53,365 nucleotides of DNA from Lachnospiraceae bacterium (GTDB lineage Bacteria; Bacillota; Clostridia; Lachnospirales; Lachnospiraceae): contig JAQXZD010000118.1 of the NCBI GenBank assembly GCA_029227035.1, positions 1 to 53,365 on the forward strand. Reading direction: 5' to 3'. Shown piece by piece: positions 1 to 53,365 of this stretch. Position 1 is the stretch's first letter; the number at the start of each line of letters is the position of its first letter. The position numbers and the translations under genes were made by a program. Under the pieces are notes generated by a model. The model was given only the letters and a program-made list of their open reading frames with translations, was not told the DNA's origin and ran no database searches.

Positions 1-228
1 ACCGTTGAGAAGGCAAAAGAGTACATCACTCGTGCAGGCGGTACTGTTACAGAAGTGGAAGAATGGGGTAAGAAGAAGTTAGCTTACGACGTTCAGAAGA
101 TGAGCGAAGCTTTCTACTATTTCATCCAGTTCGACGCTGCATCAGATGCTCCGGCAAAGCTTGAGCAGGATGTTCGTATCATGGACAATGTTCTTCGTTT
201 CTTATGCGTTAGAAAAGACGAGCAGTAG
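1..228 (+). CDS. rpsF: Ribosomal protein S6, C-terminal part (partial at window start)
   Basis: This is the end of the small-subunit protein S6, which binds 16S rRNA together with S18. The visible 75 residues include the family stretch EEWGKKKLAYDVQKMSEAFY and finish with an R-F-L-C-V-R-K tail close to the stop at 226-228. The start lies upstream of the window. It is followed after 21 bases by ssb and then rpsR, the conserved bacterial rpsF-ssb-rpsR order, so these three are one transcription unit that ends at the hairpin at 978-1005. Identification is from sequence pattern and gene order together. Confidence 0.95.
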   Translation, partial: TVEKAKEYITRAGGTVTEVEEWGKKKLAYDVQKMSEAFYYFIQFDAASDAPAKLEQDVRIMDNVLRFLCVRKDEQ

Positions 229-249
229 TATAAGAAAGTAGGAGATTGG

Positions 250-684
250 ATGAATAAAGTTATACTTATGGGTAGATTAACCAGAGACGCAGAAGTCCGT
301 TACTCTCAGGGAGAGAGTTCTACCGCGATTGCAAGATTTACGCTTGCAGTTGACCGTCGGTTTCGTCGTGACAATGATGAGCAGACAGCGGATTTCATTA
401 GCTGTGTAGCATTCAATAAGACAGCAGAGTTTCTGGAGAGATTCGGTCGTAAAGGAACGAAATTTGTTCTGGAGGGGCGGATACAGACAGGCAGCTATAC
501 CAACAAGGAAGGACAGCGCGTATATACAACGGATGTTGTGGCAGAGAGCGTAGAGTTTGCGGAGAGTAAGAATGCTGCAAATGCAGGCGCTGATTTTGCC
601 AATGCGCCGGCACCGAGTGGAGCAGCCGGAGATGGATTCATGAATATTCCGGACGGAATAGAGGAAGAATTACCATTTAATTAG
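250..684 (+). CDS. ssb: Single-stranded DNA-binding protein
   Basis: A 144-residue SSB that coats single-stranded DNA during replication and repair. It opens with the family signature MNKVILMGRLTRDAEVRY and keeps the OB-fold core (FTLAVDRRF, FISCVAFNKTAEF, EGRIQTGSY, YTTDVVAE). A flexible Ala/Gly/Pro linker leads to the acidic tip ending in EELPFN, matching the D-D-x-P-F-type C-terminal tail that recruits partner proteins. The ribosome binding site is AGGAG just ahead of the ATG at 250. Its place between rpsF and rpsR is standard. Confidence 0.97.
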   Translation: MNKVILMGRLTRDAEVRYSQGESSTAIARFTLAVDRRFRRDNDEQTADFISCVAFNKTAEFLERFGRKGTKFVLEGRIQTGSYTNKEGQRVYTTDVVAESVEFAESKNAANAGADFANAPAPSGAAGDGFMNIPDGIEEELPFN

Positions 685-702
685 AATAAGGAGGCAGCTA
701 TC

Positions 703-963
703 ATGGCTTACAATAAGACTGATCGTGAAGGATCTTCCATGAAGAGAAGACCAATGCGCAGAAGAAAAAAAGTATGTGTATTCTGTGGCAAAGATAATGT
801 AATTGATTACAAAGATATCAACAAGTTAAAGAGATACATCTCTGAGAGAGGAAAGATTCTTCCTCGTCGTATCACAGGAAACTGTGCAAAGCATCAGAGA
901 GCTCTTACTGTTGCAATCAAGAGAGCGCGTCATCTTGCAATGATGCCGTATGTATGTGAATAA
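703..963 (+). CDS. rpsR: Ribosomal protein S18
   Basis: An 86-residue S18, partner of S6 on the 30S platform. It has a basic N-terminus ([10 protein letters not shown]), the stretch VCVFCGKDN, and the conserved core [21 protein letters not shown] followed by TGNCAKHQR and a basic C-terminal helix. AAGGAGG lies just upstream of the ATG at 703. It is the last gene of the operon; a hairpin terminator follows the stop within 20 bases. Confidence 0.97.
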
Positions 964-977
964 AGATACGCAAACGA

Positions 978-1005
978 ACAGCCTGGCTTTTGTCAGGCTG
1001 TTTTT
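978..1005 (+). terminator. Intrinsic terminator of the rpsF-ssb-rpsR operon
   Basis: Perfect 8-bp inverted repeat ACAGCCTG / CAGGCTGT (978-985 and 994-1001) with an 8-base loop, running into TTTTT. It sits 15 bases after the rpsR stop. Confidence 0.9.
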
Positions 1006-1021
1006 ATTCGAATTATTCAAT

Positions 1022-2185
1022 TTATAGCATATCTTGTAACATAAAACCGACACTGATCTGCAGGCGGTTATTCAGGGAGGACAGATCCATGTCCAGAAGC
1101 TCGGAAGCCTTGTTCAGCTTATAGTTGATGGTATTGCGATGCACGAACAATTCGTCGGCAGTTTCTTTGACACTTCCGTTGTGGTTCAGATAGCAGCGGA
1201 GTACAATCGCAAGATCCGAATCATTTTTTTCATCATATTCCACCAGAGGACGAATCGTTTTATTATAGTATTCCACCATAATATCTTTATCTTCAATTCC
1301 CAAAAGCAGTTTATAGATACCCATATCGGAATAGAAAATCAGGGAAGATTCAATTTTTCCTTTTTCCTGCAATTTCTGAATTGCTTTTGCCTGGCGATAG
1401 CTCTTATAAACGCAACGAATACTTCTGGTGAGCTTTCCGCAGCCCATTGTGATGGTTTCACCGGAGGCAAGGGAGGAAAGCGCATGATTATGAATATAAT
1501 CAATGAATTCATGAAGCTGTTCTTCGGAATAATTTCCGGTTACAATAAGAAGCTCCGTTTCTCTGGAAAAAACGGCAAAATTTTTGTATTTATGTCTGGC
1601 ATAGTTATCGATGCTGGAAGAGAACTGCTCCAGACGCAGCGGAAGGTTGGTGGAGCAATGCTCAAGCTGCATGACACAGACGGAATACTTCCAGTTCATA
1701 TGAAATCCCTGCTGGGACAGCGGAACAATATATAATTCTTCCTGCTTTGGAAAGAAGATGGAATTCTTGAATGCGGCAGCAGTTTCCAATGCGCGCTGGT
1801 CATCCTTTGTAATGGTATAACAGAAGATACGCATAACTTCCGCCAGATGAATTTTCCACGGAATAACAAAAAGCGGAAAGGAATGTTCATTGCAGAAATC
1901 AATGACTTCCTGCGGAACAGACTCGATAAAAGGTCCGATGTTGACAACCATGCCGGAAGCATTTCCACTCTGGATATGTTCCACCAGACTTAAAAGACTT
2001 GTGCTGTTATTCAGTCCCACACCTGTCGTAAAGGCAATTTCGCCGCCCTGCAAAAAGTCGGTAGCCTCGGTGGTTTCTATCATATGTACCCAGCTTACCA
2101 GATTGTGAATTCCCTGTTCACCGGCAATAATTGTCACATCCATATGTGCCACTTTTTCAATTAATCTTTGTAATTCTACAGCCAT
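1022..2185 (-). CDS. PucR/CdaR-family transcriptional regulator of the pyrimidine catabolic locus
   Basis: A 387-residue regulator. The N-terminal ~120 residues match the PucR-type sensor domain (an IIAGEQGI stretch, then FLQGGEIAFTTGVGL). The last ~65 residues form the PucR-type helix-turn-helix (RCYLNHNGSVKETADELFVH, RNTINYKLNKA). The middle resembles the GGDEF-like CdaR region. The start chosen is the ATG at 2185 because GAGGTG is correctly spaced there; a TTG 12 bases further upstream would overlap that site. It is divergent from the aminotransferase gene, and two palindromes of one type sit ahead of the two main catabolic promoters, so it is the natural candidate for binding them. The effector is unknown; a pyrimidine or pathway intermediate is inferred from context. 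Confidence 0.85.
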   Translation of the reverse strand: MAVELQRLIEKVAHMDVTIIAGEQGIHNLVSWVHMIETTEATDFLQGGEIAFTTGVGLNNSTSLLSLVEHIQSGNASGMVVNIGPFIESVPQEVIDFCNEHSFPLFVIPWKIHLAEVMRIFCYTITKDDQRALETAAAFKNSIFFPKQEELYIVPLSQQGFHMNWKYSVCVMQLEHCSTNLPLRLEQFSSSIDNYARHKYKNFAVFSRETELLIVTGNYSEEQLHEFIDYIHNHALSSLASGETITMGCGKLTRSIRCVYKSYRQAKAIQKLQEKGKIESSLIFYSDMGIYKLLLGIEDKDIMVEYYNKTIRPLVEYDEKNDSDLAIVLRCYLNHNGSVKETADELFVHRNTINYKLNKASELLDMDLSSLNNRLQISVGFMLQDML

Positions 2186-2210
2186 ACTGCACCTCAATTC
2201 TTTCTAAACG

Positions 2211-2247
2211 AAAAAGGGCAATGGGGCTCCTTTTGGGCCTCATTGCC
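2211..2247 (-). terminator. Leader hairpin with U-run upstream of the PucR-type regulator
   Basis: On the minus strand GGCAATG (2247-2241) pairs with CATTGCC (2223-2217). An inner GGC/GCC stem lies around an AAAA-containing loop, and CTTTTT follows immediately (2216-2211). It begins about 5 bases after the predicted transcript start and lies 26 bases before the regulator start codon. It could be an attenuator, or a 5'-end stabilising hairpin; the inner stem has mismatches. Confidence 0.5.
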
Positions 2248-2258
2248 TTAACTACTTT

Positions 2259-2264
2259 ATTATA
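2259..2264 (-). promoter_or_regulatory. Probable -10 element for the PucR-type regulator
   Basis: A perfect TATAAT on the minus strand, about 74 bases ahead of the regulator start. No convincing -35 is seen at the usual distance, which would fit an activated promoter. A TCGTGC half-site like those in the nearby operators overlaps this element (2270-2265), which hints at autoregulation. Confidence 0.45.
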
Positions 2265-2300
2265 GCACGAAAATAAAAGAGAGTATAGAGATTTTTTAAT

Positions 2301-2328
2301 TTGTGCTATGGCACAATCAAATTTGGGC
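2301..2328 (+). promoter_or_regulatory. Putative operator upstream of the aminotransferase gene
   Basis: TTGTGC-TATG-GCACAA (2301-2316) is a perfect 6-bp inverted repeat with a 4-bp spacer. A further TTGGGC half-site starts at 2323, 22 bp after the first half-site. The palindrome centre lies about 52 bp before the -10 of the promoter at 2338-2365, a typical activator position. The same layout recurs at 4922-4949. Confidence 0.65.
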
Positions 2329-2337
2329 GCAGATTTA

Positions 2338-2365
2338 TTGTATTGTTTTTTCGAGAGATTATAAT
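2338..2365 (+). promoter_or_regulatory. Probable promoter of the aminotransferase-dehydrogenase pair
   Basis: A weak -35 TTGTAT (2338-2343), 16-bp spacing, and a perfect -10 TATAAT (2360-2365). The predicted start near 2372 leaves a leader of about 30 bases with AAAGGAAGG ahead of the ATG at 2402. Confidence 0.6.
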
Positions 2366-2401
2366 GGGGAATATCAAAAAGGGAAAGGAAGGATGATAAA
2401 T

Positions 2402-3727
2402 ATGACATCACAAGAAATAAAAGAGAACGCAAAGAAGTATGTACTTCAGTCCTGGAGTAAGCAGGGAAATTTGAATCCGATACCGGTTGAAAAGGCAGAG
2501 GGAATTTATTTTTACGACTATGACGGAAACCGTTACACGGATATGTCATCACAGCTTGTAAATTTAAATGTAGGTTTTGGTAATCAGGATATTGCAGATG
2601 CCATCAAGGCACAGGTTGACAAGTATTGTTTTGTCGGACCGTCTTATGCGGCTGAGTCCCGCGTGGAGCTGGCAAAGATGATTGTAGATTTGCTTCCGGA
2701 TAATTTCGGAAAGGTATTTTTTACAAATGCCGGTGCAGATGCCAATGAGAACGCAATCAAGATTGCAAGAATGTATACCGGAAGAAAGAAGATTTTCAGC
2801 CGTTACAGAAGCTATCATGGTTCTTCCTTCGGAGCAGGTAATCTGACAGGAGAGCCGAGAAGATATCCGCTGGAGCCGGGAATTCCGGGATTTGTAAAAT
2901 TCTTTGATCCATATATTTACCGTGAGCCGATTAACTTTGCATCAGAGGAAGAGGCAACCAATTATTATCTCACAAAGCTGAGAGAGCAGATTATATACGA
3001 AGGACCGGATCAGGTAGCTGCAATCGTAATGGAGACAATTACCGGATCAAACGGTATCATTATTCCACCGAAGGGATATCTGCCGGGAGTCCGTAAGATT
3101 TGTGATGAGTTCGGAATTGTCATGATTTGTGACGAAGTTATGGCAGGCTGGGGAAGAACCGGAAAGATGTTCGCTTTTGAGAACTTCGACGTAAAGCCGG
3201 ATCTTGTAACCTTTGCAAAAGGTGTTACCTGTGGATATGTTCAGCTTGGCGGTGTAGCTGTCAGCAGTGAGATTGCATCATACTTTGATGATCATGTTCT
3301 TTCCTGCGGCTTGACCTACAGTGGACATCCGCTCGCATGTGCAGCAGGTGTTGCCTGTGTAAACTACTACTCCAAGGCAAACATTCTGGACAATGTCAAC
3401 AAGGTTGGCAAAGTGCTGGGCGAGGAGCTGGAGACTTTGAAAGAAAAGCATGCCTGCGTCGGTGATGTCCGTTACATAGGACTGTTCTCCTGTGTTGAGC
3501 TTGTCAAGGATAAGGCAACGAAGGAGCCGATGGTATCTTACGGCAAGGATCCGGACGGAGTCATGGGTAAGATTGTCGGAATGCTCAAGGAGCGCAAGTT
3601 TATGACATACTCTCATGAGAATATGATTTTCGTCTGTCCGCCGCTTATCATTACAGAGGAGCAGTTAAAAGAAGAGATGGCAAAAATGGACGAAGTACTT
3701 GGCATTGTGGATAAAGAATTTCTTTAA
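2402..3727 (+). CDS. pydD: Class III PLP aminotransferase, probable beta-alanine aminotransferase
   Basis: A 441-residue cytosolic fold-type I aminotransferase. Seen: the PLP phosphate-contacting region FTNAGADANENAIKIAR, the stretch MICDEVMAGWGRTGKMF with the cofactor-binding Asp, and the Schiff-base Lys in LVTFAKGV. The ATG at 2402 is preferred over an ATG 9 bases upstream because AAAGGAAGG is well spaced only for the former. It is followed closely by an iron-type alcohol dehydrogenase. In extended reductive pyrimidine pathways this pair converts beta-alanine to malonate semialdehyde and then 3-hydroxypropionate. Similar enzyme pairs act on taurine, but the neighbouring dihydropyrimidinase, PreA and amidohydrolase genes favour beta-alanine. 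The substrate is inferred. Confidence 0.8.
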   Translation: MTSQEIKENAKKYVLQSWSKQGNLNPIPVEKAEGIYFYDYDGNRYTDMSSQLVNLNVGFGNQDIADAIKAQVDKYCFVGPSYAAESRVELAKMIVDLLPDNFGKVFFTNAGADANENAIKIARMYTGRKKIFSRYRSYHGSSFGAGNLTGEPRRYPLEPGIPGFVKFFDPYIYREPINFASEEEATNYYLTKLREQIIYEGPDQVAAIVMETITGSNGIIIPPKGYLPGVRKICDEFGIVMICDEVMAGWGRTGKMFAFENFDVKPDLVTFAKGVTCGYVQLGGVAVSSEIASYFDDHVLSCGLTYSGHPLACAAGVACVNYYSKANILDNVNKVGKVLGEELETLKEKHACVGDVRYIGLFSCVELVKDKATKEPMVSYGKDPDGVMGKIVGMLKERKFMTYSHENMIFVCPPLIITEEQLKEEMAKMDEVLGIVDKEFL

Positions 3728-3765
3728 TCAAAAAGTGTGGACAACAGGGGAAGGAAGTGATTAGA

Positions 3766-4920
3766 ATGGCACATTTTGCAATACCTTCGCACATATTGGT
3801 CGGAAAGGATGCCCTTTCCTCAGCGGGGACTTATTTGAAATCATATGGAAACCGTGCATGTATCGTAACAGGTAAGCATGTGGGAAAATCACCTATGATG
3901 GATAAATTGAAGAAGACTTTGGAGAAAGAGCATATTGCTTATTATGTCTTCGACGGTATTACCGGAGAACCAACCGATAAAATGATAGAGGAAGGGCTTG
4001 CGGCATACAAATCGGCAAATTGCCAGTTTGTCATTGGAATCGGAGGAGGAAGTCCTCTGGATTCCGCAAAAGCGATTGCTGCAATGGCAGTAAATGAAGG
4101 AAAGATTGCTGATTATAATGGAAAGGAAATTACTGGAAAGGTTCCGGGAATCGTTGCAATTCCAACTACTTCCGGAACAGGCTCCGAGGCAACCAAATTC
4201 ACCATTATTACGGATCAGGAAAAAGACATTAAGATGCTTCTGAAAGGAGATTGTCTGGTACCGGATCTGGCAATCGTGGATCCGGATTTTACCATGGATA
4301 TGCCAAAGAGTGTGACAGCAGCAACAGGACTTGATGCGCTGACACATGCGGTGGAGGCTTATACTTCCAAGAAGGCATTTTCCATGACGGATATCTATGC
4401 CATCTCTGCGGTAAAGCGGATTATGAAGTATCTGCCAAGAGCTTATCAGAACGGTTATGATGCCACAGCGAGGGAAGAGATGTCGCTTGCGGCACTGGAA
4501 GCCGGTATCTGTATCAATAATTCCAGCGTAACGATTGTGCATGGAATGAGCCGGCCAATCGGAGCATTGTTCCATGTACCGCACGGAATGAGCAATGCGA
4601 TGCTTTTGAAGGAATGTCTGGGATTTGCACTGGACGGAGCCTACGATCGTTTTGCGGACCTTGCAAGGGCAATCGGGGCAGCCACCGAAAGTGACAGCGA
4701 CGAGCTGGCAGCGAAGGCATTACTTGTAGAGATTGAAAAGCTCTGCAAAATATGCGAGATTCCGACATTGCGTGAATACGGAATCAAAGAAGAGGACTTT
4801 ATGCCGGTTGTTGAGAAGATGGCAGAGGATGCAGTTGCATCCGGAAGTCCCGGAAATACAAGGAAAACTGTTACAAAAGAAGATTGTGTTGCAATCTACC
4901 ATAGAATCTACGAATCGTGA
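3766..4920 (+). CDS. pydE: Iron-containing alcohol dehydrogenase, probable malonate semialdehyde reductase
   Basis: A 384-residue NAD(P)-dependent group III dehydrogenase. Visible motifs are GIGGGSPLDSAKAIA (nucleotide binding), PTTSGTGSEAT, GLDALTHAVEAY, and HGMSRPIGALFHVPHG, which supply the Asp/His metal ligands of the family. The ATG at 3766 has AAGGAA 9 bases ahead; a GTG 9 bases upstream overlaps that site. It forms one unit with the preceding aminotransferase. The inferred role is reduction of malonate semialdehyde to 3-hydroxypropionate, which clears the aldehyde and regenerates oxidised cofactor. Confidence 0.8.
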   Translation: MAHFAIPSHILVGKDALSSAGTYLKSYGNRACIVTGKHVGKSPMMDKLKKTLEKEHIAYYVFDGITGEPTDKMIEEGLAAYKSANCQFVIGIGGGSPLDSAKAIAAMAVNEGKIADYNGKEITGKVPGIVAIPTTSGTGSEATKFTIITDQEKDIKMLLKGDCLVPDLAIVDPDFTMDMPKSVTAATGLDALTHAVEAYTSKKAFSMTDIYAISAVKRIMKYLPRAYQNGYDATAREEMSLAALEAGICINNSSVTIVHGMSRPIGALFHVPHGMSNAMLLKECLGFALDGAYDRFADLARAIGAATESDSDELAAKALLVEIEKLCKICEIPTLREYGIKEEDFMPVVEKMAEDAVASGSPGNTRKTVTKEDCVAIYHRIYES

Positions 4921-4921
4921 T

Positions 4922-4949
4922 TCGTGCCACAGCACAAACAGAATTGTGC
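4922..4949 (+). promoter_or_regulatory. Putative operator upstream of the ABC transporter operon
   Basis: TCGTGC-CACA-GCACAA (4922-4937) is the same palindrome type as at 2301 with one changed base. It is followed by a TTGTGC half-site at 4944-4949, again exactly 22 bp after the first half-site. The palindrome centre is about 52 bp upstream of the -10 at 4982. Confidence 0.65.
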
Positions 4950-4958
4950 TACGGAATA

Positions 4959-4987
4959 TTGAAAAACAAAATCGAAGAAACTATACT
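4959..4987 (+). promoter_or_regulatory. Promoter of the transporter-catabolic operon
   Basis: -35 TTGAAA (4959-4964), 17-bp spacer, -10 TATACT (4982-4987), predicted start near 4994. Genes from 5075 to 14056 all run the same way with short gaps, so this may be the promoter of a long operon. Confidence 0.65.
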
Positions 4988-5000
4988 TGTATCATAACGA

Positions 5001-5042
5001 AGCGGCAAAGGAGCCAATCAAGGAATCCTTTGCCGCTTTTTT
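5001..5042 (+). terminator. Strong intrinsic terminator at the very start of the transporter operon transcript
   Basis: A perfect 12-bp stem AGCGGCAAAGGA / TCCTTTGCCGCT (5001-5012 and 5026-5037) with a 13-base loop, then TTTTTT. It lies between the promoter at 4959-4987 and the first gene at 5075. Either it ends the upstream aminotransferase-dehydrogenase transcript, or it acts as an attenuator, or both. Confidence 0.85.
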
Positions 5043-5074
5043 AATTGGTGTAAAAAAGAACTGGAGGGAAAGAG

Positions 5075-5866
5075 ATGAGTGAATTGAAAGAAAGAGAAAT
5101 TGAAATAGAAATCAAGGATCTGGGAGTTACCTTTCAGGATAACGCCGGAAATGATGTTCAGGCACTTACCGGTGTCAATCTTGACATATATAAAGGAGAG
5201 TTCATTTCATTACTTGGACCTTCCGGATGCGGTAAAACAACATTGCTTCGATCCATCGCAGATCTGCAGGAGCCAACGGAAGGAACGGTTCGTATCAGCG
5301 GAATGACTCCGAAGGAGATACGTCTTCAGCAGAAGTTCGGATTCGTCTTTCAGCAGCCGGTATTGTTTGACTGGAGAACCGTAAAAAAGAATGTAGAGCT
5401 TCCGCTTGAGATTATGTACCAGTCCAAGGAAGAGCGTTCCAAGAGAGCAGATGAAATGCTGGAGATGGTTGGACTTAAGAATTTTGCAAACCATTTTCCA
5501 AAGCAGTTGAGCGGTGGTATGCAGCAGAGAGTAAACATTGCGAGAGCTTTTGGAATCCGTCCGGAGATTCTCCTGATGGATGAGCCGTTCTCAGCATTGG
5601 ATGAGTTCACCAAAGAGAAGCTGCATGAGGATTTGCTTCGTATATGGAGACAGACAAACAAGACCGTAGTATTCGTTACCCATAATATTCAGGAGGCGGT
5701 GTTCCTTTCAGACAGAATCTGTGTATTATCACCGCATCCGGGAAGATTATCTGCAGTTGTTGATGTTGATTTACCGAGACCAAGAACATTGGAGATGAAA
5801 GAAACACAGCACTTTAATGAGCTTGTTCTTAAAGTTCGCAACAGCTTTGAAGGGGGCAGTGTTTAA
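5075..5866 (+). CDS. ABC transporter ATPase subunit (nitrate/taurine/pyrimidine type)
   Basis: A 263-residue ATP-binding subunit. Seen in order: Walker A GPSGCGKTT, the Q-loop in FVFQQPVLFDW, signature LSGGMQQR, Walker B ILLMDEPFSALDE, and the switch His in VFVTHN. The family is the SsuB/TauB/ThiZ group that energises uptake of small organic molecules. GGAGGGAAAGAG precedes the ATG. Its stop overlaps the next start (TAATG), so it is translationally coupled to the first permease. Context suggests import of a pyrimidine or related base. Confidence 0.9.
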   Translation: MSELKEREIEIEIKDLGVTFQDNAGNDVQALTGVNLDIYKGEFISLLGPSGCGKTTLLRSIADLQEPTEGTVRISGMTPKEIRLQQKFGFVFQQPVLFDWRTVKKNVELPLEIMYQSKEERSKRADEMLEMVGLKNFANHFPKQLSGGMQQRVNIARAFGIRPEILLMDEPFSALDEFTKEKLHEDLLRIWRQTNKTVVFVTHNIQEAVFLSDRICVLSPHPGRLSAVVDVDLPRPRTLEMKETQHFNELVLKVRNSFEGGSV

Positions 5867-6705
5867 TGAAGAGAATAAATAAATTATTTGAAAAAAAATG
5901 GGCATCCACCCTTATGTGGATTATCCTTCTGATCGTCGCGTGGGAGATTGCAGCAACTGTTGTTGCGGCAACAAAGCGGACACCGGAGAATATCATGCCG
6001 CATCTGTATCAGATTCTTGCAGCAGCATTCTCCACAAAGCCGGTAGCTTCCGGAATGAGTGCAACGATGGTAGTGCTGACAAGTGCACGCGCCACAATCC
6101 TTCGTGCATTGTTAGGATTTCTGGTAGGAACAGGTATCGGTTTTCTGTTGGCACTGGTTATGAAAATGTCCGGTATTTGTGAGAAGATGCTTTTTCCGTA
6201 CCTGATGCTGATTCAGTTGATTCCGGTACTCGGACTTGCACCGATTATTTTCTCCATAACCGGAGATATCAATAAAAGCCGTGTTATCATTGCCGGAATC
6301 CTGAGTTTTTACCCGGTGGCAACCAATACACTGGCAGGATTTAAGTCCGTAGACAAAGATAAATACGATCTGATGTATACATATGCAGCAAAGAGACGGA
6401 CCATTTACACAAAAGTGTTGATCCCATCCGCGATTCCGTACTTTTTCACAGGAACCAAGATTGCAGCACCGATGGCAATTACAGCATCTATCCTTGTAGA
6501 TACCTTACAGGGTGATGGCGGATTAGGATGTATGCTTTCACAGTCGTTGAAGCATGCGATGTCCATATATGTATTCTGGTTGATAGTATTCTTTAGCGCA
6601 TTTATCGGTGTATTCAGCAGTTGCTTAATGACCTGGATAGAAAATCTGATTTCTCCGGAAAAAAGGGGACTTCGAAAAGCAGCGAAGATGAAGGGAGGAA
6701 ATTAG
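5866..6705 (+). CDS. ABC transporter permease subunit 1
   Basis: A 279-residue inner-membrane permease with about six hydrophobic segments. The cytoplasmic EAA-type loop that docks on the ATPase is visible (LMYTYAAKRRTIYTKVLIPS, then AIPYFFTG). It overlaps the ATPase gene by one base. A second, clearly different permease follows one base later, so the channel is probably a heterodimer. Confidence 0.88.
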   Translation: MKRINKLFEKKWASTLMWIILLIVAWEIAATVVAATKRTPENIMPHLYQILAAAFSTKPVASGMSATMVVLTSARATILRALLGFLVGTGIGFLLALVMKMSGICEKMLFPYLMLIQLIPVLGLAPIIFSITGDINKSRVIIAGILSFYPVATNTLAGFKSVDKDKYDLMYTYAAKRRTIYTKVLIPSAIPYFFTGTKIAAPMAITASILVDTLQGDGGLGCMLSQSLKHAMSIYVFWLIVFFSAFIGVFSSCLMTWIENLISPEKRGLRKAAKMKGGN

Positions 6706-6706
6706 T

Positions 6707-7546
6707 ATGGCACAGAAAAGAAAAAGACCGAAAAGTCTATACCGCCGGATGAAAGAAAATAAGAAAGTTCAGGCAGTTGCCACCGTACTTCTTCCGGTTC
6801 TGCTGGGTATAGTGATTTTATCACTCTGGCAGACACAGGTGCTTCATCATTGGTTTAAGACAGATACATTTACACTTCCCCTGCTGGACAGAATCGGAGT
6901 GATTATATCCGAGAATACAGGAAAGATTTGGGAGAACGTCGTAGCGACCATGACGGTTGCCATTATCGGACTTGTAGCAGGAAGCCTGCTTGGTTATGGA
7001 GTTGCCGTACTTGCGGCACTTTTCCCAAGGGCAGGAAAAGGAGGCTTAAGCGTTATCGGCGCATTTGCATCGATTCCGGTAGTCGCTCTGGCACCGGTTA
7101 TGAACAACTGGACCAAAGATGTTTCCAATGACGCAAGTACACGAAGCATGGTTGCAAAAATTCTGGTGGTTATGCTGATTGCAGCCGCAGACATGGGACT
7201 GAATGCATACAGAGGCCTGACGGAGCTTAAGCCTTATGCCAAAGACCTGATGGCAACTTACGCAGCAAAGAAACGGACAACTTTTGTGAAGCTTCAGCTT
7301 CCGAATTCCGTACCTTATATATTTGTAGCACTGAAAGTATCCGTACCGGCAAGTATCATGACGGCAATCGTAAGTGAGTACTTTGCTGAGTACATAACAG
7401 GAGTCGGACGACAGATTCGTGAGAATATCGTATTGTCGCAGTATTCGACAGCGTGGGCATACATTGCAACCGCCTGTCTCCTGGGCATCATATCTTATGT
7501 GGTGCTGATGATTGTACAGAGTATTCTTCTCCGAAGATATCACTAA
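6707..7546 (+). CDS. ABC transporter permease subunit 2
   Basis: A 279-residue permease starting with a basic stretch (KRKRPKSLYRR), then several membrane segments. The EAA-type loop reads DLMATYAAKKRTTFVKLQLP. AGGGAGGA lies just ahead of the ATG at 6707. It pairs with the preceding permease and feeds the binding protein that follows. Confidence 0.88.
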   Translation: MAQKRKRPKSLYRRMKENKKVQAVATVLLPVLLGIVILSLWQTQVLHHWFKTDTFTLPLLDRIGVIISENTGKIWENVVATMTVAIIGLVAGSLLGYGVAVLAALFPRAGKGGLSVIGAFASIPVVALAPVMNNWTKDVSNDASTRSMVAKILVVMLIAAADMGLNAYRGLTELKPYAKDLMATYAAKKRTTFVKLQLPNSVPYIFVALKVSVPASIMTAIVSEYFAEYITGVGRQIRENIVLSQYSTAWAYIATACLLGIISYVVLMIVQSILLRRYH

Positions 7547-7593
7547 CAGATATCCCGGATTGAATATATAGGTTAAAAAAGGAGGAAATGAGT

Positions 7594-8742
7594 ATGAAAA
7601 AGAGAATGACAAAAATGGTGAGCGCAATGCTCATAGCAGCAATGACAGCAACAATGGTAGTAGGATGCGGTTCATCCGATAAGAAAGAAGAAGGCGGTTC
7701 TTCATCAGGAAGTACAACACAGGCAGCCGCAGATACATCTTCCGTGATGAGCCATGAGGAAATCATCAAGAAGGCAGCAGCAGATGGAAAAGTCGGTAAC
7801 TGGGGACTTGGAAATGAGTATGAGGTACTGGCACTTCTTGCAAAGTATGGTCTTCCAACAGAGTATCTGAGTGAGGATTTCACAATGGATGGTTTTGATG
7901 ATGATTCCATTACACTGGCATCCGCAATGACTTATAACGAGCTTGGACTGACCAAGAATGATTATGAAGGTGGATATGGATACGGTGATACCGTTGGTTA
8001 TATTGATATGAACGATGAAGGCGTAGCAATGCTGGAGGATAACATCTTCTGTTCCAAGACTTTTGCAAAGGAAAATCCGGAGACCGTAAAGGCATTCCTG
8101 TATGCATCCTTAAAGGGTTGGGAATATGCAGTAGAGAATCCGGATGAAGCAGCACAGATTTGTTTTGAGGCAGGTTCTTCCGTATCGCAGGATCACCAGA
8201 GCTATATGGCAGGCGAGGTTGCAAAGCTTGTTTCTACCGATATGAACGGTAATGCAGTAACAGATGACATCGGAAAGATTAATACGGATGCAATGCAGCA
8301 GACTCTGGATATTGCAAAGCAGTATGTAACCTTGGATGACTCTGCAGCACAGGAAGCATTCTCCAAGCTGACACTTGATGATATCTGTGATTCTTCTTTC
8401 TATGATGAAGCTAAGGCTTCCGATGGAAAGTTCAATGTTGAAAAGTCTGAGGTATCCATTCAGTTGAAGTGGCTCCCACAGGCACAGTTCATGGGTTACT
8501 TCGTAGCTGATGCAAAGGGATATTATGATGAGGTTGGTTTAAAGGTTAACATCGTATCCGGTGGTGGAGATATCTCCGAGACAACCGCAGTAAATAACGG
8601 AACCGTAGATTTTGGTGTAACATGGCCGACAAACATGGCAGTTGCTGATGCAGGTGGAATGGATCTGGTTGAGATTGCCCAGATTTACCAGAGATCAGGA
8701 CTGACACTGGTTTATAAGTATGACAACTTCAAGGCAGAATAG
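7594..8742 (+). CDS. NMT1/THI5-type substrate-binding lipoprotein, apparently circularly permuted
   Basis: A 382-residue lipoprotein. The signal peptide ends in a lipobox (MVVGC, Cys25), followed by a Gly/Ser-rich linker. In this family the mature protein normally begins with the stretch VSIQLKWLPQAQFMGYFVA and later reaches VGNWGLGNEYEVLALLAKYG. Here the order is reversed. The second-half sequence comes first (residues 67 to about 275, including SAMTYNELGL, GVAMLEDNIF, ASLKGWEYAVENPDEA). The first-half sequence (residues 287-382, including FGVTWPTNMAVA and IAQIYQRSGLTLVYKYD) forms the C-terminus. Both parts look intact. The start at 7594 is used because GGAGG is 8 bases ahead; the ATG at 7588 is too close. 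The substrate is probably a pyrimidine, inferred from the family and the neighbouring catabolic genes. Confidence 0.88.
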   Translation: MKKRMTKMVSAMLIAAMTATMVVGCGSSDKKEEGGSSSGSTTQAAADTSSVMSHEEIIKKAAADGKVGNWGLGNEYEVLALLAKYGLPTEYLSEDFTMDGFDDDSITLASAMTYNELGLTKNDYEGGYGYGDTVGYIDMNDEGVAMLEDNIFCSKTFAKENPETVKAFLYASLKGWEYAVENPDEAAQICFEAGSSVSQDHQSYMAGEVAKLVSTDMNGNAVTDDIGKINTDAMQQTLDIAKQYVTLDDSAAQEAFSKLTLDDICDSSFYDEAKASDGKFNVEKSEVSIQLKWLPQAQFMGYFVADAKGYYDEVGLKVNIVSGGGDISETTAVNNGTVDFGVTWPTNMAVADAGGMDLVEIAQIYQRSGLTLVYKYDNFKAE

Positions 8743-8754
8743 GAGATGTGTAAT

Positions 8755-10119
8755 ATGGAATTACTGATTAAAGGAGGAACCGTTGTAACCGCAACCGAAA
8801 GCTATGTGGCAGACGTTGCAGTGGACGGTGGAAAGATTGTAGCAATCGGAAAAGACCTTTCTGTTTCGGCAGATAAAGTTGTAGATGCGACGGGCAAGCT
8901 TGTGCTGCCCGGCGCACTGGATGCACATACACATATGCAGATGCCGTTTGGCGGAACCGTATCTGCCGACAGCTATCTGGCAGGAACCAGAGCAGCAGTC
9001 TGTGGCGGTGTTACAACAATTTTTGATTATCCGGTACAGCATAAGGGCGAGACCATTCTCGGACTGGTCAATTCCAAGAAAGAGATATTAAAGACAGATG
9101 CCTGTTGTGATTACGCATTCCATTGCTGCATTACAGACTTAAATAACGGAGAAATCCTGGATGAGATGGAAACAGCAGTTGAGGAAGGTATTACCAGCTT
9201 TAAGTGCTTCCTTGTATACAAGAAGGAAGGAATGATGGTTGATGACGGAATGTTAGCCACACTTTTGCTCCGTGCAAAGGAACTTGGCGCAATGATTAAC
9301 GTCCATGCCGAGAATCCTGACCTGATTGATCTGCGGACAGAGAAGTATCTGAAGGAAGGTAAGACCTCTGCTTGGTACCATTACATGAGTCGTCCGGAGT
9401 TTGTAGAAGCAGAAGCCGATAAGAGAGTCGTTCATTGGGCAAGTCATCTGGATACACCGGTATATCTGGTACATATGGCAGATAAGGAAGGACTGGAGGC
9501 CTGCATTAAGGCAAAAGAAGAAGGACATGATGTTCTGATTGAGACATGCCCGCAGTACCTTGAGTTTACCTGCGATGTATATAAGAGAGAAGACGGACGC
9601 AACTTTGTATGTTCTCCGCCAATGAAGGGACAGGAGAGTCAGGATGCGCTGTGGACAGCATTAAAGGCAGGACTGATTGATACGGTTGCAACCGATCACT
9701 GCCCATTCCAGAGCTATGAAAAGGATTGGGGAAAAGATGATTTTACCAAGATTCCGAATGGTTGTGCAGGTGTTGAGAACTTATATCCATATATGCTAGA
9801 TGCAGCAAATTCCGGCAAGATTTCTTTTGAACGTGTGGTAGAGGTTTGCTCCACAAACGTAGCAAAGATTTTCGGCTGTGACAATAAGGGAGCAATTGCA
9901 ATCGGTAAGGATGCAGACATTGTTATCTATGATAAGGATAAGGATTACACCATCAGTGTTAACAATATGCATTCTGATTATGACCATACCATCTGGGAAG
10001 GAAAGAAGCTGCATGGATATCCGGTGCAGACTTACCTGAGAGGTCAGTTGGTATACGATAACGGCGAATATGTCGGAACACCTGGTATGGGTGAATACAT
10101 TAAGAGAAGTCACAGATAA
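8755..10119 (+). CDS. pydB: Dihydropyrimidinase (hydantoinase family)
   Basis: A 454-residue amidohydrolase that opens dihydrouracil/dihydrothymine to the N-carbamoyl-beta-amino acid. Seen: the metal-binding DAHTHMQMP near residue 57, the carbamylated Lys in SFKCFLVYK near residue 150 with the substrate-contacting Tyr, metal His residues in INVHAENPD and VYLVHMAD, and the metal Asp in VATDHCPF. The start at 8755 has AGGAG 9 bases ahead; the ATG at 8746 abuts that site. Hydantoin is an alternative substrate, but the adjacent PreA-type dehydrogenase and carbamoyl amidohydrolase support the pyrimidine route. Confidence 0.92.
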   Translation: MELLIKGGTVVTATESYVADVAVDGGKIVAIGKDLSVSADKVVDATGKLVLPGALDAHTHMQMPFGGTVSADSYLAGTRAAVCGGVTTIFDYPVQHKGETILGLVNSKKEILKTDACCDYAFHCCITDLNNGEILDEMETAVEEGITSFKCFLVYKKEGMMVDDGMLATLLLRAKELGAMINVHAENPDLIDLRTEKYLKEGKTSAWYHYMSRPEFVEAEADKRVVHWASHLDTPVYLVHMADKEGLEACIKAKEEGHDVLIETCPQYLEFTCDVYKREDGRNFVCSPPMKGQESQDALWTALKAGLIDTVATDHCPFQSYEKDWGKDDFTKIPNGCAGVENLYPYMLDAANSGKISFERVVEVCSTNVAKIFGCDNKGAIAIGKDADIVIYDKDKDYTISVNNMHSDYDHTIWEGKKLHGYPVQTYLRGQLVYDNGEYVGTPGMGEYIKRSHR

Positions 10120-10140
10120 AAGCGATAGGAGGCTGACGCG

Positions 10141-11625
10141 ATGGCATACGAAGAAATTAAGATAAAAAATGAAACAGGAAGGTGTCTGTTGTGTCAGGAT
10201 GCTCCTTGCAACAGCGCTTGTCCAAAAGGACTTCCGGTAGCAGAAATTGTACGTTCGCTCCGTTTTGAGAACGAAGCCGGAGCAGCGAAAAAGTTAAAGG
10301 AAATTAATCCATGTGAGGGATGCAGTGCTCCATGTATGGAGAGCTGCATCCGCAGTAAGATTGATACAGGAATCGATATTCCGATGCTTATTTCAAATAT
10401 CGGAGAACAGGAGCAGACAGATATCACCCCGGATTTGTCAATTGATTTTTGTGGGGTACATTGTGAAAATCCATTTTTCCTTTCCTCGTCAGTGGTAGGA
10501 AGCGATTATGAGATGGTGGCAAAGGCATTTGATCTTGGCTGGGCCGGAGTAGCATTTAAGACGATTGGTCTGTTTACTCCGAATGAGGCATCTCCAAGAT
10601 TTGCCGCACTGGAAAAAGAAAGCAATCCATTTGTGGGATTTAAAAATATAGAGCAGATATCCGACCACACACTGGAAGAAAATTTGGGATATTTAAGAGA
10701 ACTGAAGAAGAATTATCCAACTAAGGTGATTATTGCATCCATTATGGGGCAGAACGAAGATGAGTGGACAAAGCTTGCAACTTTGATGGAAGAGGCAGGT
10801 GCAGACATTATAGAGTGTAATTTCTCATGTCCGCAGATGGTAGGCGAAGGACTCGGAAGTGATGTGGGTACAGATCCGGATCTTGTGGCAAGATATACAG
10901 CAGCAACAAAGCGCGGAACCAAGCTTCCGGTACTTGCCAAGATGACGCCGAATATTACAAAAATGGAAATACCGGCAGAGGCAGCCGTGGCTGCCGGAGC
11001 AGACGGACTGGCCGCAATCAATACCATAAAGAGTGTTATGAATGTAGATCTGGGCTCTTTTGCTTCGGCACCGGATGTGGCAGGAAAATCAGCAGTCGGA
11101 GGATATTCCGGAAAGGCAGTAAAGCCGATTGCGCTCCGCTTTATCCATGATATGCGTAAAGATGCCAAGCTGGAAAATGTGCCGATCAGTGGTATGGGAG
11201 GCATTGAAACTTGGCGTGATGCGGCAGAATTTATGGCACTGGGCTGTGAGACACTTCAGGTTACAACAAGTGTCATGCAGTATGGATACAGAATTATCGA
11301 AGACATGACCGACGGATTGAGCAATTATTTATCCCGCATTGGAGCGAAATCCGTAAGTGAAATTGTCGGAAAGGCATTGCCAAATCTGGTACCGGCCGAA
11401 GATGTTGACCGGAGTACCATTGAATATCCGAAATTTCACCGTGATACCTGCGTAGGCTGTGGCAGATGTTATATCTCCTGTTTCGACGGAGGACATCAGG
11501 CATTGCGTATGGATGAACAGAGACAACCGATTATGGATCCGAAGAAATGTGTGGGATGCCAGTTGTGTAAAGTGGTGTGCCCGACAGGATCTATTACGGC
11601 GGGAACCAGAGTAACCAAAAAATAA
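10141..11625 (+). CDS. preA: PreA-type dihydropyrimidine dehydrogenase with a PreT-like Fe-S N-terminus
   Basis: A 494-residue flavin/iron-sulfur enzyme reducing uracil or thymine. Residues 15-75 carry Cys clusters ([16 protein letters not shown] and [12 protein letters not shown]) that resemble the N-terminus of PreT / domain I of mammalian DPD. Residues ~95-400 are the FMN barrel, including [30 protein letters not shown] and [10 protein letters not shown]. Residues 436-480 hold two 4Fe-4S motifs ([11 protein letters not shown] and [11 protein letters not shown]). The FAD/NAD(P)H part of PreT is absent, and no separate gene for it is seen in the window, so the electron donor is unclear. GGAGG precedes the ATG, 21 bases after the dihydropyrimidinase gene. 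Confidence 0.9.
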
Positions 11626-11653
11626 TATTTTATATAAAAGGAAGGTGCAGATT

Positions 11654-12916
11654 ATGTATACATGTAGTTTGGAAAGAATGACAGATAAGATTAAAACATT
11701 TTCTCAGTTTGGAGATGCCGGACACGGCGGAATTACACGTTATTCCCTTTCACCGGAAGCAATTATGGCGCGTAACGAATTTAAAAAACGTATGGAGGCA
11801 ATCGGAGCCATCATTGAGGTGGATGATGTAGCAAATATGTATGCAACACTTCCGGGTTCAGATCCGGATGCAAAGAGAATCGTTATGGCATCCCACTGTG
11901 ACTCCGTAAAGAACGGCGGTAACTATGACGGTATCCTGGGTGTTATGTCAGCAATGGAAGTACTTGAGACCGTTGTAGATCAGAACATCCCGCATAAGCA
12001 TCCGCTGACCGCAATGATTTGGACCAATGAGGAAGGTTCTCTTTATCCGCCGGCAATGATGTGTTCCGGAATTGTCTGCTATGATTATCTGCCGGAGAAT
12101 ATCCGCAGCGGATTCAAGTATGAGGACATGATGAATTCCAAGAGTATTCTGGACAATGAGAGCACATTCGGAGAGGCTCTTGAGAAGTCCGGATTTAAGG
12201 GAGACAAGAAGTATCGTCTTTCTCCGGAAAACTATGAATACTATTTTGAGACACATATTGAGCAGGGACCAATCCTTGAGGATGCCGGCAATGACATCGG
12301 TGTGGTTGACTGTGTACTGGGAATGTTCAATTACCGCTTAAAGTTCTACGGACAGACTACACATGCCGGAACTTTCCCAATGCCAAAGAGAAAAGATGCA
12401 TTCCTTGCAGCTTCCGAGGCTCTGTGCTATCTGCATGAAGAGATTGACAAACTGGGTTACCCGGAGCTTGTATATACCACAGGTGAGGTGGTTTGCCATC
12501 CATGCGTACATACCTGTGTACCGGATTTCTTTGATTTCTCATTTGATGCAAGACATGAAGATCCTAAGGTACTGGAGAAAGTCCTTGCAATCGTAAAGAG
12601 CTGTGAAGAAAAGACCTGGGCAGGATGTAAATGTGAGGTTGTCAAGGCTTGGAACCGTGATACCGTATACTGGGATAAGAAGCTGGTTGGATATGTTAAG
12701 GAATCAGCAGAAGAGCTTGGTGTATCTCATCAGTACATTCATTCCGGTGCCGGACACGACGCACAGTTTGCAGCATATATGCTTCCTGCAACCATGATCT
12801 TTGTACAGTCAAAGGACGGTCTGTCACATTGTGAGCCTGAGTATTCTTCTCCGGAGCATTGTACAGAAGGTGCATCCGTTATGCTGAATGCCGTACTGAA
12901 GGCAGACGCAGAATAA
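11654..12916 (+). CDS. pydC: Zn-dependent amidohydrolase of the M20 carbamoylase family, probable N-carbamoyl-beta-alanine amidohydrolase
   Basis: A 420-residue enzyme releasing ammonia and CO2 from N-carbamoyl-beta-alanine to give beta-alanine. Family motifs: MASHCDSVKNGGNYDGILG (metal His and bridging Asp), TNEEGSLY (catalytic Glu pair), ETHIEQGPILED (metal His), and HSGAGHDAQF near the C-terminus. The ATG at 11654 is chosen because the GTG at 11645 overlaps the AAGGAAGG site. Allantoate or N-carbamoyl-amino-acid hydrolases share these motifs, so specificity is inferred from the dihydropyrimidinase and PreA neighbours. Confidence 0.88.
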   Translation: MYTCSLERMTDKIKTFSQFGDAGHGGITRYSLSPEAIMARNEFKKRMEAIGAIIEVDDVANMYATLPGSDPDAKRIVMASHCDSVKNGGNYDGILGVMSAMEVLETVVDQNIPHKHPLTAMIWTNEEGSLYPPAMMCSGIVCYDYLPENIRSGFKYEDMMNSKSILDNESTFGEALEKSGFKGDKKYRLSPENYEYYFETHIEQGPILEDAGNDIGVVDCVLGMFNYRLKFYGQTTHAGTFPMPKRKDAFLAASEALCYLHEEIDKLGYPELVYTTGEVVCHPCVHTCVPDFFDFSFDARHEDPKVLEKVLAIVKSCEEKTWAGCKCEVVKAWNRDTVYWDKKLVGYVKESAEELGVSHQYIHSGAGHDAQFAAYMLPATMIFVQSKDGLSHCEPEYSSPEHCTEGASVMLNAVLKADAE

Positions 12917-12943
12917 TAAAAAGCAGAGCGGGGAGGACAGGAT

Positions 12944-13414
12944 ATGAAAAAAATATTGGTAAGCAAATGTCTTTACGGCGGTGAGATTGTCCGCTATGAT
13001 GCCGGTGACACTACAGAAAAGGATCCACGGTTTCTGAAGTGGAAAGCCGAAGGACGTCTGGTGCCGGTGTGTCCGGAAGTGTTTGGAGGACTTCCGACTC
13101 CCCGCCCGGATTCGCAGAGAATTGATGCGGTTCATGTGCAGGCGCAGACAGGTCAGGATGTGACAGAGGAATACACAAAAGGTGCCAAGGAGGCGCTTCG
13201 CCTTGCAAAAGCCGAAGATGTGGCATTTTGCATTATGAAGCAGGACAGTCCGTCCTGCGGAAGTAAGTATATCTACGACGGAACATTTACGGATACCAAG
13301 GTTCCGGGGCAGGGACTTGCAGTGGAATATTTACGAAATGCCGGATTCAAGGTATTTGCAGAGGAAGACATGGACGAGGCAGCAGAGTATTTAGCGTCGT
13401 TGGAAGCGGAGTAA
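12944..13414 (+). CDS. DUF523 family protein
   Basis: A 156-residue protein of the DUF523 family, function unknown. Typical stretches are ILVSKCLYGGEIVRYD at the start, VPVCPEVFGGLPTPRP, and the Cys-containing MKQDSPSCGSKYIYDG. The paired Cys residues suggest a metal or redox role, but that is not established. GGGGAGGACAGG precedes the ATG. It follows the amidohydrolase by 27 bases and probably belongs to the same operon. Confidence 0.85.
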   Translation: MKKILVSKCLYGGEIVRYDAGDTTEKDPRFLKWKAEGRLVPVCPEVFGGLPTPRPDSQRIDAVHVQAQTGQDVTEEYTKGAKEALRLAKAEDVAFCIMKQDSPSCGSKYIYDGTFTDTKVPGQGLAVEYLRNAGFKVFAEEDMDEAAEYLASLEAE

Positions 13415-13429
13415 GCAGGAGGTAGGAGT

Positions 13430-14056
13430 ATGCAAAATTATGTGATTACCATTGCCCGAGGCTTCGGCAGCGGAGGAAAAGATATCGGAACCCGGTTAGG
13501 CAAGGAACTTGGGATTCCGTGTTATGAGAGACAGATTCTTACAATGGCATCAGATCAGAGCGGAATCGACGAGAGCGTTTTCGTTGAAACAGATGAGAAG
13601 CTCAGAGGTAAGTATCTGGCGAATTTTTTGCGGAAGATGCCGGTAAGCGGTGTAGTTGAACCGATGGAGAGAGACTTTATCTCAGATGTCAATGTGTTCA
13701 ATATTCAGGCAGACATCATCCGCACACTTGCCAATACAGAGAGCTGTATCATTATCGGAAAATGTGCAGATGATATTCTCCGTAATTATACGAATGTCAT
13801 CAGCGTGTATATTGAAGCTCCGCGCGCCGCATGCGTTAAGTCCATTGTGGAAAAAATGCATGTAACGGAAAAGAGGGCAAATCAGCTTATTCATGATACA
13901 GACAAGTATCGTGCAAAATATTACAGTTATTATACTTCCGGAAAGGACTGGACCAATCCGATTAATTACGACCTCGTGCTGAACAGTGACCGTGTAGGGC
14001 GCGAGAAATGTGTACAGATCATCAAGGAGTACATTAAGATTAAATTCGGAGAGTAA
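13430..14056 (+). CDS. Cytidylate-kinase-like P-loop protein
   Basis: A 208-residue protein of the cytidylate-kinase-like family. The P-loop reads ARGFGSGGKDIGTRL, followed by the family pattern LGIPCYERQIL. It is not the housekeeping Cmk; related proteins are of uncertain substrate. Being the last gene of the pyrimidine operon, it may act on nucleotides, but this is only inference. GGAGG is just upstream of the ATG and a terminator follows the stop. Confidence 0.8.
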   Translation: MQNYVITIARGFGSGGKDIGTRLGKELGIPCYERQILTMASDQSGIDESVFVETDEKLRGKYLANFLRKMPVSGVVEPMERDFISDVNVFNIQADIIRTLANTESCIIIGKCADDILRNYTNVISVYIEAPRAACVKSIVEKMHVTEKRANQLIHDTDKYRAKYYSYYTSGKDWTNPINYDLVLNSDRVGREKCVQIIKEYIKIKFGE

Positions 14057-14063
14057 TTATCAA

Positions 14064-14092
14064 AATAGCTGGCAGCTGCCGGCTATTTTTTT
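14064..14092 (+). terminator. Intrinsic terminator of the pyrimidine operon
   Basis: AATAGC (14064-14069) pairs with GCTATT (14082-14087) with an inner GGC/GCC stem, then a run of seven T. The group II intron starts two bases after the T-run. Confidence 0.85.
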
Positions 14093-14494
14093 ATGTGCGC
14101 CTTGCGGCGCACGTTTCTAATGGGTGAAAGTCCCTAATCCGCCCTAGTAGTGGGAAGGATACAGTCAAAACCAAGGGTGTCCATCGTGAGGTGGAATCTG
14201 AAGGAAGGGGGAGGCAAATCTCTGGTCTGACGAACAGAAATCACATTAGGCTATAATTAGGGATAAGACTGCATAACAAGTTGAAGTCCAATAACTACTC
14301 GGAACTAATTATAGTAAATGTGGCAGATATGTGGAGAGAAAGAAACGAGTGGTACCAAGGGAGGTCTTGTCAACAAGTGGAAACAGAGTATGAGACTTGT
14401 AGTAATAACGAATGGCAAGAAGTCAGCAGAGGTCATAGTACCATTGTGGTTGCAAACATGGTGGGAAGGACTGAACTTTAGGAGATGTGAGTAA

Positions 14495-15014
14495 ATGAAA
14501 GTAACCAAAGATGGATTCAAGGACAGACAACTTCATATTGAGGACTATCTGCAAATGGTATCTGCGGAACAGAAAGAGTATGCAGAAGTGCACATAATGC
14601 ACTAAAGCAGTGCCAAACAAATGTAAATGATTCATCGAAGGAAAGCTATTCTTGAAAGTGAACCGAGAAAAGACTTGTGTGTCGCATATCAGCAAAGTCA
14701 AATACCTTGGGTATAGCTTTTATAATTACCGAGGAAAAAGCAGATTCAGAGTACACCCAAAATCAGTTACGAAGATGAAGAATAAAATCAGGGCAATCTA
14801 TTGGAAACAATGGAAAAAGACTAGAACGAGATACAAACGCCTTAGAGCGTTGGGAATGGAAGAAGAACAAGTGCACAAGCACGCAAACAGTCGTCGCGGA
14901 ATATGGTTTTGTAGCGGATTGCAATATTTCAACTATGCATTAGATAATACAAAACTCCGTGAGGATGGATTCCCAACGTTCACAGAGTTTTACTTGAAGA
15001 TATGTGAAAACTAA
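14495..15014 (+). pseudogene. ltrA: Remnant of group II intron reverse transcriptase/maturase
   Basis: Two coding pieces remain. Bases 14495-14605 encode a 36-residue N-terminal fragment that ends at a stop. Bases from about 14632 to 15014 encode the C-terminal part, with the RT-thumb-side stretch KVNREKTCVSHISKVKYLGY, then RFRVHPKSVTKMKNKI, then the maturase/X-domain end (IYWKQWKKTRTRYKRLRALG). The palm domain with the catalytic YxDD is missing, and a further internal deletion joins KIRA directly to IYWKQWKK. It cannot encode an active enzyme. Confidence 0.85.
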
Positions 15015-15015
15015 A

Positions 15016-15093
15016 GAACCGCCGTGTACGGAACCGTACGCACGGTGGTGTGGGAGGTCGGTAGATAAAATAATTATCTACCTCCTACCCGAT
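15016..15093 (+). ncRNA. Group II intron domains V and VI
   Basis: Domain V: CCGCCGTG pairs with CACGGTGG around an upper TACG-GAAC-CGTA stem-loop, with the usual 2-nt bulge (CG) on the 3' side and an apparent CGC triad. Domain VI: GGTAGATAA/TTATCTACC hairpin followed by the CCTACCCGATT end. Confidence 0.75.
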
Positions 15094-15191
15094 TCAGAAA
15101 TTCTTAAAAATAAATAAAGAAATTTCCAAAGACTCACATTCCATAATATGGTAAAGTACAACTATTGAAAAAAGACAGGAGGAGATTTTGA

Positions 15192-17264
15192 ATGAAACAA
15201 AGAAAAACAGACTTTAAGAAAACGGAGATATGGCAGAGGCTTACAGCACTGCTATTGACCCTTTTTATTGTCACAACTACAGTTGGCGGACAGACAGTGC
15301 AGGCGGCACAGCTTAGTAATGATGGCAGTCCATGGGTGGACTATGATCTGCAGCAGAATCTGTCAGGGAATGTAACTCCGAATCCGAGGGATGATTTTTA
15401 TCTGTATGTTAACCATGAATGGCTTGCCAATGCAAAGATTGCAGAGGGAAACACGTCTACAGACTCATTTCAGGAAGTTGAAGACGAGACGGTGAAAAAT
15501 GCGAAGGCGATTTTAGAGGATAAAACGCTGAAAAGTCATGATGCGAAATTGATTCAGAAGTTGAATCGTGAATATCTTAACTGGGAAGCGAGAAATAAGG
15601 CAGGAATTAAGCCATTGAAAGCGACCGTTAAGGCAATTAAAAATATCTCATCCATGAAGGAGCTTTCTGATTTTATCTGTAATAATGAGGATTTGACCTA
15701 CGGAGTTCCGAAGTTTGTCAATTTTTCCAATGACGTCTCTTACAATGATTCTTCTTCCTATGTGACATCTGTATACGGTGATTCACTTTTATTAGGAGAT
15801 GCCGCAGAATATACAAAGCGCACAGAGATGGGAGACCGTTACTATAAAGCATGCCGGAAGGAAGCGGTTGAAATGCTGAAACGTCTGGGATATTCTTCAA
15901 AAGAAGCAGGTAAGATGTATGAGCGGGTTATTAAATTTGAAGGACAGCTTGCCAAAGCATCCTTCTCTATTGAAGATGCAATGAGTCCGGATTATATTCA
16001 GAAGACGAACAATGTCATGAAAAAGGATAAGACAGAGAAGCTGATGAAGAATTTTCCGTTAAAGCGTTATATGAAAGCAAGCGGATACGGAAAGTCGAAA
16101 AATTATTGTGTGACTGAACCGAAGTATATCAAGCAGGTGGATAAGCTCTACACCAAGAAAAACCTGAAAGTAATAAAGGAATATATGCTGGTTCATTATC
16201 TTTCGAATATGATATGCTTGCTGGATCGGAAAGCTTTCGACCTGAGGATTCAGTCTGCAAATATGATCAGTGGTTCTAGTGGAAAGTTGGATGATAAAGA
16301 GTATGCTTATCTTGAGGTAAGCGCATTGCTTTCGGTCCCGCTGCAGAAGGTATACCTGAAAAAATATAATGCAGAAGAGAAGAAAGAGAAGATTACACAG
16401 CTCTGCAAAGAAGTGATTGCAAATTACCGTCAGATGCTTTCCAATGCTACCTGGCTTTCCGAACAGACCAGACAGAAAGCGATTGAAAAGCTTGATGCAA
16501 TGAAGATAAACGTAATATATCCGGATCAGTGGGAAGACTATTCCAAGCTGAACCTGGATGGAAAATCCTACGTGGAATGTTATAAGGCAATTATAAATTA
16601 TGAGAAGAAAGCAAATCAGGCCTGCACAAATAAAAAGGTAGAAAAATCTCAGTGGTTTATAAGTACATTAGAAGCAAATGCCTCTTATAACATGCAGGAC
16701 AACTCCATTAATATTCTGCTTGGTATTCTGGGTGGAGATTTTTACCGGGATGATATGTCAAAAGAGGAGTTGTATGCCGGTATCGGATCTGTTATCGGAC
16801 ATGAGATTTCTCATGCGTTTGATACAAATGGCTGCCAGTATGATGCAGAAGGCAATCTTGCAGACTGGTGGACAAAGGAGGATTATAAGGCTTTTCAAAA
16901 GCGTGCCGATAAGCTGGTTGCTTACTATGACAAGATAGTTGCCTTTGACGGTAAACAAGTTAGCGGAACCAACGTACAGAGTGAGGCAATCGCAGATATC
17001 ACAGGAATGCAGTGTATTCTTGGAATTGCAGCAAAAGAGAAAAATTTTGATTACGATAAGTTTTTCAAACAATATGCAAAGGTATGGAAACAGATTACAA
17101 CGCCTGAGGATGAAGAATACAACTTGCAGCAGAATGTACACCCACTCAATTATTTGCGTACGAATGTTACCGTGCAGCAGTTTGATGAGTTCTATGATAC
17201 TTATCATGTGCAGAAGGGCGATAACATGTATCTTGCACCGGAAGATCGTTTAACAGTGTGGTAA
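15192..17264 (+). CDS. Secreted M13-family (neprilysin/PepO-like) zinc metallopeptidase
   Basis: A 690-residue endopeptidase. The N-terminus has a basic stretch, a hydrophobic core (ALLLTLFIVTTTVGG) and AQAA-type cleavage context (TVQAAQ), so it is probably exported. The zinc site is HEISH at about residue 537, with the third ligand Glu in SEAIADITGMQ near residue 598. Other family stretches are SYNMQDNSINILLG, FDTNGCQYDAEGNLADWW, and DDFYLYVNHEWL near the N-terminus. GGAGGAG precedes the ATG. It is alone between the intron and the pilus cluster and has its own terminator. Substrates are probably peptides outside the cell. Confidence 0.92.
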   Translation: MKQRKTDFKKTEIWQRLTALLLTLFIVTTTVGGQTVQAAQLSNDGSPWVDYDLQQNLSGNVTPNPRDDFYLYVNHEWLANAKIAEGNTSTDSFQEVEDETVKNAKAILEDKTLKSHDAKLIQKLNREYLNWEARNKAGIKPLKATVKAIKNISSMKELSDFICNNEDLTYGVPKFVNFSNDVSYNDSSSYVTSVYGDSLLLGDAAEYTKRTEMGDRYYKACRKEAVEMLKRLGYSSKEAGKMYERVIKFEGQLAKASFSIEDAMSPDYIQKTNNVMKKDKTEKLMKNFPLKRYMKASGYGKSKNYCVTEPKYIKQVDKLYTKKNLKVIKEYMLVHYLSNMICLLDRKAFDLRIQSANMISGSSGKLDDKEYAYLEVSALLSVPLQKVYLKKYNAEEKKEKITQLCKEVIANYRQMLSNATWLSEQTRQKAIEKLDAMKINVIYPDQWEDYSKLNLDGKSYVECYKAIINYEKKANQACTNKKVEKSQWFISTLEANASYNMQDNSINILLGILGGDFYRDDMSKEELYAGIGSVIGHEISHAFDTNGCQYDAEGNLADWWTKEDYKAFQKRADKLVAYYDKIVAFDGKQVSGTNVQSEAIADITGMQCILGIAAKEKNFDYDKFFKQYAKVWKQITTPEDEEYNLQQNVHPLNYLRTNVTVQQFDEFYDTYHVQKGDNMYLAPEDRLTVW

Positions 17265-17267
17265 TGT

Positions 17268-17306
17268 CCCCCCCTTTTGGCTGAAACAGAGTCAGAAGGG
17301 GGTTTT
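17268..17306 (+). terminator. Intrinsic terminator after the metallopeptidase gene
   Basis: A C-run with TTTTGGCTGA pairs with TCAGAAGGGGG and is followed by TTTT. It also lies against the 3' end of the convergent PilT-like gene, so it may serve both. Confidence 0.75.
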
Positions 17307-17310
17307 GATG

Positions 17311-18369
17311 TTAATTAAGTTTCTTTGCAAGCATATCCGGATTGGCTGCATGAAACAGAGCTGTTCGTCTGTCGATCAGACCTTTCCGGTACAGGTTCAG
17401 GATACCGTTATCCATCGCCATCATGGTTTCATTTGTGGAAGAGTAGACCATGGCGTCAATCTGATGGGTTTTCCCCTCGCGGATCAGGTTGCGGATGGCA
17501 GGGTTTAATACCATAATCTCGAATACCGGAACAATATTTCCATCCATAGTCGGGATCAGACGCTGTGAGACAACAGCCTGAAGCACCATAGAGAGCTGAA
17601 TGGAAACCTGATGTTGCTGCTCCGCAGGAAATGCGTCGATAATGCGGTCAATCGTGTTAGCAGCACCGATCGTGTGCAGAGTGGAGAAAATCAGATGTCC
17701 CGTCTCTGCAGCAGTTATGGCAGTGTTGATCGTCTCATAATCCCGCATTTCTCCGAGAAGGATAACATCCGGACTCTGGCGGAGGGAAGCGCGAAGGGCA
17801 GTAAGATAATTATCCGTATCGGTGCATACCTCCCGCTGGCTCACAATACTCTTCTTGTGGCTGTGAAGGAATTCGAGAGGATCTTCCAATGTGATGATAT
17901 GGGATTCCCGCTCACTGTTGATCTTGTCAATCAGACATGCCAGAGTGGTGGATTTACCGCCGCCGGCAGGTCCGGTCACCAGGATCATACCATTGTTCAT
18001 ATCTGCCAGATTCATTACAGCATCCGGGATTTGGAGTTCGCTCGGTTTCGGAAGCGTAAAAGTGATAATACGGATGACAGCGGAGAAAGAACCGCGTTGC
18101 TTGTACGCACTGACACGAAAACGCGAAATTCCCTGTATTGCAAACGAGAAATCATCATCTCCGCATTCGTTAAAATGTGTCATATCTCTGTTGTCCGCAA
18201 GACGGTAGATCTCAGTGATGAAATCATGACAGGTATCCGGCATCATGCGTTCATCATTGTAAGATTTCATTTTCCCGTTCACTTTGTAGGTAAGCGGGAG
18301 GCCTGCAACCACAAAAATATCGGAAGCATGTTCATTGGCAATATTCTTTAAAATCTCTTGTATATTCAT
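17311..18369 (-). CDS. pilT: PilT-like type IV pilus ATPase
   Basis: A 352-residue secretion/pilus ATPase of PilT size. Walker A GPAGGGKST is at residues 133-141, the Asp-box region reads IITLEDPLEF, Walker B is VILLGEMRD, and the His box is ETGHLIFSTLHT. PilT enzymes drive pilus retraction, while assembly ATPases (PilB) are longer and have an extra N-terminal domain. No PilB-type gene is in this cluster, so either this enzyme powers the whole system or the assembly ATPase is elsewhere. It is the last gene of the minus-strand pilus operon. Confidence 0.9.
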   Translation of the reverse strand: MNIQEILKNIANEHASDIFVVAGLPLTYKVNGKMKSYNDERMMPDTCHDFITEIYRLADNRDMTHFNECGDDDFSFAIQGISRFRVSAYKQRGSFSAVIRIITFTLPKPSELQIPDAVMNLADMNNGMILVTGPAGGGKSTTLACLIDKINSERESHIITLEDPLEFLHSHKKSIVSQREVCTDTDNYLTALRASLRQSPDVILLGEMRDYETINTAITAAETGHLIFSTLHTIGAANTIDRIIDAFPAEQQHQVSIQLSMVLQAVVSQRLIPTMDGNIVPVFEIMVLNPAIRNLIREGKTHQIDAMVYSSTNETMMAMDNGILNLYRKGLIDRRTALFHAANPDMLAKKLN

Positions 18370-18412
18370 AACTATATTCAGGATTCAGAATCCTGCTCCT
18401 TTCTAAGTGTAA

Positions 18413-18934
18413 TTATTCCCTGTCGTTATAGAGATGCATCGGCTGCTCTGTTTCATCCAATGCATGATCGGTCTGGCTCTGCCAGCGTGTGATTGTCAGG
18501 AAAGTATCTTTTTCCGATACGGGATATGAGACCTTGAGTGATACATACAGAGTCTGAACTTCGGAAACAGGTACTTGATATGAGATATCTACATCATCTT
18601 TGCCGCTGTCAGCAGAAATTGCAAAATCAGAAACGGAGTCCGGTAAAGAATCCAGAAACAGTTCCTCTGAAATACTGTTATAAAAGGAAGCGGAGTCCTT
18701 ATGGTCAGTGTAGAGCGAGAATAACGTGTGGTCAATAGCGGACATAGCTTCGCGCGCCGTCTTGTCTGCACTATAATAGGAAGAAGTTTTATCGCCATAT
18801 TTTGTGCTGAGTTTATAATCGGAATGAGCCGTCAGCACGGAAAGGGTGGCAAAAGTCACAAGGCAGATAGTGATAAAAACAAGTAAAACGGAAGAAAATC
18901 CGGTGTTTAAAATAGGGCGTTTGCCTTTATTCAT
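18413..18934 (-). CDS. Membrane-anchored pilus-cluster protein, unknown
   Basis: A 173-residue protein with one N-terminal membrane helix (VLLVFITICLVTFATLSVL) and an extracytoplasmic region carrying YKLSTKYGDKTSSYYSADKT. It overlaps the upstream gene by four bases, so the two are probably co-translated. The shape (one N-terminal helix, soluble rest) is that of a minor pilin or pilus-assembly component, but no prepilin cleavage motif is clear. Function is not recognised. Confidence 0.7.
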   Translation of the reverse strand: MNKGKRPILNTGFSSVLLVFITICLVTFATLSVLTAHSDYKLSTKYGDKTSSYYSADKTAREAMSAIDHTLFSLYTDHKDSASFYNSISEELFLDSLPDSVSDFAISADSGKDDVDISYQVPVSEVQTLYVSLKVSYPVSEKDTFLTITRWQSQTDHALDETEQPMHLYNDRE

Positions 18935-19389
18935 GGTCTTTCACCTCCTGTCAGTGCAGTAACAGTCTGAGGACAATAACCGGATATATCCAGAGAGTAG
19001 AGTGTTTCAGAATCCGGTAGTCGAAGGAAACACAGAGTTGCAGTCTTTGGGTTATCCTCGGAAAAAGTAAATTCTGCAGAAAATGCGGCACCTTTCTGAG
19101 AACAGTTGATGAAATCTTCACTGAAGTAAATCTGCAAAGTATTATCTGAAACAACAGAATCAGGATAATACTGCTGTAAGGAATCTTCTCCATTCGGACT
19201 GCTCTGATAGATCTCTGCAAGGGAACTGCAGGTACTGACTGCACGGTGCAGAACAGTCGTAGACTCTGACAGAGAATGTGCCTCAAAGAAAAGCTGAAGG
19301 CAGAATGTGATCAGAACGGAAAAAAATAAAATATTAAACATGATTTCCATAAGAAAAAGTCCGGATTTAGAATGTGTTGGTCTATTCAT
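18931..19389 (-). CDS. Pseudopilin-like protein
   Basis: A 152-residue protein whose N-terminus reads KSG-LFLMEIMFNILFF. A Gly precedes a hydrophobic segment with Glu at +5, which is the type IV prepilin processing pattern. The remainder is a soluble domain with two separated Cys (INCSQKG, SGYCPQ). It is presumably a minor pilin cleaved by a prepilin peptidase not present in this window. Confidence 0.75.
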   Translation of the reverse strand: MNRPTHSKSGLFLMEIMFNILFFSVLITFCLQLFFEAHSLSESTTVLHRAVSTCSSLAEIYQSSPNGEDSLQQYYPDSVVSDNTLQIYFSEDFINCSQKGAAFSAEFTFSEDNPKTATLCFLRLPDSETLYSLDISGYCPQTVTALTGGERP

Positions 19390-19421
19390 GGAAACCTCCT
19401 TATGTTAGTTCCTAAAATCAT

Positions 19422-19910
19422 TTATGACGTTGCATTCAGTGCGACATACAGTGGATAAGTGTTTCCGTCAGTATCTGTAATCTGAAAGAAGAAAAGTCCG
19501 TCGGAAGATGGTACAATGGACAGAGAATCCGTCTCAACAATCTTCTGTCCGGAGTTCCGGGTAAAAGATGTTCCGTCCGTAACCGTGATCTCCCGCAGAT
19601 ATCCGTCATAAGCATAGATGTAAGTACAATATTCCCTGCCATCCGTTGTCTGTGTCAGAGCAAGTGCCGGTGTGCCATGAAGGTCACAGACAGTCGCAGT
19701 GCCGGAGACATCACTTTGATTCAGTTTTTCAGTAAGATAAGCAGATACCGTTCGTGTTTCATAGTTCGCAGACATCTCGTCAGCAATGGATTTATACTGT
19801 TTTGCACCTATCAGAATTACTAAAATAGAAGTAATTGAGAATAGTGCGAGAATCGCCAGAATAAAAACAGTATCAACGGTATGTACTTCATTTTGTTTCA
19901 GGCGTATCAT
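19422..19910 (-). CDS. Single-helix pilus-associated protein (DUF4860-like)
   Basis: A 162-residue protein with one N-terminal membrane helix (TVFILAILALFSITSILVIL), then a beta-rich extracytoplasmic domain. It resembles proteins annotated DUF4860 in Lachnospiraceae pilus clusters; I am only moderately sure. It is separated from the preceding gene by two bases. Confidence 0.65.
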   Translation of the reverse strand: MIRLKQNEVHTVDTVFILAILALFSITSILVILIGAKQYKSIADEMSANYETRTVSAYLTEKLNQSDVSGTATVCDLHGTPALALTQTTDGREYCTYIYAYDGYLREITVTDGTSFTRNSGQKIVETDSLSIVPSSDGLFFFQITDTDGNTYPLYVALNATS

Positions 19911-19912
19911 GC

Positions 19913-20203
19913 TTATTCCGTCCTTTTTATTATTGTAACATCAGGTCTTAAATTGGAACCGATGTACTGATAATCAATAAAATACTTTTGGGTGTCATAA
20001 GTCAGACCATAGTGCTCGGACAGATAAGAGATGTCTGGCGGATAAGCACCCTCCAGAGCATAACATTCCGAGATACTTCTGGTGACAGCGGTTTCGAGGA
20101 TTTTAATCTGCTCCCTGTCATTGGAAGAGGTGATGTGGTCTGTCATAAGAGAAAAAGCAAATAACACTGCAATTATTAGAAAAACAGGCAAAAATTTCTT
20201 CAT
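19913..20203 (-). CDS. Small pilin-like membrane protein
   Basis: A 96-residue protein with an N-terminal helix (FLPVFLIIAVLFAFSLM), followed by a stretch AVTRSISECYALEGAYPPDI that resembles the pilin alpha-helix-to-loop region. There is no canonical cleavage motif. GGAGGCTCC on the plus strand reads as a GGAGCC-type site upstream of its start. It lies between pilC and the DUF4860-like gene. Confidence 0.65.
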   Translation of the reverse strand: MKKFLPVFLIIAVLFAFSLMTDHITSSNDREQIKILETAVTRSISECYALEGAYPPDISYLSEHYGLTYDTQKYFIDYQYIGSNLRPDVTIIKRTE

Positions 20204-20215
20204 ACCGGAGCCTCC

Positions 20216-21241
20216 TTAACCAATACTTGTCATAATTCCAACAAGCGGAAAGAGAAAAGCAATGAGGATCAGACCAATAATTACGGAAAGTATTATATTC
20301 AATGCTGGCTCTAATATAGACAGAAAATGAGAGATCTGTGCATCAATAGCATCCTCATATTCATTGCAGACAGTGTGTAACATCTGATCCATCGTACCGG
20401 TTTTAGCGGCAATCGTAATTCTGGAAGCATAAATCTTGTCAAAAATATCTGCGTCATGCAGAGCCGCCGAAAAGCTTTTTCCGAACTCGCAATCCTTCTT
20501 GCAATGACGGATCCGTTTCTCCATATATGGATTGTCTACCAGCTTCAATGCAAGGTCAAGTCCCTGATCGGTGTCTAAACCACTGCTCAAAGTCAAAGCC
20601 ATGCAGTTCGCAAAATGTTCTGCGGCGATCATCATAGAGAGCCTTTTCTTCTGAAAGAGATGTCTGCCTGTATCTGACCGGAACAGAAAAAAGATCGTAG
20701 CAAACAGCAGAGCCAGAAGAACAATGATCACAGCAAGATACTGATTCAAATGAGAACTGAGCTTCATCATAATAAGAGCAAATCCACTCAGCCCCATGCC
20801 AAGCTCTGAGTATATCTGTTGAAAGACCGGAATTACCTTCAGAATCATAACGAAAATAACCGCTATCATGACACCGATAATAATGAGCGGATAGGTTACT
20901 GCGCTTCGAACGCCGGAGCGGATATTTTCCTCACGCTTATAATAATCTTTCAAGGCGGTAAGCACTTCTTCCAATTTTCCGGACATTTCCCCGACCTCTA
21001 TCATATGAACTGCATACGGCGGAAAAACACCTGACTGTGCCAGCGCCTCATGAAAAGGGCAGCCTGTTGACAGCGGCTGATAGATGGAATTTAAAATCAG
21101 TTTTGTATCTTCATCCGCGGCATCCTCCATAAGAATGGAAATTCCTTCGTAAGTAGGAATTCCGGAAGCAACGATGGAAGCAATCTGGTCACAAAAAGCG
21201 GCAAGTTCCAGATTGCCAAGCCTTTTTTCCTTATGATACAT
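20216..21241 (-). CDS. pilC: Type II secretion/type IV pilus inner-membrane platform protein (PilC/GspF family)
   Basis: A 341-residue protein with two repeats of the F-domain, each with conserved cytoplasmic helices and a membrane segment. Typical stretches are FCDQIASIVASGIPTYEGI, TGCPFHEALAQSGVFPPY and HMIEVGEMSGKLEEVL in the first half; FANCMALTLSSGLDTDQGLD and KTGTMDQMLHTVCNEYED in the second half, then a C-terminal membrane helix. It forms the platform that the ATPase turns. Confidence 0.9.
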   Translation of the reverse strand: MYHKEKRLGNLELAAFCDQIASIVASGIPTYEGISILMEDAADEDTKLILNSIYQPLSTGCPFHEALAQSGVFPPYAVHMIEVGEMSGKLEEVLTALKDYYKREENIRSGVRSAVTYPLIIIGVMIAVIFVMILKVIPVFQQIYSELGMGLSGFALIMMKLSSHLNQYLAVIIVLLALLFATIFFLFRSDTGRHLFQKKRLSMMIAAEHFANCMALTLSSGLDTDQGLDLALKLVDNPYMEKRIRHCKKDCEFGKSFSAALHDADIFDKIYASRITIAAKTGTMDQMLHTVCNEYEDAIDAQISHFLSILEPALNIILSVIIGLILIAFLFPLVGIMTSIG

Positions 21242-21252
21242 AAGACCTCCTG

Positions 21253-22185
21253 TTAATAGACATATTTTGTAATGTACTTGTCATTATCTGTAAGAAAATC
21301 CTTAGGGGAAGAGCTGGTTGACGCAAAGGTCGGATCCATGAGTTTCCAATCATTTCCGTCAAACTCAATAATGCCGTTCACCCAGCCCTTATTCGTGATA
21401 TAAGTACTGATCCATGCGTGATAGGCATCACCCATATAACCCACTTCCAGGCGGGTCGGAATCTGCTGTGTGCGTAACATGGCAGCCATGACAGCGGCGT
21501 AATCAAAGCAGATACCGGTATTGCTGCGGTAGATTTCATCTACATCGGGCAGATATCCGCTCTGTACGGAATCCGCCTTGTCATAATCATATGTAAAATG
21601 AGTAATAATGTAATCATAAACATTCTCTACAATTTCGACATCCGTGCTGGCAGAAGATGCAAGCTCCTCTCCTTTTGCAACTACCTCAGAATCAGCAGAG
21701 AAATTGACATATTGGTTTGCATATAAAAAAGGATCGAAAGAATTCTCAATCGATACCTGTATATTTTGGGAAAACAGAGTAGAATAACGATTGCCTTTGA
21801 TATTCTCAAATACTTCCAGCAAATAATCCCCATTGCCGGAGGTCAGGGGAAACGTTTCATAGCTGTTGTGTAAATTATACGTGTAGGTAACATTATCCGG
21901 GCCGGTAATTCGGAACTTCACTTTGGAATTTGAACCGGTATAATCTGCCATGACGTAGCCATTTGCAGTATGGGAAGCATCGATTGTGACAGAATCATTT
22001 CCATAAACAACAGTACCGTCTGCGCTTCCGGTAAGGACAACCGCGGTATGCTTTGCCGATTGTTCGGAAGTCGGCTGTTCTTCCGGTTGAGAATCGTCAG
22101 CAGCACTCTTGCAGGAGCACAGAGTAAGACAGGCAGATATGATGAGCAGTATCAACGATATCTTAGTAGAAAATCTTCGTTCCAT
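21253..22185 (-). CDS. Transglutaminase-like lipoprotein
   Basis: A 310-residue protein. The start at 22185 has GGAGG ahead; a longer reading frame upstream lacks it. It has an N-terminal signal with a lipobox-like LCSC. The last ~150 residues are a transglutaminase-like (papain-fold) domain: catalytic Cys in NTGICFDYAAVMAAMLR, His in GDAYHAWIST, Asp in LMDPTFAS. The middle is a beta-rich domain. Such domains act as proteases or cross-linkers at the cell surface. Its place as second gene of the pilus operon suggests a role in handling pilus or surface proteins, which is inference. Confidence 0.8.
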   Translation of the reverse strand: MERRFSTKISLILLIISACLTLCSCKSAADDSQPEEQPTSEQSAKHTAVVLTGSADGTVVYGNDSVTIDASHTANGYVMADYTGSNSKVKFRITGPDNVTYTYNLHNSYETFPLTSGNGDYLLEVFENIKGNRYSTLFSQNIQVSIENSFDPFLYANQYVNFSADSEVVAKGEELASSASTDVEIVENVYDYIITHFTYDYDKADSVQSGYLPDVDEIYRSNTGICFDYAAVMAAMLRTQQIPTRLEVGYMGDAYHAWISTYITNKGWVNGIIEFDGNDWKLMDPTFASTSSSPKDFLTDNDKYITKYVY

Positions 22186-22204
22186 GCAAATCCTCCATGT
22201 ACGA

Positions 22205-22654
22205 TCAGTCAAAAGACTCGTCAACACTCTCAAAATCTCCGTTTCCGTTCAAAGTGAGAGTGACGGACTCACGGGCGGCACTGATATCGGTGCGCCCCTC
22301 GGAACAGAGTTCTCCATTCTGATTATAGAGAGCCCATTGGAATTCTGTGACAGTGTCCGGCCAGTTGGCATTGATGGAAATCACCTGTTTGTCTTCTAAA
22401 GAATCCAGATTCCTCTGTTCTCCGCTCACCGGGTCAATAATAGAGAACATACCGATATCCGTGCCACACATATTGGCGATATTGATGGTAAGCGCTCTGG
22501 TTGGTATTGATTCTGATTCGGTTTCGGATTCAGTTTCCCGGGTAGTGACAGAGGTATCCGTTCTGGAATCAGAGCCGTGATCTGCACATCCTGATAACAA
22601 AAAACTACATATTAATAATAAGGTAACACATAATGGTAAAATTCTATTTTTCAT
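22205..22654 (-). CDS. Small lipoprotein, first gene of the pilus operon
   Basis: A 149-residue lipoprotein with signal peptide and lipobox (FLLSGC), then a Ser/Thr/Glu-rich linker and a beta-rich domain (ALTINIANMCGTDIGMFSII). No family recognised. The ATG at 22654 is preferred to one at 22663 that touches the GGAGG site. It starts the minus-strand run that continues to pilT. Confidence 0.7.
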   Translation of the reverse strand: MKNRILPLCVTLLLICSFLLSGCADHGSDSRTDTSVTTRETESETESESIPTRALTINIANMCGTDIGMFSIIDPVSGEQRNLDSLEDKQVISINANWPDTVTEFQWALYNQNGELCSEGRTDISAARESVTLTLNGNGDFESVDESFD

Positions 22655-22748
22655 ACAAATCATAACCTCCTTTTGTAATCATGTGATTATTATAAGGTAA
22701 AATTTAGAAAAAAGGAAGTAAAATCGTCAAAACTAGCCATTTGGGTAG

Positions 22749-22777
22749 TTTACAAATTATTTCCAATTTGGTACAAT
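22749..22777 (+). promoter_or_regulatory. Probable promoter of the repeat surface protein gene
   Basis: TTTACA (22749-22754), 17-bp spacer, TACAAT (22772-22777). It lies 59 bases before the start codon at 22836. Confidence 0.55.
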
Positions 22778-22835
22778 ACATGGTAAAATGAGTATTATGA
22801 GGATAAAAGCGTAAAAGAAAAGGAGAATGGGAATC

Positions 22836-25800
22836 ATGAAGAAACGCACAGTAAACGAACATGTTATTAAAGCTATTTCCATTGGATTGTCAGCTATGAT
22901 GGCAATGTCACCGGTGACAGCCATGGCAGAGGAGATTGGGGAACAGCCGGATGGCAGCAATGAACCGATAGAAGCAAATCAGAAAGAAGAAACCGCGCAG
23001 GATATTGCAGATGCTGCAACTAAGACAGCAGGAGAGATTCAGGAAGATGCAAAAGCGGCAAAGCTTGTTGCGGATGATGTGAATGCAGTTGAGGAAGACG
23101 GAACGGAATTAGATAAAGCAGGAACTGCATTGGATAAGAGCCAGAAAACTGTAACAGACGACGCAGAGAATGTAAAGAAAGATCTTGCGGATGCAAAGAA
23201 TGAAGCAAATGCGATAGATAATTCGCTGGATCAGGCAGACACCGTGGTAGATGCAGCAGTAGAAGCAGCAGAAAAGGCAGCTTCAGATATTGCAGCAAAG
23301 AAGGATGTCTATGACAAGCAGGTAGCAGAGATTTCTTCTGCCAAGACAACGGAGGAAGCTAAGAGTGCTTATGATAAAGCACAGGCAACCGCAGAGGAGG
23401 CACAGGCAGCATACGATGCAGCAGTAGATGAATACAACAAGAACAAGACTGCTTATGATGAAGCAGTAGCGAAAGTAGCAGAGGCACAGAAAGCATATGA
23501 TGCAGCAGTAGCGAAAGCGGCAGGAGATGCTGCAGAGGCAGAAAAAGCGTTGGAGCAGGCGAAGGCAGATGCGGAAGCATTAAAGACGGCTGCAGATCAA
23601 TCCGCAAAGGAGGCTGCGGAAAGTGCAGCTTATAAGGTTGCAGAGCTCGAGAGGAAGGCACAGTCGCATAAAGATATTGATTGGAATGAGCAGGATAAAC
23701 TCTTCATTGCCATCATGAATAATTATTATCTTCCACAGCAGGATAACGTGAAAGAGGTTATCAGTAATGTTGTGACAAAATATGCGGATGATTCCAAGAA
23801 CTTCTTCACTGTGAAGTATAAAGACAATAACGGAGAAGAGCAGACGGCATATTATAACTACAAGCTGGACGAGAAGAAGAATCTTGTTATTTTTGAGAAG
23901 ACGTTCGAGGATGTTCTTGTAACTCCGGGTGAAGAAGCTCAGTACGTTATTAATGATGCAGAAGGAAATACAGAATATAGTTGTCCGGAAAGCGAGCTTC
24001 AGAATAAGCTCGATTCAGGAGAGATTATTAATGTCGGATCTGATGAGAAACCGGTATATGCTAAGGTTAATGCAGACGGCACTACAACAACTCTGGTAAC
24101 AGCGGGAGAGACAAAGAAAGGTAATGTGACTACCAATGTTGAAGTTGACAATACAAAGGTAGATTATGTCTATGACGCAGAAACAGATACTTATACAAAG
24201 GTTGAGAAGGGTGATGTCACAACAACCAAGACCTATTCCGGGGTGTCACTTTCTTCCGATAAGAAGTATGCAACTAAGGCAGAAGCTGAGGCAGCGGCAA
24301 AGGCAGATGCAGCAGCAGAAGCAGAGAAGCTTGCAAACGGTGAAAAGGTTACGGATGTTGCGACAGATGTGAAAATCAGCGAAGAAAAAACAACAACATA
24401 TACCGGAAGTGCTACTTATATATCTGCATTTACTGCAACGATTGACATGGGTGGAATTAAAGAGAATTCCTGGTCAAAAGCAAGTGATGTTGCAAAAAAT
24501 ATCAAGAAGGATGCAATTAAAGATGCAGAAGATGAATTGTGGGATAACGGCTATTATCTGCTAGATAGTAACGGTAATGTTCAGGTTAACAAGACAAAGG
24601 ATAACAAAATCTGGGCGGATGAGTATACAACAACGGCAGATTCTTCCATTACTCTTACTTACGCAAAATATGAGACGCAGGAAGTCAAGTATACCTTGTG
24701 GGACGATATCAAAGATATATTCCAAGGCGATAAAAACAAGGATAAAGCTGCCAAAGCAATAAAGCAGAAGATAGAGGAACAGGGCGGTCTGTTTATTGAT
24801 ATCAAAGAATTTAACTGGGATCTCGGAACAGCAACCTGCTATGTTATCCCAAGTCAATCAGTTACAGCAACCGATGAGCAGAAGACAGCATCAGCAGCGA
24901 GTACAGCAGCCCAGAAAGCTGCAGAAGAAGCAGCAAAGAAGGAATCTGTTTCTAATAGTGTTCTTCAGAAAGTGTCTAAGGAGGTAACCGGTTCTAAGAA
25001 TAAGGTTAAGACAAATGAAGCAGTTGCAACCAGCATAAAGACCAGCACAAAGTCAGAGACCGAGACTTCCTATAAGTATAGCGGAACCTACACAGCTACA
25101 ACGGTAACAGTTGCAGATGGTGTTGAGATTTCTAAGGTCAGCGGTTATGCAACAGAATTGGCTTATAAGGATAAAGTAGATCCGGTTTATGATAAGAACT
25201 GCCCGACGAATGCAAATTATCTTGCAGGCAATATTCTTTTGAATGAGAAGACAGACGAGGGACTTCGTAATTATATTGAGACAGCTAAGAAGAAGAAAGC
25301 AGATTATGACAGAATTGTAGAAGAGGCTAAAGCAGCAGACGATGCTGTGGCAGATGCACAGAAGAAAGTCGATACTCTTAAGAATCAGATTGAACTTCTG
25401 GAGAAGAAGAAGACCACAACGGCTGCAAAACTGGCAGATCTCGAAGCACAGCTTTCAAAAGCAGAGGCAAAACTTAAGGATGCAAAGGATACCGCAGATA
25501 CTCTTAAGGATGCCGAGAAAACCTATAAGGATAAGGTTGCAGCACTTACACCGCCAGGTGGAAATGGTGGCAACGGTGGAAACACCGATAACGGTGGAAA
25601 CGGTGGCAACACCGATAACGGCGGAAACGGTGGCAACACTAACAACGGCGGAAATGGTGGAAACACCGATAACGGTGGAAACGGCGGCAACACCAATAAC
25701 GGCGGAAACGGCGGCAACACCAATAACGGCGGAAACGGCGGCAACACGAACAATGGTGGAAACACCAATAACGGTGGAAACGGTGGCAACACCAATAACG

Positions 25801-26177
25801 GCGGAAACGGTGGCAATGCCAATAACGCGGGTGCAACAACAACTGCAACAGCGACTACTACAACAACAAATGCCAGAGTAAACGTTGCAGCAGCAGATAC
25901 CACGGTAGACATTGACGAAGAGGATGTGCCGCTTGCAGATGGTGCATTGGATGAAGATGCCGATGTAAAGGAGAATGAGGACACCAACGAAGCTACTACA
26001 ATTGATGATGAAGAAGTAGCAAAGAGTGCAATGGCAGAAGATGAGACACAGAAGAAGATGTCATGGTGGTGGCTCCTGATTGTTGCAGTGTTTGGAGTAG
26101 CAGGTGAAGAGATGTACAGAAGACACCTGAACAAAAAGAAAAATGTAGAAGTTGTATCTCGAAAAGATGAGAAATAA
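22836..26177 (+). CDS. Large coiled-coil and GGN-repeat surface protein with C-terminal membrane anchor
   Basis: A 1113-residue exported protein. It has a signal peptide (AISIGLSAMMAMSPVTAMA). Residues ~50-280 are an Ala/Lys/Glu-rich coiled coil; the middle is Thr/Lys-rich with extended beta-type stretches. Residues ~830-905 form a second coiled coil (IELLEKKKTTTAAKLADLEA). Residues 908-997 are the GGNGGNTNN repeat, then an acidic segment and one membrane helix (WWWLLIVAVFGVAG) with a basic tail. There is no LPxTG motif, so anchoring is by the helix, not sortase. The start at 22836 is 10 bases after AAGGAG; an ATG at 22827 touches that site. It is divergent from the pilus operon and next to a PilZ gene. 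An adhesin or wall-spanning stalk is a guess. Confidence 0.8.
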   Translation: MKKRTVNEHVIKAISIGLSAMMAMSPVTAMAEEIGEQPDGSNEPIEANQKEETAQDIADAATKTAGEIQEDAKAAKLVADDVNAVEEDGTELDKAGTALDKSQKTVTDDAENVKKDLADAKNEANAIDNSLDQADTVVDAAVEAAEKAASDIAAKKDVYDKQVAEISSAKTTEEAKSAYDKAQATAEEAQAAYDAAVDEYNKNKTAYDEAVAKVAEAQKAYDAAVAKAAGDAAEAEKALEQAKADAEALKTAADQSAKEAAESAAYKVAELERKAQSHKDIDWNEQDKLFIAIMNNYYLPQQDNVKEVISNVVTKYADDSKNFFTVKYKDNNGEEQTAYYNYKLDEKKNLVIFEKTFEDVLVTPGEEAQYVINDAEGNTEYSCPESELQNKLDSGEIINVGSDEKPVYAKVNADGTTTTLVTAGETKKGNVTTNVEVDNTKVDYVYDAETDTYTKVEKGDVTTTKTYSGVSLSSDKKYATKAEAEAAAKADAAAEAEKLANGEKVTDVATDVKISEEKTTTYTGSATYISAFTATIDMGGIKENSWSKASDVAKNIKKDAIKDAEDELWDNGYYLLDSNGNVQVNKTKDNKIWADEYTTTADSSITLTYAKYETQEVKYTLWDDIKDIFQGDKNKDKAAKAIKQKIEEQGGLFIDIKEFNWDLGTATCYVIPSQSVTATDEQKTASAASTAAQKAAEEAAKKESVSNSVLQKVSKEVTGSKNKVKTNEAVATSIKTSTKSETETSYKYSGTYTATTVTVADGVEISKVSGYATELAYKDKVDPVYDKNCPTNANYLAGNILLNEKTDEGLRNYIETAKKKKADYDRIVEEAKAADDAVADAQKKVDTLKNQIELLEKKKTTTAAKLADLEAQLSKAEAKLKDAKDTADTLKDAEKTYKDKVAALTPPGGNGGNGGNTDNGGNGGNTDNGGNGGNTNNGGNGGNTDNGGNGGNTNNGGNGGNTNNGGNGGNTNNGGNTNNGGNGGNTNNGGNGGNANNAGATTTATATTTTTNARVNVAAADTTVDIDEEDVPLADGALDEDADVKENEDTNEATTIDDEEVAKSAMAEDETQKKMSWWWLLIVAVFGVAGEEMYRRHLNKKKNVEVVSRKDEK
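25557..25826 (+). repeat. In-frame 27-bp tandem repeat encoding GGNGGNT(D/N)N
   Basis: Nine 27-bp units encoding GGNGGNT-D/N-N (the last has A for T) plus one short 18-bp unit and a leading GGN, 270 bases in total. Units differ mainly at synonymous sites and at the D/N position. The array could change in length by slippage or recombination. Confidence 0.9.
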
Positions 26178-26189
26178 GGAATATGTATT

Positions 26190-26495
26190 ATGAAAGAAAG
26201 AAGAGAGATTAACCGAATTGAGTTCCGCAAGAAAAGTGTAATTGTTGTCTGCGACACAGAAGAGAAGATCTATGTGGATGTCAAAGACGTAAGCCCGCTT
26301 GGCATGGGTATCATCATGCCGGCGGACAGTCCGGATCTGGTTGGAAAAGATATTATCATTGTGGCACAGACACTTATCATGTATGCGACCGTAACACGTA
26401 TGGTGAAGCAGGAAGATGGGACATACGAAGTCGGAATTCAGGCAAAAGAGTTTTCTGATGAAGTATTAAAATATCTTTTTGAGCATATTGGATAA
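26190..26495 (+). CDS. PilZ-domain protein, probable c-di-GMP receptor
   Basis: A 101-residue PilZ domain. It carries the RxxxR motif near the start (RREINR) and the D-x-S-x-x-G motif as DVSPLG, the two elements that bind c-di-GMP. It begins 12 bases after the surface protein stop, so the two probably share a transcript. PilZ proteins commonly control pili, adhesion or polysaccharide output; the divergent pilus operon makes this a plausible c-di-GMP switch for it. Confidence 0.85.
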   Translation: MKERREINRIEFRKKSVIVVCDTEEKIYVDVKDVSPLGMGIIMPADSPDLVGKDIIIVAQTLIMYATVTRMVKQEDGTYEVGIQAKEFSDEVLKYLFEHIG

Positions 26496-26503
26496 TCATT
26501 ATG

Positions 26504-26532
26504 AAGCCCCGGCATGTATGCCGGGGCTTTTG
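26504..26532. terminator. Bidirectional terminator between the PilZ and MFS genes
   Basis: A perfect 12-bp stem AAGCCCCGGCAT / ATGCCGGGGCTT (26504-26515 and 26518-26529), with T-rich sequence on the plus-strand side and A/T on the other. It separates convergent genes. Confidence 0.9.
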
Positions 26533-26533
26533 T

Positions 26534-27784
26534 TTACATTGCATGCATCTCTTTTCCGAGATTCATAAATATTTTTTTCATACCCAGTGCTAACAGAATT
26601 GTCAGGACTGCCACCACAAAGAATATGGCAAAGACTTGTTTCCCGAACACCTGAAACAGCCCGCCGTAGAGTGCTTGGCCAATCGGAGTTGCACACATTC
26701 CGATGCACATAGCACAGGAAATGATTTTTCCGATCAGGCTGCCCGGAACCATCATCTGCAGGCAGGACATAATCTGAATAGAGAATAAAGTTGCCAAAAA
26801 CATCATAACAAAACAGCTTACCATAATAATTATGTAGGACACCATAGCAGGCATCGGAAGGAGAAGCGCACATCCGATCGGAATTAGTGTCAGGGCATCA
26901 TACAATAATAATAAGTATCCATTCTGTGGTTTTAACTTTTTGGCAAGTATTCCTGCGCCAATGCCGCCGGCAAGAGAACCCAGTGCCAAAGCACCCTCTG
27001 CATATCCGTATAACCGGTTGGCTGTCTCAGCATCAAAATCAAGCATCTGCGTTACGATTACCGGCAATCCGATCATGATAAGTGCACTCACAATCAGATT
27101 AATTGCGGCAATGGCAAGAGAAAACTGCATGATGATCGGTTTTTCCCGACACATATAGTGTGCACTTTCTTTGATATCTGTAAATCCGATTGCAAAAATA
27201 TTTCCTTCAGCAGGTCTTTTTTCAAAAGGAATCTTTATAAATATCTCCATAATAGCTGAAAGTAAGAAGCAGGCGATACTGACATACAGGATTGGCATAA
27301 TGCCAAAGAAACCGAAAACGGCTCCGCCAATAACCGGACCGATCAAACCGGAAAAGGAACTGACCAGATTGATTGCTGCGTTTCCCTGCATAATGTATTC
27401 ATCCGGGAGAAGAGCCGGAATGCTTGCCTGCACAGCCGGCTGATATGCGCCCTGGATACCGTAGAGCAGGAACAAGGCAATAAATAAAAGCATCACGAGA
27501 TTCATTTTGCCTAATAAAAGGATTATCAGGAGTGCCAGCAGGGCGGTTGAGAAATCAAGCACTACCATTATGTTACGTTTATTTACACGGTCTGCAAATA
27601 TTCCACCTATCGGGCTTAGCACGATCATCGGAATAAAAGCACACGCACTTACGGTTCCAAACAGTGCTGCGGAACCGGTTTCACTGAGCAGATATAACGG
27701 CAGGGAAAATCTCAATATTGTATTGCCGAACAAGGATATGATCTGCCCGATCACAACCATTATAAAATTCTTATTTTTCCACAT
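26534..27784 (-). CDS. MFS-family exporter
   Basis: A 416-residue membrane protein with about 12 hydrophobic segments. The loop between helices 2 and 3 reads GGIFADRVNKRNIMVVLDF, close to the family GxxxDRxxRR motif. The resemblance is to small-molecule efflux carriers (EntS-like/MFS_3 group). It is two bases downstream of a TetR regulator whose palindromic operator lies at the shared promoter, so expression is probably induced by a toxic ligand. Confidence 0.85.
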   Translation of the reverse strand: MWKNKNFIMVVIGQIISLFGNTILRFSLPLYLLSETGSAALFGTVSACAFIPMIVLSPIGGIFADRVNKRNIMVVLDFSTALLALLIILLLGKMNLVMLLFIALFLLYGIQGAYQPAVQASIPALLPDEYIMQGNAAINLVSSFSGLIGPVIGGAVFGFFGIMPILYVSIACFLLSAIMEIFIKIPFEKRPAEGNIFAIGFTDIKESAHYMCREKPIIMQFSLAIAAINLIVSALIMIGLPVIVTQMLDFDAETANRLYGYAEGALALGSLAGGIGAGILAKKLKPQNGYLLLLYDALTLIPIGCALLLPMPAMVSYIIIMVSCFVMMFLATLFSIQIMSCLQMMVPGSLIGKIISCAMCIGMCATPIGQALYGGLFQVFGKQVFAIFFVVAVLTILLALGMKKIFMNLGKEMHAM

Positions 27785-27786
27785 GT

Positions 27787-28458
27787 TTATTTTTTCCTTT
27801 CTGTTGCATTTTGTCGGTTAGCTATTTTTCTGTAATCACTCATGCAGGCGATCATTTCTTTGCTGATCAGTTCGATATGCAGAGGTTTTAACAGATCATT
27901 GATGAGCAGGATCCGGTTCGTCAACTGTTCATCCGACAGTGGGAAGACAGCGGGATTCATCCATACATCCGTTAGAAACATGATCATATCTGCGAGTTCC
28001 TGTGGGTATTCTGTCTGAATGGAGCCATCCTGAACAGCCTGTTGAATTATCGGAACAACATAGTCCGGAACAACCGTGTAGGCTACCATTTTCAGATAAT
28101 ACGATAGAAGCTTCGGATTCTCGATCAGATTCGGGGTTACGGAAAACACATCTTCCTGACGCGGATTGGATAAGGAATCTGCAAACATTTTCTCCAGCTT
28201 TTCTTTTCCGTTCAGAGAAGGATCATCACGAATCTGTGCCATTTCATCACTGTTTTTCTCACACATGCGCTCAACAACCGCAATCAGAATATCCTCTTTG
28301 GAACGGAAATGATGGTAAATAGCACCTTTGGTCATACCACCCAGCCCGTCAATAATGTCCTGCAGAGAAGTCTTGTCGTATCCCTTTTCAATAAAGAGTT
28401 TGGCGGAAACCTCTAAGATCAGTTCATGTGTTTCTTCCGGATATTTGTTTCTCGACAT
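27787..28458 (-). CDS. TetR/AcrR-family repressor
   Basis: A 223-residue regulator. The N-terminal helix-turn-helix is typical (YDKTSLQDIIDGL, then TKGAIYHHFRSKEDIL); the rest is a ligand-binding helical domain. The ATG at 28458 has GGAGG 6 bases ahead; longer frames upstream lack one. It is co-transcribed with the exporter and is expected to bind the palindrome at 28486-28508. Confidence 0.88.
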   Translation of the reverse strand: MSRNKYPEETHELILEVSAKLFIEKGYDKTSLQDIIDGLGGMTKGAIYHHFRSKEDILIAVVERMCEKNSDEMAQIRDDPSLNGKEKLEKMFADSLSNPRQEDVFSVTPNLIENPKLLSYYLKMVAYTVVPDYVVPIIQQAVQDGSIQTEYPQELADMIMFLTDVWMNPAVFPLSDEQLTNRILLINDLLKPLHIELISKEMIACMSDYRKIANRQNATERKK

Positions 28459-28485
28459 ATCTGCCTCCATTTCTGAAATATTTCG

Positions 28486-28508
28486 TATACATACCGTCAG
28501 TATGTATA
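28486..28508. promoter_or_regulatory. TetR-type operator palindrome
   Basis: TATACATAC-CGTCA-GTATGTATA is a perfect 9-bp inverted repeat with a 5-bp spacer, 28 bases upstream of the TetR start codon. This size and the ATAC...GTAT core match TetR-family operators. Confidence 0.75.
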
Positions 28509-28611
28509 ACATATCATCTTTTCCTATGTTTGTAAAGAGAAAAATTAATTTGTAGAGAAATATATTGCTGCATGCTATAATAATAGACAATATTACAAAA
28601 GGAGGTCAGCA

Positions 28612-28971
28612 ATGAAGATTCGAGAAAGCTATACCTGTCCTTTGGAAGTAGTGCATGATTTTACAAAAGGAAAATGGAAACCGATCATTATTTTCAAGCT
28701 TAGAAAAGGCACCTGTTCTTTTTCGGAGCTGCATCACAATATTGTTGGCATTAGTCAGAAAATGCTTCTGGAGCAGTTGCACGAATTGCAGGAGTTCGGT
28801 CTGGTCAACAAAAATTCTTATGAGGGTTTTCCCTTAAAGGTGGAATATTTTCTGACCGATAAGGGAGAAAAAATGTTGGAGGCTGTCAAGATCATGCAGG
28901 ATATCGGAATTGAATACATGGTGGAGCATGGTATGACGGACATTTTGGATGAGAAAGGAATCTCCTATTAA
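28612..28971 (+). CDS. HxlR-family transcriptional regulator
   Basis: A 119-residue winged-helix regulator. Family marks are Cys near the N-terminus (ESYTCPLEVV), FTKGKWKPIIIFKLRKGTCS, the recognition region ISQKMLLEQLHELQEFGLV, and the wing EYFLTDKGEKMLEAV. HxlR proteins often use the Cys for redox or electrophile sensing. AGGAGG precedes the ATG. It is divergent from the TetR gene and points towards the isochorismatase-like gene. The target is unknown. Confidence 0.88.
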   Translation: MKIRESYTCPLEVVHDFTKGKWKPIIIFKLRKGTCSFSELHHNIVGISQKMLLEQLHELQEFGLVNKNSYEGFPLKVEYFLTDKGEKMLEAVKIMQDIGIEYMVEHGMTDILDEKGISY

Positions 28972-29059
28972 CATACATACAAAAAAGTAAGTAATTTACA
29001 AGACGAAGATTATCTTATATCCTTTTTGCATAAATAAACGACAGAAAGGATTTGATAAA

Positions 29060-29596
29060 ATGAAAGCATTACTGATCATCGATGTACAAAACGATTATTT
29101 CCCGGGTGGGAACTGTGAGCTGCATGAGCCGGAGGCGGCATTGAAAGCAATCAAACGGCTGTTGGGACATTTCCGGGAAAAAGGGCTTCCGGTCTATTAT
29201 ATCCAGCATATTGCGGCGAAAGATGCCGCCTTTTTTGCACCGGATACAGAAGGGGTGAAGATACATGAGGGCATTCATCCTTTGGAGACAGAGAAGGTGT
29301 TTTCAAAACACTATCCCAACAGTTTCTATGAAACAGGACTTCTTGCAGAACTGGAGAAGGCATCAGTATCAGAATTGGTGGTATGTGGTATGATGACGCA
29401 TATGTGTGTGGATACGACGGTCAGAGTAGCAAAGGATTTCGGCTATCCGGTGACACTGATCGAAAATGCCTGCGCCACCAAGAGACTTGAGTGGAATGGG
29501 GAGGAAATTCCTGCGGATATTGTGCAGAAAGTTTTCATGGCATCCATGAATCACAAATTTGCCGAAATTATGACGGACGAGGACTTTTTGCAGTAA
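29060..29596 (+). CDS. Isochorismatase/nicotinamidase-family cysteine hydrolase
   Basis: A 178-residue hydrolase. The catalytic Asp is in LLIIDVQNDYF, the Lys in VFSKHYPNSF, and the Cys in GMMTHMCVDTTVR. Family members cut amide or ether bonds of small molecules such as nicotinamide or N-carbamoyl compounds. Substrate cannot be read from sequence. GAAAGGA is ahead of the ATG; HxlR lies 88 bases upstream. Confidence 0.88.
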   Translation: MKALLIIDVQNDYFPGGNCELHEPEAALKAIKRLLGHFREKGLPVYYIQHIAAKDAAFFAPDTEGVKIHEGIHPLETEKVFSKHYPNSFYETGLLAELEKASVSELVVCGMMTHMCVDTTVRVAKDFGYPVTLIENACATKRLEWNGEEIPADIVQKVFMASMNHKFAEIMTDEDFLQ

Positions 29597-29673
29597 ATGG
29601 GAATTGAAACCTAATGAAAAGATAGGTATAATATGCCTTGCAGAATAGAAGAAGTTGAGGAAGGAATATACCT

Positions 29674-30822
29674 ATGGAACATATAGAGGAAATTACCGTA
29701 TCGGAATTGTCGGCATGGGAAAAAGGCAGTTATCTCTTATATGATATGAGGGATGAGATGTCCTACTCTTATGGACACTTACCGGATGCAATACATGTGC
29801 CGGCCGCGCAATTGCAGGAGAGACTGCAGGAGTCGGACGGAAAAAAAGCAGTGGTTTACTGCAAAAAAGGAGAGACTTCCGTAGAGGCGGTTGAGGCGCT
29901 GCGGGCTGCCGGAATAGAGGCATACAGCTTAAAGGGCGGTTATCTTGCGTGGCTGATGGAAGCAGTCGGCAGGGAAGAACAGGAAGAAGATATCGATGCG
30001 TTTTGCGAGGAAGTGGAGAAAAGCATTCGCAAGCGCTTTCATAAGAAAATCTGGACCAAATTCACGAAGGCAATTACCGAATATGAGCTGGTGCAGGAAG
30101 GGGACAGAATTGCCGTCTGCATATCCGGAGGGAAGGATTCCATGCTGATGGCAAAGCTTTTTCAGGAGCTGAAAAGGCATAACAAGTTTGCCTTTGATGT
30201 AAAGTTTCTGGTGATGGATCCGGGATACAGCCCGGAAAACCGGAAGGTCATTGAGAATAATGCAAAAAGGCTGAAGATTCCGATTACCATTTTTGAATCG
30301 GACATCTTTGAGTCCGTATTTCATATAGAAAAATCTCCGTGCTACCTGTGTGCCCGGATGCGCAGGGGGCATTTGTACAGCAAGGCGAAAGAGCTTGGCT
30401 GCAACAAGATTGCGTTGGGACATCATTATGACGATGTCATTGAAACCATCCTCATGGGGATGCTTTACGGAGCACAGATGCAGACCATGATGCCGAAGCT
30501 TCACAGCACGAATTTTGAAGGTATGGAGCTGATACGCCCACTGTATCTGGTCCGGGAGGATGATATTAAAGCATGGCGGGATGCAAACAATCTGCATTTT
30601 ATTCAATGTGCCTGCAAATTTACGGATACCTGCTCCTCCTGTCAGGAGGACGGACAGAGCAATTCCAAGCGTCTGGAAATCAAAAAACTCATACGGGAGC
30701 TGAAAAAGACAAATCCTTTCGTAGAGGGAAATATTTTCAAGAGCGTAGAGAATGTGAATCTGAGTACCGTAATTGCATATAAACAGGATGGTGTGAAACA
30801 CCATTTTCTGGAGAATTATTGA
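29674..30822 (+). CDS. ttcA: Rhodanese-TtcA fusion, probable tRNA thiolation enzyme
   Basis: A 382-residue fusion. Residues 1-100 are a rhodanese domain with active-site Cys63 in VVYCKKGETS. From about residue 145 comes a PP-loop ATPase of TtcA type: SGGKDSMLMAK (ATP pyrophosphate loop), then CYLCARMRRG with the two Cys of the iron-sulfur site, ALGHHYDDVIETIL, and a C-terminal CACKFTDTCSSC stretch. TtcA makes 2-thiocytidine at tRNA position 32. The built-in rhodanese could supply persulfide sulfur directly. It overlaps slightly with a possible longer start of the next gene. Confidence 0.85.
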   Translation: MEHIEEITVSELSAWEKGSYLLYDMRDEMSYSYGHLPDAIHVPAAQLQERLQESDGKKAVVYCKKGETSVEAVEALRAAGIEAYSLKGGYLAWLMEAVGREEQEEDIDAFCEEVEKSIRKRFHKKIWTKFTKAITEYELVQEGDRIAVCISGGKDSMLMAKLFQELKRHNKFAFDVKFLVMDPGYSPENRKVIENNAKRLKIPITIFESDIFESVFHIEKSPCYLCARMRRGHLYSKAKELGCNKIALGHHYDDVIETILMGMLYGAQMQTMMPKLHSTNFEGMELIRPLYLVREDDIKAWRDANNLHFIQCACKFTDTCSSCQEDGQSNSKRLEIKKLIRELKKTNPFVEGNIFKSVENVNLSTVIAYKQDGVKHHFLENY

Positions 30823-30839
30823 TAAGGGGTAAGATTTTT

Positions 30840-31184
30840 ATGCTGGTGGTTGCCATCGGATTTCTTTCCAAAGACTATCTGTATAATATCAGAGAGTTCT
30901 GTGAAAAGTATGGGTGCAGTATGGAACAACTGGAGGAAGAATTTGAACATGCAGAGACGCTGGCACCGCGATTGAGACGCAGTGAGCATTACATTTATTT
31001 CCTTAATATGATGGGAATGTCAGACATTGCGGATATGCGAATGGTCGATCATATGCAGTATGAAGTAGAGCCGGCGGGGCGTAAAAGCCAGGGGTATGCG
31101 CATATCTTCAATCAGGATGGGACGGATAAGGAAATACCGTGCAACAGGAAGATGTATGAGAAGCTGGAGATGGGGATGAAATAG
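30840..31184 (+). CDS. Hypothetical protein downstream of the TtcA fusion
   Basis: A 114-residue protein I do not recognise. It contains hydrophobic and charged patches (FLSKDYLYNIREFCEKYG, RRSEHYIYFLNMMGM) and no obvious membrane segment or signal. The ATG at 30840 follows AAGGGG by about 10 bases and starts 17 bases after the ttcA stop, so it is probably co-transcribed. Function unknown. Confidence 0.6.
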   Translation: MLVVAIGFLSKDYLYNIREFCEKYGCSMEQLEEEFEHAETLAPRLRRSEHYIYFLNMMGMSDIADMRMVDHMQYEVEPAGRKSQGYAHIFNQDGTDKEIPCNRKMYEKLEMGMK

Positions 31185-31276
31185 AAATATACATAATAGG
31201 AAATATTTAGAAAATCTATAGGTGGGTGTATAGTGTTAATTTTTAGGTGATAATGTACTATTAGGGGATGAGTAGG

Positions 31277-31441
31277 ATGTATAAAGAAACATATAGAGAA
31301 TTAAGTCATGGAACAGATGAAGAATCGGCAGAGAAAATAAAAACTAATGGTTTTGAGGTAAGAGGTCGTTCTGATAGTTGGTGTGGGAAAGGTGTCTATT
31401 ATTGTGTTAAGGATAAAAATATAATTAAAAATATTCATTAA
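31277..31441 (+). pseudogene. ADP-ribosyltransferase-like N-terminal fragment
   Basis: A 54-residue reading frame. It has a SHGTD stretch, ESAEKIKTNGF, and SWCGKGVYYCV, the opening pattern of ADP-ribosyltransferase-like folds such as those called DUF3990. A full fold would need 80 or more further residues, but the frame stops, so it looks truncated or decayed. The next gene starts 13 bases later with its own AGGAGG, so translation of this frame is possible. Family assignment is from the pattern only. Confidence 0.45.
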
Positions 31442-31454
31442 GGAGGAAAAGCAG

Positions 31455-31715
31455 ATGGAGAAAATGGTATTAGATGATTTTATTAAGTATGCCAAAGAAC
31501 AATTCGATTGTGAAATTTCAGCAAAGAAGTGTGACTCGCCAGACACTTTTGCTGGGATTTTTGGAGCTAGTTTTCTTAATGATAAGAGTAGTACAGAAAA
31601 GGTAGATGGTTTTGAAAGTGCTTTAAGTTATGAAAATATTTCTCTTGATGTGCAATTTATTATGGATGATGGAATGAATGTTGCATATAGTAGTAATGTT
31701 GGATTGGCTGCATAA
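31455..31715 (+). CDS. Small protein of unknown function in an AT-rich island
   Basis: An 86-residue acidic protein with no recognised domain (VLDDFIKYAKEQFDCEISAK near the start). AGGAGG lies 8 bases ahead. It sits between an ADP-ribosyltransferase-like fragment and a SecB-like chaperone, the position an antitoxin would occupy in a toxin-antitoxin-chaperone module; that role is inference. Confidence 0.6.
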   Translation: MEKMVLDDFIKYAKEQFDCEISAKKCDSPDTFAGIFGASFLNDKSSTEKVDGFESALSYENISLDVQFIMDDGMNVAYSSNVGLAA

Positions 31716-31725
31716 AGAGGTACAT

Positions 31726-32103
31726 ATGGAATTAAATAGGATGAGATCTAATTTGAAAATGGATAATTTGTATTTTAGTTCATGCTCTGTTGAACGTGCG
31801 CGTGAAGTGGAAAACGGTGAATGTAAAGCTGATTTACAACGTAATATTACAAAAACAGATGAACATGAATATGATGTGGAACTAAAATTATTAGTACAAA
31901 AATCAGATTTGTCGGTTTCGATTGTTGCAAGGGCACATTTCAAATACGAGGCAGATAAATATGAAATGGAGGAGAATATAGTAAAAACTAATACAGTTGC
32001 GATAATGTTTCCTTTTATTCGTAGTCAAGTTACTTTATTAACTACACAACCGGGAATGACACCTATAGTTTTACCGCCCATAAATACAACAAAGTTTGAG
32101 TAG
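31726..32103 (+). CDS. SecB-like chaperone
   Basis: A 125-residue SecB-fold protein. Its second half follows the SecB pattern: EYDVELKLLVQ, then VARAHFKYEAD, then FPFIRSQVTLLTTQPGMTPI and LPPINTTKFE, which parallels the E. coli SecB FPYAREC ... APVNFDALF end. Export SecB is normally absent from Gram-positives, whereas SecB-like chaperones linked to toxin-antitoxin pairs occur widely. AGAGG precedes the ATG and the upstream gene ends 10 bases before, so the small genes are probably one transcript. Confidence 0.75.
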   Translation: MELNRMRSNLKMDNLYFSSCSVERAREVENGECKADLQRNITKTDEHEYDVELKLLVQKSDLSVSIVARAHFKYEADKYEMEENIVKTNTVAIMFPFIRSQVTLLTTQPGMTPIVLPPINTTKFE

Positions 32104-32181
32104 TGCTGGGATCAGGCAGTAGCAAAAGCGAGAGCCACAAGTGATCATTCAAAGGAAGAATATGAAAAAGCAGTAAAATAA
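32104..32181 (+). pseudogene. In-frame coding-like tail after the SecB-like stop codon
   Basis: The 25 codons directly after the TAG stop of the SecB-like gene stay open in the same frame and read like a normal protein end (QAVAKARATSDHSKEEYEKA). No start codon or ribosome binding site is seen. It may be a relic of a further gene of this island, or readthrough sequence. Confidence 0.3.
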
Positions 32182-32289
32182 AGGGTAATAAATTGGCGAA
32201 ATTTGCCGATATACATAAGAGATAAAATAAACCGTAGCAATAAGGACATTGTTAGGTGCGAATGGAGTCGCTAATAGAGAAGAGACAGA

Positions 32290-32319
32290 AGCTCAGCATC
32301 GAAGATGCTGGGCTTTTTT
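32290..32319 (+). terminator. Hairpin terminator just ahead of the polysaccharide cluster
   Basis: AGCTCAGCATC (32290-32300) pairs with GATGCTGGGCT (32304-32314) with one mismatch, followed by TTTTTT. The first polysaccharide gene starts only 17 bases after the T-run. Confidence 0.8.
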
Positions 32320-32335
32320 AGTAGGAGGAGAAGGA

Positions 32336-33673
32336 ATGAAGAAAGTCATAACTTATGGTACATTTGATTTGTTTCATGAGGGACATTATAAGCTTCTCCA
32401 GAGAGCAAAGTCATTAGGTGATTACCTCATTGTAGGAGTGACTACAGAACACTTTGACGAAGCAAGAGGTAAAGTCAATGTGATTGATCCGATTATGGAA
32501 CGCATTGAGAATGTAAAGAGAACAGGTTTTGCGGATGAAATCATTGTTGAAGATCATGATGGACAAAAAATAGAAGATATACAGAAATATGGTGTTGATA
32601 TCTTTGTGTTAGGGTCTGATTGGATGGGGACTTATGATTACCTGAAAGCGTTTTGTGAAGTGGTATATCTGGAACGAACCCCGGATATCTCATCTACGAT
32701 TCTCCGAAATAAGAGTTTTCAAATTGTTCGTACCGGTATCGTGGGAACCGGACGGATTGCTCCCCGATTTGTATCAGAGGCAAAGTATGTCAGTGGTATT
32801 CATCTGGTTCGGGCATTTAATCCGGAGGAGAAGAGTGCAAGGCAGTTCGCCAAGCGATGTGAGATTGAATATGATACGGAGAACTATGAAAAATTTTTGC
32901 AAAAGGTAGATGCGGTCTATATTGCATCTCCAAATGAGACTCATTACGATTATACAAAAAGAGCACTGGAAAGTGGCAAGCATGTCCTTTGTGAAAAGCC
33001 GGTGGCTTTCACGAGAAAAGAAGCAGAAGAACTGTATGCTCTGGCAAAAGAGAAGCAGTTGGTGTTGCTGGAAGCGGTTAAGACGGCATATTGCCCGGGA
33101 TTTCAACAACTGCTCAACGTGGCACACAGCGGAAAAATCGGGGAGATTAAAGATGTGGAGGCAACGTTTACCCGTCTTGCAGATCCAAAATCAAGGGAGC
33201 GTACGGATGCTGAATATGGCGGAAGTTTTTTGGAATTTGGCAGTTATACGCTTCTTCCAATTATAAAATTATTAGGTCAAAATTATCAGGCATTGCACTT
33301 TAACAGTATCTGTAATGAAGAGGGATTGGATCTTTATACAAAGTTGCAGTTGGAATATCCAAATGGAATGGCTTCTGCCAAAATGGGGGTAGGAGTAAAG
33401 TCGGAAGGCCAACTGGTGATTGCGGGAACAAAGGGATATATATTAGCACCATCTCCATGGTGGCTTACCAGACGATTTGAAGTCCATTATGAGAATCCCA
33501 ATCAGGTGGAAACCTATGAACCGAATTTTCAGGGGGATGGGCTTCGATATGAGATTAGTGAGTTTGTCTCCAAGATTAACGGCATCAATAAGAAGGATTA
33601 TAAATTGACTGCGGGGGAAGCCATTACCATGGCTGCCATCACAGAAGAATTTATGAAAAGAAAGCATAAATAG
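32336..33673 (+). CDS. Fusion of a TagD-type cytidylyltransferase and a Gfo/Idh/MocA oxidoreductase
   Basis: A 445-residue fusion. Residues 1-130 are a glycerol-3-phosphate-cytidylyltransferase-like domain: YGTFDLFHEGHYKLL with the HxGH nucleotide-binding motif, LGSDWMG, and ERTPDISSTILR corresponding to the RTxGISTT signature. Residues ~134-445 are a Gfo/Idh/MocA-type oxidoreductase (GIVGTGRIAPRF, then VDAVYIASPNETHY, CEKPVAFTRKEAEEL). It would activate a polyol or alcohol phosphate with CTP and carry out a linked redox step, but the substrate is unknown. GGAGGAGAAGG precedes the ATG at 32336. A paralogous oxidoreductase domain, fused to GDPD instead, is in the next gene. Confidence 0.85.
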   Translation: MKKVITYGTFDLFHEGHYKLLQRAKSLGDYLIVGVTTEHFDEARGKVNVIDPIMERIENVKRTGFADEIIVEDHDGQKIEDIQKYGVDIFVLGSDWMGTYDYLKAFCEVVYLERTPDISSTILRNKSFQIVRTGIVGTGRIAPRFVSEAKYVSGIHLVRAFNPEEKSARQFAKRCEIEYDTENYEKFLQKVDAVYIASPNETHYDYTKRALESGKHVLCEKPVAFTRKEAEELYALAKEKQLVLLEAVKTAYCPGFQQLLNVAHSGKIGEIKDVEATFTRLADPKSRERTDAEYGGSFLEFGSYTLLPIIKLLGQNYQALHFNSICNEEGLDLYTKLQLEYPNGMASAKMGVGVKSEGQLVIAGTKGYILAPSPWWLTRRFEVHYENPNQVETYEPNFQGDGLRYEISEFVSKINGINKKDYKLTAGEAITMAAITEEFMKRKHK

Positions 33674-33819
33674 ATGGAACAGGAAAGAAGAACTCTAAAG
33701 ATAGGAATGATTGGATTAGAGATTTTGAGGAGTCATAGGAATAACAGGAGGAGATGTGGTTTGAACAATGTATGGAATAGAGTATGCCAAAATAATGGGA
33801 AATGAATGGAGTAAAAAGC

Positions 33820-35550
33820 ATGATACGATTGGGGATCATTGGAACGGGGAGAATTGCAAAACGTTTTGTTCCAGAAGCAAGAACAATTGATAATATTGAG
33901 ATTACAGTAGTTTGTAATCCGCATATAGAAAGTGCACATAGGTTTGCAGAAGAGAATAACATTTCAGAGTATATAGGTGATATTCAAAATATAATAGGGA
34001 AAGCAGATGCTGTATATATTGCAACTCCGCATGAGACACATTATGCTTATGCAAAATTATTGTTGAGTAATGGGATTCATGTTTTGTGTGAAAAACCAAT
34101 GACGTTTTCGGAGAGAGAAGCAAGGGAATTATTTCAAATTGCAAAAGAAAAAGAATGTATTCTTATGGAGGGCATTAAGACGGCATATTGTCCTGGATTT
34201 CAGCAGATATTAGAGTTTGCTAAGAGCGGTAGGATTGGCGAAATACATGATGTAGAGGCGTGCTTTACAAGGTTGTATTCATCTAATACTCGTGAAATAT
34301 GGAATCAGAGATATGGGGGGAGTTTTACAGAATTTGGCACATATACGCTATTACCAATTGTAAAATTACTTGGAAAAAACAATAGGCAGGGATTTGTTTG
34401 GTCACTTCCGTGTATTACTGGGGTTGATGCATATACCAAAAATATAATTGAGTATGAAGATGCAGTAGCTACAATAAAGACCGGATTAGGTGTGAAATCA
34501 GAAGGACAGTTGATAATAGCTGGAACGAAGGGATATATATTGGTTCCTTCGCCATGGTGGCTGACAAGAAAAATTGAAATTCACTATGAAGATTCAAACA
34601 ATGTAGAGTATTATGATGCTGTATTTGAAGGGCAGGGACTTCGTTATGAAATTGGTGTATTTGTAGAAAAAATTTTAGGATTACGTATAATGAACTGGAA
34701 TGAAGTAATGAATCAGATGATTGGTGTAACTCCATCCGAAAGTATTTGGATGGCGAAACAGATGGAGGATTTTCTGGCACATCGAACCGAATGGAAACAA
34801 CCATATCTGGATAAGAAAAAAATGAAAATCTGGGGGCATCGGGGATGCAGTATGGGCTATCCGGAAAATACGCTTAGTGCATTTCGAGCGGCGGCAGAAT
34901 TAGAGGGAATTGCAGGTATTGAATTGGATGTACAGCTTACAAAAGATGGTGAAGTGGTTGTAATTCATGATGAGAGGGTTGACAGGACAACAAACGGCAC
35001 TGGTGCAGTGATTGATTATACATTAAATGAGATTCAAAAACTTACTATACAGGGAAAAGATGGACAAATAGAATATATTCCGACTCTCAGAGAAGTTTTG
35101 GAATTGATGAAGCCATTCTGTTTAGAACGAGGAGAGAAAATTAATATAGAATTAAAAAATAGTGTGGTACGGTATGAAGGAATGGAACAGAAGGTTTTAG
35201 ATATAGTAGATGAAAGTGGATTGGGAGATTATGTGTTATATTCTTCGTTTTTACATGAGTCAATGGGGCTAATTAAAGAATTGTGTCCGGCAGCACAAAC
35301 TGGGATTCTTGCGGTAAGCATTCATGATTGCCTTAAAGGAGCAGAAAAGTATCATGCAGATGCACTTCATCCATGTGTAAAAGCATTGGATATTTTAAAA
35401 GGTGAATATCATGTGCCTGTTCGTGCGTGGGGGGGAGATGAACCGCTGTTTGGCCAGAATGTAGAATTAAAAGAGAAAAACATGGAGAGATATCAGGTAT
35501 TTGGGGTTACAGAAATAATTACAAATGTGCCGGAACTGTATTTGAATTAG
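33820..35550 (+). CDS. Fusion of a Gfo/Idh/MocA oxidoreductase and a glycerophosphodiester phosphodiesterase
   Basis: A 576-residue fusion. Residues 1-325 are a Gfo/Idh/MocA oxidoreductase (LGIIGTGRIAKRF, then CEKPMTFSEREARELF) strongly similar to the one in the previous gene, including the shared GTKGYIL-PSPWWLTR stretch. From about residue 335 is a GDPD domain with the catalytic WGHRGCSMGYPENTLSAFRA and IELDVQLTKDGEVVVIHDER stretches, which carry His, Glu and Asp of the active site. GDPD releases glycerol phosphate from glycerophosphodiesters. The start at 33820 is preferred because GGAG is spaced about 8 bases ahead of it. The pairing of both fusions with glycerol-phosphate enzymes suggests one pathway. 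Confidence 0.85.
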   Translation: MIRLGIIGTGRIAKRFVPEARTIDNIEITVVCNPHIESAHRFAEENNISEYIGDIQNIIGKADAVYIATPHETHYAYAKLLLSNGIHVLCEKPMTFSEREARELFQIAKEKECILMEGIKTAYCPGFQQILEFAKSGRIGEIHDVEACFTRLYSSNTREIWNQRYGGSFTEFGTYTLLPIVKLLGKNNRQGFVWSLPCITGVDAYTKNIIEYEDAVATIKTGLGVKSEGQLIIAGTKGYILVPSPWWLTRKIEIHYEDSNNVEYYDAVFEGQGLRYEIGVFVEKILGLRIMNWNEVMNQMIGVTPSESIWMAKQMEDFLAHRTEWKQPYLDKKKMKIWGHRGCSMGYPENTLSAFRAAAELEGIAGIELDVQLTKDGEVVVIHDERVDRTTNGTGAVIDYTLNEIQKLTIQGKDGQIEYIPTLREVLELMKPFCLERGEKINIELKNSVVRYEGMEQKVLDIVDESGLGDYVLYSSFLHESMGLIKELCPAAQTGILAVSIHDCLKGAEKYHADALHPCVKALDILKGEYHVPVRAWGGDEPLFGQNVELKEKNMERYQVFGVTEIITNVPELYLN

Positions 35551-35722
35551 ATACGATATAGAATAAAGTTATCATAAACTATAAACATTTTCTGACATTA
35601 TCCGATATATAGGATAGGTTGACAGGGAACGTCAGAGAAAACATCATGGATGATTAAAAATGAATGGTGAGAGATTAAAGATTAGGCTCCGAGTGTTGTA
35701 GGGATAGTATTATGTGATGGAT

Positions 35723-35755
35723 AAGCTGACGTAAATTGAAATACGTCAGCTTTTA
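35723..35755 (+). terminator. Hairpin terminator ahead of the licD gene
   Basis: AAGCTGACGTA (35723-35733) pairs perfectly with TACGTCAGCTT (35742-35752), then TTTAT. It lies 20 bases before the licD start, in a 225-base gap that otherwise shows no gene. Confidence 0.75.
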
Positions 35756-35775
35756 TATTGTGTGAGGTTAGATAA

Positions 35776-36603
35776 GTGAAAACAGTAGAATATACAACAG
35801 AGTTAATTCGAAAAATACAGATGGTTGAGCTAGACATGCTTATAGAGTTGGATCGGATTTGCAGAGAGAATAACATATTTTATGAACTGGATGGGGGAAC
35901 ATTGTTGGGAGCTGTACGACATAAAGGTTTTATTCCATGGGATGATGATGTTGATGTTCGAATGCTTAGAGATGATTATGACAAATTTTGTAAAATTTGT
36001 GAGACTCAGTTGAATCCAGATAAGTATTTTCTACAGACATATCATACAGATTCGGGGTATCGTTGGGGATATGCCAGAATATTGCGCAAAGGTACTTATT
36101 TCAGTAGACAAAATCAAGAAATGCTGACAATGCAGAGAGGAATATTTATTGATATTTTTCCGTGTGATAATATGCCGGAAAAAGGTATAGCAAAGTTAAT
36201 TTATAATTATAGGTGTTTTATGGCTAGAAAAATTGCATATTCTCCTGTGGGGGCTGTTCATGATCCGAATCCAATTAAGCGAGGGGTGTATAGAATTTTA
36301 AGACATATTCCAAGAGAAGTGTCATGCAGGGAGTTTGAAAGGTTGGCCTATAAATATAATAAGAAGAAAACTAGATTGATAAGGACACCGGCGTGGGGGT
36401 ATAAGCAAGAAGCAAAGGGATATTTGCGAAGTTGGATGGACGAGTATTGTGAATTGGAATTTGAGAACCATAAATTTCTGGCGCCAAAAGATTATGATGG
36501 ATATTTGTCATATTTATTTGGCCCGGATTATATGACACCACCGCCAGAAAAGGAGAGAATACCAAAGCATACCTCAGTTAAAATTGAGTTGGGTGATTTA
36601 TAG
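35776..36603 (+). CDS. licD: LicD-family phosphotransferase
   Basis: A 275-residue LicD protein starting at GTG with GAGG 8 bases ahead. Family pattern: [40 protein letters not shown], and later [13 protein letters not shown]. LicD enzymes move phosphocholine or similar phospho-alcohols from CDP-derivatives onto surface glycans. Two CDP-forming fusions flank it (32336 and 36616), so it is their likely user. The transferred group is not known. Confidence 0.9.
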
Positions 36604-36615
36604 AATACAAATTGT

Positions 36616-38523
36616 ATGAAAGGATATAGAAAGACAGTGGAGATAACTAGATTTGAGGAGATAAAGAAACGAGTAGAACAAGGTATTGCAACAGATGAAG
36701 AAGTGAAAGAACTGGCGCCATACCGCGTGGACAATGCGATTATTATGGCAGCTGGATATAGTGCCAGATGTATGCCATTGTCTAATGTTATGCCTAAGGG
36801 ACTTTTTCGAGTTAAGGGAGAAATTCTGATTGAACGTGAAATTGAACAGCTTTTAGAAGCAGGTATTGAACAAATTGTTGTCGTTACAGGTTTTTTAAGT
36901 GAAAAGTTCGCATATTTAAAAGAAAAGTATGGAGTTATTCTGGTAAATAATCCAGATTACGACAAGTATAACAATATGGCATCGCTTTATGCGGCACAAG
37001 ACTATATGAAGAATTCTTATATTTTATGTTCGGATAATTATTATGAAGAGAATGTTTTTCAAAAGTATATTTATGATTCATATTATTCGTGTGTATATTC
37101 TGAAAAGTATTGTGATGAATTTTGTGTGGAAGAAATTGGAGAGGATGGTTATATCTCAAGAATCCATAGGGGGGGAGAGCGTGCATGGTATACAATTGGA
37201 GATGCATTTTTTAACCGCAATTTTTCACAGAAGTTTTGTCAATTTATGAATGACGAGTGGGATAATATGGAAGTGCGCAATATGCTTATGGATGATTTTC
37301 ATATTCGTCATATTGAAGAACTGAAATTAAAGAAAAAGGAACGCCCGGGACAGAGTATCTTGGAATTTGATACATTAGAAGAAATTAAGGAGTATGATCC
37401 GGATTTTCAGAAGTTTATTGATGAGAATTTGGATAAAGATAATACCGTAATTAAGGTGTTTTCAAAGTACTCTGAAGTAAAATCATATCATTCGGTACCA
37501 ACGGTACAAAAGAATGGACGTCTGCATTTGAATGAGAATCTGTTCAAACCATCACCGAAATGTTTGGAAGTCTTAAAGAACATTACGATGGAAGATTTGT
37601 ATTTGTACGATTTAGGTCATGAGGACGAATTAGTACAGGTGTTAGCAGAAACGACTGGTATATCTTCCAATAATATATTTGTGCATAATGGTTCCGCAGA
37701 GGTTATTAAGTCGATCGGAAGTATCTTATTAAATGAAAATGATATTGTTCTGATACCAACACCAGGTTGGAGTTATTATAAGAGCGTAGCAGATGCTAAG
37801 TTTGCAAAATGTGTGACTTATGAAGTGCGCGAGCTGGAGGATACCTATGCATATAATATAGAAGATATTTTAACAAAGGCAAAGAAATATTCACCAAAGA
37901 TTATTGTTATTACATCTCCACAGATGCCTACAGGATGTGGAATAGATTATGAGGATATTGAGCGAATTATCAAAGAAAATGAGAATTCTATTATTATGTT
38001 AGATGAAGCATATTGGGGATATGGAAATGATGACAATAAGTTTGAAAAAAAGATTATTACACAGTACAGCAATGTTGTAATTACCAGAACATTTTCAAAG
38101 TTCTATGGGTTAGCAGATATTCGAATTGGTTATGGAATGTGCAGTTATCCGCTTAGACGGACAATTGGATTAGATTTGCCGCTTTTCAGAGCTTGTGGAA
38201 TTAGTAGAAGAATCGCAATAGCAGCAGTTAGGGATCAGGAATATTATCAAAATATGAAAAAAGAATCAAATGCTGTAAGAGAATGGTTTACCGAGGAATT
38301 AAATAAGCTGAATGGAGTAAAAGCATATCGTTCAGAATCAAACTTTGTGTTTATCAAGTTGTTAAATGCAGATGCGGATAAAGTGCGTGCTTACATGGAA
38401 GAAAATAATATTCTGATTCGACTATTTACAGATAAAGATGCACTTCGGTTAAGAATAACAGTAGCACCGAAGGATATGATGGAACGGGTACTGTTCCAGT
38501 TAAAGAGAGCGCTGAATCAGTAG
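36616..38523 (+). CDS. Fusion of a LicC/PntC-like cytidylyltransferase and a HisC/CobD-like PLP enzyme
   Basis: A 635-residue fusion. Residues ~35-250 are a nucleotidyltransferase: IIMAAGYSARCMPLSNVMPK (NTP-binding loop) and NNPDYDKYNNMASLYAAQDY, the pattern of choline-phosphate and phosphonate cytidylyltransferases. From ~280 is a class I/II PLP enzyme: LHLNENLFKPSPKCLEVL, FVHNGSAEVIKSIGSILLN, LDEAYWGYGND, the Schiff-base Lys in TRTFSKFYGLADIRIGYG, and a C-terminal Arg in ALRLRITVAPKD. Relatives include a phosphoserine decarboxylase type used in capsule synthesis and histidinol-phosphate aminotransferase. A plausible reading is making an amino-alcohol phosphate and loading it as a CDP-derivative for LicD. 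The ribosome binding site is weak; it follows licD by 12 bases. Confidence 0.85.
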   Translation: MKGYRKTVEITRFEEIKKRVEQGIATDEEVKELAPYRVDNAIIMAAGYSARCMPLSNVMPKGLFRVKGEILIEREIEQLLEAGIEQIVVVTGFLSEKFAYLKEKYGVILVNNPDYDKYNNMASLYAAQDYMKNSYILCSDNYYEENVFQKYIYDSYYSCVYSEKYCDEFCVEEIGEDGYISRIHRGGERAWYTIGDAFFNRNFSQKFCQFMNDEWDNMEVRNMLMDDFHIRHIEELKLKKKERPGQSILEFDTLEEIKEYDPDFQKFIDENLDKDNTVIKVFSKYSEVKSYHSVPTVQKNGRLHLNENLFKPSPKCLEVLKNITMEDLYLYDLGHEDELVQVLAETTGISSNNIFVHNGSAEVIKSIGSILLNENDIVLIPTPGWSYYKSVADAKFAKCVTYEVRELEDTYAYNIEDILTKAKKYSPKIIVITSPQMPTGCGIDYEDIERIIKENENSIIMLDEAYWGYGNDDNKFEKKIITQYSNVVITRTFSKFYGLADIRIGYGMCSYPLRRTIGLDLPLFRACGISRRIAIAAVRDQEYYQNMKKESNAVREWFTEELNKLNGVKAYRSESNFVFIKLLNADADKVRAYMEENNILIRLFTDKDALRLRITVAPKDMMERVLFQLKRALNQ

Positions 38524-38553
38524 ATTGATATTGAAAAATCAGTAGAGAATTTC

Positions 38554-39540
38554 ATGCTAAAGGTGCTAGATGAATTTCGTGATAAATTAGATGCGGTTAT
38601 GCATCAGTGTATGGATAAAAGGATTGTTATTTATGGATATGGTTATTCGGGAAGATTTGTAGCATGGTATGCGGAGTATTATCATAGCCTTAAGCCAGAC
38701 TACATCATAACGGAAGAGTATTCCAATACAATCCCATATGAGTTGCCGTTGTTTAGAAGTTCGTTGTTTGATTTTAATTATAAAGATGTTAAAGATGCAG
38801 TAGTATGGTTGTGTACGGCAGAAACGAAAGAAATTCGAGGATTATTAGAATTACATGGCTATGTAAAAAATAAGACTTATTTCGATATGAATGAGGCTAT
38901 ATATGGTAAAGATTACAATCGTGCCATGGCGGATACAAATGTACAGTTTATGCGTTATCTAGAGAAAATATATAATTGTGATGTGGTCAATCCAATTGCG
39001 GTGGATGATTTTACTAATTCAATTGATGGTATGCACGCTTGTGTTAATATGTCACCGAAAGAGTTATTTCCAATTTTAGATAAGTGTCACTGTGTTCCTC
39101 AAAGTGATGATGCCATATTTGATTTTGGGTGTGGGAAAGGATCGGCAATGATTACTTTTTTGGATTATGGATTCCAAAAAGTAGGCGGAGTGGAGTATGC
39201 AGATAATGTATATGATACATTGATGTCAAATTTTAGAAATATTGGATTAGATCCAAATGGTGAAAGTGTAACTTGTATACATGGTGATGCGTCATTGGTG
39301 ATGCAGGAGTTGGATGCATATAACTGGTTTTATTTTTTTGATCCTTTTGAAAAAGATTTGTTTCAAAAGGTAATTGATAATATATGTGCGAGTATCAATA
39401 GAAAACCTAGAAAAGTACATATTATCAACATTTTGCCAAGGTTTCATAAGTATATTGAGGATTCGGGGAAATTTGTGCTTACGAATCAGTTTGATATTCT
39501 AACAAGACAACGTGTGGTAGATATATTTGTTACAAAATAA
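38554..39540 (+). CDS. Rossmann-like module plus SAM-dependent methyltransferase
   Basis: A 328-residue protein. Residues ~22-95 carry a Rossmann-like segment (RIVIYGYGYSGRFVAWYA, later AVVWLCTAETKEIRG). From ~185 is a methyltransferase domain with motif I FDFGCGKGSAM. The substrate, sugar or lipid or cofactor, is unknown. It is in the polysaccharide cluster and shares the appended module with four other genes there. Confidence 0.75.
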   Translation: MLKVLDEFRDKLDAVMHQCMDKRIVIYGYGYSGRFVAWYAEYYHSLKPDYIITEEYSNTIPYELPLFRSSLFDFNYKDVKDAVVWLCTAETKEIRGLLELHGYVKNKTYFDMNEAIYGKDYNRAMADTNVQFMRYLEKIYNCDVVNPIAVDDFTNSIDGMHACVNMSPKELFPILDKCHCVPQSDDAIFDFGCGKGSAMITFLDYGFQKVGGVEYADNVYDTLMSNFRNIGLDPNGESVTCIHGDASLVMQELDAYNWFYFFDPFEKDLFQKVIDNICASINRKPRKVHIINILPRFHKYIEDSGKFVLTNQFDILTRQRVVDIFVTK

Positions 39541-39567
39541 TCTAAAATAACAAAAAGGATAAGGAGT

Positions 39568-40719
39568 ATGTATAAACTCTCAATTATAATTCCAGTTTAT
39601 AATGCAGAAAAATATCTGTCTAGATGTTTAGATAGTGTGATAGCACAGAACTATCAAAATTTGGAGATAGTTATTGTAAATGATGGCTCTACTGATGGTA
39701 GTGCGCAGATTTGTGAGAAATATGCTAATCTTGATAAGAGAATAATGGTATATCATAAAGAAAATGGTGGTGCTGGAACGGCACGAAAAGAAGCGCTAAA
39801 GCATGTTCAGGGTGATTATATTACTTGTGTGGATGCTGATGATTGGATAGAACAAGATGCATATGATGATCTGATGACTATTGCAAATGAAACTCAGCCT
39901 GATTTACTAGCGTGTTCCTTTATCAAAGAATTTGGAGAACTTCAGACGGAGAGAAAAGACTATCCAGAAGAAGGATATTATAACGAAAAAAAGTTTCATG
40001 GTGTAATAAAAACAGCAGGGGATAAAGAACCATTTTTTTGTCAGGTAATAAATGCGTCCTTGTGTTGTAAAGTAATGAAAAAAAGCGTTTTTGAAAGATT
40101 TCAAAAAGAGGTTCCGGATGAAATAGTAATGGGCGAGGATCTGGCGGTAGTTCTTCCGATGATTCTCAATATCAACTCCATTTACATAAGCAAAAAGGCA
40201 TATTATCATTATTGTCAAAACAAAGAATCTACAACGTGGACATGGAAAATAGGTGAGTTTGATAGATTAAAAATACTGACGGATTATTTGAAAAAAATAG
40301 GTTCAGATAATGATGTAAGTAAAAGACTTGTTGTACAGTCGATATATTTTGCCATGATGGAAGTGTTACATGATATACCAGACGATTATTTTAATAATAA
40401 AATACCATTTTTGCCAAGAATTAGTTTAAATTCTCGATTAGTGGTATATGGGAAAGGTTCCTTTGCATCAAATTTAATCGAAATTATAAATCATTTGAAG
40501 TTATGTACTCTTGTTTTGAATGTTGATTCAGCGGATGCGGAAGTATTATTTTCATTAGATGAAGAGAAATATGATTATGTGGTAATAGCAATTCTTGATT
40601 ACATGATTGTAGATAAAGTGAAACTATATTTGGAAGAAAACAATATTTCAAAAGAGAAAATAGTATGTATTGATAAAAAAGATTTAACTTTGGATAATTT
40701 GCCGATAGAGTTAAGATAG
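39568..40719 (+). CDS. Family 2 glycosyltransferase with an appended Rossmann-like module
   Basis: A 383-residue protein. The N-terminal GT-A domain begins LSIIIPVYNAEKYLSRCLDS, VIVNDGSTDGS, with metal-binding DADDW near residue 90, followed by the acceptor-side helix region. Residues ~290-380 hold a Rossmann-like module (RLVVYGKGSFASNLIEIIN, then YDYVVIAILDYMIVDK). GGATAAGGAG precedes the ATG. It transfers a sugar during repeat-unit assembly. Confidence 0.88.
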   Translation: MYKLSIIIPVYNAEKYLSRCLDSVIAQNYQNLEIVIVNDGSTDGSAQICEKYANLDKRIMVYHKENGGAGTARKEALKHVQGDYITCVDADDWIEQDAYDDLMTIANETQPDLLACSFIKEFGELQTERKDYPEEGYYNEKKFHGVIKTAGDKEPFFCQVINASLCCKVMKKSVFERFQKEVPDEIVMGEDLAVVLPMILNINSIYISKKAYYHYCQNKESTTWTWKIGEFDRLKILTDYLKKIGSDNDVSKRLVVQSIYFAMMEVLHDIPDDYFNNKIPFLPRISLNSRLVVYGKGSFASNLIEIINHLKLCTLVLNVDSADAEVLFSLDEEKYDYVVIAILDYMIVDKVKLYLEENNISKEKIVCIDKKDLTLDNLPIELR

Positions 40720-40782
40720 AGGTGGCAACTATTTATTGGTATATAGAAGTGTAAAGTTATAATAAATGTTAGGAGAATTTTC

Positions 40783-42321
40783 ATGAAAACAATAGCTATG
40801 TATCTTCCACAATATCATAATGTTGAGGAAAACAATGCATGGTGGGGAGAAGGATATACGGATTGGAAAGCAATGGAAATGGCAAAACCATTGTATGAAG
40901 GGCATATACAACCCAAGGAGCCATTGGATCATCGACAGTATGATTTGGAAAAAAAGGAAACTTTGCAGTGGCAGGCAGAGTTGATGAATAAATATGGATT
41001 ATATGGAGTGGCCATATATCATTATTGGTTTAAAGATGGAAGAAAAATATTGGAAAGACCAGCTGAAAATTTATTGAAGTGGTCTGATATAAAAATACCA
41101 TTTTGTTTCTATTGGGCAAATGAATCTTGGGTCAGATCTTGGAGTGCAGTTGAAAATCAGAATATATGGGCTGCTAATTTCGAACAGGAGAGATTGCCAA
41201 ACGAAAATGAAAATGGAGTATTATTGGAGCAGGATTACGGAAGAAAAGATGAGTGGGTAAAGCATTTTGAATATTTTGTACCATTTTTTAAAGATGAGCG
41301 ATACATAAAAATAGATGGAAAACCTGTAATAATGATTTATAGACCAGCTAGCATTATGTGTTTAAAAGAAATGATTGATTGCTGGAGAGAGTGTGCTCGT
41401 GAAAAAGGATTTTCTGGTGTATTTTTAATTGGAGCAAATTGTAATAATGATTGTAAAGAAATATTTGATATGCAGTTGCTTCAAGAGCCGGGAACTACTA
41501 TTGATCGTGACTTCCCAGAAAGATATACAAATAAGAACAGAATGGAAGTAGCACGATATTTGGCATATGATGAGGTTTGGAGGAGTCTTTTGAATCATAA
41601 GGAAAATGATAGTCATTCATTTTTTGGAGGTTTTTCAAATTATGATGATACACCAAGACGAGGCAACGCAGGTACGGTTATATTTAATGGAAGTGCAGAA
41701 AAATTTAAGATCTATTTAACGGAATTGTATGCTAAAAACGCTGCGGCAGGAAATGAATATGTGTTTATAAATGCTTGGAATGAGTGGGGCGAGGGAATGT
41801 ATATGGAGCCTGATGAAACTGAGCAATATGGATATTTAGAAGCTATTGCATATGCAGAAAGACATTATAAAAACGAAATATATAAGTATACTGGTGAAAA
41901 TAGAATAGAACATTCTAAAGATGAATTACAAATTGTGATGAAACAAAAAGAAAGATTCTGTTTGGAGTGTCAAATATTAAGTAAATGGCTTGGATGCACA
42001 GAAAAAGGCGTTAAAATATCAGAATATTTTATAGCACACAATTATAAAAATATAGCTATCTATGGATATGGAATGTTAGGAAAGCATTTGCTATCTGAAT
42101 TAAAAAATAGTGATGTGATTGTCAAAGCTATAATTGATTTGAATGCGGATGGCTTGAAGCTTGAAATTCCTGTTAAAAAACCTTCTGATAATTTGGAAGG
42201 TTATGATTTGATTGTTGTTACAAATGTGCATATATATAAAGAAATATGTAAAAGTTTGAAAAAACATTACGATGGGAAAGTTGTTTCCTTAGAAACAGTA
42301 ATTAATGAGGTAAATGAATGA
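40783..42321 (+). CDS. WbsX-family (GH99-like) protein with C-terminal Rossmann-like module
   Basis: A 512-residue protein. The main domain matches the WbsX/GH99-like family: [55 protein letters not shown], and [16 protein letters not shown] with paired acidic residues. Such proteins occur in O-antigen and capsule clusters and may make or trim glycosidic bonds. Residues ~422-510 are a Rossmann-like module ([32 protein letters not shown]). TTAGGAG precedes the ATG. Its stop overlaps the next gene by ATGA. Confidence 0.82.
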
Positions 42322-43247
42322 CAGAAAGAGTGGAAAGACTTCTTTTGTGGTGTGAAGAAAAGCTTCCGAATATGAAGTTGGAAAAAAAGAATATCTATAT
42401 TTGGGGGGCTGCTGCAGCAGGAGCTGCAATTAAGGATAAGCTTGAAGAACATGGTATACAAATCGAAGGATTTATAGATAAAAGAGCAAAACAATTTGCG
42501 GAATTTCAAGGGAAAAGAGTTATATTATCAGATGAATTAAATTGTGATACAGATTATGTAATTGTGAGTTTATGGGGATTCGATGATACTGTGATAGCTG
42601 CCTTATTTAAAAAAGGGTTCAAGCATGACGATTTCTGTTGGTTGTGTGAACCAGATAATTTTTCTCGTAATGATATTGTATATGATGGATGTTTTGTAGG
42701 AAGATATACATATGGATATAAAGAACTATTAAAAATGTTTCCAGCAGCAGCATCAATTGGAAGATATTGTTCTATAAATGAAACTGCGAGAATATTAATT
42801 AATCATCCTATGGAAGCTGTAACAACACATCCTTTTATAGACCATCCGATGTTTTGGAATTTGCAAGATTATGAAAAAAAGATGGAAATTCTAAAACGGA
42901 ATGGAACATATAGCAATAATAGTTTATGTTGTACAAGTCCTATAAGGGATAATCCTCCCGTTATAATAGGAAATGATGTATGGATTGGTGCAAATGTATG
43001 TATTATGCCAGGTGTGCATATTGGAGATGGGGCAATACTGGCGGCGGGGGCAATTGTAACTAAAGATGTTGAACCTTATGCCATTGTAGGTGGCGTTCCG
43101 GCAAAACTCATTAAATACCGGTTCGAAAAAGAAATTATTGAATCTTTTTTGAGAATTAAATGGTGGGAGTGGTCTGTTGAGAAGATTGAAGAAAATATAG
43201 AGTTGTTCTATCAACCCGAGTTGTTTTGTAAAGTATTTGATTGCTGA
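42318..43247 (+). CDS. Rossmann-like module plus CatB-type left-handed beta-helix acyltransferase
   Basis: A 309-residue protein. Residues ~18-100 are a Rossmann-like module ([35 protein letters not shown]). From ~146 is a hexapeptide-repeat acyltransferase of the xenobiotic/CatB type: [26 protein letters not shown] with a likely catalytic His, [39 protein letters not shown]. It could acylate an amino-sugar nucleotide, for instance the product of the FdtA/FdtB pair. It overlaps the WbsX stop by ATGA. Confidence 0.85.
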
Positions 43248-43264
43248 TTATAGAGGAGAGCATA

Positions 43265-44662
43265 GTGATTACATCAATTGACAGTTTTTTAAATGCGGTA
43301 AATAGAGATATACAGGAAGCATTTGGAGAGAAGGATTACGAAAAGGCAATATGCTGTACGAAATTTCTTTGCTCTTTTTATTATGATTTTGATTATAAAT
43401 ATTATGATGAGGTATTAGAAGAATATGCAAGCAAAGCTGCGAAAGAATGCATAGGAGAGACATTCATTGATAATGCGGATAAAAATGCTGTTTTGTTCTA
43501 TGATAAGTTTGGGTTAAAAGATAGAGGTCTTGCTAATATATATATTAAGGCAATGTTGGAGTTGGGATATCAGGTGATATGGTGCTTATTTGAAAATGCA
43601 CCGGATACTGGTGAAATTATCAAGCGGTATAGTTCGTTTGAAAATTTGAAGTTTGAATTGATTCCGAATCTTTCTGTTGTTGATCGAATGTTTTTTTTGC
43701 AAAATCTTATTCGAAAGACGAAAGCATATCATTGCTTTATATATACATTGCCAACGGATGTAGAGTGTGTGGGCGTATTTGCAACTTTGTATGGTGATGT
43801 GAAAAAATATTTAATTAATTTAACAGATCATACATTTTGGATAGGAGCAGATGCCATAGATTGTTCTATAGAATTTAGAAATGTAGGGGCAAATATATCA
43901 ACGAAATATAGAAGAATTGATGAGAAAAAAATAGCTATTTTGCCTTATTATCCAGAGGAGAGGGATTATACAGAATATCAAGGAATGCCCTTTTCGGAGG
44001 ATGAAGAATTTGTTTTTTCTGGGGGGAGTGCATATAAAATAGCGGGAAGTGATAAATACGAGCAGATTGTTTCGAGTATTTTAGATAAATATCCGGAGCT
44101 AAAATTTGTGTATGCGACAAATGATGAGAGTGACAAACTTAATAAGATGGAACAAAACTATAAAGATAGATTTTTTGTTATAAAAGAGCGCTCTGACTTG
44201 GACGAGGTACTTAGGCATGCAAAATTTTATTTGTCAACGTATCCGGTAGGTGGGGGGCAAATGACACAATATGCATTAATGAATAATTGCGTCCCATTGT
44301 GTCTAATAGATAAAGGAAATGCTATTGCGAACCCAAAATCCTGGTTGTTACATCCAGAAAGGGTTGACTTTGTGTTTTGTGATATGGATCGATTACTTGC
44401 TAAAGTGGATGAGATAATGTCTGAGGATGAAAGGATGAAGATTGAAAAAGGATATACGCAATATGTTATTTCGGCTTCGGAGTTTAAAAAGAATTTGCAA
44501 AACATTATGATGGGCAGGAATACATTATATTTGTATCATAAAGAAGACGTAGATACAAGTTTATTTCATTCGTATTATGAAACAAGACTAAAACAGCAGG
44601 GATTACAAGAATATCTTAGAAAATCAAAAAATAAGTGGATAAAAGAGAAATATCTTGAATGA
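43265..44662 (+). CDS. GT-B-like glycosyltransferase candidate
   Basis: A 465-residue protein started at the GTG at 43265, which has AGAGGAG at proper spacing; an upstream TTG overlaps the preceding gene. The first ~75 residues are helical. Then a GT-B-type layout appears (MLELGYQVIWCLFENAPDTG, VFSGGSAYKIAGSDK, VIKERSDLDEVLRHAKFYLS and a following PVGGGQMTQYALMNNCVPL). The last is typical of a C-terminal donor-side Rossmann fold. It is probably a glycosyltransferase, but the family is not certain. Confidence 0.65.
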   Translation: MITSIDSFLNAVNRDIQEAFGEKDYEKAICCTKFLCSFYYDFDYKYYDEVLEEYASKAAKECIGETFIDNADKNAVLFYDKFGLKDRGLANIYIKAMLELGYQVIWCLFENAPDTGEIIKRYSSFENLKFELIPNLSVVDRMFFLQNLIRKTKAYHCFIYTLPTDVECVGVFATLYGDVKKYLINLTDHTFWIGADAIDCSIEFRNVGANISTKYRRIDEKKIAILPYYPEERDYTEYQGMPFSEDEEFVFSGGSAYKIAGSDKYEQIVSSILDKYPELKFVYATNDESDKLNKMEQNYKDRFFVIKERSDLDEVLRHAKFYLSTYPVGGGQMTQYALMNNCVPLCLIDKGNAIANPKSWLLHPERVDFVFCDMDRLLAKVDEIMSEDERMKIEKGYTQYVISASEFKKNLQNIMMGRNTLYLYHKEDVDTSLFHSYYETRLKQQGLQEYLRKSKNKWIKEKYLE

Positions 44663-44680
44663 TGCTGGAAAGGAGAGATT

Positions 44681-45364
44681 ATGGAAGCGAAGACAAAGAA
44701 GTTAGTTATTATAGGCGCAGGAGAATTTGGAGAGATTGCATACGAGTATTTTACTTATGATTCAGAATATCAGGTTGTAGCCTTTGCGGTAGAGAGTAAG
44801 TATAAAGATAAAGAAATTATGTATGGGTTGCCGGTAATTGCTTTTGAAGAAATTCAGAAAGAGTATCCACCAGAAGAATATGACGTTTTTGTAGCAATTA
44901 CATATGTGCAACTGAATAGGCCAAGAAGAAGATTGTATAACAGATGTAAAGAGCTAGGATATCATTGTGCTTCATATATTAGTTCGAGAGCGTTTGTCTG
45001 GCATAACGTTCAAGTTGGAGAAAATACATTTATTTTTGAAAATAATACATTACAGCATTTTGTTACAGTTGGAAATAATGTTGTGCTATGGAGTGGAAAT
45101 CATGTTGGGCATCGCACAGTGATAGAAGATGATGTTTGGATAACATCGCATGACTGCATCTCTGGATTTTGTCGCATTGGAAGAGGATCCTTTATCGGGG
45201 TGAATGCAACATTGGGAGATAACGTTGAACTTGCGGAAGATACTGTTTTTGGGGCTGGATCGCTTACGGTCAAAAATTTAGTGGAAAAAGGATGCGTTTA
45301 TATTGGCAGTCCGGCAAAGAAACTCAGTAAAACAGCATATGAGCAGTTTGGAATCTGTTGTTAG
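44681..45364 (+). CDS. PglD/NeuD-like acetyltransferase
   Basis: A 227-residue protein of the sialic-acid/UDP-sugar acetyltransferase type. The N-terminal Rossmann-like part (KLVIIGAGEFGEIAYEY, FVAITYVQLNRPRRRLY) is followed by hexapeptide turns with the catalytic His in NHVGHRTVIEDDVWIT. It ends with GAGSLTVKNLVEKGCVYIGS and PAKK. Together with the CatB-type gene it could supply N- or O-acyl groups to the polysaccharide. GGAAAGGAGAG precedes the ATG. Confidence 0.85.
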   Translation: MEAKTKKLVIIGAGEFGEIAYEYFTYDSEYQVVAFAVESKYKDKEIMYGLPVIAFEEIQKEYPPEEYDVFVAITYVQLNRPRRRLYNRCKELGYHCASYISSRAFVWHNVQVGENTFIFENNTLQHFVTVGNNVVLWSGNHVGHRTVIEDDVWITSHDCISGFCRIGRGSFIGVNATLGDNVELAEDTVFGAGSLTVKNLVEKGCVYIGSPAKKLSKTAYEQFGICC

Positions 45365-45379
45365 AAGGAAGTGAGAAAA

Positions 45380-46288
45380 ATGTTAAAGAAAAAGGGCTTA
45401 ATTTATTGTCCTAATGGGGAACATGAGTGGGAAAAAGACACATTTATGACACCTCACGCGATGGTTATAGAACCCGGAATCATCAGGATTTGGGGAGGTA
45501 CAAGAGATTCAGAAGGCGTAAGCAGGATAAAATATATTGATGTAGATGAAAATGATCCTCGAAAAATTCTTAAGATTAGTGATAGAGTTTCCCTTGATGT
45601 AGGAAATCCGGGGTGTTTTGATGATAATGGAGTTATTTTGGGTGATGTTTTGCGTGTTGGCAATCAGATTTATATGTATTATGTTGGATTTCAACATGTT
45701 CAGAAAGTTAAGTTTTACGCATTTTCTGGATTGGCAATTAGTAGTGACAATGGAGAATCTTTTAAACGGTATTCGGAAACTCCTATATTAGATAGAACCA
45801 CAACAGGAAGATTTGGTAGGTGTATACATACTGTTTTATATGATCAAGGTGTTTTTAGATGTTATTATGCAATTATCAATGATTGGAAATATATTAATAA
45901 CATACCATATCCGGTTTATGATATTTGGTATACGGAGTCAAAAGATGGGATACATTTTGAAAATGTAGATAGAACTTTATGTGTAACAACAGAAAATGAT
46001 GAGTATCGTATAGGTAGACCGAAGGTGTATAAAACAGAAAATGGGTATGAAATGTTTTACACGAGAGACTTAGTAACAAAGGACTATATTGTAGGTCGTG
46101 CAGTTTCAAAAGATGGAATTGTATGGACAAGATGTGATGATAGTTTTGTTATAGAAAAATCTGCCCAAGGGTGGGATTCAGAAATGGCATGCTATCCAGT
46201 AAAGCTGAAAACGTCAAATAATACATATATATTTTATAATGGAAATGGTATGGGTAAAACAGGTGTGGGGTATATACAAGTAGTATAG
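45380..46288 (+). CDS. Five-bladed beta-propeller (GH43/GH130-like) protein
   Basis: A 302-residue protein without signal peptide. Repeated blades with SxDG-type turns are visible (AISSDNGESFKRYSETPIL, YTESKDGIHFENVDR, AVSKDGIVWTRCDD), as in family 43/130-type glycosidases and phosphorylases. Catalytic residues cannot be assigned with certainty. The ATG at 45380 is preferred over the GTG at 45371 that overlaps the AAGGAAGTG site. A cytosolic glycosidase-fold protein in a synthesis cluster may act as a transferase or editing enzyme. Confidence 0.7.
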   Translation: MLKKKGLIYCPNGEHEWEKDTFMTPHAMVIEPGIIRIWGGTRDSEGVSRIKYIDVDENDPRKILKISDRVSLDVGNPGCFDDNGVILGDVLRVGNQIYMYYVGFQHVQKVKFYAFSGLAISSDNGESFKRYSETPILDRTTTGRFGRCIHTVLYDQGVFRCYYAIINDWKYINNIPYPVYDIWYTESKDGIHFENVDRTLCVTTENDEYRIGRPKVYKTENGYEMFYTRDLVTKDYIVGRAVSKDGIVWTRCDDSFVIEKSAQGWDSEMACYPVKLKTSNNTYIFYNGNGMGKTGVGYIQVV

Positions 46289-46312
46289 TTAAAATAGAAT
46301 GAAGGTAGTGAA

Positions 46313-47341
46313 ATGTTTGAAATAATCGAGTATGAAGATAAATTTGAAGACAGATGGGATCGATTTATTAAAAATGATAGTATTAACGGAACTTTTTTAC
46401 AATCACGAGATTTTTTAAATTATCATCCGCAAGGGCGGTTTGTAGATGCATCTTTGTTGGTTATACAAGGTTCATCTATTGTTGCAGTAATACCTGCCTG
46501 TAAAGTGGAGGACGATTATGGTAAACATTTTGTTTCTCATAAAGGAAGTACTTTCGGGGGAATTGTGCTACATAAGGAAAAGTATAACATTAAAACACTA
46601 CAAGATATTTTTTTGCGACTCGAACAATACTTAAAAGATAACCATTATGTGGATGCAAAGATGAGTCAGACTTCAGACATTTTTAGTAAAAAAGAGATGG
46701 ACTTGTTGGATTATTTTTATTATAAACAAGGCTGGAAATCTTACTCGGAGATTAGTTTTTATGTAGATATTGAAAAAGCGCCAGATGATTTGTTAAGGAT
46801 TTTGAGTAGTTCGAGAAGAAGAGATTATAAGTATTCGTTAAAACATGATTTGCAATTTAGGAGATTACAGACAGACCATGAAATAGAAGAGTTTCATAGT
46901 CTATTATCACAAAATCTTAAAAAATTTGGTGCGAAACCAGTTCACTCTGTTAACGAGTTGCTGGAGTTTAAGAATAAGCGACTTGTAAATATAGTAGATT
47001 TTTATGGCGTTTATAAACGTGATGCTAAATTGGTTGCAGCCACAATGCTGTTCTATTTTGGAAAAAATGTTTTACATACGCAGTATCTGGCGCAATCACA
47101 GAATAAAGAAGACTTAAATTTATATGCGATGGAATTTCTGAACTATAATACGATGTTATTGGCAAGGGAAAAGGGATTTAAGAAATTTTCGTTTGGAATC
47201 AGTACAGAAGATCAGGGGAAAGTTTTAAATATAGGTCTTGCAACCTTTAAAGAGGGATTTGGTTGTGATTACTGTAATAATAAAACATATATAAAACAGT
47301 TTAATAAATATTCTGGAGGAAATGGCGATGCAGGTAATTAA
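46313..47341 (+). CDS. FemAB/GNAT-like acyltransferase
   Basis: A 342-residue protein resembling the FemAB/BioF2-like (double GNAT) family: FLQSRDFLNYHPQGRFVDAS, LLVIQGSSIVAVIPACKVED, HKGSTFGGIVLHKEK, then VAATMLFYFGKNVLHTQYLA and KKFSFGISTEDQGKVLNIG. Such enzymes attach acyl or aminoacyl groups to sugars or wall precursors. It overlaps the next gene by 14 bases and sits directly beside the FdtA/FdtB-like pair, so the amino sugar is a possible acceptor; this is inference. Confidence 0.75.
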   Translation: MFEIIEYEDKFEDRWDRFIKNDSINGTFLQSRDFLNYHPQGRFVDASLLVIQGSSIVAVIPACKVEDDYGKHFVSHKGSTFGGIVLHKEKYNIKTLQDIFLRLEQYLKDNHYVDAKMSQTSDIFSKKEMDLLDYFYYKQGWKSYSEISFYVDIEKAPDDLLRILSSSRRRDYKYSLKHDLQFRRLQTDHEIEEFHSLLSQNLKKFGAKPVHSVNELLEFKNKRLVNIVDFYGVYKRDAKLVAATMLFYFGKNVLHTQYLAQSQNKEDLNLYAMEFLNYNTMLLAREKGFKKFSFGISTEDQGKVLNIGLATFKEGFGCDYCNNKTYIKQFNKYSGGNGDAGN

Positions 47342-47729
47342 ATATATGTTTCAACCTCATGGTGATGAACGAGGACAATTAGTAGCACTGGAGGAGTTTA
47401 AGGACATTCCTTTTCGTATAAAAAGAGTTTATTTTATGTATGATACAGCAGAAGGTGTGGTAAGAGGATTTCATGCACATAAGCAGCTTGAACAAATTTT
47501 AGTTTGCGTACATGGAACGTGTAAAGTTCTATTAGATAATGGGAAAGAAAAGAAGGTAGTGTCGTTGGAAAAACCATATGAAGGTTTATATGTTGCGAAT
47601 AATATTTGGCGTGAGATGTATGATTTTTCGGAAGATAGCGTCTTGTTGGTTTTAGCATCTGAATTGTATGATGAAAATGATTATATCAGAGATTATGATA
47701 AATTTTTAGAGTTTGTAGGTTGTAAATAG
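47328..47729 (+). CDS. fdtA: FdtA-type dTDP-4-keto-6-deoxyhexose 3,4-ketoisomerase
   Basis: A 133-residue cupin-fold enzyme. It follows the FdtA/QdtA pattern: DERGQLVALEEFKDIPFRIK, YFMYDTAEGVVRGFHAHK with the catalytic His pair, LVCVHGTCKVLLDNG, and VANNIWREMYDFSEDSVLLV. It moves the keto group from C4 to C3 of dTDP-4-keto-6-deoxyglucose ahead of transamination. The ATG at 47328 is used because GGAGG is 8 bases ahead; an ATG at 47322 is too near. Confidence 0.88.
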   Translation: MQVIKYMFQPHGDERGQLVALEEFKDIPFRIKRVYFMYDTAEGVVRGFHAHKQLEQILVCVHGTCKVLLDNGKEKKVVSLEKPYEGLYVANNIWREMYDFSEDSVLLVLASELYDENDYIRDYDKFLEFVGCK

Positions 47730-47744
47730 TTTTGAGAGGTACAT

Positions 47745-48836
47745 ATGATGGTGGAATATACATCGTTAAAAAGAAATTATGATCTGTATGCGAGTGAGTA
47801 TGAAGAGGCGGCATTAAGAGTTTTGAGATCAGGTTGGTATATCTTGGGTCCGGAATTGGAAAAGTTTGAAGAAGAATTTGCAGATAGGATGGGCGTGAAA
47901 CATTGCATAGGAGTTAATTCCGGAACAGATGCGCTTATTCTTGCTGTGCGAGCTCTAGAAATAGGCGAGGGTGATGAAGTTATTGTTCCGGCGGGAACAT
48001 ATATTGCGTCTGTTATTGGGGTGACAGAAAATAAGGCAATCCCTGTTTTTGTTGACTCCGATGAGTATATGTGTATAAATGCGGAGAAAATTGAAGAAAA
48101 GATAACGGAAAAAACGAAAGCTATCATGGCAGTTCACTTATATGGGCAGGCATGCGATATGGATAAAATAAAAAAAATAGCTGATAAATATTCCTTAAAA
48201 GTTATAGAGGACTGTGCACAGTGCCATGGAGCAAGTTTTGAAAATAAGATATTGGGTTCATGGGGAAATGTAGGGTGTTTTAGTTTCTATCCGACTAAGC
48301 CTTTAGGAGCATTGGGAGATGGAGGCGCTTTGCTTACAAATGATGATAAATTAGCAGACAAATTGCGAATGTTGCGGAATTATGGAAGTAAAATAAAGTA
48401 CCATAATGAAATAGAAGGTGTTAACACCAGACTAGATGAATTGCAGGCCGCTGTGCTAAGAGTGGGGCTTAAACATTTGGATGAAGGGAATAAAAAAAGA
48501 ATAGAAATTGCAACTATGTATTTGAATGGCATTAAGAATTTAAAAGTTAAGTTACCAGCATTAAGAGAATCTGGTTCGCATGTTTTTCATTTGTTTCCGG
48601 TATTAGTAGATGATCAACAGAAATTTCAGAATTATTTGCTGGAAAAAGGTATAAAAACACAAATTCATTATCCGATTCCACCATATATGTCAGCATGTTA
48701 TCGAAAGTATGAGTATTCATGGGAAGATTATGAGCAGGCGAGTTATATTGCAAAACATGAGATTAGTTTGCCAATATATTCGGCCATGCCAATGGAAGAG
48801 GTTCGAAAAGTTATCGAGTGTGTTAATTTGTATTAG
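47745..48836 (+). CDS. fdtB: FdtB-type sugar aminotransferase (DegT/DnrJ/EryC1/StrS family)
   Basis: A 363-residue PLP enzyme. Motifs are [18 protein letters not shown]-like start ([18 protein letters not shown]), [27 protein letters not shown], and the Schiff-base Lys in [16 protein letters not shown]. It aminates the 3-keto sugar from the FdtA-like enzyme to give dTDP-3-amino-3,6-dideoxyhexose. Whether the product has galacto or gluco configuration cannot be read. It follows the isomerase by 15 bases, with GAGAGG ahead of the start. Confidence 0.88.
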
Positions 48837-48883
48837 AGTAATTTGTTGAGCATACATTAATAATTTATATGAAGGAAAACAGA

Positions 48884-51412
48884 ATGCTGAGAGTTGAGAC
48901 GAAGAAACAGGTAATAAGAATTTTAAAAGATGTAGATTTGTTGTGTAAGAAAGCAATTCAGCAGGATGCAGATGTGTTGATTACAATTTTACAGGATGTT
49001 CAGGAAGCGGTAATCACTGTGGGTGAAAGAGTGGAAAAAGAAGTTGATGATTCGGTAGATATTGTCTCATGCTTAGAGTCGCTTTGTGAAGTTTTCTATT
49101 TGCTTTCTGAGAATCCGGATGATAAGAAAAATTATGGGAAACAGATTCATGATATTTTAGAGCAGGTTATTGCGATGATTTCTCAGATGCAGGCAGGTTA
49201 TCAGATTGTCTTTTTCCCATATAAAGCAGATATGTGGGACTCATTGGAGAGCATTTGGCTTTCGTGTAAAGAAGACCCTCTTTGTGATTGTAAGGTAGTG
49301 CCAATTCCATATTACCATTTTGATTCGGAGAAAAGAGAGTGGATATATCAATATGAGATAGATCGTTTCCCTTCTTATGTACCGGTGATAGATTATACGG
49401 AATATGATTTGGAAGAGAAGGCAGATGCAGCTTTTGTGCATAATCCATATGATGAATATAATTATGTTACCCATGTGCATAAGGATTATTATTCTTATAA
49501 TCTGAAAAAATATGTAAATAAACTGTTTTATGTGCCGTATTATGTATCAACAGGACAGGTGTCTGAACCGCAAAAAGTGCTTTCCGTGTATCAGAAGGCA
49601 GATTACCTTGTGGTGCAGTCGGATGCTTTTAAAGAAGGATTAAAACCGTATCCATATTTTGATAAAGCAATTGTTATGGGGTCTCCAAAGTTAGATCGGG
49701 TAATTCGATCGAGCGGTCGGATGAATTTAGTGCCGGAAGAATGGAAATGCATGATAAAAGGTAAAAAATCTTTAATGCTTAATACAAGTTTAGCTCAGTT
49801 TTTAAGCGATGGTGCAGTATATCTTCGCAAAATAGCATATATTTTTGAGGTAATAAGGCAGAGGGATGATGTTGTACTGATTTGGCGTCCACATCCACTG
49901 CTAAAATTTACCATTGAATCAATGCGTCCACAGTTATTACCGGTTTATTTAAAGCTGGAACAGTATTTTATAGACGAAAAAATCGGTATTTTAGATAAAA
50001 CGGCGGATATTATCAATGCTATTACAATTGCGGATGGATATATTGGAGAGGCAGCATCCTCTGTGGTGAATTTATTTGAAGCGGCAGGAAAACCATTATT
50101 TATATTAGATAATTATATTACGGTTGGTTTTTCGGAAGAAGAAAGACGAAGGGTATTGCTTGCAGATTGCGAGAAAGTAGGAGATAACTATTACTGTACT
50201 TCCATAGAGTCTAGCAGTATATTTGAAGTGAAGGACAAAAAGTGGAGTTATATGACGCAGAAGGTGGGAATGAAGAATCTGCCTAAGTGGTTGCCAGCAT
50301 GTACAAGCGGAACCAATCTTCAGGATTCCATTTTTTATGCTTCGTTATGGCCTGAGGAATGTTTGGAATATAACCTGAAGAAGAATTGTGTGAAACAGAT
50401 TTCTTCGATTGATGGGAAGATGGTTTTAAATCTTCGGTTTACTGCAGCATATAAAGATCGGGTATTTTATTTTCCAAATAATACAAAAATTATTTTGGAA
50501 TATAATGTCAGAACCAGACAGTGGAAGGAATATGCAGAACCAATCCGTGCTCTGCAGGAGCATATCAACACGCAGATTTATGAGGATATATACGGATATT
50601 TTGTAGAGGACAAGCTTGTGTGGATGACAACCTTGTATTCCAATCGTGTTCTTTGCTTTGATATGGAAACAGCAGGATACCAGATATATCGTTTTGGCGA
50701 TGAGAGTGCTTGTTATTCAGCAGTTGCAGTGGTAGAGGAGTGTCTGTATCTGTCAGATGCCCGCACCAGTGCTGTGGAAGGTTGGGATTTGAAGACAGGA
50801 AAGCGGGTGGCAAATTATGCCATGCCGGATAGTTATCAAATTTTTTCTAATATTCAGGGGTGTAAAATTGCCCATTTGCATTTGATTTCGGCAGGGAAAC
50901 AGCTAATAGCAGTTCCCTTTACAGCCAATGGTTTGGTAAGCATAAACCTTGAAACCAATGAGGTAGCCTTACTGGCAGAAGAATTTTTTGAAGATGTTTT
51001 GCAGGAAGCCAATGGATATAGTCCGGAGGCGCATGGCACTGTGAATTTTGCAAAAAAGATGGATGCAAATACGCTACTTTTGCAAAAGCGTCGCGATGGG
51101 GCATTGTTAGAATTGAATCTGAGTTCTGGTGAGTATCACGTGTATGCTCCCAAACTGGCTCCAGAGGAGTTTGCCAAATTGCTTGATGGGGAAGATGGAT
51201 TTGAAAAGTCTTATACCTATGGAGAGTTTGCACGTAGGGAAAGCAGATATTTTCCTTTTGAGGAATTCCTGGATGATTTGGTAAATGAGCGTTTGGATGA
51301 CGCGATGGCACGTCAGAAGGAGGCAATTAAGACAATAGCGGTAAATCTGGATGGTACTTGTGGGGAGAAAGTGCATGAATTTATGATGGATGTGCTGATG
51401 CATGAGGGGTAG
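48884..51412 (+). CDS. TagB/TagF-like glycerophosphotransferase fused to a beta-propeller
   Basis: An 842-residue protein, start at 48884 because AAGGAAA is spaced for it. The first ~100 residues are helical. Residues ~110-430 look like the GT-B fold of CDP-glycerol phosphotransferases: VFFPYKADMWDSLESIWLSC, VMGSPKLDRVIR, LIWRPHPLLKF near residue 335 with the catalytic-type His, ADGYIGEAASSVVNLFEAAG near 385. From ~475 repeated blades form a beta-propeller (LVWMTTLYSNRVLCFDMETA, LVSINLETNEVALLAEE, GALLELNLSSGEYHVY). The combination is unusual. It may transfer or polymerise the phospho-alcohol made by the CDP-forming fusions; the propeller could bind the glycan. Confidence 0.75.
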   Translation: MLRVETKKQVIRILKDVDLLCKKAIQQDADVLITILQDVQEAVITVGERVEKEVDDSVDIVSCLESLCEVFYLLSENPDDKKNYGKQIHDILEQVIAMISQMQAGYQIVFFPYKADMWDSLESIWLSCKEDPLCDCKVVPIPYYHFDSEKREWIYQYEIDRFPSYVPVIDYTEYDLEEKADAAFVHNPYDEYNYVTHVHKDYYSYNLKKYVNKLFYVPYYVSTGQVSEPQKVLSVYQKADYLVVQSDAFKEGLKPYPYFDKAIVMGSPKLDRVIRSSGRMNLVPEEWKCMIKGKKSLMLNTSLAQFLSDGAVYLRKIAYIFEVIRQRDDVVLIWRPHPLLKFTIESMRPQLLPVYLKLEQYFIDEKIGILDKTADIINAITIADGYIGEAASSVVNLFEAAGKPLFILDNYITVGFSEEERRRVLLADCEKVGDNYYCTSIESSSIFEVKDKKWSYMTQKVGMKNLPKWLPACTSGTNLQDSIFYASLWPEECLEYNLKKNCVKQISSIDGKMVLNLRFTAAYKDRVFYFPNNTKIILEYNVRTRQWKEYAEPIRALQEHINTQIYEDIYGYFVEDKLVWMTTLYSNRVLCFDMETAGYQIYRFGDESACYSAVAVVEECLYLSDARTSAVEGWDLKTGKRVANYAMPDSYQIFSNIQGCKIAHLHLISAGKQLIAVPFTANGLVSINLETNEVALLAEEFFEDVLQEANGYSPEAHGTVNFAKKMDANTLLLQKRRDGALLELNLSSGEYHVYAPKLAPEEFAKLLDGEDGFEKSYTYGEFARRESRYFPFEEFLDDLVNERLDDAMARQKEAIKTIAVNLDGTCGEKVHEFMMDVLMHEG

Positions 51413-51441
51413 AAAAGAGGATGAAATAACATTTCTCTTTC

Positions 51442-51483
51442 AAACAAGCTGGGAATATTATATAATATTTCCAGCTTGTTTAG
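51442..51483 (+). terminator. Long perfect hairpin between the glycan genes and the AAA-ATPase gene
   Basis: AAACAAGCTGG (51442-51452) pairs with CCAGCTTGTTT (51471-51481), with AATATT/AATATT continuing the stem and TTTA at the end. It is a strong intrinsic terminator, 20 bases before the next start codon. Confidence 0.85.
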
Positions 51484-51502
51484 TTCGTTAGGAGGGATAC
51501 GC

Positions 51503-53200
51503 ATGCCATATAAGCCATTACCAATCGGAATTGATGATTTTGAAAAAGTAATAACCGGAGGTTATTATTACGTTGATAAAACATGGTTGATTAAGGAGCT
51601 TTTGGACAAAAAGGGCGAGGTAAATCTTTTTACCAGACCTCGTCGTTTTGGCAAGACCCTGAATTTAAGTATGCTGCGTTATTTCTTTGAAAAACCGGTA
51701 GATGGTATAAGCAGAAAGCTGTTGTTTGAAGGCATGAAAATCATGGATGCCGGGGAGCGTTATACGGCGGAGATGGAGCGTTATCCGGTTATTACTCTTA
51801 CCTTGAAGTCGGCAAAACAGCCAACCTGGGAGATGGCTTATCTCAGTCTGATGGATGACATTGCCTGTGAGTTTGCCAGACATCCGGAGATTCTGCAGTG
51901 CGATGGAGTGTCAGAAGCGGATAAAGAAAAATATATCCGGCTGAGAGACCGGAAGGCGGAGCAGATTGAATATGCAAAATCCTTGAAATTTTTATCACAG
52001 TGTCTGGAAACCGTTTACGGGGAAAAGGTGATTATTCTTATTGATGAATATGATGTACCGCTGGAAAATGCGTATTATGCAGGATTTTATGATACCATGA
52101 TTGCTTTTATCCGGTCTTTGTTCGAGTCTGCGTTAAAGACCAATCCCCATCTGGAATTTGCGGTAATAACGGGATGCCTGCGTATCAGCAGGGAATCCAT
52201 TTTTACAGGACTGAATAATCTGGAAGTTATATCTATTTTAAATACGGATTATGAAGAACATTTTGGTTTTGTGGAAGAGGAAGTGCGCGAGATGCTTCAG
52301 TTCTATGGGCGTGAGGACAAGATGAGCGTGATGAAAGAGTGGTATGATGGATACCGCTTTGGAAATGCTGAAGTTTATAATCCCTGGAGTGTGATAAACT
52401 ATACGAAAGCGCTTTGCTCGAATGAAAATGCACTTCCAACTGCCGCGTGGAGCAATACCAGTTCTAACAGCATCGTGAAGGATCTGATCAGTCGTGCAGA
52501 CAGTGGCGTGCGCAGGGAGATTGAGACCTTGACGAGCGGAGGAACCATTGAGAAAAAGGTACATGAGGATATCACCTATGAAGATATTTACGCTTCAGAG
52601 GAGAATTTGTGGAATTTCTTGTTTTTTACAGGGTATCTTCGTCAGGTAGATATGCGCATGGATGGAGTGAACCGTTATGTGACGATGATGATTCCAAATA
52701 ATGAGTTGTTATATATTTATGAGAACACCATTGATAACTGGTTCCGTGACGAGGTAAAGTTGCGAGATCTGACACCTTTATATCATGCGATGCTGACCGG
52801 AGATGTGGAGCATTTTGCGGAGGAACTTGGAAAGCAGCTCCTGCAGTCCATCAGTTATATGGACACACAGGAAGGATTTTATCACGGATTCCTGCTTGGA
52901 CTGATGGCGAATCTGAAGGAGTATGCAGTAAAGTCAAATCGGGAATCGGGACTAGGAAGATTTGACCTGTGCGTATACATTCAGGACATTACGATTCCTC
53001 CGGTTATCATAGAGCTTAAAGTCGCGAAAAAATTTAAGGAACTTGATGATGCCAGTGAGAAAGCCTTGCGCCAGATTGATGAGAAAAAGTATGATTTTGA
53101 CCTTGAGGAAGAAGGGTATTCGGAGGTAATCTGTTATGGTGTGGGATTCTTCCGAAAGCAGGTACGTGTTCGTATGATTAGGAAAGTATTGGAGGGATGA
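51503..53200 (+). CDS. AAA-ATPase-like/PD-(D/E)XK nuclease-like protein (DUF1703 type)
   Basis: A 565-residue protein of a family common in Lachnospiraceae and Bacteroidetes. It starts [33 protein letters not shown]; the Walker A-like region is [18 protein letters not shown] near residue 45; Walker B is [13 protein letters not shown] near 175. The C-terminus is nuclease-like ([22 protein letters not shown]). Its cellular role is not established. The start at 51503 has GGAGGG ahead. It interrupts the polysaccharide cluster just before rmlA and is set off by the hairpin at 51442-51483, so it may be a later insertion. Confidence 0.85.
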
Positions 53201-53204
53201 ATAT

Positions 53205-53365
53205 ATGAAGGGAATTATTTTAGCAGGAGGCTCTGGTACAAGGCTTTACCCGCTGACAAAGGTAACGTCCAAACAATTGCTTCCGGTTTATGACAAGCCG
53301 ATGATTTATTATCCGATGTCTGTTTTGATGAATGCGGGAATCCGGGAGATTCTGATTATATCAAC
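53205..53365 (+). CDS. rmlA: Glucose-1-phosphate thymidylyltransferase, N-terminal part (partial at window end)
   Basis: The first 53 residues of RmlA, which makes dTDP-glucose. Seen: [18 protein letters not shown] with the nucleotide-binding GGSGTR loop, [15 protein letters not shown] and [13 protein letters not shown]. The ATG at 53205 has GGAGGG ahead. It supplies the dTDP-sugar that the FdtA/FdtB-like pair upstream would use; rmlB is expected downstream, outside the window. Confidence 0.95.

Follow-up and report, generated by a model that had tools for sequence, protein, structure and literature searches.

Does the open reading frame at 7594-8742 (+) of contig JAQXZD010000118.1 (Lachnospiraceae bacterium, assembly GCA_029227035.1; the whole 53,365-nucleotide stretch analysed is called the window) encode a substrate-binding protein whose two parts have exchanged places, and if so, when did this happen and what does the protein carry? 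The first-pass annotation had proposed a natural circular permutant of the NMT1/THI5 type. The frame is open and encodes 382 amino acids. An AGGAGG motif (7580-7585) lies 8 nt upstream of the ATG at 7594, which is the likelier start because the other in-frame ATG, at 7588, follows the motif by no more than 2 nt. The protein starts with what we take to be a lipoprotein signal peptide with a lipobox, assigned by eye; its Cys25 is invariant in 37 of 37 rows of one alignment and in 38 of 38 of another. This cysteine (by eye), together with the adjoining ATPase gene and two permease genes, marks the product as the lipoprotein binding component of an ABC importer. The linker that follows varies in length among relatives, and the tail after the last YK measures 1-7 residues in all 92 permuted ORFs (a count in which overlapping loci of one gene appear repeatedly). 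Four other matches to the protein in its own genome cover only residues 5-56, i.e., the signal-peptide and linker region.

Table 1. Features of the binding-protein gene and its neighbourhood in the window.
Feature	Position	Strand	Evidence
PucR-type regulator, divergent	1022..2197	-	PucR, 110.6 bits; HTH_30, 66.2 bits
Aminotransferase (putative PydD)	2393..3727	+	NF004718, 560.8 bits (cut-off 472), a model that bears the name hypothetical protein; the matches after it belong to aminotransferase families and miss their cut-offs
Iron-type alcohol dehydrogenase family member (putative PydE)	3757..4920	+	NCBIfam matches, all below cut-offs
ABC importer ATPase gene	5075..5866	+	ABC_tran, 124.7 bits; conserved neighbour
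Permease gene A	5866..6705	+	BPD_transp_1, 82.9 bits
Permease gene B	6707..7546	+	BPD_transp_1, 56.2 bits
Putative lipoprotein signal peptide, residues 1-25, lipobox ending in Cys25	7594..7668	+	Cys25 invariance in aligned rows
Low-complexity linker, residues 26-53	7669..7752	+	pLDDT <50 in both models for almost every residue from 1 to 44
First piece, residues 54-275 (later two thirds of the usual NMT1 protein)	7753..8418	+	NMT1 profile 96-216; superposition on 4nmy and Thi5
Linker joining the old C- and N-termini, residues 276-285 (about 10 residues)	8419..8448	+	Alignment with unpermuted orthologues
Second piece, residues 286-375 (beginning of the usual NMT1 protein, ending with the first crossing strand)	8449..8718	+	NMT1 profile 2-82; strand 370-375
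Short C-terminal tail and stop	8719..8742	+	Tail lengths in permuted ORFs
Dihydropyrimidinase (PydB-like)	8746..10119	+	TIGR02033, 488.5 bits (cut-off 393.25)
Dihydropyrimidine dehydrogenase (PreA/PydAc-like)	10141..11625	+	NF006183, 580.3 bits (cut-off 335); DHO_dh and 4Fe-4S
N-carbamoyl-amino-acid amidase (putative PydC)	11645..12916	+	TIGR01879, 326.4 bits (cut-off 204)
2-Thiouracil desulfurase family gene, after the Pyd genes	12944-13414	+	PF04463, 135.6 bits

Against the Pfam profile NMT1 (PF09084) the whole protein scores 106.5 bits (gathering cut-off 20.5), in two stretches that follow each other in the reverse of the usual order, just as had been predicted; the best of them aligns residues 297-377 with profile positions 2-82. 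Scanned separately, the C-terminal piece corresponds to profile positions 2-82 and the N-terminal piece to positions 96-216. When the pieces are rejoined in the usual order, a single stretch spanning positions 2-216 of 216 is obtained (108.5 bits), so that the family order is recreated and simple truncation, already argued against in the first-pass annotation, is rejected. Four usual-order relatives give one stretch each (profile 2-216 or nearly so), and three further permuted members two stretches each. The same picture emerges from residue-by-residue comparison with the solved relatives 4nmy, 3ix1 and 4h6d, each of which yields two stretches in reversed order, the N-terminal piece matching the later part and the C-terminal piece the start of the chain (the single stretches against 3ix1 and 4h6d being weak on their own). 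NMT1 is the only Pfam family that passes its cut-off for the protein, NMT1_2 merely approaching its own; matches to IpaB_EvcA and DUF4969 lie below cut-off and were taken as chance. The best NCBIfam match, SsuA_fam, covers only residues 150-195 with 33 bits (cut-off 163.5), and the permuted order explains why such an order-bound annotation sees only part of the protein. Inspection by eye of the junction between the halves revealed no in-frame start accompanied by a ribosome-binding site, and two separate products from 7594-8742 were therefore rejected.

Unpermuted orthologues exist as well, and the protein corresponds to them in sequence once its ends are rejoined and the chain is reopened. 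With the rejoined chain as query, usual-order relatives with 43-46% identity were found in 4 of 398 genomes of a phylum sample and three more at 34-35% identity, with further ones in the order and class samples. In BLAST comparisons of ORFs, the proteins of loci L116-L119 are 42-45% identical over 87-93% of the rejoined chain. At eight loci (L116-L119, L143-L145 and L161) the usual-order gene directly follows both permease genes, and genes for dihydropyrimidinase and the dehydrogenase are in the cluster (on the other strand in L161); the dihydropyrimidinases of L117, L143-L145 and L161 are 68-73% identical to that of the window. A single NMT1 stretch was found in L117, L144 and L161 (the three of the eight that were scanned) and in the more distant L162. 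Thus, the eight proteins share with the window protein the family, the gene place and the special columns described below, at 42-45% identity to the rejoined chain, whereas they differ in having the usual chain order and, presumably, a lipid anchor before the other lobe. In genome G1206 the two kinds occur together: a permuted protein belongs to a Pyd cluster (L163), and a more distant usual-order one has no Pyd genes next to it (L162). The latter belongs to a second group of usual-order NMT1 importers (L162:9005-10051 and L164:7870-8916; 34-35% identity to the rejoined chain); neither of these two loci gave a match to a Pyd gene, and each carries a gene for a PLP-dependent enzyme.

Where is the chain cut? 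Alignment to the unpermuted orthologues places the cut in the loop that links the strand LLLVSK to the helix (S)PADLKGK. In the predicted structure (two models; pLDDT 86.0 and 82.4, pTM 0.82 and 0.81) the chain ends with strand 370-375 and the fold starts with the equivalent helix 54-63, which means that both lobe-crossing strands are kept. Superposition matches the first 230 residues of the modelled fold with the later part of 4nmy (its residues 97-301 with model residues 50-275) and of Thi5 (96-306 with 48-276). The earlier proposal that the new termini sit at a lobe-crossing hinge is therefore not borne out, the cut lying in a loop after the first crossing strand; the linker between the old termini, expected at residues 270-285, was indeed found at about residues 276-285. 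We assume that the fold is of type II, and on that assignment the new termini would lie in a loop of the second lobe and the lipid anchor would have moved from the first lobe to the second. The fold and the ligand cleft would be retained, the old ends being bridged by about 10 residues, and as the two crossing strands remain, the protein should still be able to shut around its ligand in the Venus-flytrap manner. The first-pass annotation suggested that the permutation could alter opening dynamics or anchor geometry; if it has any effect today, this would concern where the anchor sits and not how many hinge strands there are. A tentative idea, which we consider rather less probable than not, is that the cut in lobe 2 is equivalent, under the two-fold pseudosymmetry of the fold, to the ordinary termini in lobe 1 and was selected for moving the anchor to the other lobe, turning the protein relative to two unlike permeases that diverged along with it. 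If the cut is equivalent to the ordinary termini, the lobes would have changed places in a chain whose connectivity from residue ~63 onwards is otherwise that of an ordinary type II protein. The permutations by which betaine-binding proteins of similar fold are related hint that such a cut may have been used more than once in nature.

The window comes from a draft genome that is 85.6% complete and consists of 121 contigs, and a pair of neighbouring ordinary genes, or a contig of chimaeric origin, could in principle have been read as one reordered gene. In a scan of genomes, 42 related loci were collected, and at 39 of them both pieces are present in permuted order on one ORF (with an incomplete first piece in L046); the remaining three (L048, L052 and L056) are cut at or near contig ends. 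The permuted loci include the complete chromosome NZ_CP121445.1 (Anaerocolumna sp. AGMB13025), the isolates Ruminococcus bromii ATCC 27255 and Catenibacillus scindens DSM 106146, and a draft from the Spirochaetota (Pleomorphochaeta, L047). Since independent genomes of other species, as well as one genome of the same genus, share the permuted order, an error of assembly or binning is rejected and has practically no probability left.

With the whole permuted protein as query, the permuted form was found in 10 of 200 genomes of a family sample. Matches were obtained in 15 of 295 genomes of an order sample (12 permuted, 3 usual) and, with the rejoined query (E up to 1e-25), in 10 of 391 genomes of a class sample, i.e., six permuted (one of them also with a usual-order relative), one cut at a contig end and three with the usual order only. 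Note that the three samples share some genomes. The 40 nearest genomes contain the gene in two cases only, the window's own genome and one of the same genus, and so its distribution is patchy. No relative was found in viral contigs, whether the query was the window protein or the unpermuted protein of L144.

The permuted proteins appear to go back to a single event. In a tree of binding proteins with 52 rows (18 permuted ones, rejoined by script, and 34 usual ones), the permuted rows form one side of a branch with 100/100 support and a single change of order is needed, against 15.1 changes on average when the order labels are shuffled. They group with 14 usual-order rows (99/99), including the eight Pyd orthologues; their exact place inside this group is weakly supported (85/59) and their branch is long (1.2). 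In an independent tree of the ATPase and both permeases (37 rows), a 100/100 branch likewise sets all 23 permuted systems apart; together with 7 usual-order systems they fall in a group supported at 99/99. Furthermore, 109 alignment columns are invariant in the eight usual-order Pyd proteins, and 78 of these are kept (at least 90%) in 56 permuted rows. Both pieces contribute to the kept columns (31 of the 42 in one and 47 of the 67 in the other), and 47 of the 78 are rare (<30%) in 17 other NMT1 proteins. Three further invariant columns, including one glycine and one cysteine, fall in gaps of the permuted rows; the glycine and the cysteine are taken as the lipobox, trimmed by the rejoining.

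The C-terminal piece might instead have been acquired from a different binding-protein gene, as the authors of the work on TpMglB-2 considered for that protein (PMC4990184, seen in excerpts), and a donor inside the same Pyd group would be indistinguishable from the protein's own copy. Both pieces, however, keep columns special to the Pyd group, and both match L116-L119 clearly (47-56% identity for the C-terminal and 42-44% for the N-terminal piece). When trees were calculated for each piece separately (14 permuted, 8 usual Pyd and 17 other NMT1 rows), each piece was placed together with the eight usual Pyd rows against the 17 others with 100/100 support, the permuted and the usual Pyd rows being sister groups (permuted branch 94/85 and 94/93). 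Such shuffling is accordingly a very remote prospect beside an origin from the protein's own duplicated copy. All in all, the gene is, with high probability, a real circular permutant that arose once in the history of this importer, and probably by one ancient event in the importer for reductive pyrimidine degradation. The simplest route would be a tandem duplication of an ordinary NMT1/THI5-type binding protein gene, followed by fusion and trimming to the permuted chain.

How unusual is such a protein? The first-pass annotation knew of no natural permutation in this importer family. This holds for NMT1/THI5 as far as our literature search (open-licence papers, where absence is not proof) reaches, in which no report of a permuted NMT1/THI5 binding protein was found; the sole paper combining NMT1 and circular permutation (PMC11240957) concerns, in the portion available, drug-binding affinity. 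For binding proteins of ABC importers in general it does not hold, for two cases have been published. According to the available parts of PMC4990184, TpMglB-2 (Tp0684) is a naturally permuted glucose-binding lipoprotein of an ABC importer, with relatives mostly in treponemes and Gram-positive bacteria. Like the window protein, it is tethered by a lipid, and its chain ends with the portion that opens the usual protein. In contrast to the window protein, with its clear sequence identity, the permuted portions of TpMglB-2 are described there as poorly conserved in sequence, and its type I sugar-binding fold requires a fourth crossing for the permutation. The window protein has two crossings in a fold that is presumably of type II, like its family, and it does not join the TpMglB-2-like type Ic by its sequence matches. 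The second case is the permutation published among glycine-betaine-binding proteins, a group to which OpuAC of B. subtilis (2b4l) belongs (PMC2395249, seen in part, where the permuted member is not specified). To these the window protein bears a resemblance of fold only, with a presumably different ligand, and the OpuAC family gave no match in Pfam at E up to 10 (a search in which most matches above ~0.1 were filtered out). By sequence and fold the protein belongs to the same NMT1/THI5 family as 3ix1 and 4nmy (thiamin-precursor binding) and yeast Thi5 (4h65, 4h6d), but 4nmy, 3ix1 and 4h6d have the usual order and the window protein the reversed one. In the accessible portions of other papers, PMC2861598 (OpuA of L. 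lactis) contains no mention of permut, swap or topology, PMC9732360 uses 'permuted' of GFP only, and nothing on permutation was found in PMC10087775. As far as these searches reach, a natural permutation is thus new for NMT1/THI5 and already known for ABC binding proteins. Among the cases found, the earlier published ones were recognised from solved structures. Here, the permuted and unpermuted forms are clear sequence orthologues that occupy the same gene place in the same importer, some of them within one bacterial order, and this matched natural pair makes it possible to test how chain order and the place of the anchor affect binding and import.

What does the importer transport? Judged by its profile matches, the gene set of the window is the one for reductive pyrimidine degradation (Pyd), and genes for dihydropyrimidinase and dihydropyrimidine dehydrogenase adjoin the importer. 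The genes for the ATPase, both permeases, the permuted protein, dihydropyrimidinase and the dehydrogenase are all present at 30 of the 42 loci, and dihydropyrimidinase at 37; the 12 loci without some of the six are short (3.0-10.4 kb, compared with up to 17 kb). The same enzyme set is known from the Pyd pathway of Clostridia, where a ferredoxin-dependent dehydrogenase of the PydAc type has been described in Clostridium chromiireducens (PMC7332683, partial text); the dehydrogenase of the window likewise has dihydroorotate-dehydrogenase-type and ferredoxin parts. The available portion of that main text does not mention a transporter, permease, substrate-binding protein or uptake. Anaerostipes hadrus breaks down pyrimidine and 5-fluorouracil (PMC11036815, partial text), and the only mention of an ABC transporter in that portion is in a pathway list. 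A literature search for a known function of such an importer returned nothing on topic among the papers listed, judged by title.

From the gene neighbourhood, a pyrimidine is a reasonably probable ligand, the likely form being a pyrimidine base or an early breakdown product. The lipid-anchored protein would then close on this compound and deliver it to the permease pair. Some other ligand (a thiamin precursor, riboflavin or an amino acid), with the neighbourhood being only co-regulated, would agree with thiamin or its precursors being the ligands of the closest solved NMT1 relatives (according to entry titles and molecule names), and with the related unpermuted importer L162, which lies at a distance from Pyd genes and whose genome possesses a permuted importer as well. 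The linkage described above, with losses confined to short loci, the same linkage in unpermuted clusters of other families, and the 2-thiouracil desulfurase family gene that follows in the window all speak against such a ligand, to which we give perhaps a modest minority chance. The desulfurase gene also suggests that the same cluster salvages thiolated pyrimidines.

Just after a cytidylate-kinase-like gene (13430-14056), a terminator-like hairpin of 12 pairs with a T run is present at 14062-14089 (+), a possible end of the operon; terminator-like sites in the region show no clear excess (11 found, 9.1 expected from shuffles). It is followed by a group II intron at 14180-15088 (+), with domain matches to RF02001, RF01998 and RF00029. 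Its only ORF (120 residues), without a Pfam match, presumably corresponds to the end of a reverse transcriptase/maturase, and the intron protein is therefore probably truncated. Further downstream, 22827-26177 (+) encodes a long protein (1116 residues) of surface type that has a stretch of Gly-Asn-rich repeats close to the C-terminus (by eye). Finally, a run of genes at 32249-48836 (+), including nucleotidyltransferase-, aminotransferase- and glycosyltransferase-like ORFs, resembles by eye a locus for the synthesis of a cell-surface polysaccharide or teichoic acid.
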